This document shows positions 1 through 64,000 of a stretch of 64,000 nt of DNA, in pieces. A program made the translations under genes and the position numbers. Below the pieces are notes generated by a model. That model did not search any database and had not been told where the DNA came from. It saw only the letters and a list, made by a program, of their open reading frames with translations. Positions within the stretch are counted from its first letter, which is position 1. Every line of letters begins with the position of its first letter. Origin of the DNA: Mesostigma viride (Eukaryota > Streptophyta > Mesostigmatophyceae > Mesostigmatales > Mesostigmataceae); NCBI GenBank assembly GCA_009746045.1, contig RPFO01000406.1, positions 3,560,701-3,624,700 on the forward strand, written 5' to 3'.

Positions 1-76
1 GCTCGGCTCGGCAGTGCCACCCCTTTCGAGGCCTTGAAGTGGCTTCCCGCCCCCACCATTCCTCCCAGCGCTGCCT

Positions 77-658
77 TCAAACCTTGCATGAATTTCTCGA
101 CCACGAGCTCCCCCTCGATCCTCGTCTCCCTCGTCCTCCTGATTTTCGGCTTCCGGAGGTGCCCCAACGAATGTCGCCAACTTCGCCCTCGCTTCCTTTC
201 CGACAGCCCCCCCACCTGCCGAACTTTTGGCTGTGCCTTTCGGCTTGGCCATTTTTCGTTGCGCAGGTGTCGTTGGTGGCAGCGCCTCCTCCACTTAGTC
301 CGCCGCGAGATCTGCCACGCGCGCCAGCTGGCAGTTTTGCCACCAACGCTTCCTTTGGGTCACGTGCATCCAACTTGTCGGCAATGTTGACGGGATCGGC
401 CAGCAACTGCACGACAGACTTCAGCTGGCTCGAGCTCCACGAGCTGGCGTCTGTCATCCAGGCCTCGGCACCAAAGACCTGCTCGACTGCTCCCACAGCC
501 TCTGCGGGGCTGGTGCACTTGGCGAGCAGAGTGCCGAGCTGCTTCTTTTTGGCGCTGAAGGCCACTGGCGCGTGACTGGCGGCAACAGCCCGCGGTGTGA
601 GCGTCCCGTCCTCCCCGCGCGCTGCCTGCCTTGCTGTTGCCTTGCGCCCCTTCGGCAT
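77..658 (-). CDS. ORF1/gag-like protein of a YR retroelement (probable, runs toward left edge)
   Basis: An open frame of 193 codons starts at 658 with a basic N-terminus (MPKGRKATARQ) and has a G/R/S-rich second half, as expected of a nucleic-acid-binding structural protein. I recognise no conserved domain or zinc knuckle. The main argument is context: directly upstream on the same strand (770-1185) lies an A-type terminal repeat of the YR retroelement family seen elsewhere in the window. In PAT/Kangaroo elements the left A repeat precedes ORF1. The RT, RNase H and recombinase of this copy would then lie beyond the left edge. It could instead be a chance GC-rich frame; overlapping frames on both strands are also open here. 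Confidence 0.35.
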   Translation of the reverse strand: MPKGRKATARQAARGEDGTLTPRAVAASHAPVAFSAKKKQLGTLLAKCTSPAEAVGAVEQVFGAEAWMTDASSWSSSQLKSVVQLLADPVNIADKLDARDPKEALVAKLPAGARGRSRGGLSGGGAATNDTCATKNGQAERHSQKFGRWGGCRKGSEGEVGDIRWGTSGSRKSGGRGRRGSRGSSWSRNSCKV

Positions 659-769
659 TGGTGCTCAGGGCCAAAAATGGCTCCGACGGTAAAGGTTTGT
701 CAAACGAGAGGTTCGTTTCCCCTGGCTCGCTGTCGCCGCCCTTGTGAAAAGAAAAGAGGCCGACCATTA

Positions 770-1185
770 TAGCTAGGTGGGTTTTTTTTGTCCTTTTTGC
801 GTGTCATCCGGCTTGGCCCGGACGGCATTTTTTTGCCACGCAAATGTTGCGTCTGAACAAATGACGCAAAGTGGCCTTCTCCTTGCCGGCGGCTCAGAAA
901 GGTTGCCGCGGGTAATTTGGGTCACATATTGTGTGAGAGAAAGAATCTAGATCTAGTTAATCACTACGCCATTAACCAAGAAACCTAGACAGTGGCAGGT
1001 TTACATCTCAACGTAGCTCCTGCCATATGGCCAAGAAAAACTGGCTAAAGCTTTGGCCACGACTGATCCGGATCAGGCCGCACCGGCCTCAAAAGGTATG
1101 TCACGTGAACCCTATAACTTAGCTATGTCGGCTAACCTTCCATCTCACTATAAAGAAACTATGTTCCGAGAACCACGATTTGGTA
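770..1185 (-). repeat. A-type terminal repeat of YR retroelement
   Basis: Read on the minus strand, this stretch matches 1500-1935 (minus) and 11830-12235 (plus) along its length with many point differences. Shared landmarks are the start 'ttctttatagtgag', a CCGGTGCGGCCTGATC core, a 'tagatctag' motif and the end 'cacctagctaa'. It is noncoding. By position ahead of an ORF1-like frame it may be the left (A1) repeat of an element that leaves the window. Confidence 0.6.
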
Positions 1186-1344
1186 GGGAGTTTGTGACGC
1201 AAGTCTGACGTTACACGGAAAGTGAATCAACGTTTGTCAGCAGCTGTCCTGCTTGGCCGAAGGGGAATAATAGCTAAACGCAGTTCAAATGTCGTCTAGG
1301 TAGTTTCTTTCATCTGCCCACCCACCCCTTTACTATTCTATTAA
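1186..1344 (+). repeat. Fragment of the 28.9/30.3 kb element A-repeat tail
   Basis: Matches 29275-29400 and 30706-30855: a shared 'gtagggagtttgtgacgc' start and a 'gtagtttctttca' end followed by a CCCACCCACCCC tract. It sits between the B2 repeat of one YR element and the A repeat of the next. Confidence 0.6.
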
Positions 1345-2072
1345 CCGTGAAACTCCAGGGTAACCAGACTTTTTATGAAAACAATGAGTGGAGCACAAAG
1401 AAAAGGCAGGCCACATCCGGGCCGCCGATGCTCATGGGAACGATTAGTGCTTGTCGAAGGCTAGCCTTACCCCCCCAAAACGCAGGGAGGGTGGGCGGGA
1501 AAAGAAAAGAGGCATACCTTAGCTAGGTGGGGTTGGTTTTGTCTTTTTTTCGTGTCACGCGTCTTTGGCCTGGATGGCATTTTTTCATCACGCAACTTTT
1601 GTGTCTGAACAAATGACGCAAAGTGGCTTTCTACTTGCCGGCGGCTTCGAAAGGTTGGAGCGGGTATTGGGTCACAGATTGCGTGAGAGAAAGAATCTAG
1701 ATCTAGTTAACTACCACGTCATTGACAAACAACCTAGCTAGACAGTGGCAGGTTCATATCTCAATGTATGTAGCTCCTTCCACCTGGCCAGGAAATTGGC
1801 CAATGCTTTGGCCACTGGCGATCCAGATCAGGCCGCACCGGTCTCAAAAGGTATGCTATGTGGACCCTAAAACCTAGCTATAGCGGCTACCCTTCCACCT
1901 CACTGTAAAGAAACAATGTTCATGGAACCACGATTCTATTAACCGTGGAACTCCAGGGTATAAACCAGAGTCTCAAATTATTTAAACAATGAGTGGAGCA
2001 CATACAAAAGCCATGTCCCAGCGGCCGATGCTTATTGGAACACTTATTGCTTGTCAAAGCCTAGCCTTACCC
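1345..2072 (-). repeat. B1-A2-B2 right terminus of YR retroelement copy 1
   Basis: On the minus strand, immediately after the recombinase remnant, come B1 (2072-1936), A2 (1935-1500) and B2 (1490-1345). Both B copies run from a 'aaggctag' start through 'tgctccactcattgtt' to 'cacggttaatagaa'. The A segment is the same family as 770-1185 and 11830-12235. A B1-A2-B2 end is the diagnostic split-direct-repeat terminus of PAT/Kangaroo-type YR retrotransposons. Confidence 0.65.
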
Positions 2073-3648
2073 TTAGATCCCTCTATGGCGATCCATGCCA
2101 GTGGCAAAGAACCCATCGTTAATAGCAGAAGGAACAACTTACCTAGGTGTAGGGCAGTCTCAAAATAGCCCGCCAGGCCCGAGGGGGGCAGGTGGCCATA
2201 GCCCGAAGAAGAGCAGCAGGAAGCTCCACGGTCCTCCAAGCTGCGGTGCGAGCCCACATAATGGACAACCGTGGTCGAGCTGCTAAGCCACTGCGCCCCC
2301 GGCCCTGGATGTTCCCCAGGCTGTGACCCTCGAGGAAATCATGGGTGGCACCCCCTGGCATGCCTCAGCTGTGAATGGTGAAAATCTGGGCGACCCCCAA
2401 GGCCTGAGTCCCAATTGCCAGATGCGTCTGAATTGCGGGTAGGTGAAAGGGAACACGGCCTCCCAAGCGTGCTGGCCCGCGATGCAGTGCCGGAGGATGG
2501 TTTCTGACATCAAGTCTTCTACCACCACTAACAACATTCTGCCCTCAGTCAGAGGTCTTGGCAGACTTCAACAGCAGGGCGCCCTGCTGAGCCGGCCCGA
2601 ACCGGACGTCAGGCTGGAGGCGAACATGGCCAACACGGAGGTTCAACGCCTCCAAAATCCGCAGGTAATGGCGGAATAGGATGACAACCAGCAGGCCCAC
2701 AAGGCGATGACCTTGCATTACCATCATGCTGGCAAGTGCAAACGCCGCCTCCCATGGAATGGGGGGAGGGGCACGGGGGGGCGCAAGTGTTTTCCACCCA
2801 GCGAGGACGCCATGTGCCAAGTCTCGCCGCTTCACCATACCAGGGTAATGTAGTTGCAACCCCATCACAGCATTAACACCAAACGTCTGGCGGCTTTATC
2901 CCTGAAAGTGAGCCCAGGCGACATACGCACAAGAAGGTCTCTTCAAGAGTGTTAGCGCGTGACGATGACCTGTCCGCCCGCCCGCCCGCCCGCCCGCCTC
3001 CCACCAGGCCAAGAGAGAAGCAAGGCCACAACGATAGGCCAGCAAGGTAGCCGGCTTTACTTTCCCCTCAAGTAATGGAAGGTATAGCTAACAGGTGCAG
3101 GGGGGCCCGGGTTAGGATGGATGCCTTCCGTGGTCAGGTCGCGCACCCAGCCTGCCAAGAAAGTCGCCATAGATTGGCCGCAAGAGACACCATCGGCTGG
3201 TTGAAGAGCACTCCGGCGTCCACAACCCTTGGGTCAGCGGCTCCCAGTGGCGAGTGTCAGTGCGCACAAGCGGCGGCACTGCTTGTTTAACTTGTGTGAT
3301 GATGACCGCCCCTTAGTAGCCAAGCAGCCCAGTGCCGCGGTGGAATCCACCAACCTCACCACCTGCTTGCCTCGGTTGGCCAGGCTGCGCGCACTCCTCT
3401 CCACGCCCTTCACTGCGGCCCGCACCTCCTCGTTGATGTGCATCCCCAAATCCAGCCAACGACTCTTGACCTTAACCCACCATTGCTGACTAGTGATTGC
3501 TTGTTGCGCCCACGCGCTCAGCGGCCTAGGGCCAGCGTAGGCCACCTCGCATGGTGTGAGCAAAGTCGAGTACCCCCGCACCTCACGTGCCCGCGCCAGC
3601 TCTGTCACATCGCCCGGCTCCATCGTAACGTAGACGACACCCTGCCCG
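2054..3648 (-). pseudogene. YR retroelement copy 1: RNase H and tyrosine recombinase remnant
   Basis: Minus-strand frames at 3234-3701, 2545-2868, 2283-2537 and 2143-2361 match, in order, the RNase H and tyrosine recombinase of the copy at 14.7-16.3 kb. RNase H landmarks include GQGVVY, 'RPLS' and RLVDSTAA. The RNase H frame runs straight into the segment CALTLATGS that starts the recombinase part in the other copy, so the two domains were one polyprotein. Between them (3102-3125) sits an EGIHPNPGP motif. The recombinase retains HYLR (box A arginine), but the C-terminal part is broken by frameshifts and the His-x-x-Arg region is lost. Nonfunctional. Confidence 0.75.
2968..2998. repeat. CCCG tetranucleotide run
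   Basis: Short (CCCG)n tract inside the retroelement remnant; no homologous tract is visible in the other copy. Confidence 0.8.
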
Positions 3649-3670
3649 TTAGTACCATGGTATTGGAGGT

Positions 3671-4721
3671 TGTTAGGGATATTATATCCACCTCGCCACA
3701 ATATATCCCAGCCTGATTTATTTCTTGTTGGATTTATTACTTATGGACTGGGAATTCGATACGTCTGATAAGCTATAGATGGATTGGGCTCAATGAGCCG
3801 ATCAATATTCATGTGCCATAGTCCTACTATACTTGGACATGGATGACTTGTACCCTGTCAGAGTTAGCATAGTAGCATCACGTATTTGATTCACAAGTGT
3901 TACACTCGTTTGATTGACAAGTAGTGCTATGGTCTAGTGGACAAGTGTTTGGTCCATGAGCTGACAAGTGTTGGAAGCTCATAATGACACATGTTATAGT
4001 TATGGATTACATGATGACAGGTGGGAAGACTCATTGCATGACACACTTCACTCCAAGGAGAAGAGATGTGTCACTTTATGAACCATGTTATGTGGCACAT
4101 TATTACGTAGACACTTGGCATCTTCTAGCTATTATGCACCAATTCTCATTGGATCATATCTAGAATGTTCTGGGAATGTTCTAAGAATATGCCCATATTG
4201 CACCCACAGAACTTGCCGGATCATTTATCGTGTCCGATTGCTGCTGTGGCATGCCTCTGGCATGAAGGAGAAAGGGGGTCTCTACCCTTTCTTCCTGTTG
4301 TGCACATACAGGGATTAAAAGCACTCCGGTGCTCCGTGACTCCCCAACGGGAGCACTAGTTTAATTAATTAATTAAGAATATGCCAAGAAAATTCCAGGA
4401 ATATACTGAGAATGTGCTGGGAATATGCTAGGAATATGCTAGGATGTTTCTACAAGCTTCTGTGATGATGTAATTGCTGATGTCATCTTTCCTAGCCTAC
4501 ATAAAAGGTTTAAAAGGAAACTGCCCCCTAACTAAGGGCAGGTACCTCCATTCAACCTCTTTTCCTAACCTTTCAGCCTACAGTATGAAATATAACTCTT
4601 TTCTGGTCTCTCTCTTCCATTGTCTTCAAGCTCAGTTTTTCATCATCTGCAAGGTGCAAGGGCAGCAAGGCCAAGCGCAAGGCATTGTGTAAACCCATTA
4701 GTTTCCTCTACCTTTCCCACA
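3671..4721 (+). repeat. Copia-type LTR (solo or near-solo) inserted in YR element
   Basis: The stretch starts TGTTAGGGAT and ends CA, immediately followed by TGGTATCGGAGG, close to the initiator-Met-tRNA-type primer site of Copia elements (TGGTATCAGAG). It matches 28139-28908 plus 31262-31406 along its length, including 'ctgggaattcgata', 'gaaactgccccctaa' and the end 'ccattgtgtaaa'. It interrupts YR copy 1 between the 'VAS' and 'GQGVV' parts of RNase H. There is no internal Copia coding downstream; host YR sequence resumes at about 4735. The bases just before the LTR (3658-3670) also resemble the primer site. Confidence 0.7.
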
Positions 4722-4733
4722 TGGTATCGGAGG
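4722..4733 (+). other. Primer binding site of Copia-type element
   Basis: TGGTATCGGAGG directly abuts the LTR end; the same 12 bases follow the second LTR at 31407-31418. Confidence 0.65.
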
Positions 4734-4734
4734 G

Positions 4735-5377
4735 AGTTTGCATCAGCGCGGGTCGACGCAACAGACGCGACAACCTAACGTGCCAAAGGTGCGCTTCGAA
4801 TGGTCAACCCTTAGCATAGGAGCTAAGGCTGCCGGGCACACTCTAGCTCCTCTCGCACCCCGGCCCACAACACCCGCGACCGCTGCCCCCACCCTTTCAG
4901 TCAGGCTGATGAATTTGAAACATTGCTGCTAGATGGAGAGGCAGCTGCGGCTTAACATCTGCAGCCACAACCACCCCCCAAGATGGCAGCCAGCCCCTCA
5001 GCCGTAGCTCGTCCACAAGTGAGGATAGCTTGCGTGTGGGCGATCACAAGAGTGAGTTGCTTGACTGTTGGTTCCAGCACACCGTTCCGCCGGTGCACCA
5101 CCCCCAGGGCTTCTAGCTCGTCCCCTCCCAGGCTGGCCGTCTTAGTCTTCTCCTTAGACAGCGCAAGGTTGTTAGGAAGGTAGCCTTCCTCAATAGCGCA
5201 CGTGATGAGCTGGTTCACTGGGCACCTCTTGAAGGTCTGCCTGTTGCTGGCCACCAAGTCAACAAGACTCCACCTATAGTAACTTTGGACTGATGCCAAC
5301 TGCTGAGGGCAGCCATTGCTGGCCAGCATCCGTGCAGGGAAAAGGAAAAGACAACTTGTACCTGACAGATCTGTCAA
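4735..5377 (-). pseudogene. YR retroelement copy 1: reverse transcriptase C-terminal part
   Basis: Minus-strand translation matches the RT thumb/connection segment of the 13.6-14.6 kb copy: AIEEGYLPNNL against AIEDGYAPNNL, then DELEALGVVHRR and PTVKQLTLV. The catalytic VDD of the other copy reads VDL here, so an aspartate is lost. Further downstream (4735-4940) frameshifted homology continues to the RNase H start, where the LTR at 3671-4721 splits it. Confidence 0.7.
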
Positions 5378-5505
5378 GTACTATATTCTGACACCTGAAG
5401 GCCCTGCACTTGTTGTTTTTTCATTATAACCTTGTCAGACTCCTCCCCCCCCTAAATGGATCTGGAGACAGTACTACATATGCTGTCGACAGATTTGTCG
5501 CGCCT

Positions 5506-5568
5506 ACACTAGGCATTAGTCAATCAGTACACTACTGTACGCGACACACTAGGCATTAGTCAATCAGT
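5506..5568 (+). repeat. 23-bp direct repeat, two copies 40 bp apart
   Basis: The 23-mer starting ACACTAGGCATTAGTC occurs at 5506-5528 and 5546-5568 without a mismatch. It lies between the RT remnant and the gag remnant; it could be a junction duplication or part of an unrecognised terminal region. Confidence 0.7.
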
Positions 5569-5704
5569 CAATGTGTCAATGCGATAATAGGTTATAGGCA
5601 TAAGCAGCAATACCTATTAGCTGCGGCAGGCCATTGTGCATGTCACAGGAAGGATCCTCGACTTCACGGCCAAACACATGGCCTTTTACCTACCCGACTG
5701 CGTG

Positions 5705-6435
5705 CTACAAGGCTGCGTGCAAACCTACTATGGGATAAATTATATAGCTAGGCTTTGGGCTTGCAAGGGCCCATGGGCAGGCCGCATCCCTGAACACAAT
5801 GCGCCGGGGTTGTCGGCGATGAGAACCATCCAACCTCAATGCGAAGGGGTCCACATGATCATGGTCAATAGGTTGCCGATGTGTCACCGGCATGCCTGCT
5901 CCTCTCCTCAACTTCGGGCAGTTGCGCTTCATGTGACCGATCTCCTGGCAATAGAAGCACCGCATGTGCCAGCTGCGGGTGTTGAGTAGAGCATTGATCT
6001 GGGAGTCATTCTGCGCGTCGCCGAGCTCTTCCTCATCTTGCTCCTTCTCAACAGGGGATTCCTCCGCGTGGTCGCCTTCGTCTGCAGGATTCGACGCGTC
6101 AGTACTGCGCCATGTCGAGCGTGCAGACTCCTACTAGCCACGTAGTCGTCCCCTGTAGTGAGGAGATACGCTTTGACCTTGCACATGTCCCACAGATGCC
6201 ACCGGGTGTCGGCGAACTTCTTCCTAGCCTCCAGCTGCAGATCAGGGTGGATGGCCTCCATGAGGCGGATCTTGTGCTCGTGGCCCGACATATCCAATAG
6301 GCGGTTCGCCATCTCGTCGAACTTGACTTCAAACTCGCGGTAGGGCATGTCACCCTGTCTGAATGCGCCAAAGGCGATGCGCTCCTGGAACTCAGCGTCT
6401 GGTGGGACGAGCTTCTGCTGAATTCGTTCCATCAG
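5705..6435 (-). pseudogene. LTR-retrotransposon gag with CCHC zinc knuckle, frameshifted
   Basis: The minus-strand frame 6432-5929 carries a capsid-like segment (FGAFRQGDMPYREFEVKF, followed by MANRLL) typical of gag retrotransposon-family proteins. A second frame (5965-5705) begins with CFYCQEIGHMKRNC, a perfect CX2CX4HX4C zinc knuckle. The two are in different frames, so a frameshift separates capsid and nucleocapsid. No protease or RT follows within the window. This was the RNA-packaging protein of a Ty3-like element; it is now inactive. Confidence 0.75.
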
Positions 6436-8160
6436 CTCGTGGATATCCTTGGGGTAGGACTGTTACGCGATGCTATCGCAGTGAAGCAGTCGTGTAACTG
6501 AGATGTCCATGGCCTGGGTGATGATCAGGTTGATCAAGTCCTCAGTGGATAGATCCCAGTTGTGGTAGTTCGACTAGAATGTGATGGCCTTGTTCACCAG
6601 CCTAGCCCACTCCTGGATGTCTCGCGGCTTCATGCTCTTGTTTACATAGCTTGGGAATGTGAAAGATGTTGACGGTGTATAATTTCGATGTGCACAACGT
6701 GTGTGAATTCATGCGAAATTTTGTCAAGCGTCACTCTAGAAAGTGACCTTTATGACACTTGAGCTTCCAAGAAAGCCAGCATTTGATTCAAAACAATTAG
6801 TAGAGCCCCTGCCAAAGGCAGGTTTAAGTAGTCATCTCGTCTCCCTCGCATGCAGGAGCAAGAGTCCCCCATTCCACCCCAGTCCCTGGCGCCATTGCCC
6901 TCCTCCCCGGCACTTTCGCCGTTCAGCAAACAAAACTTGACAGGATCACTGTTGCCCCAATAACAGTGAACAAAGAAAAGGAGAAGAACCCCCTCCCTCT
7001 TCCAAGCAGCCTCGAGGGTAGCCGCTTCCATAAAAAGACCACAAAGTGGGGCGTGTCGCAACATCTCCTTCATGGCGACTCAGCCCGCACAAGGCTATAG
7101 TGAGTCACCCCCGAAGGGGCCTGACAGTAAAAGATTAGCAAATCCACGGAGCTGCCTTAGCAAAAAAAAAATCAGATGAAAAACCCAGAAATTTTGCATT
7201 CCGACGCCACCAAAGTTTGAACCGCTACCTGCCGCGGGTGCTGAGCACGGAGAAACGACAAGGCCAGGGACTGCCACTGCCAGCCGAGACGCCTTTCCTA
7301 TACTCTGTTCCTTTTTTGGGAATTTTGCACATTTATTTTCTTCCGAAACGCAAGGAATTAGCCGGCCGCACGTCACCCTTAGAACTATCCCTCGCTGGCC
7401 CAATGATAACAAAATAGGGCCGCGCACCAAGCCGAAGGCAGCGCCATGCAGCGCCCTAGGCTGTGAGCCGCTGACTGACTACCAGCGCAGTCTCATGGAA
7501 TCCAAATTAATCTATTGACCTTCGCACAATTTCCACACTAGCTGCGGACTTCTTTGTCGACATGATTGGCTCCACTGCTGGAATTACCAGCAGCCGGGGC
7601 GGGGAACGCAGCCCACATTCTGTGACCACCGAGACGCTGCCCAGCAAGGTGCCAACCAGAACCACTTGGCACACTGGTAACGTAGAATTTCCGTTCCGTT
7701 CAAACCGCCCCTACCTGCCGTGAAGCCGCAAAGCCTGCAACTTCATAGCAGGCAAGGACGGGGGTCTTTGCCTAATTTTCTTTAGCCCCTCTGCCATAGC
7801 ACCGGGGCCGCTCGTACTGCTTCAGTGAGCACATTCAAAGAAACGATTACGGGTCACAACCCGCTGAACATGCTTACATATCAAGCCTACCGTCAAAATG
7901 GAAAATGGAAAAACCAGAAATATTCTAATGCTGACAATTTAATAATCAAGCCAGCCAGATCATCTGTCACACGTCTGATCTGTCAGGCCATGTGTACTAC
8001 ACGAATGCAAACCTGAACACACTACCCAATTAACCAAGCAGCACACCAATCAATGGGTGAGTGCTGGTTACATCAGATTTTATTACAGCTTTTTGACGCA
8101 ACTACCCTCAGCATTCCACACATAGTGCACCATTCAAACACACGGCGCCTGACTTACAAA
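6436..8160. other. No supported gene
   Basis: Only short overlapping frames without recognisable motifs. Composition is mixed, and I see no repeat shared with the rest of the window. Regulatory or unrelated host sequence cannot be excluded. Confidence 0.4.
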
Positions 8161-8299
8161 AGGCAAAGCTAGTTGCCAGTAGGATTCCCCGGTAAACAAC
8201 AAGCCGTCCCCGTTCGTCTAATAAGCATTTCTGCATGTACAGCCACAAGGTTGTGGCGGCTGTTTCTTTCCCGCATTCTGTTTAATAGACTATTTTCAG

Positions 8300-8490
8300 A
8301 GAAATCCGGTTGTTTGAAATCCATGCGAAATCGTGCGAAATTGTGCAAAACTGTGGGACATAGTGTGAAACTGTGCAAAATCGTGCCAAAATGTGTGAAA
8401 ATCGTGCGAAAATCACGCGAGCTCGAGCGAAGTTGTTTGGGCCCTCTTCGAAAATAGCCAAAAAGTGTCATGTGCACACTTGGCTCGGAC
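8300..8490 (-). repeat. Copy of the 'TTTTGCACGA' low-complexity element
   Basis: On the minus strand this reads a 'gccaagtgtgc' leader, 'gaagagggccc', then degenerate repeats of 'TTTTGCACGA/TTTCGCAC'. The same leader and repeats occur on the plus strand at 37400-37640, so it is a dispersed repeat rather than a gene despite open frames. Confidence 0.6.
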
Positions 8491-8499
8491 GCCGGAACA

Positions 8500-9369
8500 T
8501 TCGAAGTGGGCCCCGCCATAGGCTCCCGCACATATATAACTAACAGCAATATATGACGATACAAAGTAGTAGTTGTCCTAGTATGCTAGAAGGGAACTGA
8601 GCTGATTGGGATGGTTTGGGGCCACGTTGGCGCGTCAACTGCATGGCCATTCACTTTCAGTATAGTGAGTATCCCCTTAGTAGCGCAACACCACTCACTT
8701 TGACTCCTGTGGTTTGTAAATGGTGTAATTACTGACATGATACATACTGTACTCATCCAACTGATGATGACCTGAATAGATCGCTTAGTTCAGGAGCTAA
8801 TTCTGTGTCATCCTTGATGTGCATGGTAGTTGCCTAGGTATTTTTACATGTACAAAACACAACGTACAACATACCTTAAATGAAAACGTGCTTGTTGACC
8901 CCCCCGACTTTGACAACAGTTATTGTTTTATAGCACACCCTGCAGAATCTAGTAAGTGTTCTAGCGTAAGGCACTATATGGACATGCTGTACCCCCAAGG
9001 ACAGCCGTTACATGTAGTTGATTGGTTCAGGGGGCACCTGGTCCCTCAAAAGTGCAGTATATTGCTGCAAGTAAACAGGCTCGATGAGGGGTTTACAATA
9101 GTTTCGCAAAACTCGTCATGTTCATCCAAAATGATGCCAAAGTTCGGTATGACTCAGCGACGAGACTCGTGAGCACTCTCTTCCGCCCTGACAATTATTA
9201 TGGCCATCTGATTGCCTGTCAAATAATTCTTTGCTCTTGCCCTGATAGTTTTTTTTCTCTCTGTTAGCCAACGATCCCATGCAGTTGCTAGGTTTTCACA
9301 TGTTGCACCTCTTTTTCTTCTCATTTTGCTATCTGCACGATCAAATTCCTCGCTTCATCTGACTTGCAG
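8500..9369. other. No supported gene; upstream part of host gene expected nearby
   Basis: I could not identify an exon here. The first recognised exon of the membrane-protein gene begins at 9370 at a codon boundary, so an upstream exon ending in phase 0 should exist. It may lie further left or be unrecognisable by eye. Confidence 0.4.
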
Positions 9370-9601
9370 GCGGGCCTTAGCCACCTGCAGGTGCTTTCGA
9401 TGTTGGGCGACCTGGCCATGGACTTGCCGCCCGAAGTCAATGCCTGTGTGAACAGTATTAGCTGGATGAACCTGCGCTTCTGGATACCTTGGAAACGAAG
9501 TCTTTGTTCCAACCATACTTTCGACGAGGAGCCGGGAGATAGCCTCGCCACCAGCACACATGCCAATTCCACCCGGAGTCTGATGCAATATGTGGAAATA
9601 G
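9370..9601 (+). CDS. TRP-like polytopic membrane protein, exon a
   Basis: The exon follows a good acceptor (ctgacttgcag) and ends before donor GTATGC. It starts at a codon boundary and ends in phase 1. The segment SHLQVLSMLGDLAMDLPP resembles the 'LQVL..l.D...nWPp' stretch that precedes the membrane core in the large TRP-like family of green algae and other protists. It is followed by a probable extracytoplasmic part with several N-x-S/T sites. Splicing to 10481 recreates a valine codon (g|ta) and keeps the frame open. Family assignment is by motif recognition only; an ion-channel function is not shown. Confidence 0.55.
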
Positions 9602-10480
9602 GTATGCAGTAGACTAAGTTGGCTGCAGCAGCCAGCAGCAGCAGCAAGCCAGCACCTTGGCAATAGACTTGATTAGACCTGGCCATCACACATTATGTTT
9701 TCTCGGGCCTTGGAATGTTTTCCACCCTGTATCCAAACACGTGACGTAATTGTCAGCAGTGAGCCTTGCAGTATAGGAGACACACTTTGCTACCTAACTT
9801 GTAATTAAGTGAATCAAATGATACATATATCATCTTCTCCATGCTATTCAGAGAGCTTGCTAGTCTGGCACTCACGTGTGTTTGCAAGCCAGGAGCACGA
9901 GTAAGGAAAGCGCTTGAATGCAAAACCCATCAAGTTAGAATATAGTTCCTAGATTTTACTGCATGGCACTAACTACGTCGCGTATCACTACTCAACCACA
10001 AGGGGCTTTTGCCGGTTTCTTACCCCAAACTGCGCAGGGGATGCATCGCGAATCTACGAGCTTTGGTAATTTTTTATCATTTGCTCTTCCACGCACCCAA
10101 TGGAAAGCCCATGAAGCATCATAATGAGCTTTAAAGCCTTTTTGTACACGTACTACTTAGTTAGGACAGCGTTGGGCAGTCTGTCAACCATATCCTTCGC
10201 CACCTCATGCGTCCTTGCGCCTTCGCCTCGACCACATGTGTCAATGAGATGTCTGTTGCAACTTAGATGCCTTCATATATTTCACTAACTGCACTTGGCC
10301 AATGTGTTGCAAATCTGGCATGATAGTTCAAATTTCTCTTGGTTCTTGCAGAAAAATCGTTTTGTTATGTTTGCCGGCTACGCTGTATCTGATGTTGACC
10401 ACTCGTCAGTCCCCTCCCAAGGTACTTAATATAGATATTCCATGTTGTAATCTTAATTAAATATTTGTTCCCATGCTAAG
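9602..10480 (+). other. Intron a-b (879 bp)
   Basis: Donor GTATGC, acceptor ctaag; phase 1. No transposon recognised inside, in contrast to the next two introns. Confidence 0.5.
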
Positions 10481-11085
10481 TAAGCGTGCCCCTTGAGCAA
10501 GTATGGGAGACAACTGCACTGCTGAGAACCTGCCATCTGACACCGGATATTTCCGGATATGCTCATCATTGCTGCCCAAACTGCTTTTTCACATCTGTGC
10601 GCATCCTGTATCCAGTTTGGGGCTTCGTCAATTCTACCTACGGCAGTGAGGCGATCAACATCGCGCGCCCTGACTACGACAGAGGCCTTACACAGGAGTT
10701 ATTGACGTCACTTGCCCCTGACTGCGGGCTTGATGTCGCCTTGGCGATCGTGCTGTTGGGTGTTGTTGGTATGGCTTTTGTGGCGGCCATGCACAGGGCA
10801 ATCAACAAACTGGTGTTCTGGTTTTTCCCGGAATCAGACATGCCACAATTGTTACATTTCCCACGCCTCGAGCTACTTGCCTTTAAGTTCATAGCTCTTC
10901 CATTCAGCCAGGCAAGTGCCTTCCTTATTTCATCGAAACCGCGCAGCATCGTAGCGGTGATTTTCGGGATCGTGTTGCTGCTCCTTGGGCCATGCGCACT
11001 TTTGTACGTCACGATGCGCACCATCTTCTCCGTTATCGCGAGGAAGTCTGCGGAGTTTGAGCAGGAAAAGGCACCACCGCAGCCG
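10481..11085 (+). CDS. TRP-like polytopic membrane protein, exon b
   Basis: A 605-bp open exon. It carries a cysteine-containing extracellular-type stretch (SLAPDCGLD, comparable to the 'l.apeCs' signature of the family). Three hydrophobic segments follow: VALAIVLLGVVGMAFVAAM, one around FPRLELLAFKFIALPFSQAS, and IVAVIFGIVLLLLGPCALLY. The motif FPRLELL with a following membrane span is characteristic of this algal family. The exon ends at a codon boundary before GTACGT. Beyond that the frame soon runs into a CACA-rich stretch, supporting the exon end. The next exon is 14.9 kb away in the same phase. Confidence 0.6.
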
Positions 11086-11819
11086 GTACGTGCGCACAAG
11101 GAAAAGCAAACACACGCACACACACGTCTGCATGGCATGGGTTGCTACCACCAACAAACGCCACACCTGCACAGTGCATAAGACATCAATAAGTTGGCAG
11201 AAACTCTTTTGGCTAGCAATCGCTACAATCTATGCAAAATGCAGATGGAGGCTATCCTGTCATCACAGCCAGATTGATCAAGCAGAGTGTGATCATCTAG
11301 ACGGATGTTCATGGCAGTGATGCTAACAATGAGGCATCATTGGACGGAGGTTAGTTAGGAGGTGCTCATCTGAATATAACTGTTCAGTGGGCTATTAGTA
11401 TTGTGCATCATTTTTTTGAGAGGGCTAATATCTCTGGTTTGCGGAGCTTTCTGCCGGGAGCTATGTCTTGAGAAGTGGATCCCCAGCAGCTTGGTGTGAC
11501 AGGACAGTAAGGTGAGGGCAGACGAGGTGCCACGCTGTTTTCTTATGTTCTGTGATGAAGTGGGGCATGCTTTCGGGCTTCTTGGATGGAAAACATCATG
11601 TCTAAGTGGCCTTATACAAAGAAAAACCTTCTAAGGCGTACGTTTAGGTTTTAGCACGCATTATGTACGCTTCAACTTGAGCTAGACTTGTCAGAATGAC
11701 CTGGGACTTAGACCACGGCTGTCCTCCTGTTGAGCAGACTTTTGGGGGCACTTAAACGTGTTTATTTGATCTGTTATTAAAGGTTAATCTCAATGTCAGG
11801 TTAAACACAAGGTTTGTTT

Positions 11820-12400
11820 AACGTGGAATGTAATAATTGATAGTGAGGTGGAAGGGTAGCCACTATAGCTAGGTTTTAGTAGGGTTCACGTGACATACCT
11901 CTTGAGGCCGGTGCGGCCTGATCCGGGGCGGCAGAGGCAAAAGATTTGGCCAGTTTTTCTGGCCACGTGGAAGGAGCTACGATGGGATATAAACCTGCCA
12001 GTGTCTAGGTTCTTTGTTAATTATGTGGTGATTAATTAGATCTAGAATCTTTCTCTCACACAATATGTGACCTTGTAGCTGCGGCACACTTTGTAAGCCG
12101 CCGGCAATTAGAACGCCGATTTGCGTCATTTGTTCAGACGCAAAATGCCGTCCGGGCCAAGGACGCGTGACACGAAAAAAAGATTAAAGCAAACCCACCT
12201 AGCTAAGGTCGGCCTCTTTCCTTTTCCCGCTCACCCTCCCTGCATTTGGGGGGGGGTAAGGCTAGCCTTTGCCAAGCAATAAGTGTTCCCATGAGCATCG
12301 GCGGCCGGGATGTGGCCTGCCTTTTGTATGTGCTCCACCCATTGTTTTAATTGATAAATAGTCTGGTTACCCTGGACTTCCGCAGTTCATAGAATTATAA
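11820..12400 (+). repeat. Solo A-B terminal repeat of YR retroelement
   Basis: An A segment (about 11830-12235) continuous with a B segment (about 12255-12395, starting 'gtaaggctagcc' and ending near 'ggttaccctgga'). It is the plus-strand counterpart of A2-B2 at 1345-1935. No coding part is attached, so it may be a recombination product, or a displaced left end of the element that follows. Confidence 0.6.
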
Positions 12401-12607
12401 GCGCTGCGTACAGTTTTGCCAACAAATGACAGTGTGCATTGGCTGGGGCATATATACTCTGACCTAATCAGCATATTTTTATATTTATAGCACAATACAG
12501 GTGTATGTGTGGGGGTGGGACCTCCGAAAAGTGCATGGATAACTCAGCAGAGATGCTATTTAGAGTGCCCCTAATCATGTTTCAGCAGTTTGCAAATGAA
12601 TTTCAAG

Positions 12608-12850
12608 TGATATTAGCATAGATAGGTGACATTTTAAGGGGACATGGCGCGGCAAATATTTCCTGCTCACAAAAATTCGCGGTACCCGTCGTACGTGAAA
12701 AGTGGTTGCACCGTGCGCGCACCCCTTGTGGAAGTGCCCGTAGTGTCAGACTGCGTTTAGGTAAAACACCATTGTAGGGCAAGCGAAATGCCAAAAACAG
12801 GCTGAAGTGATAAAGACGATGATTTAATGATGTTGGCTTATGGCGGAATT
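12608..12850 (+). repeat. Dispersed repeat, pair with 25529-25765
   Basis: Shares GTGATATTAGC, 'gtgcgcgcacccct', 'gactgcgtttaggtaaaac' and 'gataaagacgatga' in the same order with 25529-25765. Noncoding; the two copies lie at opposite ends of the giant intron. Confidence 0.6.
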
Positions 12851-12919
12851 AAGTACATAGCTGGTTTAAAAATCGCTGTAGTTTCTTTTGGCCATCGACA
12901 TGGGGGGTAATCCGAACTT

Positions 12920-13580
12920 ATGGTCTCACGTAATGAAATAAATTTCACGATAGTAAAAGGAGTTGGGGCCGGCAGCCGGGCAGTTGGCTGGGGTAGAGTA
13001 TCTCATGAGGGTGGTGGCCGCAATGCTCCTAGTGGAGACCCAAGGGTCAGGAAGGGGGAAGGTGGCTGGCCACCTCCTCGCTCTCAAGGAGGATGCCTCC
13101 TTGGTGAGCAACCCAGCCATGAAGATGGCCCTGCAGAGCGCCACGATGATGGAGAAGCTGGGCAAGGCCCAGCAAACCAAGTAAACACCGAAAGGGTGAA
13201 CCGCTCCTTCTTCCCACTGCCTCTTCCTACGATGCCTCTAAGCACTACGTGGGGGAGAGTGAGGTCAGCACGCAGCCGGGCCGCCGGACCTCCACTCTAC
13301 ATACAACACATGGTGATTACGTGGCTCAATTGGCTATGGCACGTACGGGGGGGCAGACCCTGAGTCCGCCTAAATCTGGAGGCGCGTGCTCCAGGGGAAC
13401 GGCCGTGGCCCTGAAAAGGGTCGAAAAGCATTGTGAGTGGACCAGTCGCCGCGTAGGCGTTGCAACAGGCCCCACAAAAGGAAGTGCAGATTTAATCTAT
13501 GTATGGGAAACAAAACAAGTATGAACAGCTTTTGGCGGAGCGGGTGAGTCTGCCGAAGCGGGAGGTGGCAGGAAAGCTAG
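12920..13580 (+). pseudogene. Degenerate ORF1 region of YR retroelement copy 2
   Basis: Short, frameshifted plus-strand frames immediately upstream of the RT. The best is 12963-13184 (ending KMALQSATMMEKLGKAQQTK). No domain recognised; assignment rests on position ahead of RT. Confidence 0.35.
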
Positions 13581-13587
13581 GCGAAGC

Positions 13588-14662
13588 TTGCTGCTGGACT
13601 TGCTGGAGCTACGACCTAGTTGGCGGGAGGTGTACGCCAGCGCGGCCAACTGCATCAAGCCAGAGGCGGCCGCCAGTGCGAGGTATTGGAATGTACCTGC
13701 CCCCAGCCGAGGGTGCACCATGGCGGAGTGGGGCAAGTTGATGGGGAGGGCAGCGGACGTGGGGATGGTGGAGTTCCGAGAGACGCGGCCAAAGTGGGTA
13801 GACGGATGTTTTGGGGTGGCCAAAGGAGTTGGGGAGCTAAGGTTCGTTGTGAAGAAGGAGTTGGGCAACGCACTGTGGGTGGGCCCCCCTAAGACGGTGC
13901 TACCGCACCTGGGCATTTACTCGGAGGTCTATATCAAGGGTCGATGCTACACGGCCAAGAGCGACCTTGTCTCGTATTGCTATACCATCCAAGTGCCGGA
14001 GTGGTGGTGGGATTATCAATCAAGGCACTCCCACGCTGTAGTGCTAGGGGAAGCCATCCATGAGATCGTCCTCTATGCCGAGGGCGCTTTGGATCCTAGA
14101 CGGCAGGTGAACCGCCTCACAAGAGTGTAGGGGAGATGAGTGTATTTAGGGGAGCTGACCGTGCTTCGGAATGCATGGGGTAACCCAACCGCCCTAGCCA
14201 TCGAGTACGAGGAGGAGAGCACGAGGGAGATGCAAATCGACCTTGAGGACCCCCCTGCCCCTATGGTATTCATCACTGTTGATGACCTGGTGGTCAGCAA
14301 TTGGCACACGTGCGAGGCGGTGGATCGCTTAATCACGAGTGCTATTGAAGACGGGTACGCGCCTAACAACCTTGTGCCCTCCAAGGACAAGACGATCATG
14401 GCTAGTCCGGAGAGGGACCTCGGATGAGCTAGAAGCTCTGGGTGTTGTTCACCGGCGGGATGGGGTGTTGGAGCCGACAGCCAAGCAGCTCACCCTTGTG
14501 GTTGAACACACTTGTGCACTCCTCGAGAGGGGACGCGCTGCCGCTGAGGCGCTGGTGGCCGTCGTGGGCCGGTGGGTGTGGCTGCAAATGCTCAGCCGCA
14601 CTTGCTTGTCCATATGGCAGCAGAGCTTTAAGTGCATCAACCGCAAGGGGTGGGGCAAGTGA
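13588..14662 (+). pseudogene. YR retroelement copy 2: reverse transcriptase
   Basis: Frame 13588-14130 has the DIRS-type RT order: WVDGCFGVAKG, then a basic 'lrfvvkke' block, PPKTVLPHLG, and AKSDLVSYCYTIQVPEW (palm A, with the catalytic aspartate in KSD). After a stop at 14128 the frame 14140-14427 carries FITVDDLVVSN, the palm C xxDD box, although the usual aromatic residue before it is threonine. A further frameshift leads to 14339-14662 with DELEALGVVHRRDG. At least two breaks make it inactive. Copies RNA to DNA in active relatives. Confidence 0.8.
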
Positions 14663-14671
14663 ACGCGACCC

Positions 14672-15156
14672 TTGTGGCAAGGTGTGCGCGATGAGGTCGA
14701 GTGTGCCATGGCATTGGCCCCCATGCTCCGTGTGGACCAGGGGTCTGCCCTGGCTCCGGTGGTGGTGGCTTCGGATGCGTCTAGCTTTGGGCAGGGGGTG
14801 GTATACGCTGAGATGGCCCCGGCTGAGGTGACGGAATTAGCTCGGGGTCGGGAGGTGCAGGGTTATCCAACCCCCCTCACCCTAGGTGAGGCCATGTATG
14901 CAGGGCCTAGACCCTTGACTGAGGCCGCGGTAAGAGCCATCATCAACGGGCGGTGGCACGTAGGGATCAAGAGTCGCTGGCGCGATTTGACCATGCACAC
15001 CAACGAGAAGGAAGTGCGGGCCGCTGTGAAGGGGGTGGAGCGCTCGGCCCGGAACCTCGGGACCTGGGGGAGGCGGGTGGTGAGGTTAGTGGACTCCACT
15101 GCTGCTTGGCTGAAGGGCGTTCCTCTTCTTAGCGGTTATACAAGAAATGCCGCCGG
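14672..15156 (+). pseudogene. YR retroelement copy 2: RNase H domain
   Basis: The frame includes SDASSFGQGVVYAEM (catalytic Asp about residue 35), MHTNEKEV (Glu about 112-114) and RLVDSTAAW (Asp about 141), the D-E-D order of retroelement RNase H. In copy 1 (3234-3701, minus) the same domain reads without interruption into the recombinase segment. Here a frameshift near 15118 moves the continuation to another frame starting around 15140. Confidence 0.75.
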
Positions 15157-16266
15157 TTGTGCGCTCTTACCTTGGTCACCGGTAGCCACCCACAATGGGT
15201 CTGGGCGCCGAGTGAGCTTCAGCCTGCGGATGGGCCTTTGCGGGGGCTTCCCATGGCTGCCTTGATGGCCGGGTGGGTCCGCGATTTGACTCGCGAGGGT
15301 GTTCATCCCAATCCCGGGCCCCGTCTTGGCACTACCTACTTGACCCTTCTTAAGGGCAAGGTGAAGCCGGCTACCTTGATGGTTTACCATTGGGACCTTA
15401 GGTCCTTTCTGGCATGGTGGGCGGGCCGGCGGGGTCGGGCTGGCAGCTTGTTGCGCGCCTTGACGATTGAGGAATACTATTGCGAGTATGTCGCCTGGGT
15501 GCACTCAAGGTGTTACAGTCGCCAGTTGTGTGTCAATGCGCTTATGGGCCTGAATTTGTACTTAATTCCTCGGGAGGTGCGGGATTGGGCCTCGGCACGC
15601 AGTGTTTTGGCTGGCTGGCGCACGTTGGCACCTCCTCGTGCCCCTCCCCCCATTCCATGGGAGGCTGCGTTTGCGCTTGCTTGTACTATGGTGCTTCAGC
15701 GGCAGCCTCGTGCGGCTATGATGGTCATCGTTATTTTCCAGCACTACCTGCGGGTATCGGAGGCGCTCAACCTGTTGGTCCGTCATGTGCGCTTGCAGCC
15801 TGATGTCCGGTTGCGGGGCTCGCAGCGGGGCGCCTTGTTGTTGAGGTCAGCTTACACGGCTATGTAGTAAGGGGAAGGTGCAGTCTACATGGTGGTCGAG
15901 GATGTCGTGTCTGAGACCGTCTTGCGGGCTTGTATGTGTGGCAAGGCCCGGCATGGGAGCGGGTGTTCCCTTACGATTATGCCCAGTTCAGCCGGGTTTG
16001 GCATCAGGCCACGCAGGCTTTGGGGGTCGACAAGGGTGTTTACCATTCATGGGCTGTGGCATGGGGGGGCTACCTATGATTATTTGCGGCAGCGCAGCAT
16101 GGCTGATATTCAACATCGGGGTCGCTGGCGCAGCAGCAAGACTGTTACCCACTATGTTGGTTTGCACCGGAGCTTGGCCCTCGCGCTTCCTGACGCCCTG
16201 GTTCGGGCTATCGCCGCCTGCCCCCCGCACATTTGGCGGAGCGTCTTTTCTCTGCCCTCCAATTAA
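15157..16266 (+). pseudogene. YR retroelement copy 2: tyrosine recombinase
   Basis: Frame 15157-15867 holds a GVHPNPGP motif (residues 48-55), a SAM-like N-terminal core, and the catalytic box A arginine in HYLRVSEALN (Arg about 199). After a break near 15868 the frame 15889-16266 continues. It holds HGLWHGGATYDYL, where the canonical His-x-x-Arg is His-x-x-Trp through a CGG to TGG change at 16057. It also holds GRWRSSKTVTHYV with the nucleophile tyrosine (about residue 89). Integrates circular cDNA in active relatives; this copy lacks the second catalytic arginine and is frameshifted. Confidence 0.8.
15298..15321 (+). other. 2A-like NPGP motif between RNase H and recombinase
   Basis: Encodes GVHPNPGP; the equivalent in copy 1 (3102-3125, minus) is GIHPNPGP. 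Canonical 2A is D-V/I-E-x-N-P-G-P, so NPGP and the V/I are kept while D and E are replaced by G and H. Activity is unknown. Confidence 0.55.
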
Positions 16267-16344
16267 GTTCCCTTCATTCTTGTATTATGCGTCAAACGGT
16301 TTTTGTTTTGCCCCTGGCTTGGGTCGCCAGGGATGTACATAAGG

Positions 16345-16970
16345 GTAAGGCTAGCCTTTTTGGGCATTAAGTGTTCCCATGGGTAAGGATGGCGAGTTGA
16401 GGGCCACTTCCCGATGTGCTCGACTTATGGTTTAAATAAAGAGTCTGGTTACCCTGGAGTTCCACGGTTAATAGAATCGGGGTTCTCTGAACATAGCTTC
16501 TTTATAGTGATTCGCTGATGCTAGATGAAATAGAGCTTGGTGTTGTGATCATAATAGGGTTGATTAGGCTATTAGTGTACGAGTATTACGGATGATATGG
16601 CCTAATTGTTGCAGCCCATACCTTGACGGGGTGCTGAGTACCTTGACGGATTTTTGCGTCGAGGTTCTCCTAACAGATCTGTGATTGTGGACAGGTTTGC
16701 AACAAGCAATATCTGAAGTAAAACTTGACGGCTAAAAATGTTTAGAGGCCGTTGCCGGAGTCTGGCCGTTGGTAGAGAGCCGTTGGCCTTGAAACACGAA
16801 TAAAGCTTGCTCACCTAGCTCATGGCGGTCTCTTTTGTTTCCCCCCCCGCCCTCCCTGTGTGTTGCCTGTTTGGGGGTAAGGCTAGCCTTTTGGGGCATT
16901 AAGTGTTTCCATGAGTAAGGATGGCCAGTTGAGTCTGGTTACCCTGGAGTTCCACGGTTAATAGAAATGG
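16345..16970 (+). repeat. B1-A2-B2 right terminus of YR retroelement copy 2
   Basis: B1 (16345-16480) and B2 (16875-16967) both run from 'ggtaaggctagcc' to 'cacggttaatagaa'. The segment between them starts 'ctctgaacatagcttctttatag' (in part shared with the A repeat start) and ends 'cacctagct' plus a C-rich tract. Its middle differs from other A repeats, so it is a diverged or replaced A2. Confidence 0.6.
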
Positions 16971-17179
16971 CACTCCCGCGAACAAAAAAATGGCCTGTAT
17001 GATCTTTAGGTCGTACTGTATAAAATCAATTTCTTGAGTTTGGTCAGAAAATTCGAACGAAAACGTAAATGCCATGCGTGGGCGCAAGCCGCCATGGCCA
17101 GGTCGTCGTTTTCCGGAATGCACGTTGTACGTAAAAAGGTAGGTCAGGCAGTGCTTTAAGTATTAAAGGTTTTTTGGCA

Positions 17180-17199
17180 CGCGTCAGTCGGCTGACGCG
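17180..17199. repeat. Hairpin CGCGTCAG-N4-CTGACGCG
   Basis: Perfect 8-bp arms with a 4-bp loop; the same arms with another loop occur at 24720-24739. Confidence 0.6.
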
Positions 17200-17881
17200 C
17201 CGCCATTGGCGGCACGTCAGCCCATAGCAGTTGGGGGCGGGGCCCAGCTAGGGCCTATAAGGCGGAACTACCCTCAGGCCTCAAGTAATGTACCGGGGGA
17301 TTGGGGGTGCGGCAGTCACATTATAATAGTTACCCTACAATAAGGGCAACAAAACTTTAAACAAAATATTTTTTATGATCAAAATGAGCTTGAGATTTAG
17401 ATAGTAAGTGATTGGTACTTGATGCCTCAAGCTCAAACAAAAGCTAGCACGTCTGGATGTGTATAAAACAAGAGGCTGCCCTTAGCTACGGATTATAAGA
17501 CAAACTGTCTAGCCCCTGGATCCATTGTTGTCAAGACTCAAGACAGGTACCAGCGCTGACTGCACCTCCCGGGGCTTGTGCCTCTAGCCTCACCGCTAGC
17601 CACTATCAGGACTTCAGTATGTATAGCTCCAACTCATCATCCTCGGTTGATCTTTTCCTCTGGTTCCGCCTTTCTAGCTCCCTCACGGCCTTGGTTACAT
17701 CGACAAGAGCGGGACTACTGGCTGGGTCCTGCCCCGTCGGCGGTTTGCCTCTTGCAATATGACAAAATCGCCACCGAATGAAACCTTTTTAGGAATCCGC
17801 CTCCTTTCGACCCCATGGCCAGATGTGCCCAAAGCCCAAAACTTCGCTGAAGATCCTCAAGTCAGGTATTTGTTAAGCTTC

Positions 17882-18205
17882 GCTCATTTCATATATGACG
17901 CGTGTACGGGCTCAAAGGGGACCGACCTGCCGTAAGTAACGTAAGACTAGCGCTTGTCAGTGACGAGGGTACTGCACCGGCCGGCCCTTTTTGTGCCGAG
18001 GCTGAGTGTGGTTCCGGAGTGCAGGCCTAGGTAGCTTCTAACGTACGTCACTAGACCTTGTACCTGCGCCAGCCGCCAGGCGTGGCGCAACTGTGATGGG
18101 CAGTCAGTACACCTTGTACCTGCGCCAGCCGGCAGGCCTGCGTGGCGCAATGTGAATGATAGTCAGTACTTAGAGTGGTGTAGGGGACGTAGGGAGGCGT
18201 CTTTT
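17882..18205 (+). repeat. H block (hairpin repeat), copy 1
   Basis: Starts near 'cgctcatttcatatatgacgc' and ends 'gacgtagggaggc'. Inside are two tandem hairpins with arms TGCGCCA/TGGCGCA, each introduced by ACCTTGTACC. Other copies: 19832-20160, 20436-20725 joined to 22180-22235, and 23602-23930. Confidence 0.75.
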
Positions 18206-19109
18206 CAGCTTCGCAACTTTATCCCAGCATTTGCTGGCAAGGTCGGCTGGCCGGTATGGCGGCTGCGCTGAATGTAAGACGATGCTATCGCCCTCTCCAG
18301 GCGTGGAGAGGCCTAGAATAAATTTCTAATATATGTTCGCCACCAACCGTTACAGGCCACGGTAATGGTTGGTGGAGTGGAGGTTCTACGATTTGAGTAG
18401 AAGTGTGTGATTTCCGGCGCTGTGATTTCCGTGGACTTTTCGTGCTAGTGATATGTAGACTCGGCATGGACATGTGCTACACTAGACGTGACGGGCTCAC
18501 ACCCGGGCAGCCTCCTGGTTTGTCTGTAATATGAAGGCAGATGGTGCGCAAGGATAGATGGCAAGTAGTGATGAAGGAGACCACCCCCAACCCTGTGGGG
18601 GCTCCGCGTGTGACCAACTATGGCATTCATAGCGATTCGGGCCGCGGTGCCCACACCCCTGTAACTAGGACCTAGATACCTTACACCATCCATTCCATCC
18701 CATGTTCCCCTCCCACTGAGGACTTGTGCTCACGTGACGCGGTCACGTGTCTATTAATTAATTAATGAATTCCGGCGCTGGGCCCACTGACGATTCCCCT
18801 CTACCCCTGGGTGCGGCAAGCAGCTTCCTGACACGGGGGGAGCTGCGATTTAAGTCGGACAACGTCAGGGAAGGAGCCATACAGGCCAGGGCCAGCTGCT
18901 ACGGTGGAAAGAATCACAGGTGGAGGCGAATCTACGGTTAACGTGGAGATGGCTAGCGCGGGGTGCCAGGGTAGCCCATAACTGCCAAGAGCCTGACAGC
19001 GGACCCGATCTTTCGGCCTGTGGCCAGACGGGAGTTTCGGGGAGGATGCGGGGCTGGAGCAAATCTTGGTGGGAGGAGCGGGCTCTTCACCATAATTGCC
19101 CACTTTTTC
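18206..19109. other. No supported gene; one G-box palindrome
   Basis: Unique-looking sequence without recognised coding. At 18731-18749 there is a perfect palindrome CACGTGAC-GCG-GTCACGTG carrying two CACGTG boxes. Confidence 0.4.
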
Positions 19110-19831
19110 AGCAAAGAATGTTCGCCTGGCGAGGCTGAAATTCGGGCGGGGATGTTTTACCGCCTTTGTTTTCATTCTGTATGATGCATCATTGATAGGA
19201 AAGGCAATAAAGAGTTTGGTTCAGCCAGGGGGGCATATCTATGCCATAAAAATTTCCTACAAAAACACAAGCCCTGGTCGGGGCCTTGGCTGAGCAGTTT
19301 CCAAGCCAAGGCCTTGGTAGGGTAGAGGGCCTATCGCCACAATGGCTTCAATGCCGGGAAATCCCAGCCTCGGGGGTGGGGCTGGTGATGGGTCGTGGGC
19401 TGGTGAGAGACGGTCCGGCCCGGGTGTACTGTAAGGCCTAATGAGCAGCCGCTGGAAACCGCCCCCATAACGGGGGGAACGACATGGGTGCCGCCCTGCG
19501 TCTGCCGGGAAACCGTAGCGGCCACACGGGGGCGGCAGTACAGCCGCGGCAGCGTGCGGGAGGGGGGCCATGGGCGGAAAGAAACTCGGCACGAAGGTTG
19601 GCAACAGCCTTTGTGGCCATGTAGGAGGTGTGTGGGCAACACCTTGTGTGCGAGTATGCTGGGCCCCCAGCCTGGTGCTACAATAACCAACTTGATAATG
19701 ATGTGCACTGAGTTTGAAGGTCTGGTATATAGGCTGTCCGTACAAAGCCTAGCACACAAAATTGTAAAATAAATGTTTCTCTTGGTGGGAAGGAACTCCA
19801 ATGGACCAAAAACAAGAAATGTATTTGTTGA
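19110..19831 (+). repeat. Segmental repeat, near-identical to 22512-23231
   Basis: From 'agcaaagaatgttcgcctgg' to 'ttgagcttcgctcatt' the two copies differ at only a few positions, clustered in the first 100 bp. The last 185 bp (19637-19822) are a D block. The overlapping minus-strand frames of 156 and 162 codons are preserved only because the copies are young; no protein family is recognisable. Confidence 0.8.
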
Positions 19832-20435
19832 GCTTCGCTCATTTTATATATGTATGACGCGTGTACGGGCTCAAAGGGGACCGACCTGCCGTAGGTAACG
19901 TAAGGCTAGCGCTTGTCACGAGGGTACTGCACCGGCCGGCCCTTTTTGTGCCGAGGCTGAGTGTGGTTCCGGAGTGCAGGCCTAGGTAGCTTCTAGCGTA
20001 CGTCACTAGACCTTGTACCTGCGCCAGCCGCCAGGTGTGGCGCAACTGTGATGGGCAGTCAGTACACCTTGTACCTGCGCCAGCCGGCAGGCCTGCGTGG
20101 CGCAATGTGAATGATAGTCAGTACTTAGTAGAGTGGTGTAGGGGACGTAGGGAGGCCTCTTTTCAGCTCCCACCCACCCACCCACCCACCCACCCACCCA
20201 CGCTGCTAAGAGGGGCAACACCTTGTGTTCGAGTATGCTGGGCCCCCAGCATGGTGCTACAATAACCAACTTGATAATGATGTGCACTGAGTTTGAAGGT
20301 GCGGTATAGGCTGTCCGTATAAAGCCTAGCACACAAAAATGTAAAATAAAATTTTTCTTGGTGGGAAGGAACTCGAATGGACCAAAAACAAGAAATGTAT
20401 AAGTCAAACTAATGCAGAAATACGAAAAAATTGTT
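19832..20435 (+). repeat. H block + (CCCA)n + D block, copy 2
   Basis: H block 19832-20160, then about nine CCCA units (20168-20201), then D block 20213-20402. The D block is marked by the palindromic GCTGGGCCCCCAGC and ends in an A-rich 'aaaaatgtaaaataaaat' plus 'caagaaatgtat'. Confidence 0.75.
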
Positions 20436-20725
20436 GAGCTTCGAACGCTCATTTTATATATGTATGACGCGTGTACGGGCTCAAAGGGGACCGACCTGCC
20501 GTAGGTAGCGTAAGACTAGCGCTTGTCAGTGACGAGGGTACTGCACCGGCCGGCCCTTTTTGTGCCGAGGCTGAGTGTGGTTCCGGAGTGCAGGCCTAGG
20601 TAGCTTCTAGCGTACGTCACTAGACCTTGTACCTGCGCCAGCCGCCAGGCGTGGCGCAACTGTGATGGGCAGTCGGTGCACCTTGTACCTGCGCCAGCCG
20701 GCAGGCCTGCGTGGCGCAATGTGAA
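20436..20725 (+). repeat. H block copy 3, left part (interrupted by hAT element)
   Basis: The H block breaks off at 'gcgcaatgtgaa' and resumes at 22180 after the inserted element. The eight bases AATGTGAA are present on both sides. Confidence 0.85.
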
Positions 20726-22179
20726 CAGTGTACAGGCATACGGCGTATAATACGCCATACGATGCTTATTATACGCCATACGCAAGATTTGCGTATGAAA
20801 ATGGGCAAAAAAATACGCACGGCGTATTTTTTGCGTATTTGTTTGCGTATGAACCGTGTTCGAAGTAGCTTCTGGCATCATCAGGACGGCACGTGGAGCC
20901 GGAACTAGACTGAGGCGACCTGTAACTCCGCGACAAATAAACGGGCATGCAGGTGCCAAGCTGGCCGTGTATGACTGTACTTTTACGTGCATTATTGCTG
21001 CGTGTCGGACTAGGGTCTAGGAGGCCAAGGACGAGGAATTTAGGTGACGAAGTTATGTTGTCTGCCAAAAAGGGCCCCCATCTGGCACCTAACATTTAAT
21101 CGTAGCACAACTGACGTCCAGGCACCATGGCTAGCGACGGTGATGGTGTGGGTCTATGGAACACGATGATGATCAATGGGGCCGACGAGATGCAGGCCGT
21201 ATTCGAGACTGTCTGGACACACATCGTGAAAGAACTGACTCTCAACAAGAAAGGGCAGCCGACAGGTAACTAAAAGCTCAGTGACGTGCACACTTTTGGA
21301 TGCAAAATTCTCGGGTTCTACCACCCGAGCAAGGCTAGCACCCGCCATATCATGGGCGCCAGTGTATGCGAAAGAGGCAAGAGTGAGCGAGTGCAAGAGG
21401 CCGCCGGAGGCATTACGTCGCAGGCTGCGGGGTATTTGGTGTGACTCGCGATGCACATAAATGCCTTATTTAGCCATGCAGGCTGCTGCTAGCCAGCCAC
21501 CGTACCACATGTGTTAATGGTTTAGGGAAGCTGGGTCAGGTTGCTGGCATGCATGGTATCCTGGACGCTAGTCACATCGTTGGCAGCCCGTATGGATTCT
21601 TGCTTCATGTAGATCAATATTGCATGGTGGCCCACCACGAGTAGGCAAGATGTCTGTTTCTGGCACAATGTCTTACGACTTTTGGCAAGTTGGCCAACTG
21701 ACCGTGTGCTGTATTTCAGTCCTAGTATATAGCAATTCCATGCTGCCAGAGGTGACGTGGTTTTAAGTTCAACATACAGTAATGGTGGCAGCAATCTCTA
21801 TACATCTGCAAGTGTCATTGCGCATGCATATCTACTTGTGTTATTATCCTTTTCAGGTGTGCACTGATTGTGCATACAACTTTGTTATGGTGTGCTTTTA
21901 ACAGACTTAATAATTAAACATGACAATGCTTGTACTTGTAAGCAGCAACGGTAATGCCAATGTCATGAGATGATGTGTCACATATAGGCATGTGGTGCAT
22001 TGCAAGAACACAAAGAAAACATGCCTGATTGGTCAGAATGTTGAGGAACCCCCTGAACCATTAAAAGAACTGCATTTCAAGAGTCACCGTACGATTTGCG
22101 TATAATACCCCGTACGAGCGTATTATGCCCAATACCCATGGGCCCCGTACGATTGCGTATTGCGTATGCCTGTACACTG
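20726..22179 (+). mobile_element. hAT-like non-autonomous DNA transposon
   Basis: Perfect 16-bp terminal inverted repeats CAGTGTACAGGCATAC at 20726-20741 and 22164-22179, flanked by an exact 8-bp target duplication AATGTGAA (20718-20725 and 22180-22187). An 8-bp duplication with CAGTG ends fits the hAT superfamily. The subterminal 100 bp on both sides are crowded with GCGTAT/ATACGC motifs, typical of transposase-binding sites. No transposase is recognisable in the 1,454 bp. Uninterrupted H-block sequence is recovered by removing the element and one duplication copy, which confirms insertion. Confidence 0.9.
21127..21273 (+). CDS. Small 48-residue ORF inside hAT-like element (possible exon)
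   Basis: ATG in a good eukaryotic context (caccATGG) opens a frame MASDGDGVGLWNTMMING... ending at 21273. A donor-like ACAG|GTAACT overlaps the end, so it may be the first exon of a longer protein. Not recognised. It could be the residual 5' end of a transposase gene or a captured host exon. Confidence 0.3.
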   Translation: MASDGDGVGLWNTMMINGADEMQAVFETVWTHIVKELTLNKKGQPTGN

Positions 22180-22511
22180 AATGTGAATGATAGTCAGTAC
22201 TAGTCGAGTGGTGTAGGGGACGTAGGGAGGCCTCTTTTCAGCTCCCACCCACCCACCCACCCACCCACCCACCCTCCCACCCACCCACCCACCCACCCAC
22301 CCACGCTGCCAAGAGGGGCAACTTCTTGTGTTCGAGTATGCTGGGCCCCCAGCATGGTGCTACAATAACCAACTTGATAATGATGTGCACTGAGTTTGAA
22401 GGTGTGGTATAGGCTGTCCGTATAAAGCCTAGCACACAAAAATGTAGAATAAAGGTTTCTCTTGGTGGGAAGGAACTGGAATGGACCAAGAACAAGAAAT
22501 GTATGGACCAG
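22180..22511 (+). repeat. H block remainder + (CCCA)n + D block, copy 3
   Basis: Resumes the H block after the hAT insertion. About 14 CCCA units with one CCCT interruption (22243-22302), then D block 22316-22503. Confidence 0.8.
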
Positions 22512-23247
22512 TTTCAGCAAAGAATGTTCGCCTGGCGAGGCTGAAATTCGGGCGGGGATGTTTTACCGCCTTTGTTTTTATCCTGTATGATGCATTATTG
22601 GAAAAGAAATTAAGAGTTCGGTTCAGCCAGGGGGGCATATCTATGCCATAAAAATTTCCTACAAAAACACAAGCCCTGGTCGGGGCCTTGGCTGAGCAGT
22701 TTCCAAGCCAAGGCCTTGGTAGGGTAGAGGGCCTATCGCCACAATGGCTTCAATGCCGGGAAATCCCAGCCTCGGGGGTGGGGCTGGTGATGGGTCGTGG
22801 GCTGGTGAGAGACGGTCCGGCCCGGGTGTACTGTAAGGCCTAATGAGCAGCCGCTGGAAACCGCCCCCATAACGGGGGGAACGACATGGGTGCCGCCCTG
22901 CGTCTGCCGGGAAACCGTAGCGGCCACACGGGGGCGGCAGTACAGCCGCGGCAGCGTGCGGGAGGGGGGCCATGGGCGGAAAGAAACTCGGCACGAAGGT
23001 TGGCAACAGCCTTTGTGGCCATGTAGGAGGTGTGTGGGCAACACCTTGTGTGCGAGTATGCTGGGCCCCCAGCCTGGTGCTACAATAACCAACTTGATAA
23101 TGATGTGCACTGAGTTTGAAGGTCTGGTATATAGGCTGTCCGTATAAAGCCTAGCACACAAAATTGTAAAATAAATGTTTCTCTTGGTGGGAAGGAACTC
23201 CAATGGACCAAAAACAAGAAATGTATTTGTTGAGCTTCGCTCATTTA
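22512..23247 (+). repeat. Segmental repeat, second copy of 19110-19831
   Basis: Same extent and internal order as the first copy, including the D block at 23039-23226. It stops at 'gcttcgctcattta', where a nuclease-domain retroelement fragment is inserted; the following H block resumes at about 23602. Confidence 0.8.
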
Positions 23248-23601
23248 AAATGATAAATTACGAAGGTGAGATGGGCATGCAACATAATAAGGAAACCCCC
23301 GAAAAGAAGAAGAACCCTGAAGAAATAGTAATCTGACACGGACATCCAAGGATCACGCCAGCTGCACAAGGTACAAACAACTAACTACATCAAAAAACTA
23401 CCACGCGCAGCCACATCGCTGCCGGCCCACCATGCAGGCCTGGGAGGGATCTAGACCGCATGGGTCGCGACAAAGTCGGCCCGGGTGCAGCGGAATAACA
23501 CATCAGCCACGGTGCGAGTGAGGGCGAGTGACAGGCGCTGCTGCCAATATGAGGACCACATGCGGGCAGACCACGGGGCAAGCTGACCCTCGAGGTCGAG
23601 G
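23248..23601 (-). pseudogene. Inserted 3' fragment of nuclease-domain retroelement
   Basis: The minus strand shares with 24980-25200 and 44240-44340 the 'cagccacg/catgggtcgcgac' stretch and the C-terminal protein end. The segment separates the two halves of the H/D mosaic, with 'tcattt' at both edges, suggesting a short target duplication. 5'-truncated, as usual for target-primed insertions. Confidence 0.55.
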
Positions 23602-24160
23602 CGTCATTTTATATATGACGTGTGGACGGGCTCAAAGGAGACCGACCTGCCGTAGGTAGCGTAAGACTAGCGCTTGTCACGAGGGTACTGCACTGGCCGG
23701 CCCTTTTTTGTGCCGAGGCTGAGTGTGGTTCCGGAGTGCAGGCCTAGGTAGCTTCTAGCGTACGTCACTAGACCTTGTTACCTGCGCCAGCCGCCAGGCG
23801 TGGCGCAACTGTGATGGGCAATCAGTACACCTTGTACCTGCGCCAGCCGGCAGGCCTGCGTGGCGCAATGTGAATGATAGTCAGTACTTAGTAGAGTGGT
23901 GTAGGGGACGTAGGGAGGCCTCTTTTCAGCTCCCACCCACCCACCCACGCTGCTAAGAGGGGCAACACCTTGTGTTCGAGTATGCTGGGCCCCCAGCATG
24001 GTGCTACAATAACCAACTTGACAATGATGTGCACTGTCAGAGTTTGAAGGTGCGGTATAGGCTGTCCGTATAAAGCCTGCTATGTAGCACACAAAAATGT
24101 AAAATAAATGTTTTTCTTGGTGGGAAGGAACTCGAATGGACCAAGAACAAAAAATGTATT
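23602..24160 (+). repeat. H block + (CCCA)4 + D block, copy 4
   Basis: H block 23602-23930 with both hairpins, four CCCA units, D block 23963-24160. Confidence 0.75.
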
Positions 24161-24979
24161 GTTGCGTAGACTTACGGATAGGCCACTGAGGCTGATCGAC
24201 GACTTTTTTTCCTACCGCCTCAGCATGATACCTAAACCGATGCAACCTGCAGGTTGCAAGAAAAGTAGAAAACGCTCCTACGAAATAGCAGCTGCTATTA
24301 AAATGCATCCATCGTGAGTTTACATATGCTTTGCTTACACAGTATCCACTAGCGCTGCGATGGCTATCGCCACCTCGGTGGCTGCACCAAATAATTATGT
24401 TGTCGCGCGTTGGCAAGCCAGGCATGGACGGGCCGGAAGGTCTTAGCATACAGTCACCGAACGTTCCAAAGGTGAGACACGGCCAAGTGCGGCCTACATT
24501 TCAGTCAGTCAAAATCAGTTTCAGTCAGTGCACGAAAATCTCAAGTACGATTCGGTGGGCCTGGATGGGCTTTTTTAATACTTACAACTATGTACGAACA
24601 GTACAGGCGCGGCGAATAGAGGTTGACACGGCGAACCTGTGGCCAAGGCACATGACGCGTGAGGACTTGGTGCAGCTTGGCGCACGCCATCTGGACGACT
24701 GACGCGCAGCCTAAATTTACGCGTCAGCCCGCTGACGCGCGGGGTAAAATTCCCATCGCGTACATAAGAGCTGGATCGAGCGTCATCCCGCTGACGCATG
24801 CGTCACGTTTCTAATAACACTGCCCTGACCCCTTGTACTTTGACCGGCCAGAACACCTCTATAACTTAGTCAGAAGTATGCAAACCCTAGTGTCATGCTG
24901 TGCAGAAAAATATAAACTTTAGAAATAGGTTTGGGCTCTAAGGTTAAGAAACCTAAAAAGAAAATTATCTGACACAGGC
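24161..24979. other. No supported gene; hairpin at 24720-24739
   Basis: Nothing coding recognised. CGCGTCAG-CCCG-CTGACGCG at 24720-24739 repeats the hairpin at 17180. Confidence 0.4.
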
Positions 24980-25475
24980 ATGCAAGAATCATGCCAGCTG
25001 CACAAAAGTACGACACGCAGCAACATAGCTTCCGGCCCAGTGCCAGGCCTAGGAAGGCTCTATCTAGACAGCATGGGTCGCGACAAAGTTGGCCCGGGGG
25101 CGGCGGAAAAAAACATCAGCCACGATGCGAGTGGGGGCGAGGGACAGGCGCTGCCGCGCCAATACGAGGACCACGTCCGGGCAGACTACGGGGCGGTCTG
25201 ACCATCAAGGTCAAGGTGGTCTTCACGATGCTGGCAGCACTCGTGGAAAAACTTCGCCGTCCTGGGGCCCATGGCCCCAAACTTCTCAAGGACAAAGGGG
25301 ATGACGCTGTCACTGGGGCCCCACAAATGTTGCCGTAGGATGCAAACTTGTCGCGCTCAGCCACAGTGGCAGCAGCGCCGGCATCCACCGCCGCCCAGAG
25401 GATGTGGCAACCGGAGAGCGGCCAAGCCACCGAGAGATCGATGAGCAGGTGGCAAACCTGCCCATCGTACATAGT
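24980..25475 (-). pseudogene. Nuclease-like C-terminal domain of retroelement, fragment
   Basis: Minus-strand frames contain HLLIDLSVAWPLSGCHI, aligning with HLLIDVSVARPLALSHV in the better copy at 44218-44907, and an 'ERDKFASYG' segment. The invariant acidic residue in 'LIDxSV' and the following Lys/Tyr region resemble the PD-(D/E)xK-like nuclease found at the C-terminus of some retroelement proteins. Frameshifted and truncated. Confidence 0.55.
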
Positions 25476-25528
25476 CGAGCACGGTAAATTGGCGTACAGT
25501 AGTATATGGGGATCGGATCCCCAACAAG

Positions 25529-25765
25529 TGATATTAGCCTAGGTCGAGGGCACGTGGCATGGCGAATATTTTCCGCGCGAAAAAATTCACGTTACCGGGC
25601 TGTACCTTGACAAGTGGGTGCACGGTGCGCGCACCCCTTTCGGAAGTGGCCATGGCGACTGCGTTTAGGCAAAACTATCATAATAGGGCGATTGAAATGG
25701 CTAAAAAATGCTTGAATGATAAAAACGATGAGCTCATGATGATGGCTTGTGGCAGTTTTGGGATG
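25529..25765 (+). repeat. Dispersed repeat, pair with 12608-12850
   Basis: Matches in order, with point changes; ends about 185 bp before the acceptor of exon c. Confidence 0.6.
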
Positions 25766-25949
25766 CCACCAGTCCCCATAATTTGTTGTATTGCCAATAA
25801 AGTGAACAGAAACCCGGTAGCTCGAGGTAACGCACAATTAACCCGGCCATGCAAGTAGCAGGTCAAGGACCTGAATGCTGGCCTTGGTTGTGTTTCCTGA
25901 CCCCCTTTTCTTTTCGTTACCCCTTGCCGATATGCTCCCCCATATGCAG

Positions 25950-26459
25950 GTCCACCCAGCATGGATGCGCTTCCTTGAGCGCACATGGTCTGCCCTGTTT
26001 GGCGCACCTATCGGTGGCTCTTGGCGCGACACGGTCCCCGGCAGCCGATTTGTCGCCCGATATGGGTCGATATTTGAGGACTTCAAAGGGCTGCAGGGCA
26101 GCACGGAGCAGGAGCACCGCACGAGTGATGAAGCTGGCAGCTGGCGTGCCCGTCGGTCAGGCTGGAGTAAACGCATGGGCAGGCATCTGCAAACATCGTA
26201 TAAAGCAGTGGAACTGTCCAAGAGTATCTTTCTCGGCGTCGTTCTGGGCATATACGGTCCTGCAGGTTCCAACAATAAAGAGCACAAGGGTGGTGCCTGG
26301 GTCCAAGTTGCTGCAGGGCTCTCCCTAGTGGCTGCTCACCTGGCCATCCTCGCATGGAACAAACCCTACATCAGCCGCTTGAGCCAGGCAGCTGAGACTC
26401 TCTCAGTCACCTGCGAACTGCAGCTTTTCGTCATTCTACTCCTACTACTGGCGGGATGG
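25950..26459 (+). CDS. TRP-like polytopic membrane protein, exon c
   Basis: A 510-bp exon between acceptor 'catatgcag' and perfect donor GTAAGT, phase 0 at both ends. It encodes FVARYGSIFEDFKGLQG, which matches the 'yG.lfedYk' signature after the membrane core in algal TRP-like proteins. A 'YKAVELSKSIFLGVVLG' span follows, then AAHLAILAWNKPYISRLSQ ('L..nkPf.srl.q') and a terminal ETLSVTCELQLFVILLLLLAGW span. The order of these elements, continuing from exon b, is the strongest evidence that exons b and c belong to one gene. Predicted plasma- or endo-membrane location; substrate unknown. Confidence 0.65.
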
Positions 26460-27429
26460 GTAAGTGTTTGAGTTGAATAGTCAGAGCTATAGTATATACA
26501 TATAAGCGACGGGGGTCAATGTGCTTCGGGGTGCATGTTGTCCAGCGGGTAATTTTTACCAGCTTGTTGCTGCGTGTTATCGCTTCAAACGGTCTCTGGA
26601 TGCACCGTGATTGGTCATGTAGTGGTCTAAGAAAGTTTCTTGCCTCATGGTCATTTTGTCTTTGCTGGTTTTGCTCTGCTCTCTTTCTTATATCAGTTTC
26701 CCCATAATAGTAGTATATAGATATTTATTGTGAATATAGAGCACTACATCGCGCCATGCGTGGGTGGCTGTTCAAGAAAATATGTGTGGAGGTTCATGAT
26801 GGAACACGTTTGAGACGTAACTGATAATTGCATTTAGTAATACTAGTCGCAATCAATTTAGCCAGGACCACATGCCACCGTTCCTGTCCACCAACCACAT
26901 CATGTGGACACCGTGGTGTTTACATACACACAGTGGTGGTTTCCACATAATGTGTACATCCTGGCAAGGATAGACCAACGTAGATTGCAGATCTTCCTCT
27001 TGTGCACAAAGGTGCACGAATTGTGAGAGCTCGATAGGCTGGCATGGAGATTGCGTAGCTTATCTGAATGACAGCGAGCACTGAGAATGCGTTACGCTAG
27101 CCAGATTCCATCAACACTCTCTAGTCGAGTAGTATGCCTGAATAGTACGCTAGCTTTAGGTCGTAGGACCCTGAACCTACAAATCATGACATAATGTGCC
27201 GGTTCTCGTAGCTTCGGCACTCTGCATTAGTCATTCCGTGACCAACAATGAGCCGTAAAATGACACGTGCTTGCTGCCCCGAACACTGAATAATACTCTG
27301 CCGATATTAATTATGGCCAGAATACAGCAGGCAGGTGCGATTACATAATAGGGAGGCAACCCTAACACCTCCGTTTACAATAGATTGCCTATATAAAATA
27401 TATAAAATATAGTAACGGCAGGCAGTTGG

Positions 27430-28085
27430 GCACACAGGGTGAAATTTACCTCTGTCAGTGGCCAGCAGAACCAGCACTGGTTCCTCTATCTCCATACCGC
27501 TGTCGATTTTTCGGGTGGTGTGTGCCTTGGTTCGTTCGGTCTTTTTCCCACTCTACGGTCAAGTGTGAGGACGCGGATGGGGCCGCTCTCTATGCGCCCA
27601 ACCACCGACCCGACACTACCGCGCTCGACTAGGATGGGCAGGGTTGCCACCCAGTGCTTATCGATCAATGTCTCCGTGGCTTGGCGGCTCTCCGGCAGTC
27701 ACATCCTCCAGGCGGCTGTGGGTGTCGGCGTTGCTGCCGCAGCGTCCGAGCGCGACACGTTTGCCCCCTACTGCAATGTGGAGCCGGGCCACCGGAGCGC
27801 GGGTTCATCCCCTTTGTCCTTGAGGAGTTCGGGGCTCTGGGCCCCAAGATACTGTATCAGAGTTTTTCCACGAGTGCTGCTAGCGGCAGGGGCGTCACTG
27901 TAGACGGACTCAACCTCACTTAGGGCCAGACTGCCCCGTGGAATGCCTGGTTAAGCAGTCCTCGTATTGGCGGCAGTGCCTGCTCTTTGCCCTCACTCGC
28001 ACTGACGTGGCTGATTTGTTATTCCGCCGCGTCTGGAGGGCGCGCCGACTTTGTCGCGACCCATGCGGTGTAGATCGATCTTCCG
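27430..28085 (+). pseudogene. Nuclease-like C-terminal domain of retroelement, plus-strand copy
   Basis: Plus-strand frames align with the 44218-44907 copy: 'HWFLYLHT' against WYLYLHTVLL, EDADGAALYAPNHRPDT against EDADGAAFYSPNHRPDI, then SINVSVAWRLSGSHI and a 'VLEEFGALGP' segment. The NHRPD aspartate survives. Several frameshifts; a stop ends the reading after 'LALTRTDVADLLFRR'. It abuts the LTR that begins near 28139. Confidence 0.65.
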
Positions 28086-28138
28086 CGGCCTGGTGGGCCG
28101 GCAGCGGTGTTGCTACATGTAGTTGTACGCTAGTGTTG

Positions 28139-28908
28139 TGTTACAGTAGGGATACTATGCCCACCTACATGTAGCCACAACGTATCCCAGCCTGTTTTCT
28201 TTCATGTCCTGAAGATTTATTTTGTATGGACTGGGAATTCGATAGCTTTGATAGTAATAAGCTAGATGGATTGGGCTCAATGATCAATATTCATGTGCCG
28301 TAGTCCTATACTTGAACATGGATTACTTGTACCCTGAGTTTGCCTAGTGGCAACACGTATATGCTTGACAAGTGGTACACTTGTTTGATTCACAAGTGGC
28401 TATGGCCTAGTGGACAAGTGGTTGGTCCATGAGCTGACAAGTGTTGGAAGCTCATGATGACAAGTGGGTAGACTCATTGCGTGACTACCCTCCAGGGAGA
28501 AGAGATGTGTCACTCTATTAATCATGTTATGTGGCTCAATATTACGTAGATACTTGGCATCTGGCTACTATGCCAGCTCACTGGATCGTGTCTAGAATGC
28601 TCTAAGAATTTATTCATTCATTGATTTATTTACGCGTAACATCCATGGTCACGTGAGCATTAGTTCTCAAGGAAATGAATACATACATGGGATGTCCGGG
28701 TGGATGGATGTTCTAAGAATATGTATGCTACTAGGAATACTCCTGGAATATACTGAGAATATGCTAGGAACATGCTAGGATGTTTGTACAAGGTTCCATG
28801 ATGATGTCACTGCTGATGTCATCCTTCATGGCCTAAAAGGTATACAAGGAAACTGCCCCCTAAGGGAAGGTACCTCCATTCAACTTCCTATCAAGCTCTT
28901 CTCCAAAT
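28139..28908 (+). repeat. Copia-type LTR, 5' portion
   Basis: Homologous to 3671-about 4570, starting TGTTACAG. Interrupted at 28908 by the element below; its missing 3' end is found at 31262-31406 next to the primer site. It carries a private insert at about 28619-28705. Confidence 0.7.
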
Positions 28909-28910
28909 AA

Positions 28911-30986
28911 TTGGATTTCTTCGAAAATAGTTTAGTGTAGTGGTACGAGAGAGACCGCCGCGGGCGGCTGGGACAGCCGCCGGTTTTATGTCCCGCCGGC
29001 CGCGCATGTTTCAGGCGCCTGACAATTAAGTCATAAATTAAACCTGGGAAATTGTGGGCCGGCTGCCCTTGGTCAGGCCGCGCGCCACTAGTTCTTAGTT
29101 AGGCAGCTAGTACGAAATCATTGTACGTCATTGCTGAAAAACCGGCGTCACATGCTAGTGACGTGACGGTCGCCACTTGTCAGTGGCCACATTTTGTGAC
29201 GAAAGCACTTTGCGTGGCAAGTCCTATTGGGCTTTGAAGTAGGAGTAGGAATAGTTTAAAGCTTGTGTAATTCGTAGGGAGTTTGTGACGCAAGTCTGAC
29301 GTTGCACGGAAAGTGAATGACGGTTGTCGACGGCGGTCCTGCTTGGCCGAAGGGGAATATAGCCAAATGCAGTTTGTCGTCTACATAGGTAGTTTCTTTC
29401 ACAATTTGGCTGCGCCGAGACCCAGTGCCGGCAGCAAAAAATGGCGGAACAAGAAATTCCCCAGCCTCACACCTGTTCATGGTGCGGGGCTAGCTCCGAA
29501 CAATTTTATTGTGGCAGAGCTCTGCCAAATTACCCACGCTTTTCTGGAGCGGTTGGCAGGCTGCCAAATTTCCTGGACCTTTGTTACCGGCCCGGGTGGT
29601 CGGGTTTTTCCGGTTCGGTTTTTTATATGTCATGTATTATTAAGAAAAACCGGCGGTTTAGTCTAAGTCATCCTTGCTGAGCTGTGCACAACGAGCCAGC
29701 AAATGCCACCATCGTTAAAGCGACGCAGCGAGCCAACTGGCTGCATGTGGCGGACCATCGTACATGGGGATGCTTGCACCCCGGATCGGTCGTTCCGTCA
29801 CAGGCCGGCCTGCTTTTTGCAGGCTCGTACCTGGGGATGCTTACACCCTGGGTTGCGCTCAGTGGTAGAAGGCCACTGAGGCGTCCATCTTAAAAATAAA
29901 TTCCCAACGATTGTCACCGGGCGTAGTTGGGGGGTCTCGCCAGGCGCTGTAGCAGGCGCCCAACTTGTCTTCTCAATGCGCCCAGTCCTGCCGGTTCTGC
30001 GCCAACCTGTGGCCGCGACGGTAATCGCCCTGCGAGAGAGGGCAATTCAACGGCGCCGCCCAGCCATGCATGAAAAGGTGGCCCTTGCGAGGGTTAATAT
30101 ACTGGAGGCGTAGACACAGTCGCCGCATTTTGGCGTTGCGACAGGTTGCGCTCGAGGTCAGATGAAGCGAGGAGCGTCGGCGCTTTAAGTCAAGCTTCAA
30201 GTCGCAAGGGTAGAGGTGATGGGGCATGCGCTACGTGCTGAATTGTTTTTTTATTCGGTTCCACCTTGCCATTAATTCATGATGGCCCAGTCCACTCATT
30301 GTTCAAATAAAGACTGGTGATTCTTTGGCAGTGAACTGGTGTAATTGGATTTCTTCGAAAATAGTTTAGTGTAGTGGTATGAGAGAGACCGCCGCAGGCG
30401 GCTGGGACAGCAGCCGGTTTTATGTCCCGCCGGCCGCGCGGGTTTCAGGCGTCAGACAATTAAGTCATAAATTAAACCTGGGATATTGTGGGCCGGCTGC
30501 CCTTGGTCAGGCCGAGCGCCACTAGACCTTAGGCAGCTAGTACGAAATCATTGTAGGTCATTGCTGAAAAACCGGCGTCACATGCTAGTGACGTGACGGT
30601 CGCCACTTGTCATTGGCCACATTTTGTGATGAAAGCACTTTGCGTGGCAAGTCCTATTGGGCTTTGAAAGTAGGAGTAGGAATAGTTCAAAGTTTGTATA
30701 AGTCGTAGGGAGTTTGTGACGCGCAAGTCTGACATTGCACGGAAATTGAATGACGGTTGTCGATGGCTGTCCTGATTGGGCAAAGGAGAATATAGCCAAA
30801 CGCAGTTTGTCGTCTTGGTAGTTTCTTTCACCCGCCCACCCACCCCTTTGTTCGCTGGCGCTGGGGGCATGCGCTACGTGCTGAATTGTTTTCTTCTTCG
30901 GTTCCACCTTGCCATTCATCCATGATGGCCCAGTCCACTCATTGTTCTAATTAAAGACTGGTGATTCTTGGGAGTGAACGGGTGTA
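28911..30986 (+). mobile_element. PAT-like non-autonomous element with split direct repeats (older)
   Basis: A1 28911-29402, internal region 29403-30220, B1 30221-30344, A2 30345-30832, B2 30864-30986. A starts TTGGATTTCTTCGAAAATAG; B starts GGGGCATGCGCTACGTGCTG and ends 'ggtgtaa'. A1/A2 and B1/B2 differ by scattered substitutions and small indels, so the insertion is not recent. The internal region has no RT, RNase H or recombinase; the frames there are short. It splits the LTR at 28908/31262. Confidence 0.75.
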
Positions 30987-31261
30987 ATATATATTAAAAA
31001 TATAATTACTTACAGCAGAGTGTTCAAAATCACTCTTGAAACCAAAGCAAACGCCCAGCTATAAACCTATATACAGAGCCATGTCAAAGCTCTATACTAC
31101 GATAAGACCAATGGAAACTCCTAACGGGAGGAACCTAATAGCCCTGCTGCACCGCAAAATCAGCCCGCGTACTACAGCTGTAATATATATAGTTGTATAT
31201 AGCTGGGCGTTTGCTTTGGTTTGAGTGATTTCACTCTGCTGTAAGTAATCATATTTTTAAT
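30987..31261. mobile_element. Foldback/MITE-like element with about 75-bp inverted ends
   Basis: The left arm (ATATAATTACTTACAGCAGAGTG, then 'accaaagcaaacgcccagctata') recurs inverted at 31190-31258. The left arm and centre also match 44080-44255, so it is a shortened relative of module R, which carries the nuclease domain. Confidence 0.65.
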
Positions 31262-31418
31262 ATATAGTTGTAATAAAGACAATTATTCTACAACGTGAAA
31301 GGTCTTCAACTTTCTTTGAGCATGCACCTGCAAGGTGTGCGGGTAGCAAAGCCAAGCACAAGCCATTGTGTAAAACCCTTTAGTCGTCTCCTCTGCAATC
31401 CAAACATGGTATCGGAGG
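31262..31418 (+). repeat. Copia-type LTR 3' end and primer site
   Basis: 'tgcaaggtgtgcgg...ccattgtgtaaaa' matches the end of the 3671-4721 LTR; TGGTATCGGAGG at 31407-31418 is the primer site. It completes the LTR that starts at 28139. Confidence 0.7.
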
Positions 31419-31639
31419 TTCGTTATCGAGGAACAAGAAGACGGCTGTGATCCTGGAGACATCCAGATCCATTGGAACTGAAGACATCATGGCATAGGTG
31501 CTGAAGCTAAGGTCAATTGGAGTGCCTTCCTACATAACAGAGAAACAAGTTTATTACAATCAAGTCTGTGCAGGCTGGACCATTTGAGCCTCATGCAGTA
31601 GCTACATCATAATCATTATACAAGTCATTGTCAAGTAAG

Positions 31640-31940
31640 GCCAGCTCACCATGCTGGGACCCAGCACATGCTCCCTTGGTCCAATCTTATCCCCTACAGC
31701 GGCGTGGGTGGGTGGGTGGGGGTGGGTGGGTGGGTGGGTGGGTGGGTGGGTGGGTGGGTGGGTGGGTGGGTGGGTGGGTGGGTGGGTGGGTGGGTGGGTG
31801 GGTGGGTGGGTGGGTGGGTGGGTGGGTGGGTGGGTGGGTGGGTGGGTGGGTGGGTGGGTGGGTGGGTGGGTGGGTGGGTGGGAGCTGCAAAAAGGCCTCC
31901 CCACGTTCACCACACTGACCAGTCACTCTAAGTACGGTGT
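31640..31940 (-). repeat. Reverse D/H junction with (GGGT) expansion
   Basis: Minus-strand reading gives H-block end, (CCCA)n, D-block start with the CTGGG..CCCAG palindrome. The tetranucleotide tract (31704-31881) has about 44 units, against about 4, 9 and 14 in the other three D/H junctions. The open frames of GWVGGWVG and THPP type are produced by the tract. Confidence 0.8.
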
Positions 31941-32830
31941 GAAAATGAAACAACAAGGCACTGTCATGTCTCAAGGCGCCGCGCCCCCCTCAACAAGGCG
32001 GGCACGGTTGACAGTAGGCACTAGTACCGGCGCAACGCCGGTCCCCATCTTCATACTCTAGTCCTATGTAACACAAGCACCTCACCTGGTGTAGTAGGAC
32101 TTCTGTGGACTCGAGAGAGAGAGGTTTGCACCGAACAACGCCATGGCTCTTGCAGGAAATGTTGCCTTTATTAGAAGAAAGAAACACAGGCGTAAGTCAA
32201 GTCACTTCCAAGAACGCACGTAGCACAGACGACCTCGTCGTATGTAGTGCAAGTGGAACGTGCACGCAAGAGCTAGCGACCTAGGGCTACCAAATCACAC
32301 ATATAACTTGCTAGGTACGCGTCCAAGTATTCGGCACTGTCACTGCTGAACTGTCACACAGTTGATTACGTAGACTATGGCGCGCCTTTGGCGCAGAGAT
32401 CTATCAAATGTCCATTAACTGCTAGTCCTGTGGACCTATCCGTACTGTACTCAGCATCAACTGTCTCATAGGTCCTGGCGCGCTCTGGCACGCTTACCTA
32501 TCAATTCAGCATTGATCAAGTCCTGTACAAGTCCTGTCAAAGTCCTGCGGACTATCAAAGTGACACTTGTACATCCTGTGCCTGTACGCTCCCACATAGG
32601 CGCGTGGCACTGTCGGCACAACCTAGGAACCGTCATAACTTTTACGTCCCGTACGTAACCAAATGAGGCGTTCAAGGTGTCGTTGGAAAGAGCGTAACAA
32701 TCTCTATCCATCTACAGTAACGTCAATCCTTTACGTTAAATGTAGGTGACGTACGGTAGAGCTACGCAACAGGCAGCAGATCGGCCCCCTTCGAGCCCGC
32801 CGCAACAGACCTAAGTGAGCAGATAGCTCA
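31941..32830. other. No supported gene (inside Copia element region)
   Basis: Between the microsatellite insertion and the gag remnant; no coding or repeat match recognised apart from a 'gttgcctttatta' echo at 33670. Confidence 0.4.
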
Positions 32831-32839
32831 GAAATACAA

Positions 32840-33460
32840 ATGAAGCGCGCTACAAGCAAAGTCCAGGCATCGGGCAAGTCCATGACAACGTTGGATGGCC
32901 GGTCTCTGAGGAAATTGAAAGAAATCAAGGCTGTGTTGAAGGCCTTTGCATCGGCTTATTGTGACCTCCAGGTCAAGGTCTGTACTAGAGATCAGGATTC
33001 ACTTAAGGCTCGGTCAAAATGGCGCTGATGGAGGCGGAGGATCTACAACTGCACAAAAGGCGTTCTGCTCAAGAAAGGAGGGCTCCCCTAACGGCCAGGT
33101 TTTCCACACTACTACGAACAAAAGTGGAGGGAACAAACGGTGCAACTACTGCAAGAAGGCCGGGCACATGGAGACCCGGTGCTGGGAGAAGCATCCGGAA
33201 CTAAAGCAAGAACGCAAAAACAGGGCGACGCGACGGAACCAAGCCAGAAAACAGCACTCACCAGGTGCCTGCAAGGCGCGGATCACCGAGGAGGCTGCGG
33301 AGCGGTCCGGCTTTGTCTTCGCCACCATCGCCAAGTCGCCATCGCCGTCGGAAGCTGTTGCACTCACGCAGTACTTATGTATGAAAAGATCAACCAGCTG
33401 CCCGTGCAGCACCGACCAGCTGCTCGTGCAGGTTGTCTTGGTAGTGTCAGCTTTGTGACT
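32840..33460 (+). pseudogene. Copia gag remnant with CCHC zinc knuckle
   Basis: Frame 32840-33028 carries a helical gag segment (GRSLRKLKEIKAVLKAF). Frame 32946-33458 carries CNYCKKAGHMETRCW, a CX2CX4HX4C knuckle followed by 'KHPELK', the usual arrangement in Copia gag. The frames are offset, so the gene is broken. It lies downstream of the LTR and primer site in the correct order and strand, making 28139-33460 one nested Copia element. Confidence 0.7.
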
Positions 33461-33499
33461 GGCACAATACCTGTACTTTAGTCTGTACAAGCAGGTGCT

Positions 33500-34643
33500 C
33501 CTGCTAAAGCGTCGTCATAATCAAAAGGTTTGACCCCATCATCAGTTGGGATACGATGCTCAAATGTGTTCGGCATGGCTGTGGAGGTTGTAATACGAGT
33601 TGCGATGAGCACGCGCCAGACTGCATAACACGTGCCAGAACACTCCATGGCTTTAGAGCACTAGAAATTGTTGCCTTTATTATGGAATAGTAAAACCACA
33701 GTGAGAAGTCACTGATTGATAGATTTGTTGTACGTGATGGCAATGTATGCCCGTGGCAGTTCACGGTCTACTAAAATGTGCCGTCATTTGCTATACTTCA
33801 ATTATTTTAGAAGCAGCGCTCCATTGACATGTACATAATCAATCAAGCGCAACTCCTTCTATACCGAGTGTACATGCATAGCACTGCTGTCATGAATGTG
33901 AGCTATGTCGTCGACCGCACACTAGATTTGGGTACTGGCAGTCAGAAACTAAGCATATGTTAGTCGCAAGCTCCGTTGGGACCTGCGACCGGGGCCGGGT
34001 TTCGATGACGTCTGCGTAAGGTACGCCGGCGGATATCATAATACTTACCGCAGTTCACTTGCGCCCTCGTGAGCTATGCCGGCAAATGTCAGTATTGCTA
34101 CGGCGGTACACGTACTCGGTGTCGGATAAGTTCAGATCCGTATGTGACGCAGTCGTTTGGTGACTGACCGTGAACTTCAAACGTGTGGAGTTAGTACGCT
34201 GGGTACCTAATAAATAGGGTAACACCCACCAGTATCCCTGATCCCATGGTGCACTCAGACAGTCTCTAGAGGCACATTCAATTGTTTACTTGCCAGTTTC
34301 TCACGATACTGGCTTGGAAACAGTTGTGTGCTCAGGTCAATTAGTGTTGCTGGAAGCAGTTGCACGCAAGCGCGCCACTGTAGCTGGCAGCTATACATAT
34401 ACAGTCTGTTCTATAAGTTCATTAATAATGATTATGATCACGGTCGAGTCTCAGTGAGTGATGGGCATGTAAGTAACATAAGGAAAACCCCGATTGTACT
34501 ACATATCTATGTATAATATACCCCACTATGAATTATTAATAGGACCCTTCATTTGACTGCTAACAACTCGTGTCTTTTGTTGCCATTATTATTGTAACAA
34601 ACGCACTGCGAATTTCCTCCCTTGCACCCATGCCCACGGAAAG
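33500..34643. other. No supported gene; end of intron c-d
   Basis: Short frames without motifs. A 'gatgggcatgtaagtaacataagg' stretch near 34460 resembles part of module Q (41090) and 23262. Confidence 0.4.
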
Positions 34644-34892
34644 GGTGACAAAGTGCGCGTGAGCCGAGCATTGATCATCGCAGCGGGCCTTGCCATCGTT
34701 ACCAGCCTACTCTCCCAGTCGTTTGAGCTCTGGCGCAAATCGTACAGATTTGGAGTGTGGTTAATAAGAAACGCCATTCTGCTCCTGATGAAGAGGTGCG
34801 TCTCAACCCGTATACATGTTTGTCTTTCTCTTCAAACTGCGCAGGCTACATATTTCATGAAATCGTGCATTACCCCGGTGCTATGCACCTAG
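34644..34892 (+). CDS. TRP-like polytopic membrane protein, exon d (possible last exon)
   Basis: In-phase continuation from exon c gives a hydrophobic span ALIIAAGLAIVTSLLSQSF followed by 'ELWRKSY' and a second hydrophobic stretch, then a stop at 34890. Alternatively a 49-bp intron (donor GTGCGT at 34796, acceptor ctgcgcag at 34844) leads to a stop a few codons later. Either way the protein would end here. The acceptor (ggaaag) is weak and family similarity is slight, so this exon is less certain than the others. Confidence 0.35.
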   Translation, partial: GDKVRVSRALIIAAGLAIVTSLLSQSFELWRKSYRFGVWLIRNAILLLMKRCVSTRIHVCLSLQTAQATYFMKSCITPVLCT

Positions 34893-35161
34893 CACCCGCA
34901 CCCGCATGCTCTGGCTCAGTGGCTCTCTTTGTTCTCTACAGCGTAGTTGTCCTAAAACACCGTCGGGCATATTCTGAACTTTCAAAGGTCCTGCAGCAAT
35001 CTGATTGTTTGGTTGGGTGCGAACATGGAAATTTTGATTTAAAGCTACAGTATACAGTACAGAACTCTATCCTCTTGAGGGATTATGCATTCTGATTGGT
35101 AATGATGACCATAGCATGCAACAATTGACAGGTCAAGCTCTAGGATCGAGTTGGACATAAA

Positions 35162-37245
35162 ATCGGATTTCTCTGAAAATAGTTTCTTATAATGGGCGAG
35201 AACGAACGCCGCAATCGAAGTGTTCCTGACGGCGGCAAAGATTACGTGGCACGCTCTTGGGGTTCCAGTTTCGCTGGCATGGCCGGCGACTAGGGCCGTT
35301 TTTAGCGGATGATAATCAGTTTGGATTTTGTAACTGGGTGATTAGTTACGGGCAGTTTTCGTTGTTGTTCAGGCGGTTAAAAAGGTCGTATTTATAAGGC
35401 CTTTTAATTTTGTATGCTGGCCTGAAACTGCCTTTGATTGGCGACTAGTGTAGTTAAAAGTTCTGACTCGAATCATTTTGCTGACATTTCGTAGTTGCCG
35501 GTCTGACATTAGTTGTGTCAGTAAGGCTGGGATTTTTTTAGGGGCGTTGCCATGTAGCGTGTTGTGTCGTCTTTTTAGGGACCTTGCGAGGAAGGGGAAG
35601 GTCTTTTTTCTTGCATGACGCTGGGCACGCGTTGGCCGAGGCTATGGTGATGCAAGGAATGCCGACGCCTCCCCGGCCTTGTGCCCGCTCGGGCGCAGGG
35701 CTTAATTAAATTAACAGACGGGCGGCAGCCCCTGAGCTTCCGGTTTCACGGAAGTCACAGCGGCTGCCAAGTGTCCGGACTGATTCTCACTTTGGATCTG
35801 GGTCCGGATGGTTGGGAATCTGCGCAGGAGGTTGGGCTGCGCTAGTGCAATATTCAGATCGAATATGAAGGGGAAGATCTGCTTGTCGAAACGGAAGGGC
35901 TGGCCTGCGTGGCAGCCTTGTACCTGAGGATGCTTGCGCTTCGGGTTAAGGTTCTGTGACGTTGGCTGGCCTGCCTTGGGCTGGTTCGTACCTGGGGATG
36001 CTTGCGCTCCGGGTTGGACTAGTTGAGGACGTGGCGATAATTTTAATAAATTTACAAATATTTTCACTCACACCGTTGTTTGGCGCGCGGTCTCGGCGCT
36101 GGGGGTGAGGGCTGATATGCGGCCTTGATTATATGCCTAACGGTAAATCTGTTAGCATGGTAGGTGCGGGGGTGTGCCCCCTGTCAAGGACGATGCTCTC
36201 CTAAAGGGGTCGTGGCGAAATATAGTGAGAAACGAAACTTGGGGTTTCGGTAATTGCTTGATCGCTGTGTCTTCTGCTTTGTCTTCGCAACAACAATAAC
36301 TCCTGTTGCCGATCAGAGGGGAGGCCTTCTTTGGGGTCGGTGGCGGGCCCTGCAAAGGGTCAATTCGCGAGAATGTGGTTACCTATAACAGTGCATCAAT
36401 GCATCCACAGCTGCTGGTGTTAAAACGGGGTCCATTGCGGCAGGGCATTCTCAATGGACACGCGGTCCTTGGAAGGAGGGGAGCGGCTTTGAGTCAGCCA
36501 GGCGTGGGGGAGTTGGGGTTTCGCAAACTTTGCTCGGAGAACTGCAAATGGCAGGGGACGCCATTTTGCTGTCCATTTTAAGCGACCACTTAATGTTTTC
36601 AATAAGAAGTTGGTGGAGTGGGAGCAATGGATACACGAATCGGATTTCTCTGAAAATAGTTTCTTATAATGGGCGAGAACGAACGCCGCAATCGAAGTGT
36701 TCCTGACGGCGGCAAAGATTACGTGGCACGCTCTTGGGGTTCCAGTTTCGCTGGCATGGCCGGCGACTAGGGCCGTTTTTAGCGGATGATAATCAGTTTG
36801 GATTTTGTAACTGGGTGATTAGTTACGGGCAGTTTTCGTTGTTGTTCAGGCGGTTAAAAAGGTCGTATTTATAAGGCCTTTTAATTTTGTATGCTGGCCT
36901 GAAACTGCCTTTGATTGGCGACTAGTGTAGTTAAAAGTTCTGACTCGAATCATTTTGCTGACATTTCGTAGTTGCCGGTCTGACATTAGTTGTGTCAGTA
37001 AGGCTGGGATTTTTTTAGGGGCGTTGCCATGTAGCGTGTTGTGTCGTCTTTTTAGGGACCTTGCGAGGAAGGGGAAGGTCTTTTTTCTTGCCCACCCACC
37101 CTCCCTGTGTTTTGTTGTCTTGGGGTTTCGCAAACTTTGCTCGGAGAACTGCAAATGGCAGGGGACGCCATTTTGCTGTCCATTTTAAGCGACCACTTAA
37201 TGTTTTCAATAAGAAGTTGGTGGAGTGGGAGCAATGGATACACGA
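35162..37245 (+). mobile_element. Young PAT-like non-autonomous element with intact split direct repeats
   Basis: A1 35162-35614 and A2 36639-37091 are 453 bp each and, by reading, identical with no indel. B1 36513-36638 and B2 37120-37245 are 126 bp each and also identical by eye. B1 directly abuts A2, and 28 bp separate A2 from B2. This A1-internal-B1-A2-B2 order is the hallmark of PAT/Kangaroo-type YR retrotransposons. The 898-bp internal part has no RT, RNase H or recombinase, so the element must be mobilised in trans. Confidence 0.85.
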
Positions 37246-37394
37246 AGGAATCTTGCATGATGCTTTATGGAAATCATAAATCACGAAATAAACGCTGTGT
37301 TATTTCTCACGTTCGTTTGTTGTTGCCCTTTGTATTTATCTTCGTTCTGCATGACCTAATTAGGTTCATGCAGAACCTGTGCTTCAAATGTTTC

Positions 37395-37815
37395 CGCGTT
37401 CAAGCCAAGTGTGCGACACTTTTTTTGCAAATTTCAAAGAGGACCCCGAAAATTTTGCACAATTCGCGTGATTTCGCACAATTTTCACACGATTTTGCAC
37501 GATTTTGCACGATTTTGCACGATTTTGCACGATTTTGCACGATTTTGCACGATTTTGCACAGTTTTCGCACAATTTCGCACGATTTCGCACGATTTACGA
37601 ATGGACTTTGTAGAGTGACCCTTGAAAATTTGCTTGAATTCACATGTGGTTTGCACTTCCAAATTTTTTACCGTCGACATGTGTCACACTAATTATTATT
37701 CATTCACACTTTCATTTGCCCGATTTTGGTAAATTTCAGGAAATTTTGCACGATTTCGCACAATTTTGCACAATTTCGCACGATTTCGCACGATTTCGCA
37801 CAACTTCGCACGGTG
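37395..37815 (+). repeat. Phased 10-bp 'GATTTTGCAC' repeats
   Basis: Seven perfect tandem copies of GATTTTGCAC at 37491-37560, flanked by degenerate 10-11-bp variants (37450-37600), and a second patch at 37745-37810. Related to 8300-8490 in opposite orientation. Confidence 0.85.
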
Positions 37816-38229
37816 ATGTGGTGGCCCGGGAACGCTCACGCAGTACACGTGGCAATATCCCATTGGCTGGTACTTGTGAAGTAATCCACTGAGCACTTCA
37901 ATACTACAATGAAGTATATTGTGGAAATCTGTACTAGATCCTCTATCTTTAAGGACACAGGAGGACCCTACATGTTGATCTCCAACCAACTCCAGCCATT
38001 CTCTCCCTCGTGGAAACGATGTGGCTTAGATATATTATTCGTTGATGTTCGGCCGCACCTGGCCTGCTCACTTTCACATGCATGAGGACTCACTTGGGTC
38101 TTATGGAGTTTGGATCTTACCATTCCATGGTTGCTGTTGTGTAACCTTCTGTAGTTAGAACCCAAATCGATCTGAAGTGAAGCCTCTTCTCCAGGAGAGG
38201 ACAAAGCACCAAGGGGGGATAAAACTTAC
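37816..38229. other. No supported gene; possible extension of retroelement 3' region
   Basis: Minus-strand continuation of the RNase H remnant below; several stops, no motif recognised. Confidence 0.35.
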
Positions 38230-38660
38230 AGATGGAGCATCAGGCTCAGGCTCGCTGATTGCTCCTTATGCCAGTAGGTTCCCAGCCATCATAGACCTTA
38301 ACACTTGGCATTCATCGAGGGCCAGCCGTGGAAGCTTGGTCATAGCATCCGCAGGATTTGAGTGTTCTGGTATAGATGCACAGTCACAGAGTGGCTGGAC
38401 AACTCCTTTGCCAGAAGGTATAGTCCAAGTCAGTCAGCAGTCATGGACGCGTGGCCCTCTCAGTCTTGATAGAGGAAGCCATGGGCTTATTATCATCACA
38501 ATAAACCCTGACATCAGTCACAGGTTGAGGTCTTATCTGACTCAGACACCATAAGAGTAGTTCTCTTGTGTATATGGCGTCGCGAATGCACAGACTGATG
38601 GCATGTGCCCTGCATTCCATTACAATTCGTTCAAGTGGCCCGCCGGAGCGGCTGTACAAT
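38230..38660 (-). pseudogene. Copia-like RNase H and C-terminus remnant
   Basis: Minus-strand reading gives ECRAHAISLCIRDAIYTREL followed by 'VYCDDNKPM', matching the Glu-rich 'EAEY.A...a..E..WL' and 'CDN' boxes of Copia RNase H. Another frame gives IPEHSNPADAMTKLPRLAL, the 'ip...n.AD..TK' tail of Copia polyproteins. At least one frameshift; not functional. Confidence 0.6.
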
Positions 38661-38754
38661 TTTTCCCAGTGAGCGCGCTGCCAAGTGTACTTGTGGGCAA
38701 ATTTTTAGGTGCTCCGTCACTTCGAGGTACTAAAACTTAGGATACGGTACGAAT

Positions 38755-39050
38755 TCAGCGAATTTCAGCGAATTTTCAGTCGAACGGAACGAAAGGAAGT
38801 GACGCCAACTACCAAAAAGTTTCCGTTATGAATTTTCAGTCCAACAATTCGCCCAAAAGGAAGTGACGCCAACTACCAAAAAGTTTCCGTTATGAATTTT
38901 CAGTCCAACGATTCACCCAAAAGGAAGTGACGCCAACTACCAAAACGTTTCCGCTACGAATTCTCAGTCCCACACTCTGGCGCAAAAGGAAGTGACGGCA
39001 ACTACCAAAAAGTTTCCGTCACAAACTTTCAGTCACGCACTTCGCGAATT
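38755..39050 (+). repeat. About 64-bp tandem repeat, four copies
   Basis: 'aaggaagtgacgccaactacc' recurs at intervals of 64, 64 and 65 bp, with 'gaattttcagtcc' in each unit. The last unit is most diverged. Confidence 0.8.
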
Positions 39051-39054
39051 TTAG

Positions 39055-39510
39055 TAGGGCTGCACGCAAGCTACCTTTCGTAATCTTGCGCAAGTATGGA
39101 ACGCATTTCATTCATCCGTAGGAACGCTGCCCGCCAACTACCCCCGTTCAAAAATTTCCGTCGAACTTTACTTGAGATTTGGAAATCTGAACGTCCGCGC
39201 AAATTTTAGCAGGGCTGCACGCAAGCTACCTTTCAAAATTTTGCGCAAGTATGGAACGCAGTTCATTCGTCCGGAGGAATGCTGCCCGTCAACAGCCCCC
39301 GTTCAGAAATTTCCGTCGAACTTTACTTGAGATTCGGAAATCTGAACGTGCGGTTGGAGTTTCGAGGGGAAGCCCAAGTTCCCCAAGTACTGTAATCCAC
39401 CAATGACGCGCCTCGAACACTTGCCCGCTAAAACCTAAGCAGCCGCTCCGGCTGGCCACATAAACGAAACAAGATGCCGCAGTATCGACACCAGCACCTA
39501 ACCTGAAGTC
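39055..39510 (+). repeat. Partial module P with internal duplication
   Basis: 'gggctgcacgcaagctacc' to 'gaaatctgaacg' occurs twice (about 39055-39205 diverged, and 39206-39350), then module P continues to 39510. This marks the left edge of the macrosatellite. Confidence 0.7.
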
Positions 39511-42185
39511 TCTGATTAATATATATGTATACTAGATCTTGAAATCTATCAATGCAGAGCCATACAGCAGGGAATACCTTTCTTTGACAGAAATGACAAG
39601 AAAACACACAAAATTCTCCAAGTGTCATGCAACACCCCTGGTGTATAGAGCTCCTCATCGGCTAACTGGCCAGTGCCGCGGTACTCGGGTGTTACGGGCC
39701 TGCCATGTGGCAGCTGCACGCCATCTACCTCCGTGAGCTTGAGGACAAACATCAACCTGAGCAGCTGGTGATCTTTGGGAGGACATCCACAGGCTCTCCA
39801 CGGTTGGCAACTATCGACTCATGCCCACAGGCAACAAAGCCAAGAGTCCATGCCTTAGCCATCTCAACTTGGGGCTTTCCTCTCAACTTGGGGCATCATC
39901 TCCACTACCTTGCGCCAAGGTACTGTCAGCCGACTCGTTCCAGGGATCTGATACGTCTGCACCCCCAACAGACGTGGGTCAGACGTAGTTGGGATGATCA
40001 GCGATTGGTTGCTTAGTATCATGTCCCCCTTAATCTGACCCCTCACAGCCCTCACAGTCACACTAAGACCTAGAGGGAGTACTTAGCTCGATATATCTGT
40101 AGGGGGAAACTGCCCTTCCCATCTAGTGCCAACTCTTCAGAGGTTATCCTCACCCCTGCAGGCATGCAGGCATAAGAAATTCTGTCCCGATATGGCAGGC
40201 CCGGAGGCCCCTGAGAACCCTCTACCACACTGAACGTGGTGGGCACCCCCAGAATAGGCACATTCACTTCCCCTCGGATCTTCGAGGACACATTCCCCGA
40301 GATATCAGACACAGCTGGGCAACCAAGGGATGACATCTGCAAGCCTAGCTGCAGCATCTTCTACCCTGAGAATAGACACCTGAGAATTGGTATCCACCTC
40401 TGATGTTGGTGCCCATCATGAGCCCCGCCCCGTGAGCTACCTTAGGAGGAGATAGTTTGGGATCACGCTTGCTGCTAGCTCATCAGTGCTTGGATGACGT
40501 CCGCCATCAGTGGCCCCCTGGGCTGTGGTGCAGCCCTGGCGCCTGCTGGCCTTGCGACAGTTGCTGCAGCAGACTCCTGCTTCACTTACTCCATCCAGGA
40601 CAGACCATCATCCAAGGCATGGAAGGTTAGCTCCTGCTGCCTGGCTCCCATCCAGTTCCTCCCCTTCCCAGGGTGGATCAGGGCCGTCTACAGGACAGAC
40701 TGAATTTGGCCTTCTTTAGTTGACGTGAGCCCAGGACAACCTATACACGTGCCTTGGAACCTTTTCCAAAGCCACCAGACAAGAATGGTTAGCCCCATCC
40801 ACGTAGGTTACCAGCCCATCCTGCCACCTCCCTTGCTTGCCTGATCTTGACAGTTCCTTCCACATCCTGACCCCCAGTCCCATCTGTGGCCTCGGCATCT
40901 AACAGCCCTTGTCCTTCCGCCTTAGCCAGGCAAACACCCTGTCTACCTTCCAGTTACGCATGCATTCACTGTTTCCAAAGAAAGACAACATCCCAAACTG
41001 CAATATGCCAGGGGAGAGATGGCCACACCATCATAGCAGTAGTTTACCCTGTTATATGTGTTCATTGAGAATGATAAATTACGGAGGTGAGATTGGCATG
41101 CAACATAAGGAAAACCCTGAAAAGAAGAATATATGTATATATACCACCACACTAGGTGTGACTGTGATGTCGGCACGCGTCAGGCAGACTGAAGCACGTT
41201 TAAAATGTTTGTTGGACAACCAGTCGCGCTCTGCGATTCTTCATTTTGCGGAAGCTACAAAGTGTAAGAGGTGGTGACCACCGCAAATGGTTTCTGTTTA
41301 GGCTTTCCTATATCCTTGGGGGTAAAAACAAGTGTTCTGTGGAAAAGTCTTGAGTTCATGCATCAAATAGTCTTGTTTTGGACTCTGGCACCAAATTTTT
41401 CTAAATTTAAATTAGGCGCGCCGGATAGATAGACCTAGTACCTTGTACCTGGCCACGTGCTAGTGATCCTCTGAATAATGAGCTGTGCTGTGTGAATCCG
41501 TTTCTGGCCTTGCTTTGCTTTGCTTGCATAACCACAAAACATCAAATTTATGACAATATGCGTGCTGACTCAAGTCATGCACTATAGACTATAATCGCCA
41601 AACTTCAGTCGATCTAAAACATCAAATGGTGATGGATTTTCATGGTTCATGATCCAATCAACCCACTGTCCGTCACGGATTTCAGGAATTTGTTGGCTGC
41701 TAGCCCAGTTCCTCACGCTTTTGTGTCCTTTGGTCCCGTAGCCTGGCCGAAATTTCTTTGATAGGGAAGCGTAATCTCCAGAGACCAAGTCCGGTACTTG
41801 CCAGTTTTTGCTACTTTAAAGGGCTTGGGTACCGCATGCAGCCCCGTGCGCAATTACCGGGACGATTCCTGCAGTTTTGGCTAGAGTTTTTTCGTCAAAC
41901 ATGCTTTGTGCCAAAAGACTTATAGCCAGAACTTGAAGCAGGCACGGTTGCTTGGCACAAGGGCGCTCAGCTGGCAGCCCTTTCAATCCCTTCTAGCAAG
42001 CATTCGTGATGAAGGAACTGCTGCTGCGTTCACGTCTGCACGACGTCAACTCATGTTTTGTGGATTCGAATGACACGTACACATGGCTGCATCTGTTATT
42101 CAATCCATCATGGCTGTCATGTTTGCTGCAAGAAGGCAGCTTTCCTGTTCAAGTTGTGGATCAGGAAAATGTGTGGTAAACTGTT
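39511..42185 (+). repeat. Macrosatellite module Q, copy 1
   Basis: About 2.67 kb from 'ttaatatatatgtatactag' to 'aaaatgtgtggtaaactg'. Near-identical to 44766-47440 and 61496-64000 (cut by the window), and to 51267-53160 with a deletion. Open frames inside are short and carry the same defects in all copies. Confidence 0.9.
40070..40400 (-). pseudogene. Retropepsin-like fragment in module Q
   Basis: Minus strand at 40397-40368 reads VDTNSQVSIL, close to the DTGS active-site box of retroelement aspartic proteases with Gly replaced by Asn. A frameshift later, the 95-codon frame (40357-40070) continues with SDISGNV and LGVPTTFSV, consistent with the flap and core strands. The same defect is present in the copies at 45319-45649, 51822-52152 and 62051-62381, so the fragment was dead before the satellite spread. 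Confidence 0.45.
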
Positions 42186-43394
42186 TAGTAGGGCGTAGGG
42201 CGTAGGGCGTAGGGCGTAGGGCGTAGGGCGTAGGGCGTAGGGCGTAGGGCGTAGGGCGTAGGGCGTAGGGCGTAGGACGTAGGGCTAAGGGCTAAGGGCT
42301 AAGGACTAAGGGCCCGCAGGGCTTAGCGCTTAGGGCTTAGGGCTGAGGGCATAGGGCATAGGGCATAGGGCTTCGGGCTTCTGGCTTCAGGCTTCGTGCT
42401 TAGGTCTTACTTAGGGCTTTGGGCTTAGGGCTTAGGGCTTAGGGCTTAGGGCTTAGGGCTTAGGGCTTAGGGCTAAGGGCTAAGGGCTAAGGGCTAAGGG
42501 CTAAGGGCTAAGGGCTAAGGGCTAAGGGCTAAGGGCTAAGGGCTAAGGGCTAAGGGCTAAGGGCTAAGGGCTAAGGGCTGAGGGCTAAGGGCTAAGGGCT
42601 AAAGGCTAAGGGCTAAGGGCTAAGGGCTAAGGGCTAAGGGCTAAGGGCTAAGGGCGAAGGGCGAAGGGCGAAGGGCTAAGGGCTAAGGGCTAAGGGCTAA
42701 GGGCTAAGGGCGAAGGGCGAAGGGCGCAGGGCTTAGGGCTTAGGGCTTAGGGCTAAGGGCTAAGGGCTAAGGGCTTAGGGCTTAGGGCTCAGGGCTCAGG
42801 GCTCAGGGCTTAGGGCTCAGGGCTCAGGGCTTAGGGCTTCGGGCTTAGGGCTTAGGGCTTAGGGCTTAGGGCTTAGGGCTTAGGGCTTAGGGCTTAGGGC
42901 TTCGGGCTTCGGGCTTAGGGCTTAGGGCTTAGGGCTTAGGGCTTAGGGCTTAGGGCTTAGGGCTTAGGGCTTAGGGCTTAGGGCTTAGGGCTTAGGGCTT
43001 AGGGCTTAGGGCTTAGGGCTTAGGGCTTAGGGCTTAGGGCTTAGGGCTTAGGGCTTAGGGCTTAGGGCTTAGGGCTTAGGGCTTAGGGCTTAGGGCTTAG
43101 GGCTTAGGGCTTAGGGCTTAGGGCTTAGTTAGGGCTTAGGGCTTAGCGCTTAGGGCTTCGGGCTTAGGGCTTAGGGCTTAGGGCTTGGGGCTTCGGGCTT
43201 CGGGCTTCGGGCTTCGGGCTTCGGGCTTCGGGCTTCGGGCTTCGGGCTTCGGGCTTCGGGCTTCGGGCTTCGGGCTTCGGGCTTCGGGCTTCGGGCTTCG
43301 GGCTTCGAGCTTTGGGCTCAGGGCTTAGGGCTTAGGGCTTAGGGCTTAGGGCTAAGGGCTTAGTTAGGGCTTAGGGCTTAGAGCTTAGGGTGTA
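42186..43394 (+). repeat. Heptamer array 1
   Basis: Tandem GGGNNNN units in blocks: GGGCGTA (about 12), GGGCTAA, GGGCGAA, GGGCTCA, long GGGCTTA and GGGCTTC runs. It begins with a conserved junction GGGCCCGCAGGGCTTAGCGC near 42310 and ends with a single true GGGTTTA. Confidence 0.95.
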
Positions 43395-44070
43395 GGGTTT
43401 AGCAAAGTTTGTATATGATGGTCATGGCCTGTATTGACCAAATTTATGCCACTGACAAGTTGATGGCCGTCCCTTGCTCTTGCAAAAGCCCCGCTGAAAA
43501 GATGCCATGACAACTTCATTCTGACGATTCCATGACCGTGCCTTATTTGTACATGATTGGTGCTGGCAGGAACAAGGACGGTCAGCGTGTGGTCAAAGCG
43601 GACAAAGAGAACAACAGCAAACGTTGGCACTGGTGGAGCTGTCGGTAAAGTGACAAATTTGTTGTGAATAATGTGTAATTGTATACCAAGTAGGGAGCTC
43701 ATGAAAGTAAGGAATAGAGAGGTTTACGTAAATAATAACGAACCATTTCTGGCCTTCCCTGGCTTTAAGGCTGCACGCAAGCTACCTTTCAAAATATGGC
43801 GCAAGTATGGAACGCAGTTCATTCGTCCGGAGGAATGCTGCCCGTCAACAGCCCCCGTTCAGAAATTTCCGTCGAACTTTACTTGAGATTCGGAAATCTG
43901 AACGTGCGGTTGGAGTTTCGAGGGGAAGCCCAAGTTCCCCAAGTACTGTAATCCACCAATGACGCGCCTCGAACACTTGCCCGCTAAAACCTAAGCAGCC
44001 GCTCCGGCTGGCCACATAAACGAAACAAGATGCCGCAGTATCGACACCAGCACCTAACCTGAAGTCTCTG
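43395..44070 (+). repeat. Module P, copy 1
   Basis: About 676 bp with a conserved 71-codon plus frame (43671-43886) and a 105-codon minus frame. Other copies are at 50586-51266, 54285-54962 and 60819-61495. No protein family recognised; frames probably open by chance in young copies. Confidence 0.9.
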
Positions 44071-44765
44071 ACTTATATATATTAAAAAATTATAATTACT
44101 TACAGCAGAGTGAAATCACTCAAACCAAAGCAAACGCCCAGCTATAAACCTATATACAGAGCCATGTCAAAGCTCTATACTACGATAAGACCAATGGAAA
44201 CGCCTAACGGGAGGAACCTAATAGCCCTGCTGCACCGCAAAATCAGCCCGCGTACGGCGGAGCATGATGTCAGCCATGGCCCGAGTCAGCGCCACCGACA
44301 AGCGCTGACGCCAATATGACGTCCAGTTCCGCGCCGACCATGGGGCCCGCTGGCCCTCCAGGTCCAGCCGGTCCTCCCGGAGCCGGCAACACTCCTTGAA
44401 GAAGGCGGAGGTCAGGGGCCCCATGGCCCCAAACTCCTCCAGGACAAAGGGCACCACACGATGGTGCCCGACGTCGCCGTAGGCCAGGAGCTTGGCCCGC
44501 TCCGCCCGGTCCGCCGTGTAACCTGCCGTGAGGGAGGCCCCAGCCACGTGGCTAAGAGCCAAGGGCCGCGCCACCGAAACGTCGATAAGCAGATGCCGGC
44601 CACCCCCCTCAAAGTCCAGCACCACAATGTCAGGCCGGTGGTTGGGGGAATAGAAGGCAGCGCCATCCGCATCCTCGGACCGGATGTTCGCGTGGGGGAA
44701 AACCGACCGAATCATGGCGAGCACCACCGTCAGGAGGACAGTGTGCAAATACAAATACCAATTTT
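44071..44765 (-). mobile_element. Module R: nuclease-domain retroelement 3' part inserted at P/Q junction
   Basis: Absent from the P/Q junctions at 39510, 51266 and 61495, so it is an insertion. Its left edge matches the foldback element at 30987. The minus strand encodes (44907-44218 frame) WYLYLHT, EDADGAAFYSPNHRPDIVVL, HLLIDVSVARPL, and a PFVLEEFGAMGP box. Then comes a C-terminal 'YWRQRLSVALTRAMADIMLRR'. The RPD-(x)n-LIDVSV spacing resembles a PD-(D/E)xK-type nuclease. It is 5'-truncated in the window; the RT that normally precedes this domain is not present. Confidence 0.6.
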
Positions 44766-47440
44766 TAATATATATGTATACTAGATCTTGAAATCTATCA
44801 ATGCAGAGCCATACAGCAGGGAATACCTTTCTTTGACAGAAATGACAAGAAAACACACAAAATTCTCCAAGTGTCATGCAACACCCCTGGTGTATAGAGC
44901 TCCTCATCGGCTAACTGGCCAGTGCCGCGGTACTCGGGTGTTACGGGCCTGCCATGTGGCAGCTGCACGCCATCTACCTCCGTGAGCTTGAGGACAAACA
45001 TCAACCTGAGCAGCTGGTGATCTTTGGGAGGACATCCACAGGCTCTCCACGGTTGGCAACTATCGACTCATGCCCACAGGCAACAAAGCCAAGAGTCCAT
45101 GCCTTAGCCATCTCAACTTGGGGCTTTCCTCTCAACTTGGGGCATCATCTCCACTACCTTGCGCCAAGGTACTGTCAGCCGACTCGTTCCAGGGATCTGA
45201 TACGTCTGCACCCCCAACAGACGTGGGTCAGACGTAGTTGGGATGATCAGCGATTGGTTGCTTAGTGTCATGTCCCCCTTAATCTGACCCCTCACAGCCC
45301 TCACAGTCACACTAAGACCTAGAGGGAGTACTTAGCTCGATATATCTGTAGGGGGAAACTGCCCTTCCCATCTAGTGCCAACTCTTCAGAGGTTATCCTC
45401 ACCCCTGCAGGCATGCAGGCATAAGAAATTCTGTCCCGATATGGCAGGCCCGGAGGCCCCTGAGAACCCTCTACCACACTGAACGTGGTGGGCACCCCCA
45501 GAATAGGCACATTCACTTCCCCTCGGATCTTCGAGGACACATTCCCCGAGATATCAGACACAGCTGGGCAACCAAGGGATGACATCTGCAAGCCTAGCTG
45601 CAGCATCTTCTACCCTGAGAATAGACACCTGAGAATTGGTATCCACCTCTGATGTTGGTGCCCATCATGAGCCCCGCCCCGTGAGCTACCTTAGGAGGAG
45701 ATAGTTTGGGATCACGCTTGCTGCTAGCTCATCAGTGCTTGGATGACGTCCGCCATCAGTGGCCCCCTGGGCTGTGGTGCAGCCCTGGCGCCTGCTGGCC
45801 TTGCGACAGTTGCTGCAGCAGACTCCTGCTTCACTTACTCCATCCAGGACAGACCATCATCCAAGGCATGGAAGGTTAGCTCCTGCTGCCTGGCTCCCAT
45901 CCAGTTCCTCCCCTTCCCAGGGTGGATCAGGGCCGTCTACAGGACAGACTGAATTTGGCCTTCTTTAGTTGACGTGAGCCCAGGACAACCTATACACGTG
46001 CCTTGGAACCTTTTCCAAAGCCACCAGACAAGAATGGTTAGCCCCATCCACGTAGGTTACCAGCCCATCCTGCCACCTCCCTTGCTTGCCTGATCTTGAC
46101 AGTTCCTTCCACATCCTGACCCTCAGTCCCATCTGTGGCCTCGGCATCTAACAGCCCTTGTCCTTCCGCCTTAGCCAGGCAAACACCCTGTCTACCTTCC
46201 AGTTACGCATGCATTCACTGTTTCCAAAGAAAGACAACATCCCAAACTGCAATATGCCAGGGGAGAGATGGCCACACCATCATAGCAGTAGTTTACCCTG
46301 TTATATGTGTTCATTGAGAATGATAAATTACGGAGGTGAGATTGGCATGCAACACAAGGAAAACCCTGAAAAGAAGAATATATGTATATGTACCACCACA
46401 CTAGGTGTGACTGTGATGTCGGCACGCGTCAGGCAGACTGAAGCACGTTTAAAATGTTTGTTGGACAACCAGTCGCGCTCTGCGATTCTTCATTTTGCGG
46501 AAGCTACAAAGTGTAAGAGGTGGTGACCACCGCAAATGGTTTCTGTTTAGGCTTTCCTATATCCTTGGGGGTAAAAACAAGTGTTCTGTGGAAAAGTCTT
46601 GAGTTCATGCATCAAATAGTCTTGTTTTGGACTCTGGCACCAAATTTTTCTAAATTTAAATTAGGCGCGCCAGATAGATAGACCTAGTACCTTGTACCTG
46701 GCCACATGCTAATGATCCTCTGAATAATGAGCTGTGCTGTGTGAATCCGTTTCTGGCCTTGCTTTGCTTTGCTTGCATAACCACAAAACATCAAATTTAT
46801 GACAATATGCGTGCTGACTCAAGTCATGCACTATAGACTATAATCGCCAAACTTCAGTCGATCTAAAACATCAAATGGTGATGGATTTTCATGGTTCATG
46901 ATCCAATCAACCCACTGTCCGTCACGGATTTCAGGAATTTGTTGGCTGCTAGGGCTCCAGTTCCTCACGCTTTTGTGTCCTTTGGTCCCGTAGCCTGGCC
47001 GAAATTTCTTTGATAGGGAAGCGTAATCTCCAGAGACCAAGTCCGGTACTTGCCAGTTTTTGCTACTTTAAAGGGCTTGGGTACCGCATGCAGCCCCGTG
47101 CGCAATTATCGGGACGATTCCTGCAGTTTTGGCTAGAGTTTTTTCGTCAAACATGCTTTGTGCCAAAAGACTTATAGCCAGAACTTGAAGCAGGCACGGT
47201 TGCATGGCACAAGGGCGCTCAGCTGGCAGCCCTTTCAATCCCTTCTAGCAAGCATTCGTGATGAAGGAACTGCTGCTGCGTTCATGTCTGCACGACGTCA
47301 ACTCATGTTTTGTGGATTCGAATGACACGTACACATGGCTGCATCTGTTATTCAATCCATCATGGCTGTCATGTTTGCTGCAAGAAGGCAGCTTTCCTGT
47401 TCAAGTTGTGGATCAGGAAAATGTGTGGTGAACTGTTTAG
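44766..47440 (+). repeat. Module Q, copy 2
   Basis: Near-identical to copy 1 over its full length, with a few substitutions and a 3-bp insertion in the 46.95 kb region. Contains the second retropepsin-like fragment (45319-45649, minus). Confidence 0.9.
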
Positions 47441-50400
47441 TAGGGCGTAGGGCGTAGGGCGTAGGGCGTAGGGCGTAGGGCGTAGGGCGTAGGGCGTAGG
47501 GCGTAGGGCGTAGGGCGTAGGGCGTAGGGCGTAGGGCGTAGGGCGTAGGGCGTAGGGCGTAGGGCGTAGGACGTAGGGCTAAGGGCTAAGGGCCCGCAGG
47601 GCTTAGCGCTTAGGCCTTAGGGCTTAGGGCGTAGGGCTTAGGGCTTAGGGCTTAGGGCTTAGCGGTTAGGGTCAAGGGCTTGAGGCTTAGGGCTGAGGGC
47701 TGAGGGCTTAGGGCTTAGGGCTTAGGGCTTAGGGCTTAGGGCTTAGGGCTTAGGGCTTAGGGCTTAGTAGGGCTTAAGGCTTAGGGCTTAGGGCTTAGGG
47801 CTCAGGGCTAAGGGCTGAGGGCTAAGGGCTAAGGGCTGAGGGCTTCGGGCTAAGGGCTGAGGGCTTAGGGCTTTGGGCTTTGGGCTGTGGGCTTTGGGAT
47901 TGGGGATCGGGGATTTGGGCTTTGGGCTTTGGGCTTCGGGCTTCGGGCTTCGGGCTTAGTGCTTTGGGCTTAGGGCTTAGGGATTCGGGCTTAGTGCTTT
48001 AGGCTTAGGGCTTTGGGCTTTGGGCTTTGGGCTTTGGGCTTACGGCTTAGGACTTAGGGCTTAGTAGGGCTTAGGGCTTCGGGCTTAGGGCTTAGGGCTT
48101 AGGGCTTAGGGCTTAGGGCTTAGGGCTTAGGGCTTAGGGCTTAGGGCTTAGGGCTTAGGGCTTAGGGCTTAGGGCTTAGGGCTTAGGGCTTAGGGCTTAG
48201 GGCTTAGGGCTAACGGCTTAGGGCTAAGGGCTTAGCGGTTAGGGCTCAGGGCTAAGGGCTCAGGGCTCAGGGCTCAGGGCTCAGGGCTCAGGGCTCAGGG
48301 CTTAGGGCTTAGGGCTTAGGGCTTAGGGCTTAGGGCTTAATGCTTTAGGCTTAGGGCTTAGGGCTTAGGGCTTAGGGCTTAGGGCTTAGGGCTTAGGGCT
48401 TCAGGCTTAGGGCTTAGGGCTTGGGGCTTAGGGCTTCGGGCTTAGGGCTTCGGGTTTCGGGCTTAGGGCTTCGGGCTTCGGGCTTTGGGCTTTGGGCTTT
48501 GGGCTTTGAGCTTAGGGCTTAGGACTTAGGGCTTAGTAGGGCTTAGGGCTTAGGGCTTAGGGCTTAGGGCTTAGGGCTTAGGGCTTAGGGCTTAGGGCTT
48601 AGGGCTTAGGGCTGAGGGCTTCAGGCTTTGGGCTTTGGGCTTCGGGCTTCGGGCTTGGGGTTTCGGGCTTAGGGCTTCGGGCTTAGTGCTTCGGGCTGCG
48701 GGCTTCGGGCTTCGGGCTTCGGGCTTAGGGCTTAGGGCTTAGGGCTTAGGGCTTCGGGCTTAGGGCTTAGGGCTTAGGGCTTAGGGCTTAGGGCTTAGGG
48801 CTTAGGGCTTAGGGCTTAGGGCTTAGGGCTTAGGGCTTAGGGCTTAGGGCTTAGGGCTTAGGGCTTAGGGCTTAGGGCTTTAGGCTGAGGGCTGAGGGCT
48901 TAGGGCTATTGACTGGCTAACTTAGCGCTTAGAGGTTAGGGTCTAGGGCTTAGGGCTTAGGGCTTCGGGCTTCGGGCTTACGGCTTTGGGCTTTGGGCTT
49001 CAGGCTGAGGGCTTAGTAGGGCTTAGGGCTCAGTAGGGCTTAGGGCTTAGGGCTTACATAGGGCTTAGGGCTTAGTTCTGGCTTCGGGCTTCTGGCTTCG
49101 GGCTTCGGGGTGAGGGCTTAGGGCTCAGGGCTTTGGGATTTGGGATTTTGGATTTGGGATTTGGGATTTGGGATTTGGGATTTGGGATTTGGGATTTGGG
49201 ATTTGGGATTTGGGATTTGGGATTTGGGATTTGGGATTTGGGATTTGGGATTTGGGATTTGGGATTTGGGATTTGGGATTTGGGATTTGGGATTTGGGAT
49301 TTGGGATTTGGGATTTGGGATTTGGGATTCGGGATTCGGGATTCGGGATTCGGGATTCGGGATTCGGGATTCGGGATTCGGGATTCGGGATTCGGGATTC
49401 GGGATTCGGGATTCGGGATTCGGGATTCGGGATTCGGGATTCGGGATTCGGGATTCGGGATTCGGGATTCGGGATTCGGGATTCGGGATTCGGGATTCGG
49501 GATTCGGGATTCGGGATTCGGGATTCGGGATTCGGGATTCGGGATTCGGGATTCGGGATTCGGGATTCGGGATTCGGGATTCGGGATTCGGGATTCGGGA
49601 TTCGGGATTCGGGATTCGGGATTCGGGATTCGGGATTCGGGATTCGGGATTCGGGATTCGGGATTCGGGATTCGGGATTCGGGATTCGGGATTCGGGATT
49701 CGGGATTCGGGATTCGGGATTCGGGATTCGGGATTCGGGATTCGGGATTCGGGATTCGGGATTCGGGATTCGGGATTCGGGATTCGGGATTCGGGATTCG
49801 GGATTCGGGATTCGGGATTCGGGATTCGGGATTCGGGATTCGGGATTCGGGATTCGGGATTCGGGATTCGGGATTCGGGATTCGGGATTCGGGATTCGGG
49901 ATTCGGGATTCGGGATTCGGGATTCGGGATTCGGGATTCGGGATTCGGGATTCGGGATTCGGGATTCGGGATTCGGGATTCGGGATTCGGGATTCGGGAT
50001 TCGGGATTCGGGATTCGGGATTCGGGATTCGGGATTCGGGATTCGGGATTCGGGATTCGGGATTCGGGATTCGGGATTCGGGATTCGGGATTCGGGATTC
50101 GGGATTCGGGATTCGGGATTCGGGATTCGGGATTCGGGATTCGGGATTCGGGATTCGGGATTCGGGATTCGGGATTCGGGATTCGGGATTCGGGATTCGG
50201 GATTCGGGATTCGGGATTCGGGATTCGGGATTCGGGATTCGGGATTCGGGATTCGGGATTCGGGATTCGGGATTCGGGATTCGGGATTCGGGATTCGGGA
50301 TTCGGGATTCGGGATTCGGGATTCGGGCTTCGGGATTCGGGCTTTGGGCTTAGGGCTTAGGGCTTAGGGCTTAGGGCTTAGGGCTTAGGGCTTAGGGCTT

Positions 50401-50585
50401 AGGGCTTAGGGCTTAGGGCTTAGGGCTTAGGGCTTAGGGCTTAGGGCTTAGGGCTTAGGGCTTAGGGCTTAGGGCTTAGGGCTTAGGGCTTAGGGCTTAG
50501 GGCTTAGGGCTTAGGGCTTAGGGCTTAGGGCTTCGGGCTTCCGGCTTCGGGCTTAGCGCTTAGGGCTTAGGGCTCAGAGCTTAGG
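47441..50585 (+). repeat. Heptamer array 2
   Basis: GGGCGTA run (47441-47573), then a mixed zone of GGGCTTA, GGGCTCA, GGGCTTC and GGGCTTT to about 49130. A GGGATTT block (about 27 units, 49134-49326), a GGGATTC block (about 143 units, 49328-50325) and a GGGCTTA block (50347-50530) follow. Carries a 'gactggctaacttagcgc' island near 48910 also found twice in array 4. Confidence 0.95.
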
Positions 50586-51266
50586 GTGTAGGGTTTAGCA
50601 AAGTCTGCGTGTGATGGTCATGGCCTGTATTGACCAAATTTATGCCACTGACAAGTTTATGGCCGTCCCTTGCTCTTGCAAAAGCCCGCTGAAAAGATGC
50701 CATGACAACTTTATTCTGACGACTCTATGAACGTGCCTTATGTATACATGACCGGTGCTTGCAGGAGTGAGGACCGTCAGCGTGTGGTCAAAGCGGACAA
50801 AGCGAACAACAGCAAACGTTGGCACTGGTGGAGCTGGCGGTAAAGTGACAAATTTGTTGTGAATAATGTGTAATTGTATACCAAGTAGGGAGCTCATGAA
50901 AGTAAGGAATAGAGAGGTTTACGTAAATAATAACGAACCATTTCTGGCCTTCCCTGGCTTTAAGGCTGCACGCAAGCTACCTTTCAAAATTTGGCGCAAG
51001 TATGGAACGCAATTCATTCGTCCGGAGGAATGCTGCCCGTCAACAGCCCCCGTTCAGAAATTTCCGTCGAACTTTACTTGAGATTTGGAAATCTGAACGT
51101 GCGGTTGGAGTTTCGAGGGGAAGCCCCAGTTCCCCAAGTACTGTAATCCACCAATGACGCACCTCGAACACTTGCCCGCTAAAACCTAAGCAGCCGCTCC
51201 GGCTGGCCGCATAAACGAAACAAGATGCCGCAGTATCGACACCAGCACCTAACCTGAAGTCTCTGA
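50586..51266 (+). repeat. Module P, copy 2 (P' variant)
   Basis: Shares private changes with the copy at 60819 (for example 'aagtctgcgtgtgatgg' and an 85-codon minus frame), showing alternation of two P variants. Confidence 0.9.
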
Positions 51267-53160
51267 TTAATATATATGTATACTAGATCTTGAAATCTAT
51301 CAATGCAGAGCCATACAGCAGGGAATACCTTTCTTTGACAGAAATGACAAGAAAACACACAAAATTCTCCAAGTGTCATGCAACACCCCTGGTGTATATA
51401 GCTCCTCATCGGCTAACTGGCCAGTGCCGCGGTACTCGGGTGTTACGGGCCTGCCATGTGGCAGCTGCACGCCATCTACCTCCGTGAGCTTGAGGACAAA
51501 CATCAACCTGAGCAGCTGGTGATCTTTGGGAGGACATCCACAGGCTCTCCACGGTTGGCAACTATCGACTCATGCCCACAGGCAACAAAGCCAAGAGTCC
51601 ATGCCTTAGCCATCTCAACTTGGGGCTTTCCTCTCAACTTGGGCCATCATCTCCACTACCTTGCGCCAAGGTACTGTCAGCCGACTCGTTCCAGGGATCT
51701 GATACGTCTGCACCCCCAACAGACGTGGGTCAGACGTAGTTGGGATGATCAGCAATTGGTTGCTTAGTGTCATGTCCCCCTATAATCTGACCCCTCACAG
51801 CCCTCACAGTCACACTAAGACCTAGAGGGAGTACTTAGCTCGATATATCTGTAGGGGGAAACTGCCCTTCCCATCTAGTGCCAACTCTTCAGAGGTTATC
51901 CTCACCCCTGCAGGCATGCAGGCATAAGAAATTCTGTCCCGATATGGCAGGCCCGGAGGCCCCTGAGAACCCTCTACCACACTGAACGTGGTGGGCACCC
52001 CCAGAATAGGCACATTCACTTCCCCTCGGATCTTCGAGGACACATTCCCCGAGATGTCAGACACAGCTGGGCAACCAAGGGATGACATCTGCAAGCCTAG
52101 CTGTAGCATCTTCTACCCTGAGAATAGACACCTGAGAATTGGTATCCACCTCTGATGTTGGTGCCCATCATGAGCCCCGCCCCGTGAGCTACCTTAGGAG
52201 GAGATAGTTTGGGATCACGCTTGCTGCTAGCTCATCAGTGCTTGGATGACGTCCGCCATCAGTGGCCCCCTGGGCTGTGGTGCAGCCCTGGCGCCTGCTG
52301 GCCTTGCGACAGTTGCTGCAGCAGACTCCTGCTTCACTTACTCCATCCAGGACAGACCATCATCCAAGCATGGAAGGTTAGCTCCTGCTGCCTGGCTCCC
52401 ATCCAGTTCCTCCCCTTCCCAGGGTGGATCAGGGCCGTCTACAGGACAGACTGACTTTGGCCTTCTTTAGTTGACGTGAGCCCAGGACAACCTATACACG
52501 TGCCTTGGAACCTTTTCCAAAGCCACCAGACAAGAATGGTTAGCCTCAAGTCATGCACTATAGACTATAATCGCCAAACTTCAGTCGATCTAAAACATCA
52601 AATGGTGATGGATTTTCATGGTTCATGATCCAATCAACCCACTGTCCGTCACGGATTTCAGGAATTTGTTGGCTGCTAGCCCAGTTCCTCACGCTTTTGT
52701 GTCCTTTGGTCCCGTAGCCTGGCCGAAATTTCTTTGATAGGGAAGCGTAATCTCCAGAGACCAAGTCCGGTACTTGCCAGTTTTTGCTACTTTAAAGGGC
52801 TTGGGTACCGCATGCAGCCCCGTGCGCAATTACCGGGACGATTCCTGCAGTTTTGGCTAGAGTTTTTTCGTCAAACATGCTTTGTGCCAAAAGACTTATA
52901 GCCAGAACTTGAAGCAGGCACGGTTGCTTGGCACAAGGGCGCTCAGCTGGCAGCCCTTTCAATCCCTTCTAGCAAGCATTCGTGATGAAGGAACTGCTGC
53001 TGCGTTCACGTCTGCACGACGTCAACTCATGTTTTGTGGATTCGAATGACACGTACACATGGCTGCATCTGTTATTCAATCCATCATGGATGTCATGTTT
53101 GCTGCAAGAAGGCAGCTTTCCTGTTCAAGTTGTGGATCAGGAAAATGTGTGGTAAACTGT
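51267..53160 (+). repeat. Module Q, copy 3, with about 780-bp deletion
   Basis: Lacks the part equivalent to 62775-63556. The junction at about 52545 ('ggttagcctcaagtcatg') sits on a 4-base CTCA microhomology present at both breakpoints in the 61.5 kb copy. Retropepsin-like fragment at 51822-52152 (minus). Confidence 0.85.
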
Positions 53161-54284
53161 TTAGTAGGGCGTAGGGCGTAGGGCGTAGGGCGTAGGGCGT
53201 AGGGCGTAGGGCGTAGGGCGTAGGGCGTAGGGCGTAGGGCGTAGGGCGTAGGGCGTAGGGCGTAGGGCGTAGGACGTAGGGCTAAGGGCTAAGGACTAAG
53301 GGCCCGCAGGGCTTAGCGCTTAGGGCTTAGGGCTTAGGGCTTAGGGCATAGGGCTTCGGGCTTCTGGCTTCAAGCTTCGTGCTTAGGTCTTACTTAGGGC
53401 TTAGGGCTGAGGGCTTAGGGCTTAGGGCTTAGGGCTTAGGGCTTAGGGCTTAGGGCTTAGGGCTTAGGGCTAAGGGCTAAGGGCTAAGGGCTAAGGGCTA
53501 AGGGCTAAGGGCTAAGGGCTAAGGGCTAAGGGCTAAGGGCTGAGGGCTAAGGGCTAAGGGCTAAAGGCTAAGGGCGAAGGGCGAAGGGCGAAGGGCGAAG
53601 GGCGAAGGGCGAAGGGCGAAGGGCGAAGGGCGAAGGGCTAAGGGCTAAGGGCTCAGGGCTCAGGGCTCAGGGCTTAGGGCGAAGGGCGAAGGGCGAAGGG
53701 CGAAGGGCGAAGGGCGAAGGGCTAAGGGCTAAGGGCTAAGGGCTAAGGGCGAAGGGCTTAGGGCTCAGGGCTCAGGGCTCAGGGCTTAGGGCTCAGGGCT
53801 CAGGGCTTAGGGCTTAGGGCTTAGGGCTTAGGGCTTAGGGCTTAGGGCTTAGGGCTTAGGGCTTAGGGCTTAGGGCTTAGGGCTTAGGGCTTAGGGCTTA
53901 GGGCTTAGGGCTTAGGGCTTAGGGCTTAGGGCTTAGGGCTTAGGGCTTAGGGCTTAGGGCTTAGGGCTTAGGGCTTAGGGCTTAGGGCTTAGGGCTTAGG
54001 GCTTAGGGCTTAGTTAGGGCTTAGGGCTTAGGGCTTAGGGCTTAGGGCTTAGGGCTTAGGGCTTGGGGCTTGGGGCTTCGGGCTTCGGGCTTCGGGGTTT
54101 GGGCTTCGGGCTTCGGGCTTCGGGCTTCGGGCTTCGGGCTTCGGGCTTCGGGCTTCGGGCTTCGGGCTTCGGGCTTCGGGCTTCGGGCTTCGGGCTTCGA
54201 GCTTTGGGCTCAGGGCTTAGGGCTTAGGGCTTAGGGCTTAGGGCTAAGGGCTTAGTTAGGGCTTAGGGCTTAGAGCTTAGGGTG
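53161..54284 (+). repeat. Heptamer array 3
   Basis: Same block order and junctions as array 1, including the 'ggacgtagggctaa' and GGGCCCGCAGGG landmarks and the 'cttcgagctttgggctc' end. More GGGCGAA units than array 1. Confidence 0.95.
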
Positions 54285-54962
54285 TAGGGTTTAGCAAAGT
54301 TTGTATATGATGGTCATGGCCTGTATTGACCAAATTTATGCCACTGACAAGTTGATGGCCGTCCCTTGCTCTTGCAAAAGCCCCGCTGAAAAGATGCCAT
54401 GACAACTTCATTCTGACGATTCCATGACCGTGCCTTATTTGTACATGATTGGTGCTGGCAGGAACAAGGACGGTCAGCGTGTGGTCAAAGCGGACAAAGC
54501 GAACAACAGCAAACGTTGGCACTGGTGGAGCTGTCGGTAAAGTGACAAATTTGTTGTGAATAATGTGTAATTGTATACCAAGTAGGGAGCTCATGAAAGT
54601 AAGGAATAGAGAGGTTTACGTAAATAATAACGAACCATTTCTGGCCTTCCCTGGCTTTAAGGCTGCACGCAAGCTACCTTTCAAAATATGGCGCAAGTAT
54701 GGAACGCAGTTCATTCGTCCGGAGGAATGCTGCCCGTCAACAGCCCCCGTTCAGAAATTTCCGTCGAACTTTACTTGAGATTCGGAAATCTGAACGTGCG
54801 GTTGGAGTTTCGAGGGGAAGCCCAAGTTCCCCAAGTACTGTAATCCACCAATGACGCGCCTCGAACACTTGCCCGCTAAAACCTAAGCAGCCGCTCCGGC
54901 TGGCCACATAAACGAAACAAGATGCCGCAGTATCGACACCAGCACCTAACCTGAAGTCTCTG
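54285..54962 (+). repeat. Module P, copy 3
   Basis: Matches copy 1 (43395) almost base for base, including the 105-codon minus frame with one residue change. Confidence 0.9.
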
Positions 54963-55211
54963 ACTTATTTATATTAAAAAATTATAATTACTTACAGCAG
55001 AGTGAAATCACTCAAACCAAAGCAAACGCCCAGCTATAAACCTATATACAGAGCCATGTCAAAGCTCTATACTACGATAAGACCAATGGAAACGCCTAAC
55101 GGGAGGAACCTAATAGCCCTGCTGCACCGCAAAATCAGCCTGCGTACGGCGGAGCATGATGTCAGCCATGGCCCGAGTCAGCGCCACCGACAAGCGCTGA
55201 CGCCAATATGT
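54963..55211 (-). pseudogene. Truncated module R
   Basis: Same left edge and P junction as 44071, but cut at 'cgccaatatg' and joined directly to a heptamer array. The rest of R and an entire Q module are missing, evidently by a deletion. Confidence 0.8.
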
Positions 55212-58200
55212 GGGCGTAGGGCGTAGGGCATAGGGCGTAGGGCGTAGGGCGTAGGGCGTAGGGCGTAGGGCGTAGGGCGTAGGGCGTAGGGCGTAGGGCG
55301 TAGGGCGTAGGACGTAGGGCTAAGGGCTAAGGGCTAAGGGCCCGCAGGGCTTAGCGCTTAGGCCTTAGGGCTTAGGGCTTAGGGCTTAGGGCTTAGGGCT
55401 TAGGGCTTAGCGGTTAGGGTCAAGGGCTTAGGGCTTAGGGCTTAGGGCTGAGGGCTTAGGGCTTAGGGCTTAGGGCTTAGGGCTTAGGGCTTAGGGCTTA
55501 GGGCTTAGGGCTTAGGGCTTAGTAGGGCTTAAGGCTTAGGGCTTAGGGCTGAGGGCTTAGGGCTTAGGGCTTAGGGCTTAGGGCTTAGGGCTTAGGGCTT
55601 AGGGCTTAGGGCTCAGGGCTTAGGGCTTAGGGCTTAGCGGTTAGGGCTCAGGGCTAAGGGCTCAGGGCTCAGGGCTCAGGGCTCAGGGCTCAGGGCTCAG
55701 GGCTTAGGGCTTAGGGCTTAGGGCTTAGGGCTTAGTTAGGGCTTAGTGCTTTAGGCTTAGGGCTTAGGGCTTAGGGCTTAGGGCTTAGGGCTTAGGGCTT
55801 CAGGCTTAGGACTTAGGGCTTGGGGCTTAGGGCTTCGGGCTTCGGGCTTCGGGTTTCGGGCTTAGGGCTTCGGGCTTCGGGCTTCGGGCTTCGGGCTTCG
55901 GGCTTCGGGCTTCGGGCTTCGGGCTTCGGGCTTCGGGCTTCGGGCTTCGAGCTTCGGGCTTCGGGCTTCGGGCTTACGGCTTAGGGCTTTGGGCTTCGGG
56001 CTTCGGACTTCGGGCTTCGGCCTTCGGCCTTCGGCCTTCGGGCTTCGGACTTCGGGCTTCGGGCTTCGGGCTTCAGGCTTTGGGCTTTGGGCTTCGGGCT
56101 TCGGGCTTCGGGTTTCGGGCTAAGGGCTTCGCGCTTAGTGCTTCGGGCTTCGGGCTTCGGGCTTCGGGCTTCGGGCTTCGGGCTTAGGGCTTAGGGCTTA
56201 GGGCTTAGGGCTTAGGGCTTAGGGCTTAGGGCTTAGGGCTTAGGGCTTAGGGCTTAGGGCTTAGGGCTTAGGGCTTAGGGCTTAGGGCTTAGGGCTTAGG
56301 GCTTAGGGCTTAGGGCTTAGGGCTTAGGGCTTAGGGCTGAGGGCTTAGGGCTTAGGGCTTAGGGCTTAGGGCTTTAGGCTGAGGGCGGAGGGCTTAGGGC
56401 TATTAACTGGCTAACTTAGCGCTTAGAGGTTAGGGTCTAGGGCTTAGGGCTTAGGGCTTCGGGCTTCGGGCTTACGGCTTAGGGCTTTGGGCTTCAGGTT
56501 GAGGGCTTAGTAGGGCTTAGGGCTCAGTAGGGCTACAGGTTGAGGGCTTAGTAGGGCTTAGGGCTCAGTAGGGCTAAGGGCTTAGGGCTTACATAGGGCT
56601 TAGGGCTTAGTTCTGGCTTCGGGCTTCTGGCTTCGGGCTTAGGGGTGAGGGCTTAGGGCTCAGGGATTTGGGATTTGGGATTTGGGATTTGGGATTTGGG
56701 ATTTGGGATTTGGGATTTGGGATTTGGGATTTGGGATTTGGGATTTGGGATTTGGGATTTGGGATTTGGGATTTGGGATTTGGGATTTGGGATTTGGGAT
56801 TTGGGATTTGGGATTTGGGATTTGGGATTTGGGATTTGGGATTTGGGATTTGGGATTTGGGATTTGGGATTTGGGATTTGGGATTTGGGATTTGGGATTT
56901 GGGATTTGGGATTTGGGATTTGGGATTTGGGATTTGGGATTTGGGATTTGGGATTTGGGATTTGGGATTTGGGATTCGGGATTCGGGATTCGGGATTCGG
57001 GATTCGGGATTCGGGATTCGGGATTCGGGATTCGGGATTCGGGATTCGGGATTCGGGATTCGGGATTCGGGATTCGGGATTCGGGATTCGGGATTCGGGA
57101 TTGGGGATTGGGGATTGGGGATTGGGGATTGGGGATTGGGGATTGGGGATTGGGGATTGGGGATTTGGGATTTGGGATTTGGGGTTTGGGATTTGGGATT
57201 TGGGATTTGGGATTTGGGATTTGGGATTTGGGATTTGGGATTTGGGATTCGGGATTCGGGATTCGGGATTCGGGATTCGGGATTCGGGATTCGGGATTCG
57301 GGATTCGGGATTCGGGATTCGGGATTCGGGATTCGGGATTCGGGATTCGGGATTCGGGATTCGGGATTCGGGATTCGGGATTCGGGGTTCGGGATTCGGG
57401 GTTCGGGGTTCGGGGTTCGGGGTTCGGGGTTCGGGGTTCGGGGTTCGGGGTTCGGGGTTCGGGGTTCGGGGTTCGGGGTTCGGGGTTCGGGGTTCGGGGT
57501 TCGGGGTTCGGGGTTCGGGGTTCGGGGTTCGGGGTTCGGGGTTCGGGGTTCGGGGTTCGGGGTTCGGGGTTCGGGGTTCGGGGTTCGGGGTTCGGGGTTC
57601 GGGGTTCGGGGTTCGGGGTTCGGGGTTCGGGGTTCGGGGTTCGGGGTTCGGGGTTCGGGGTTCGGGGTTCGGGGTTCGGGGTTCGGGGTTCGGGGTTCGG
57701 GGTTCGGGGTTCGGGGTTCGGGGTTCGGGGTTCGGGGTTCGGGGTTCGGGGTTCGGGGTTCGGGGTTCGGGGTTCGGGGTTCGGGGTTCGGGGTTCGGGG
57801 TTCGGGGTTCGGGGTTCGGGGTTCGGGGTTCGGGGTTCGGGGTTCGGGGTTCGGGGTTCGGGGTTCGGGGTTCGGGGTTCGGGGTTCGGGGTTCGGGGTT
57901 CGGGGTTCGGGGTTCGGGGTTCGGGGTTCGGGGTTCGGGGTTCGGGCTTCGGGCTTCGGGCTTCGGGCTTCGGGCTTCGGGCTTCGGGCTTCGGGCTTCG
58001 GGCTTCGGGCTTCGGGCTTCGGGCTTCGGGCTTCGGGCTTCGGGCTTCGGGCTTCGGGCTTCGGGCTTCGGGCTTCGGGCTTCGGGCTTCGGGCTTCGGG
58101 CTTCGGGCTTCGGGCTTCGGGCTTCGGGCTTCGGGCTTCGGGCTTCGGGCTTCGGGCTTCGGGCTTCGGGCTTCGGGCTTCGGGCTTCGGGCTTCGGGCT

Positions 58201-60818
58201 TCGGGCTTCGGGCTTCGGGCTTCGGGCTTCGGGCTTCGGGCTTCGGGCTTCGGGCTTAGGGCTTAGGGCTTAGGGCTTAGGGCTTAGGGCTTAGGGCTTA
58301 GGGCTTAGGGCTTAGGGCTTAGGGCTTAGGGCGGAGGGCGGAGGGCGGAGGGCGGAGGGCGGAGGGCTTAGGGCTTAGGGCTTTAGGCTGAGGGCGGAGG
58401 GCTTAGGGCTATTAACTGGCTAACTTAGCGCTTAGAGGTTAGGGTCTAGGGCTTAGGGCTTAGGGCTTCGGGCTTCGGGCTTACGGCTTAGGGCTTTGGG
58501 CTTCAGGTTGAGGGCTTAGTAGGGCTTAGGGCTCAGTAGGGCTACAGGTTGAGGGCTTAGTAGGGCTTAGGGCTCAGTAGGGCTAAGGGCTTAGGGCTTA
58601 CATAGGGCTTAGGGCTTAGTTCTGGCTTCGGGCTTCTGGCTTCGGGCTTAGGGGTGAGGGCTTAGGGCTCAGGGATTTGGGATTTGGGATTTGGGATTTG
58701 GGATTTGGGATTTGGGCTTTGGGCTTTAGGATTTGGGATTTGGGATTTGGGCTTTGGGCTTTGGGCTTTGGGATTTGGGATTTGGGATTTGGGATTTGGG
58801 ATTTGGGATTTGGGATTTGGGATTTGGGATTTGGGATTTGGGATTTGGGATTTGGGATTTGGGATTTGGGATTTGGGATTTGGGATTTGGGATTTGGGAT
58901 TTGGGATTTGGGATTTGGGATTTGGGATTTGGGATTTGGGATTTGGGATTTGGGATTTGGGATTTGGGATTTGGGATTTGGGATTTGGGATTCGGGATTC
59001 GGGATTCGGGATTCGGGATTCGGGATTCGGGATTCGGGATTCGGGATTCGGGATTCGGGATTCGGGATTCGGGATTCGGGATTCGGGATTCGGGATTCGG
59101 GATTCGGGATTCGGGATTCGGGATTGGGGATTGGGGATTGGGGATTGGGGATTGGGGATTGGGGATTTGGGATTTGGGATTTGGGATTTGGGATTTGGGA
59201 TTTGGGATTTGGGATTCGGGATTTGGGATTCGGGATTCGGGATTCGGGATTCGGGATTCGGGATTCGGGATTCGGGATTCGGGATTCGGGATTCGGGATT
59301 CGGGATTCGGGATTCGGGATTCGGGATTCGGGGTTCGGGGTTCGGGGTTCGGGGTTCGGGGTTCGGGGTTCGGGGTTCGGGGTTCGGGGTTCGGGGTTCG
59401 GGGTTCGGGGTTCGGGGTTCGGGGTTCGGGGTTCGGGGTTCGGGGTTCGGGGTTCGGGGTTCGGGGTTCGGGGTTCGGGGTTCGGGGTTCGGGGTTCGGG
59501 GTTCGGGGTTCGGGGTTCGGGGTTCGGGGTTCGGGGTTCGGGGTTCGGGGTTCGGGGTTCGGGGTTCGGGGTTCGGGGTTCGGGGTTCGGGGTTCGGGGT
59601 TCGGGGTTCGGGGTTCGGGGTTCGGGGTTCGGGGTTCGGGGTTCGGGGTTCGGGGTTCGGGGTTCGGGGTTCGGGGTTCGGGGTTCGGGGTTCGGGGTTC
59701 GGGGTTCGGGGTTCGGGGTTCGGGGTTCGGGGTTCGGGGTTCGGGGTTCGGGGTTCGGGGTTCGGGGTTCGGGGTTCGGGGTTCGGGGTTCGGGGTTCGG
59801 GGTTCGGGGTTCGGGGTTCGGGGTACGGGGTTCGGGGTTCGGGGTTCGGGGTTCGGGGTTCGGGGTTCGGGGTTCGGGGTTCGGGGTTCGGGGTTCGGGG
59901 TTCGGGGTTCGGGGTTCGGGGTTCGGGGTTCGGGGTTCGGGGTTCGGGGTTCGGGGTTCGGGGTTCGGGGTTCGGGGTTCGGGGTTCGGGGTTCGGGGTT
60001 CGGGGTTCGGGGTTCGGGGTTCGGGGTTCGGGGTTCGGGGTTCGGGGTTCGGGGTTCGGGGTTCGGGGTTCGGGGTTCGGGGTTCGGGGTTCGGGGTTCG
60101 GGGGTCGGGGTCGGGGTTCGGGGTTCGGGGTTCGGGCTTCGGGCTTCGGGCTTCGGGCTTCGGGCTTCGGGCTTCGGGCTTCGGGCTTCGGGCTTCGGGC
60201 TTCGGGCTTCGGGCTTCGGGCTTCGGGCTTCGGGCTTCGGGCTTCGGGCTTCGGGCTTCGGGCTTCGGGCTTCGGGCTTCGGGCTTCGGGCTTCGGGCTT
60301 CGGGCTTCGGGCTTCGGGCTTCGGGCTTCGGGCTTCGGGCTTCGGGCTTCGGGCTTCGGGCTTCGGGCTTCGGGCTTCGGGCTTCGGGCTTCGGGCTTCG
60401 GGCTTCGGGCTTCGGGCTTCGGGCTTCGGGCTTCGGGCTTCGGGCTTCGGGCTTCGGGCTTCGGGCTTCGGGCTTCGGGCTTCGGGCTTCGGGCTTCGGG
60501 CTTCGGGCTTCGGGCTTCGGGCTTCGGGCTTCGGGCTTCGGGCTTCGGGCTTCGGGCTTCGGGCTTCGGGCTTCGGGCTTCGGGCTTCGGGCTTAGGGCT
60601 TAGGGCTTAGGGCTTAGGGCTTAGGGCTTAGGGCTTAGGGCTTAGGGCTTAGGGCTTAGGGCTTAGGGCTTAGGGCTTAGGGCTTAGGGCTTAGGGCTTA
60701 GGGCTTAGGGCTTAGGGCTTAGGGCTTAGGGCTTAGGGCTTCGGGCTTCGGGCTTCGGGCTTCGGGCTTCGGGCTTAGCGCTTAGCGCTTAGGGCTTAGG
60801 GCTCAGAGCTTAGGGTGT
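55212..60818 (+). repeat. Heptamer array 4 (longest, internally duplicated)
   Basis: Starts like array 2. Two consecutive supersegments of about 2.0-2.2 kb (about 56375-58385 and 58386-60600) each run from a 'taactggctaacttagcgc' island through ordered blocks: GGGATTT, GGGATTC, GGGATTG, GGGATTT, GGGATTC, GGGGTTC, GGGCTTC, GGGCTTA. GGGGTTC blocks span about 57385-57944 and 59330-60133. Very few off-pattern bases (for example near 59823 and 60103). Confidence 0.95.
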
Positions 60819-61495
60819 AGGGTTTAGCAAAGTCTGCGTGTGATGGTCATGGCCTGTATTGACCAAATTTATGCCACTGACAAGTTTATGGCCGTCCCTT
60901 GCTCTTGCAAAAGCCCGCTGAAAAGATGCCATGACAACTTTATTCTGACGACTCTATGAACGTGCCTTATGTATACATGACCGGTGCTTGCAGGAGTGAG
61001 GACCGTCAGCGTGTGGTCAAAGCGGACAAAGCGAACAACAGCAAACGTTGGCACTGGTGGAGCTGGCGGTAAAGTGACAAATTTGTTGTGAATAATGTGT
61101 AATTGTATACCAAGTAGGGAGCTCATGAAAGTAAGGAATAGAGAGGTTTACGTAAATAATAACGAACCATTTCTGGCCTTCCCTGGCTTTAAGGCTGCAC
61201 GCAAGCTACCTTTCAAAATATGGCGCAAGTATGGAACGCAGTTCATTCGTCCGGAGGAATGCTGCCCGTCAACAGCCCCCGTTCAGAAATTTCCGTCGAA
61301 CTTTACTTGAGATTTGGAAATCTGAACGTGCGGTTGGAGTTTCGAGGGGAAGCCCCAGTTCCCCAAGTACTGTAATCCACCAATGACGCACCTCGAACAC
61401 TTGCCCGCTAAAACCTAAGCAGCCGCTCCGGCTGGCCGCATAAACGAAACAAGATGCCGCAGTATCGACACCAGCACCTAACCTGAAGTCTCTGA
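60819..61495 (+). repeat. Module P, copy 4 (P' variant)
   Basis: Pairs with copy 2 (50586) by private variants. Confidence 0.9.
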
Positions 61496-64000
61496 TTAAT
61501 ATATATGTATACTAGATCTTGAAATCTATCAATGCAGAGCCATACAGCAGGGAATACCTTTCTTTGACAGAAATGACAAGAAAACACACAAAATTCTCCA
61601 AGTGTCATGCAACACCCCTGGTGTATATAGCTCCTCATCGGCTAACTGGCCAGTGCCGCGGTACTCGGGTGTTACGGGCCTGCCATGTGGCAGCTGCATG
61701 CCATCTACCTCCGTGAGCTTGAGGACAAACATCAACCTGAGCAGCTGGTGATCTTTGGGAGGACATCCACAGGCTCTCCACGGTTGGCAACTATCGACTC
61801 ATGCCCACAGGCAACAAAGCCAAGAGTCCATGCCTTAGCCATCTCAACTTGGGGCTTTCCTCTCAACTTGGGGCATCATCTCCACTACCTTGCGCCAAGG
61901 TACTGTCAGCCGACTCGTTCCACGGAACTGATACGTCTGCACCCCCAACAGACGTGGGTCAGACGTAGTTGGGATGATCAGCAATTGGTTGCTTAGTGTC
62001 ATGTCCCCCTATAATCTGACCCCTCACAGCCCTCACAGTCACACTAAGACCTAGAGGGAGTACTTAGCTCGATATATCTGTAGGGGGAAACTGCCCTTCC
62101 CATCTAGTGCCAACTCTTCAGAGGTTATCCTCACCCCTGCAGGCATGCAGGCATAAGAAATTCTGTCCCGATATGGCAGGCCCGGAGGCCCCTGAGAACC
62201 CTCTACCACACTGAACGTGGTGGGCACCCCCAGAATAGGCACATTCACTTCCCCTCGGATCTTCGTGGACACATTCCCCGAGATGTCAGACACAGCTGGG
62301 CAACCAAGGGATGACATCTGCAAGCCTAGCTGTAGCATCTTCTACCCTGAGAATAGACACCTGAGAATTGGTATCCACCTCTGATGTTGGTGCCCATCAT
62401 GAGCCCCGCCCCGTGAGCTACCTTAGGAGGAGATAGTTTGGGATCACGCTTGCTGCTAGCTCATCAGTGCTTGGATGACGTCCGCCATCAGTGGCCCCCT
62501 GGGCTGTGGTGCAGCCCTGGCGCCTGCTGGCCTTGCGACAGTTGCTGCAGCAGACTCCTGCTTCACTTACTCCATCCAGGACAGACCATCATCCAAGGCA
62601 TGGAAGGTTAGCTCCTGCTGCCTGGCTCCCATCCAGTTCCTCCCCTTCCCAGGGTGGATCAGGGCCGTCTACAGGACAGACTGAATTTGGCCTTCTTTAG
62701 TTGACGTGAGCCCAGGACAACCTATACACGTGCCTTGGAACCTTTTCCAAAGCCACCAGACAAGAATGGTTAGCCTCATCATCCACGTAGGTTACCAGCC
62801 CATCCTGCCACCTCCCCTGCTTGCCTGATCTTGACAGTTCCTTCCACATCCTGACCCTCCGTCCCACCTGTGGCCTCGGCATCTAACAGCCCTTGTCCTT
62901 CCGCCTTAGCCAGGCAAACACCCTGTCTACCTTCCAGTTACGCATGCATTCACTGTTTCCAAAGAAAGACAACATCCCAAACTGCAATATGCCAGGGGAG
63001 AGATGGCCACACCATCATAGCAGTAGTTTACCCTGTTATATGTGTTCATTGAGAATGATAAATTACGGAGGTGAGATTGGCATGCAACACAAGGAAAACC
63101 CTGAAAAGAAGAATATATGTATATGTACCACCACACTAGGTGTGACTGTGATGTCAGCACACGTCAGGCAGACTGAAGCACGTTTAAAATGTTTGTTGGA
63201 CAACCAGTCGCGCTCTGCGATTCTTCATTTTGCGGAAGCTACAAAGTGTAAGAGGTGGTGACCACCGCAAATGGTTTCTGTTTAGGCTTTCCTATATCCT
63301 TGGGGGTAAAAACAAGTGTTTTGTGGAAAAGTCTTGAGTTCATGCATCAAATAGTCTTGTTCTGGACTCTGGCACCAAATTTTTCTAAATTTAAATTAGG
63401 CGCGCCAGATAGATAGACCTAGTACCTTGTACCTGGCCACGTGCTAGTGATCCTCTGAATAATGAGCTGTGCTGTGTGAATCCGTTTCTGGCCTTGCTTT
63501 GCTTTGCTTGCATAACCACAAAACATCAAATTTATGACAATATGCGTGCTGACTCAAGTCATGCACTATAGACTATAATCGCCAAACTTCAGTCGATCTA
63601 AAACATCAAATGGTGATGGATTTTCATGGTTCATGATCCAATCAACCCACTGTCCGTCACGGATTTCAGGAATTTGTTGGCTGCTAGCCCAGTTCCTCAC
63701 GCTTTTGTGTCCTTTGGTCCCGTAGCCTGGCCGAAATTTCTTTGATAGGGAAGCGTAATCTCCAGAGACCAAGTCCGGTACTTGCCAGTTTTTGCTACTT
63801 TAAAGGGCTTGGGTACCGCATGCAGCCCCGTGCGCAATTACCGGGACGATTCCTGCAGTTTTGGCTAGAGTTTTTTCGTCAAACATGCTTTGTGCCAAAA
63901 GACTTATAGCCAGAACTTGAAGCAGGCACGGTTGCTTGGCACAAGGGCGCTCAGCTGGCAGCCCTTTCAATCCCTTCTAGCAAGCATTCGTGATGAAGGA
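61496..64000 (+). repeat. Module Q, copy 4, cut by window end
   Basis: Full colinearity with copy 1 to the end of the window; retropepsin-like fragment at 62051-62381 (minus). The macrosatellite therefore continues beyond 64 kb. Confidence 0.9.

Follow-up and report, generated by a model that had tools for sequence, protein, structure and literature searches.

A 64,000-nucleotide stretch of Mesostigma viride DNA (hereafter the window) contains four arrays of a G-rich heptamer, which are near-identical copies within one tandemly duplicated unit that reaches the contig end. The arrays are composed of pure blocks, the largest of 143 units, and neighbouring blocks mostly differ by a single base. 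We consider it probable, at roughly 0.7, that they represent an interstitial, telomere-derived minisatellite inside the duplicated unit, which diversified by mutation in the four-base loop of the heptamer and by slippage and unequal exchange.

The arrays were delimited by Tandem Repeats Finder and a direct parse of the units; array lengths and block order are those given by the contig assembly. In total they comprise 11,118 bp, in agreement with the first-pass annotation, which had described four GGGNNNN arrays of about 11 kb. The arrays and flanking parts described here are given on the forward strand. The RuBisCO large subunit on contig C996 has 1gk8, a Chlamydomonas structure, as its best PDB match, which makes a green alga likely. 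Arrays 1 (42189-43402) and 3 (53165-54294) are sisters of a short type, and arrays 2 (47441-50598) and 4 (55212-60827) are sisters of a long type. Array 1 contains an edge block of GGGCGTA x11, GGGCTAA and GGGCGAA blocks, GGGCTTA x30 and GGGCTTC x15, and ends with GGGTGTA GGGTTTA. Array 2 carries GGGATTT x24 (49156-49323), GGGATTC x143 (49324-50324) and GGGCTTA x26 (50346-50527). Array 4, which has an internal duplication of ~2 kb, contains two series. The first runs from GGGATTT x44 (56663-56970) over GGGATTC x18 and x20, GGGGTTC x78 (57398-57943) and GGGCTTC x44 (57944-58251) to GGGCTTA x11; the second comprises GGGATTT x31 (58770-58986), GGGATTC x19 and x15, GGGGTTC x70 and x39, GGGCTTC x65 (60134-60588) and GGGCTTA x21. 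The longest exact runs in the four arrays (GGGATTC x143, GGGGTTC x78 and x70, GGGCTTC x65) confirm the nearly errorless blocks of tens to more than a hundred units that had been noted before. All four arrays have both edge units in common. GGGTTTA is the last right-edge unit in 4 of 4 arrays and occurs at no inner position, and the dominant unit, GGGCTTA, is not the canonical telomere unit.

Adjacent blocks are preferentially related by one-base steps. Among the 159 transitions between adjacent different runs, which are not independent, as the arrays are mutual copies rather than four separate cases, 127 (80%) changed one base. Shuffling of the run order gave a mean of 44%, and 0 of 2000 shuffles reached the observed share. 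With the minimum run length set to 8 units, 20 of 28 steps were one-base steps (shuffle mean 38%; 0 of 2000 reached the observed value). Removal of irregular spacer units, with the chain closed over the gaps, left a one-base share of 60-79% per array. The series GGGATTT, GGGATTC, GGGGTTC, GGGCTTC, GGGCTTA, which had been read from the letters, indeed occurs twice, both times within array 4, where its GGGATTC part is interrupted by some short GGGGATT and GGGATTT units. Only 2 of the 120 possible orders of these five units consist of one-base steps throughout, namely a single path in either direction. The one-base steps and the blocks private to single copies fit the idea of a spatial record of mutation and expansion.

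Comparison of the window with itself revealed that all four arrays sit in near-identical duplicated flanks. The left half of the first copy of the unit (39213-42188) ends with ..GTTTAGTA immediately 5' of the first GGG of array 1. Within it, 39213-42016 corresponds to 61193-64000 at 98.9% and 39516-42147 to 44765-47399 at 99.5%. A genome-wide similarity search marked the segment 39533-40293 of this half as a dispersed repeat fragment (1113 first-look candidates, 40 of them scored). The right flank of array 1 (43403-44287), beginning with GCAAAGT, matches 54295-55179 at 99.7% and, across 680 bp, 50599-51277 at 95.7%. The left half of copy 2 (44765-47440) leads up to array 2, and the right flank of this array is followed by the left half of copy 3 (together 50599-53164), which is shortened by the stretch corresponding to 40795-41568. 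Here, 50599-52548 corresponds to 60828-62778 at 99.5% and 52545-53125 to 41569-42149 at 99.8%. The right flank of array 3 (54295-55211) is joined straight to array 4, with no left half of the unit in between, and the truncated flank meets the array 4 edge. Beyond array 4, its right flank and then the left half of a further copy (together 60828-64000) extend to the final base of the window, which is the final base of its contig, C1435 (3,624,700). The contig end cuts this last copy ~170 bp short of the expected next array start.

Among the duplicated arrays, the comparison shows that block order was largely kept whereas block lengths were much altered. Rare marker units recur in the same order across the copies. 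The right flanks of arrays 2 and 4 differ at 8 of 1950 sites; GGGATTC forms a block of x143 in array 2 versus x18+x20 and x19+x15 in array 4, and GGGGTTC is absent from array 2 versus 78(+1) and 70+39(+3) units in array 4. Between arrays 1 and 3, 1 of 581 and 3 of 885 flanking sites differ, and run length differs in 14 of 37 matched runs. For arrays 1 and 2, differences were found at 11 of 2632 sites in the left flank versus 28 of 679 in the right flank (Fisher p = 5.6e-12), a contrast that persisted for the nearest left flank (4 of 579 versus 28 of 679 sites, p = 9e-5). We count this contrast, together with the junction at the edge of array 4, as support for putative exchange events within the arrays.

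Array sequence goes on in two further contigs, C2111 and C729, and the contigs with array sequence hold 623 of the genome's 628 (GGGCTTA)4 matches. They probably constitute one cluster that interrupted the assembly. C729 is a separate 24-kb contig that may derive from the same reads as C2111 and is not fully independent of it; 110 of 120 runs match the C2111 array in order and 98 are equal in length, the large shared blocks agree within 2 units (60/61, 80/79, 26/28), and the last part of C729 fits worse. The end of C2111 is an indel-rich mixed variant array, in which the GGGTTTA blocks of this contig are located. The C2111 edge unit that matches the GGGTTTA of the window arrays is GGGTATA.

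Two related copies on C2111 read GTGCATAGTA-TGCAAAGTC without an array, an empty site as expected of an insertion into older sequence. The search of the remaining genome for the true telomere repeat, proposed at first pass, detected long perfect TTTAGGG arrays (8343 + 10839 overlapping matches of a 28-unit pattern), and these suggest that TTTAGGG is the telomere unit of this species. Interstitial TTTAGGG was also found, for example 37 units at C1:1158867, adjoining a GGGGCTTA unit. The statement that the exact telomere unit is almost absent holds for the window, where it is confined to the array edge, but not for the linked C2111 array, in which (GGGTTTA)4 occurs at 16 places and blocks reach x7. 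With no inner GGGTTTA, the window arrays are not arrays of the telomere unit as in a strict interstitial telomeric sequence; they display the homogenised monomers and higher-order repeats of chromosome-end variant repeats. The similarity of the units, the GGGTTTA edge unit and the C2111 blocks point to a telomere origin, and together with the empty site they fit the earlier suggestion of a satellite evolved from the telomere repeat. Because the dominant GGGCTTA is not the canonical unit, this origin is proposed rather than demonstrated. It is possible, though doubtful, that the arrays are an ordinary G-rich minisatellite that arose by chance slippage, its likeness to TTTAGGG reflecting that G-rich heptamers with four-base loops expand well. 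The genome contains many G-rich simple repeats, and a second locus with stepped blocks (C1391; GGGGTCA x29, GGGGTCC x25, GGGGTTC x15, GGGGTTT x3) is more distant from TTTAGGG. Poly-G-like sequence overwhelmed a genome-wide scan for five-unit heptamer arrays of the form GGGV plus 3 bases, whose 39,394 + 38,904 matches were outnumbered by the 49,369 + 52,739 of the backward-read control. However, such a minisatellite would leave aside the GGGTTTA right edge in every window array, the GGGTTTA blocks of C2111 and the interstitial TTTAGGG arrays elsewhere.

A subtelomeric source had also been considered at first pass. On this view, telomerase, possibly with changed templates, would have made a chromosome end of which the arrays are the decaying inner portion. 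In favour are the likeness of the units to TTTAGGG, the orientation of the G-rich strand toward the contig end in C1435, and the comparable variant arrays described to flank Arabidopsis telomeres (PMC11406999, in excerpt). We found this source unsupported and regard it as improbable. The last 200 bp of C1435 are identical to 41817-42016 and thus non-telomeric unit sequence, and no terminal TTTAGGG was found at this end. On C2111 the arrays are directed away from the contig end, and the ends of C1435 and C2111 would fit together into one internal cluster of uniformly oriented arrays. Moreover, a template change would not yield sharp block-length differences between copies with near-identical flanks. 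It is very unlikely that the blocks are nanopore repeat-calling errors or that their lengths and order were made by the assembler. Conversion of telomere repeats to different pure repeats by nanopore base-callers has been reported (PMC9414165, in excerpt), contigs break at the arrays and the C2111 end is rich in indels, but the error repeats given in that excerpt (TTAAAA, CTTCTT, CCCTGG) differ from the units found here, the order of marker units is shared by the duplicated arrays, and C729 reproduces the C2111 array, though perhaps from the same reads. A coding origin was rejected, as no listed frame covers a whole array. Within the pure blocks of arrays 2 and 4 no stop codon interrupts any of the six frames, which a repeat of 7 bp would itself produce. 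Among 10 open frames of the window, only a zinc knuckle (5708-6130) exceeded the Pfam cut-off; the two frames belonging to or adjoining the duplicated unit (40903-41274 and 44221-44910) matched no Pfam family above it, and the window had no Rfam match at gathering score. A text search of the literature with six 14-mers taken from the GGGCTTA repeat or its complement matched two papers, which appear to concern markers.

The ability to form blocks is associated with an intact G-tract. In the window and C2111 arrays, 14 of 36 unit types with intact GGG but none of 34 G-mutated types reached runs of at least 5 units (Fisher p = 2.7e-5); in the window only, these were 11 of 29 and 0 of 25 (p = 4e-4). 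Recurrent G-triplets with short loops, as in G-quadruplex minisatellites, are present in 14 of 14 types with such runs. Of the 34 unique kinds of isolated one-base variant, a not negligible 10 carry the change at a G position, and two G-mutated types get to runs of 2 and 3. The data suggest that a unit without the G-tract hardly ever founds a block, and expansion may depend on this tract, for example through slippage provoked by G-quadruplexes. Since G-position variants are not rare and short G-mutated runs exist, the rule could instead reflect age or selection. Whether new blocks at unrelated G-rich heptamer loci across the genome arise only from GGG-intact units, next to a parent that differs by one base in the loop, is a tentative extension that we would not presume. 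If true, a structure such as a G-quadruplex, or a protein such as telomerase or a telomere-binding protein, would read the G-tract and drive expansion, and the arrays would be ordered records of it.

For the interstitial, telomere-derived minisatellite that we favour, a short stretch of telomere-type repeat would have been inserted between TAGTA and GCAAAGT of older sequence. A point mutation in the four-base loop of one unit would be amplified locally by replication slippage and unequal exchange, giving a new block next to its parent, and exchange within or between arrays would then copy whole unit-plus-array segments. Units without GGG would hardly ever found blocks. The stepped blocks of the second locus, C1391, fit this course as well. 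Two toy slippage models produced long runs and one-base steps. Array 4 has 16 block-to-block borders versus model means of 0-4.25, and arrays 1-3 have 5, 3 and 2, within or near the model range; under most settings some model borders fell in the G-tract. Because of this deficit of borders and the borders in the G-tract, simple neutral slippage fails to reproduce the full pattern.

These arrays bear on how telomere-like repeats become satellites and which mutant repeat spreads. Segmental duplication provides natural replicates of one array, in which flank divergence can serve as the yardstick for order, changes in length and founding mutations. The excerpts of published work consulted describe several similar systems. 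CEB1 (PMC2673046) is likewise a G-triplet tandem array of unstable length, and mutation of its G-triplets stabilises the array in pif1-deleted yeast; its 39-base unit was tested experimentally, whereas the heptamer provides a sequence correlate. The G-tract rule would extend this requirement of G-triplets for instability without Pif1 to a test in natural sequence. Short interstitial telomeric sequences from break repair (PMC6410037) likewise entered older sequence and have an empty counterpart in relatives, but consist of a limited number of canonical units, while the arrays here are expanded and diversified. Cycad variants of TTTAGGG (PMC9827991) form non-terminal arrays as well, and distinct telomerase activities were considered an unlikely source of them; they are intermingled in megabase pericentromeric blocks, in contrast to the pure, ordered blocks of this compact cluster. 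In Chenopodium (PMC10521516), homogeneous blocks of the telomere unit and a derivative alternate, with a nanopore-artefact origin disputed, but these are TTTAGGG/TTTAAAA at chromosome ends rather than loop variants with one-base steps. The C. reinhardtii telomere, TTTTAGGG, has ~90% canonical repeats (PMC6549138). A close likeness is also seen in the Arabidopsis chromosome-end arrays (PMC11406999), with head-to-tail variants of ~7 bp, local homogenisation of monomers (one unit is repeated 15 times), higher-order repeats and non-telomeric fragments duplicated along with the repeats, for which slippage and unequal crossing over were proposed. Those arrays adjoin terminal telomeres, whereas no terminus is seen here; the canonical unit is the commonest there (20.7%) and restricted to the edge in the window arrays; and the longest measures 3,384 bp versus 5.6 kb here, with runs to 143 units. 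The expansion process is already known from plant telomere-adjacent arrays, and what is new is the block size, the replication of the arrays and the G-tract rule.

The four heptamer arrays claimed in the first-pass annotation are real, and occupy 1214, 3158, 1130 and 5616 bp (arrays 1 to 4, at 42189-43402, 47441-50598, 53165-54294 and 55212-60827) of the window. With its 64,000 bases the window forms the end of contig C1435 (3,624,700 bp), in a genome of 440 Mb and 2243 contigs. Elsewhere in this genome, the best structural match of a RuBisCO large-subunit gene is 1gk8, a Chlamydomonas structure, which points to a probable green alga. Parsing at each G-run yielded 1474 tokens, among which GGGCTTA (351), GGGATTC (219), GGGCTTC (202), GGGGTTC (191) and GGGATTT (125) were the most frequent. 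The claim that many neighbouring blocks differ by one base was likewise borne out: 127 of 159 transitions between adjacent runs were one-base changes (shuffled mean 44%; 0 of 2000 shuffles reached the observed value), the independent evidence being smaller than 159 transitions because the arrays are copies of one another. When the arrays of a further contig, C2111, were included, and blocks of 3 or more units counted, 12 distinct kinds of border were found, 11 of them one-base. The blocks might be read as errors of nanopore repeat calling, a known hazard (PMC9414165), but the error repeats named in the available part of that paper differ from the units found here.

A second stepped heptamer array, unrelated to those of the window, was observed on C1391, where the GGGSTTC pattern was located at 1541097-1541201. 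The 1 kb read there (L026, 1540701-1541700) carries at least 29 units of GGGGTCA, 25 of GGGGTCC, one irregular step, 15 of GGGGTTC and 3 of GGGGTTT, followed by unique sequence. Three of its borders lie between one-base neighbours, none of them in the G-tract.

Expansion was confined almost entirely to units with an intact GGG. In the window and C2111 arrays, including the noisy distal end of C2111, runs of at least 5 were formed by 14 of 36 intact heptamer types and 0 of 34 broken ones (Fisher p 2.7e-5, the types not being fully independent). The difference held among one-step neighbours of expanded types (13/32 versus 0/24, p 2.3e-4) and in the window alone (11/29 versus 0/25, p 4e-4). A G position was changed in 0 of 12 border kinds versus 10 of 34 kinds of isolated one-base variant. 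Two broken types were slightly expanded (GGCCTTC x3, GCGCTTA x2); the test excluded 148 units of irregular length, and 2 of their 146 runs were repeats of 2. In yeast cells deleted for pif1, G-mutated CEB1 arrays rearranged in 1 of 383 colonies versus 38 of 343, according to the available text of PMC2673046. In view of this result, we regard slippage provoked by G-quadruplexes as the most likely mechanism of expansion.

Each array lies within a tandemly duplicated unit. With the arrays masked, long flank pieces aligned with one another at 95.7-99.8% in the self-comparison. In each of the four arrays the first block is GGGCGTA, and the last units, GGGTGTA GGGTTTA, stand directly before GCAAAGT. 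They form two sister pairs, the short arrays 1 and 3 and the long arrays 2 and 4; array 4 contains an internal duplication of ~2 kb. Copies 1 and 2 are separated by non-unit sequence (44287-44764), and array 4 is fused near the edge of that sequence. A minus-strand open frame of 230 aa at 44221-44910, which includes this separating sequence, had no match in the Pfam scan. Also within the unit, 39533-40293 is a dispersed repeat with 1113 first-look candidates in the genome; 35 of the 40 scored were 74-78% alike and lay outside the cluster.

Searched with the left flank, the genome gave four matches within the cluster and, besides these, only two partial copies, which lie on C2111 at 357300 and 1215254. 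Both partial copies continue across the array position without an array, reading ..GTGCATAGTA-TGCAAAGTC.. versus ..GTTTAGTA-[array]-GCAAAGT.. in the array copies; their similarity is 88-94% to the left flank and 74-79% to the right. Since they span the site, the array is, judged from these sequences, an insertion or expansion at a single point, located within a few bases.

Block lengths differ between copies with closely similar flanks. The right flanks of arrays 2 and 4 differ at 8 of 1950 sites. In assembled lengths, the GGGATTC block has 143 units in array 2 and 18+20 or 19+15 in array 4, and GGGGTTC has none in array 2 and 78(+1) or 70+39(+3) in array 4. Arrays 1 and 3 differ at 1 of 581 and 3 of 885 flank sites, and 14 of their 37 matched runs are of unequal length. 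Block order is imperfectly conserved: these 37 runs match out of 50 and 46, and 54 match out of the 119 of array 2 and the 83 in the initial part of array 4. Between arrays 1 and 2, 11 of 2632 sites differ on the left and 28 of 679 on the right (p 5.6e-12), a contrast suggesting that exchange probably took place at or within the arrays. A truncated right flank is joined directly to array 4 at its left edge. Slippage together with unequal exchange would produce the length changes and the fusion at the array edge, the single events being deduced. Two toy models gave fewer block-to-block borders than array 4; arrays 1-3 were within or near their range.

The unit repeats as far as the end of C1435, whose final 200 bases are identical to 41817-42016, and the contig stops ~170 bp short of the expected start of the next array. 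On C2111 (1,236,974 bp) the right flank at 1219747-1220124 gives way to an array that reaches the end of the contig, a run of N intervening. Reversed, C2111 starts within an array and runs on into a right flank, the part missing at the C1435 end, so both ends probably belong to a single cluster. Genome-wide, (GGGCTTA)4 matched 348 times forward (212 in the window, 131 on a third contig, C729) and 280 times in reverse (79 + 145 + 56, all at the C2111 end); 623 of the 628 matches lie on these three contigs, and 5 are without an assigned place. C729 matches the C2111 array in order in 110 of its 120 runs, 98 of them equal in length, and so is a second assembly or an allele. The backward-read control, ATTCGGG x4, which is GGGATTC in another phase, gave 200 forward and 2 reverse matches; all 200 forward matches are in the window, so that the GGGATTC block is nearly confined to the window. 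GGGCTTT x4 was found 2 times in the window, 192 times on C729 and 8 + 253 + 40 times on the stretches of C2111 read. GGGSTTC x4 (GGGCTTC, GGGGTTC or mixtures) had 365 forward matches, with 325 in the window, 3 on C729, 12 on C1391 and 25 without an assigned place. The arrays therefore possess blocks of their own, and GGGGTTC has also expanded at least once elsewhere.

Outside the arrays, minus-strand frames at 5708-6462 encode a zinc knuckle in the Pfam scan (PF00098, E 1.9e-6) with a weak Retrotrans_gag match under its cut-off, and this is probably a retrotransposon remnant. The repeated segments clustered at 17866-24164 resemble one another at about 88-98% and carry CCCA microsatellites; the complement of these microsatellites returns as GTGG at 31704-31882. 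Self-comparison also revealed a 454-bp direct repeat (35161-35614 and 36638-37091, 100% identical) and an additional identical pair (36513-36639 and 37120-37246).

From their similarity to the telomere repeat, the GGGTTTA unit at the array edge and GGGTTTA blocks in the noisy contig end, we infer a telomeric origin of the arrays. On contig C1 (L001, 1157367-1160387), far from the contig ends, 37 perfect TTTAGGG units form an interstitial array; it starts with a GGGGCTTA unit and adjoins another tandem repeat of longer units. The literature search, as far as the texts were available, returned no replicated arrays of this block size, with one-base stepping and a G-tract limit on the expanding units. 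The Arabidopsis atlas (PMC11406999), in its available part, describes homogenisation of variant units, higher-order repeats, and duplication of non-telomeric fragments along with the repeats; the process is thus one already known.
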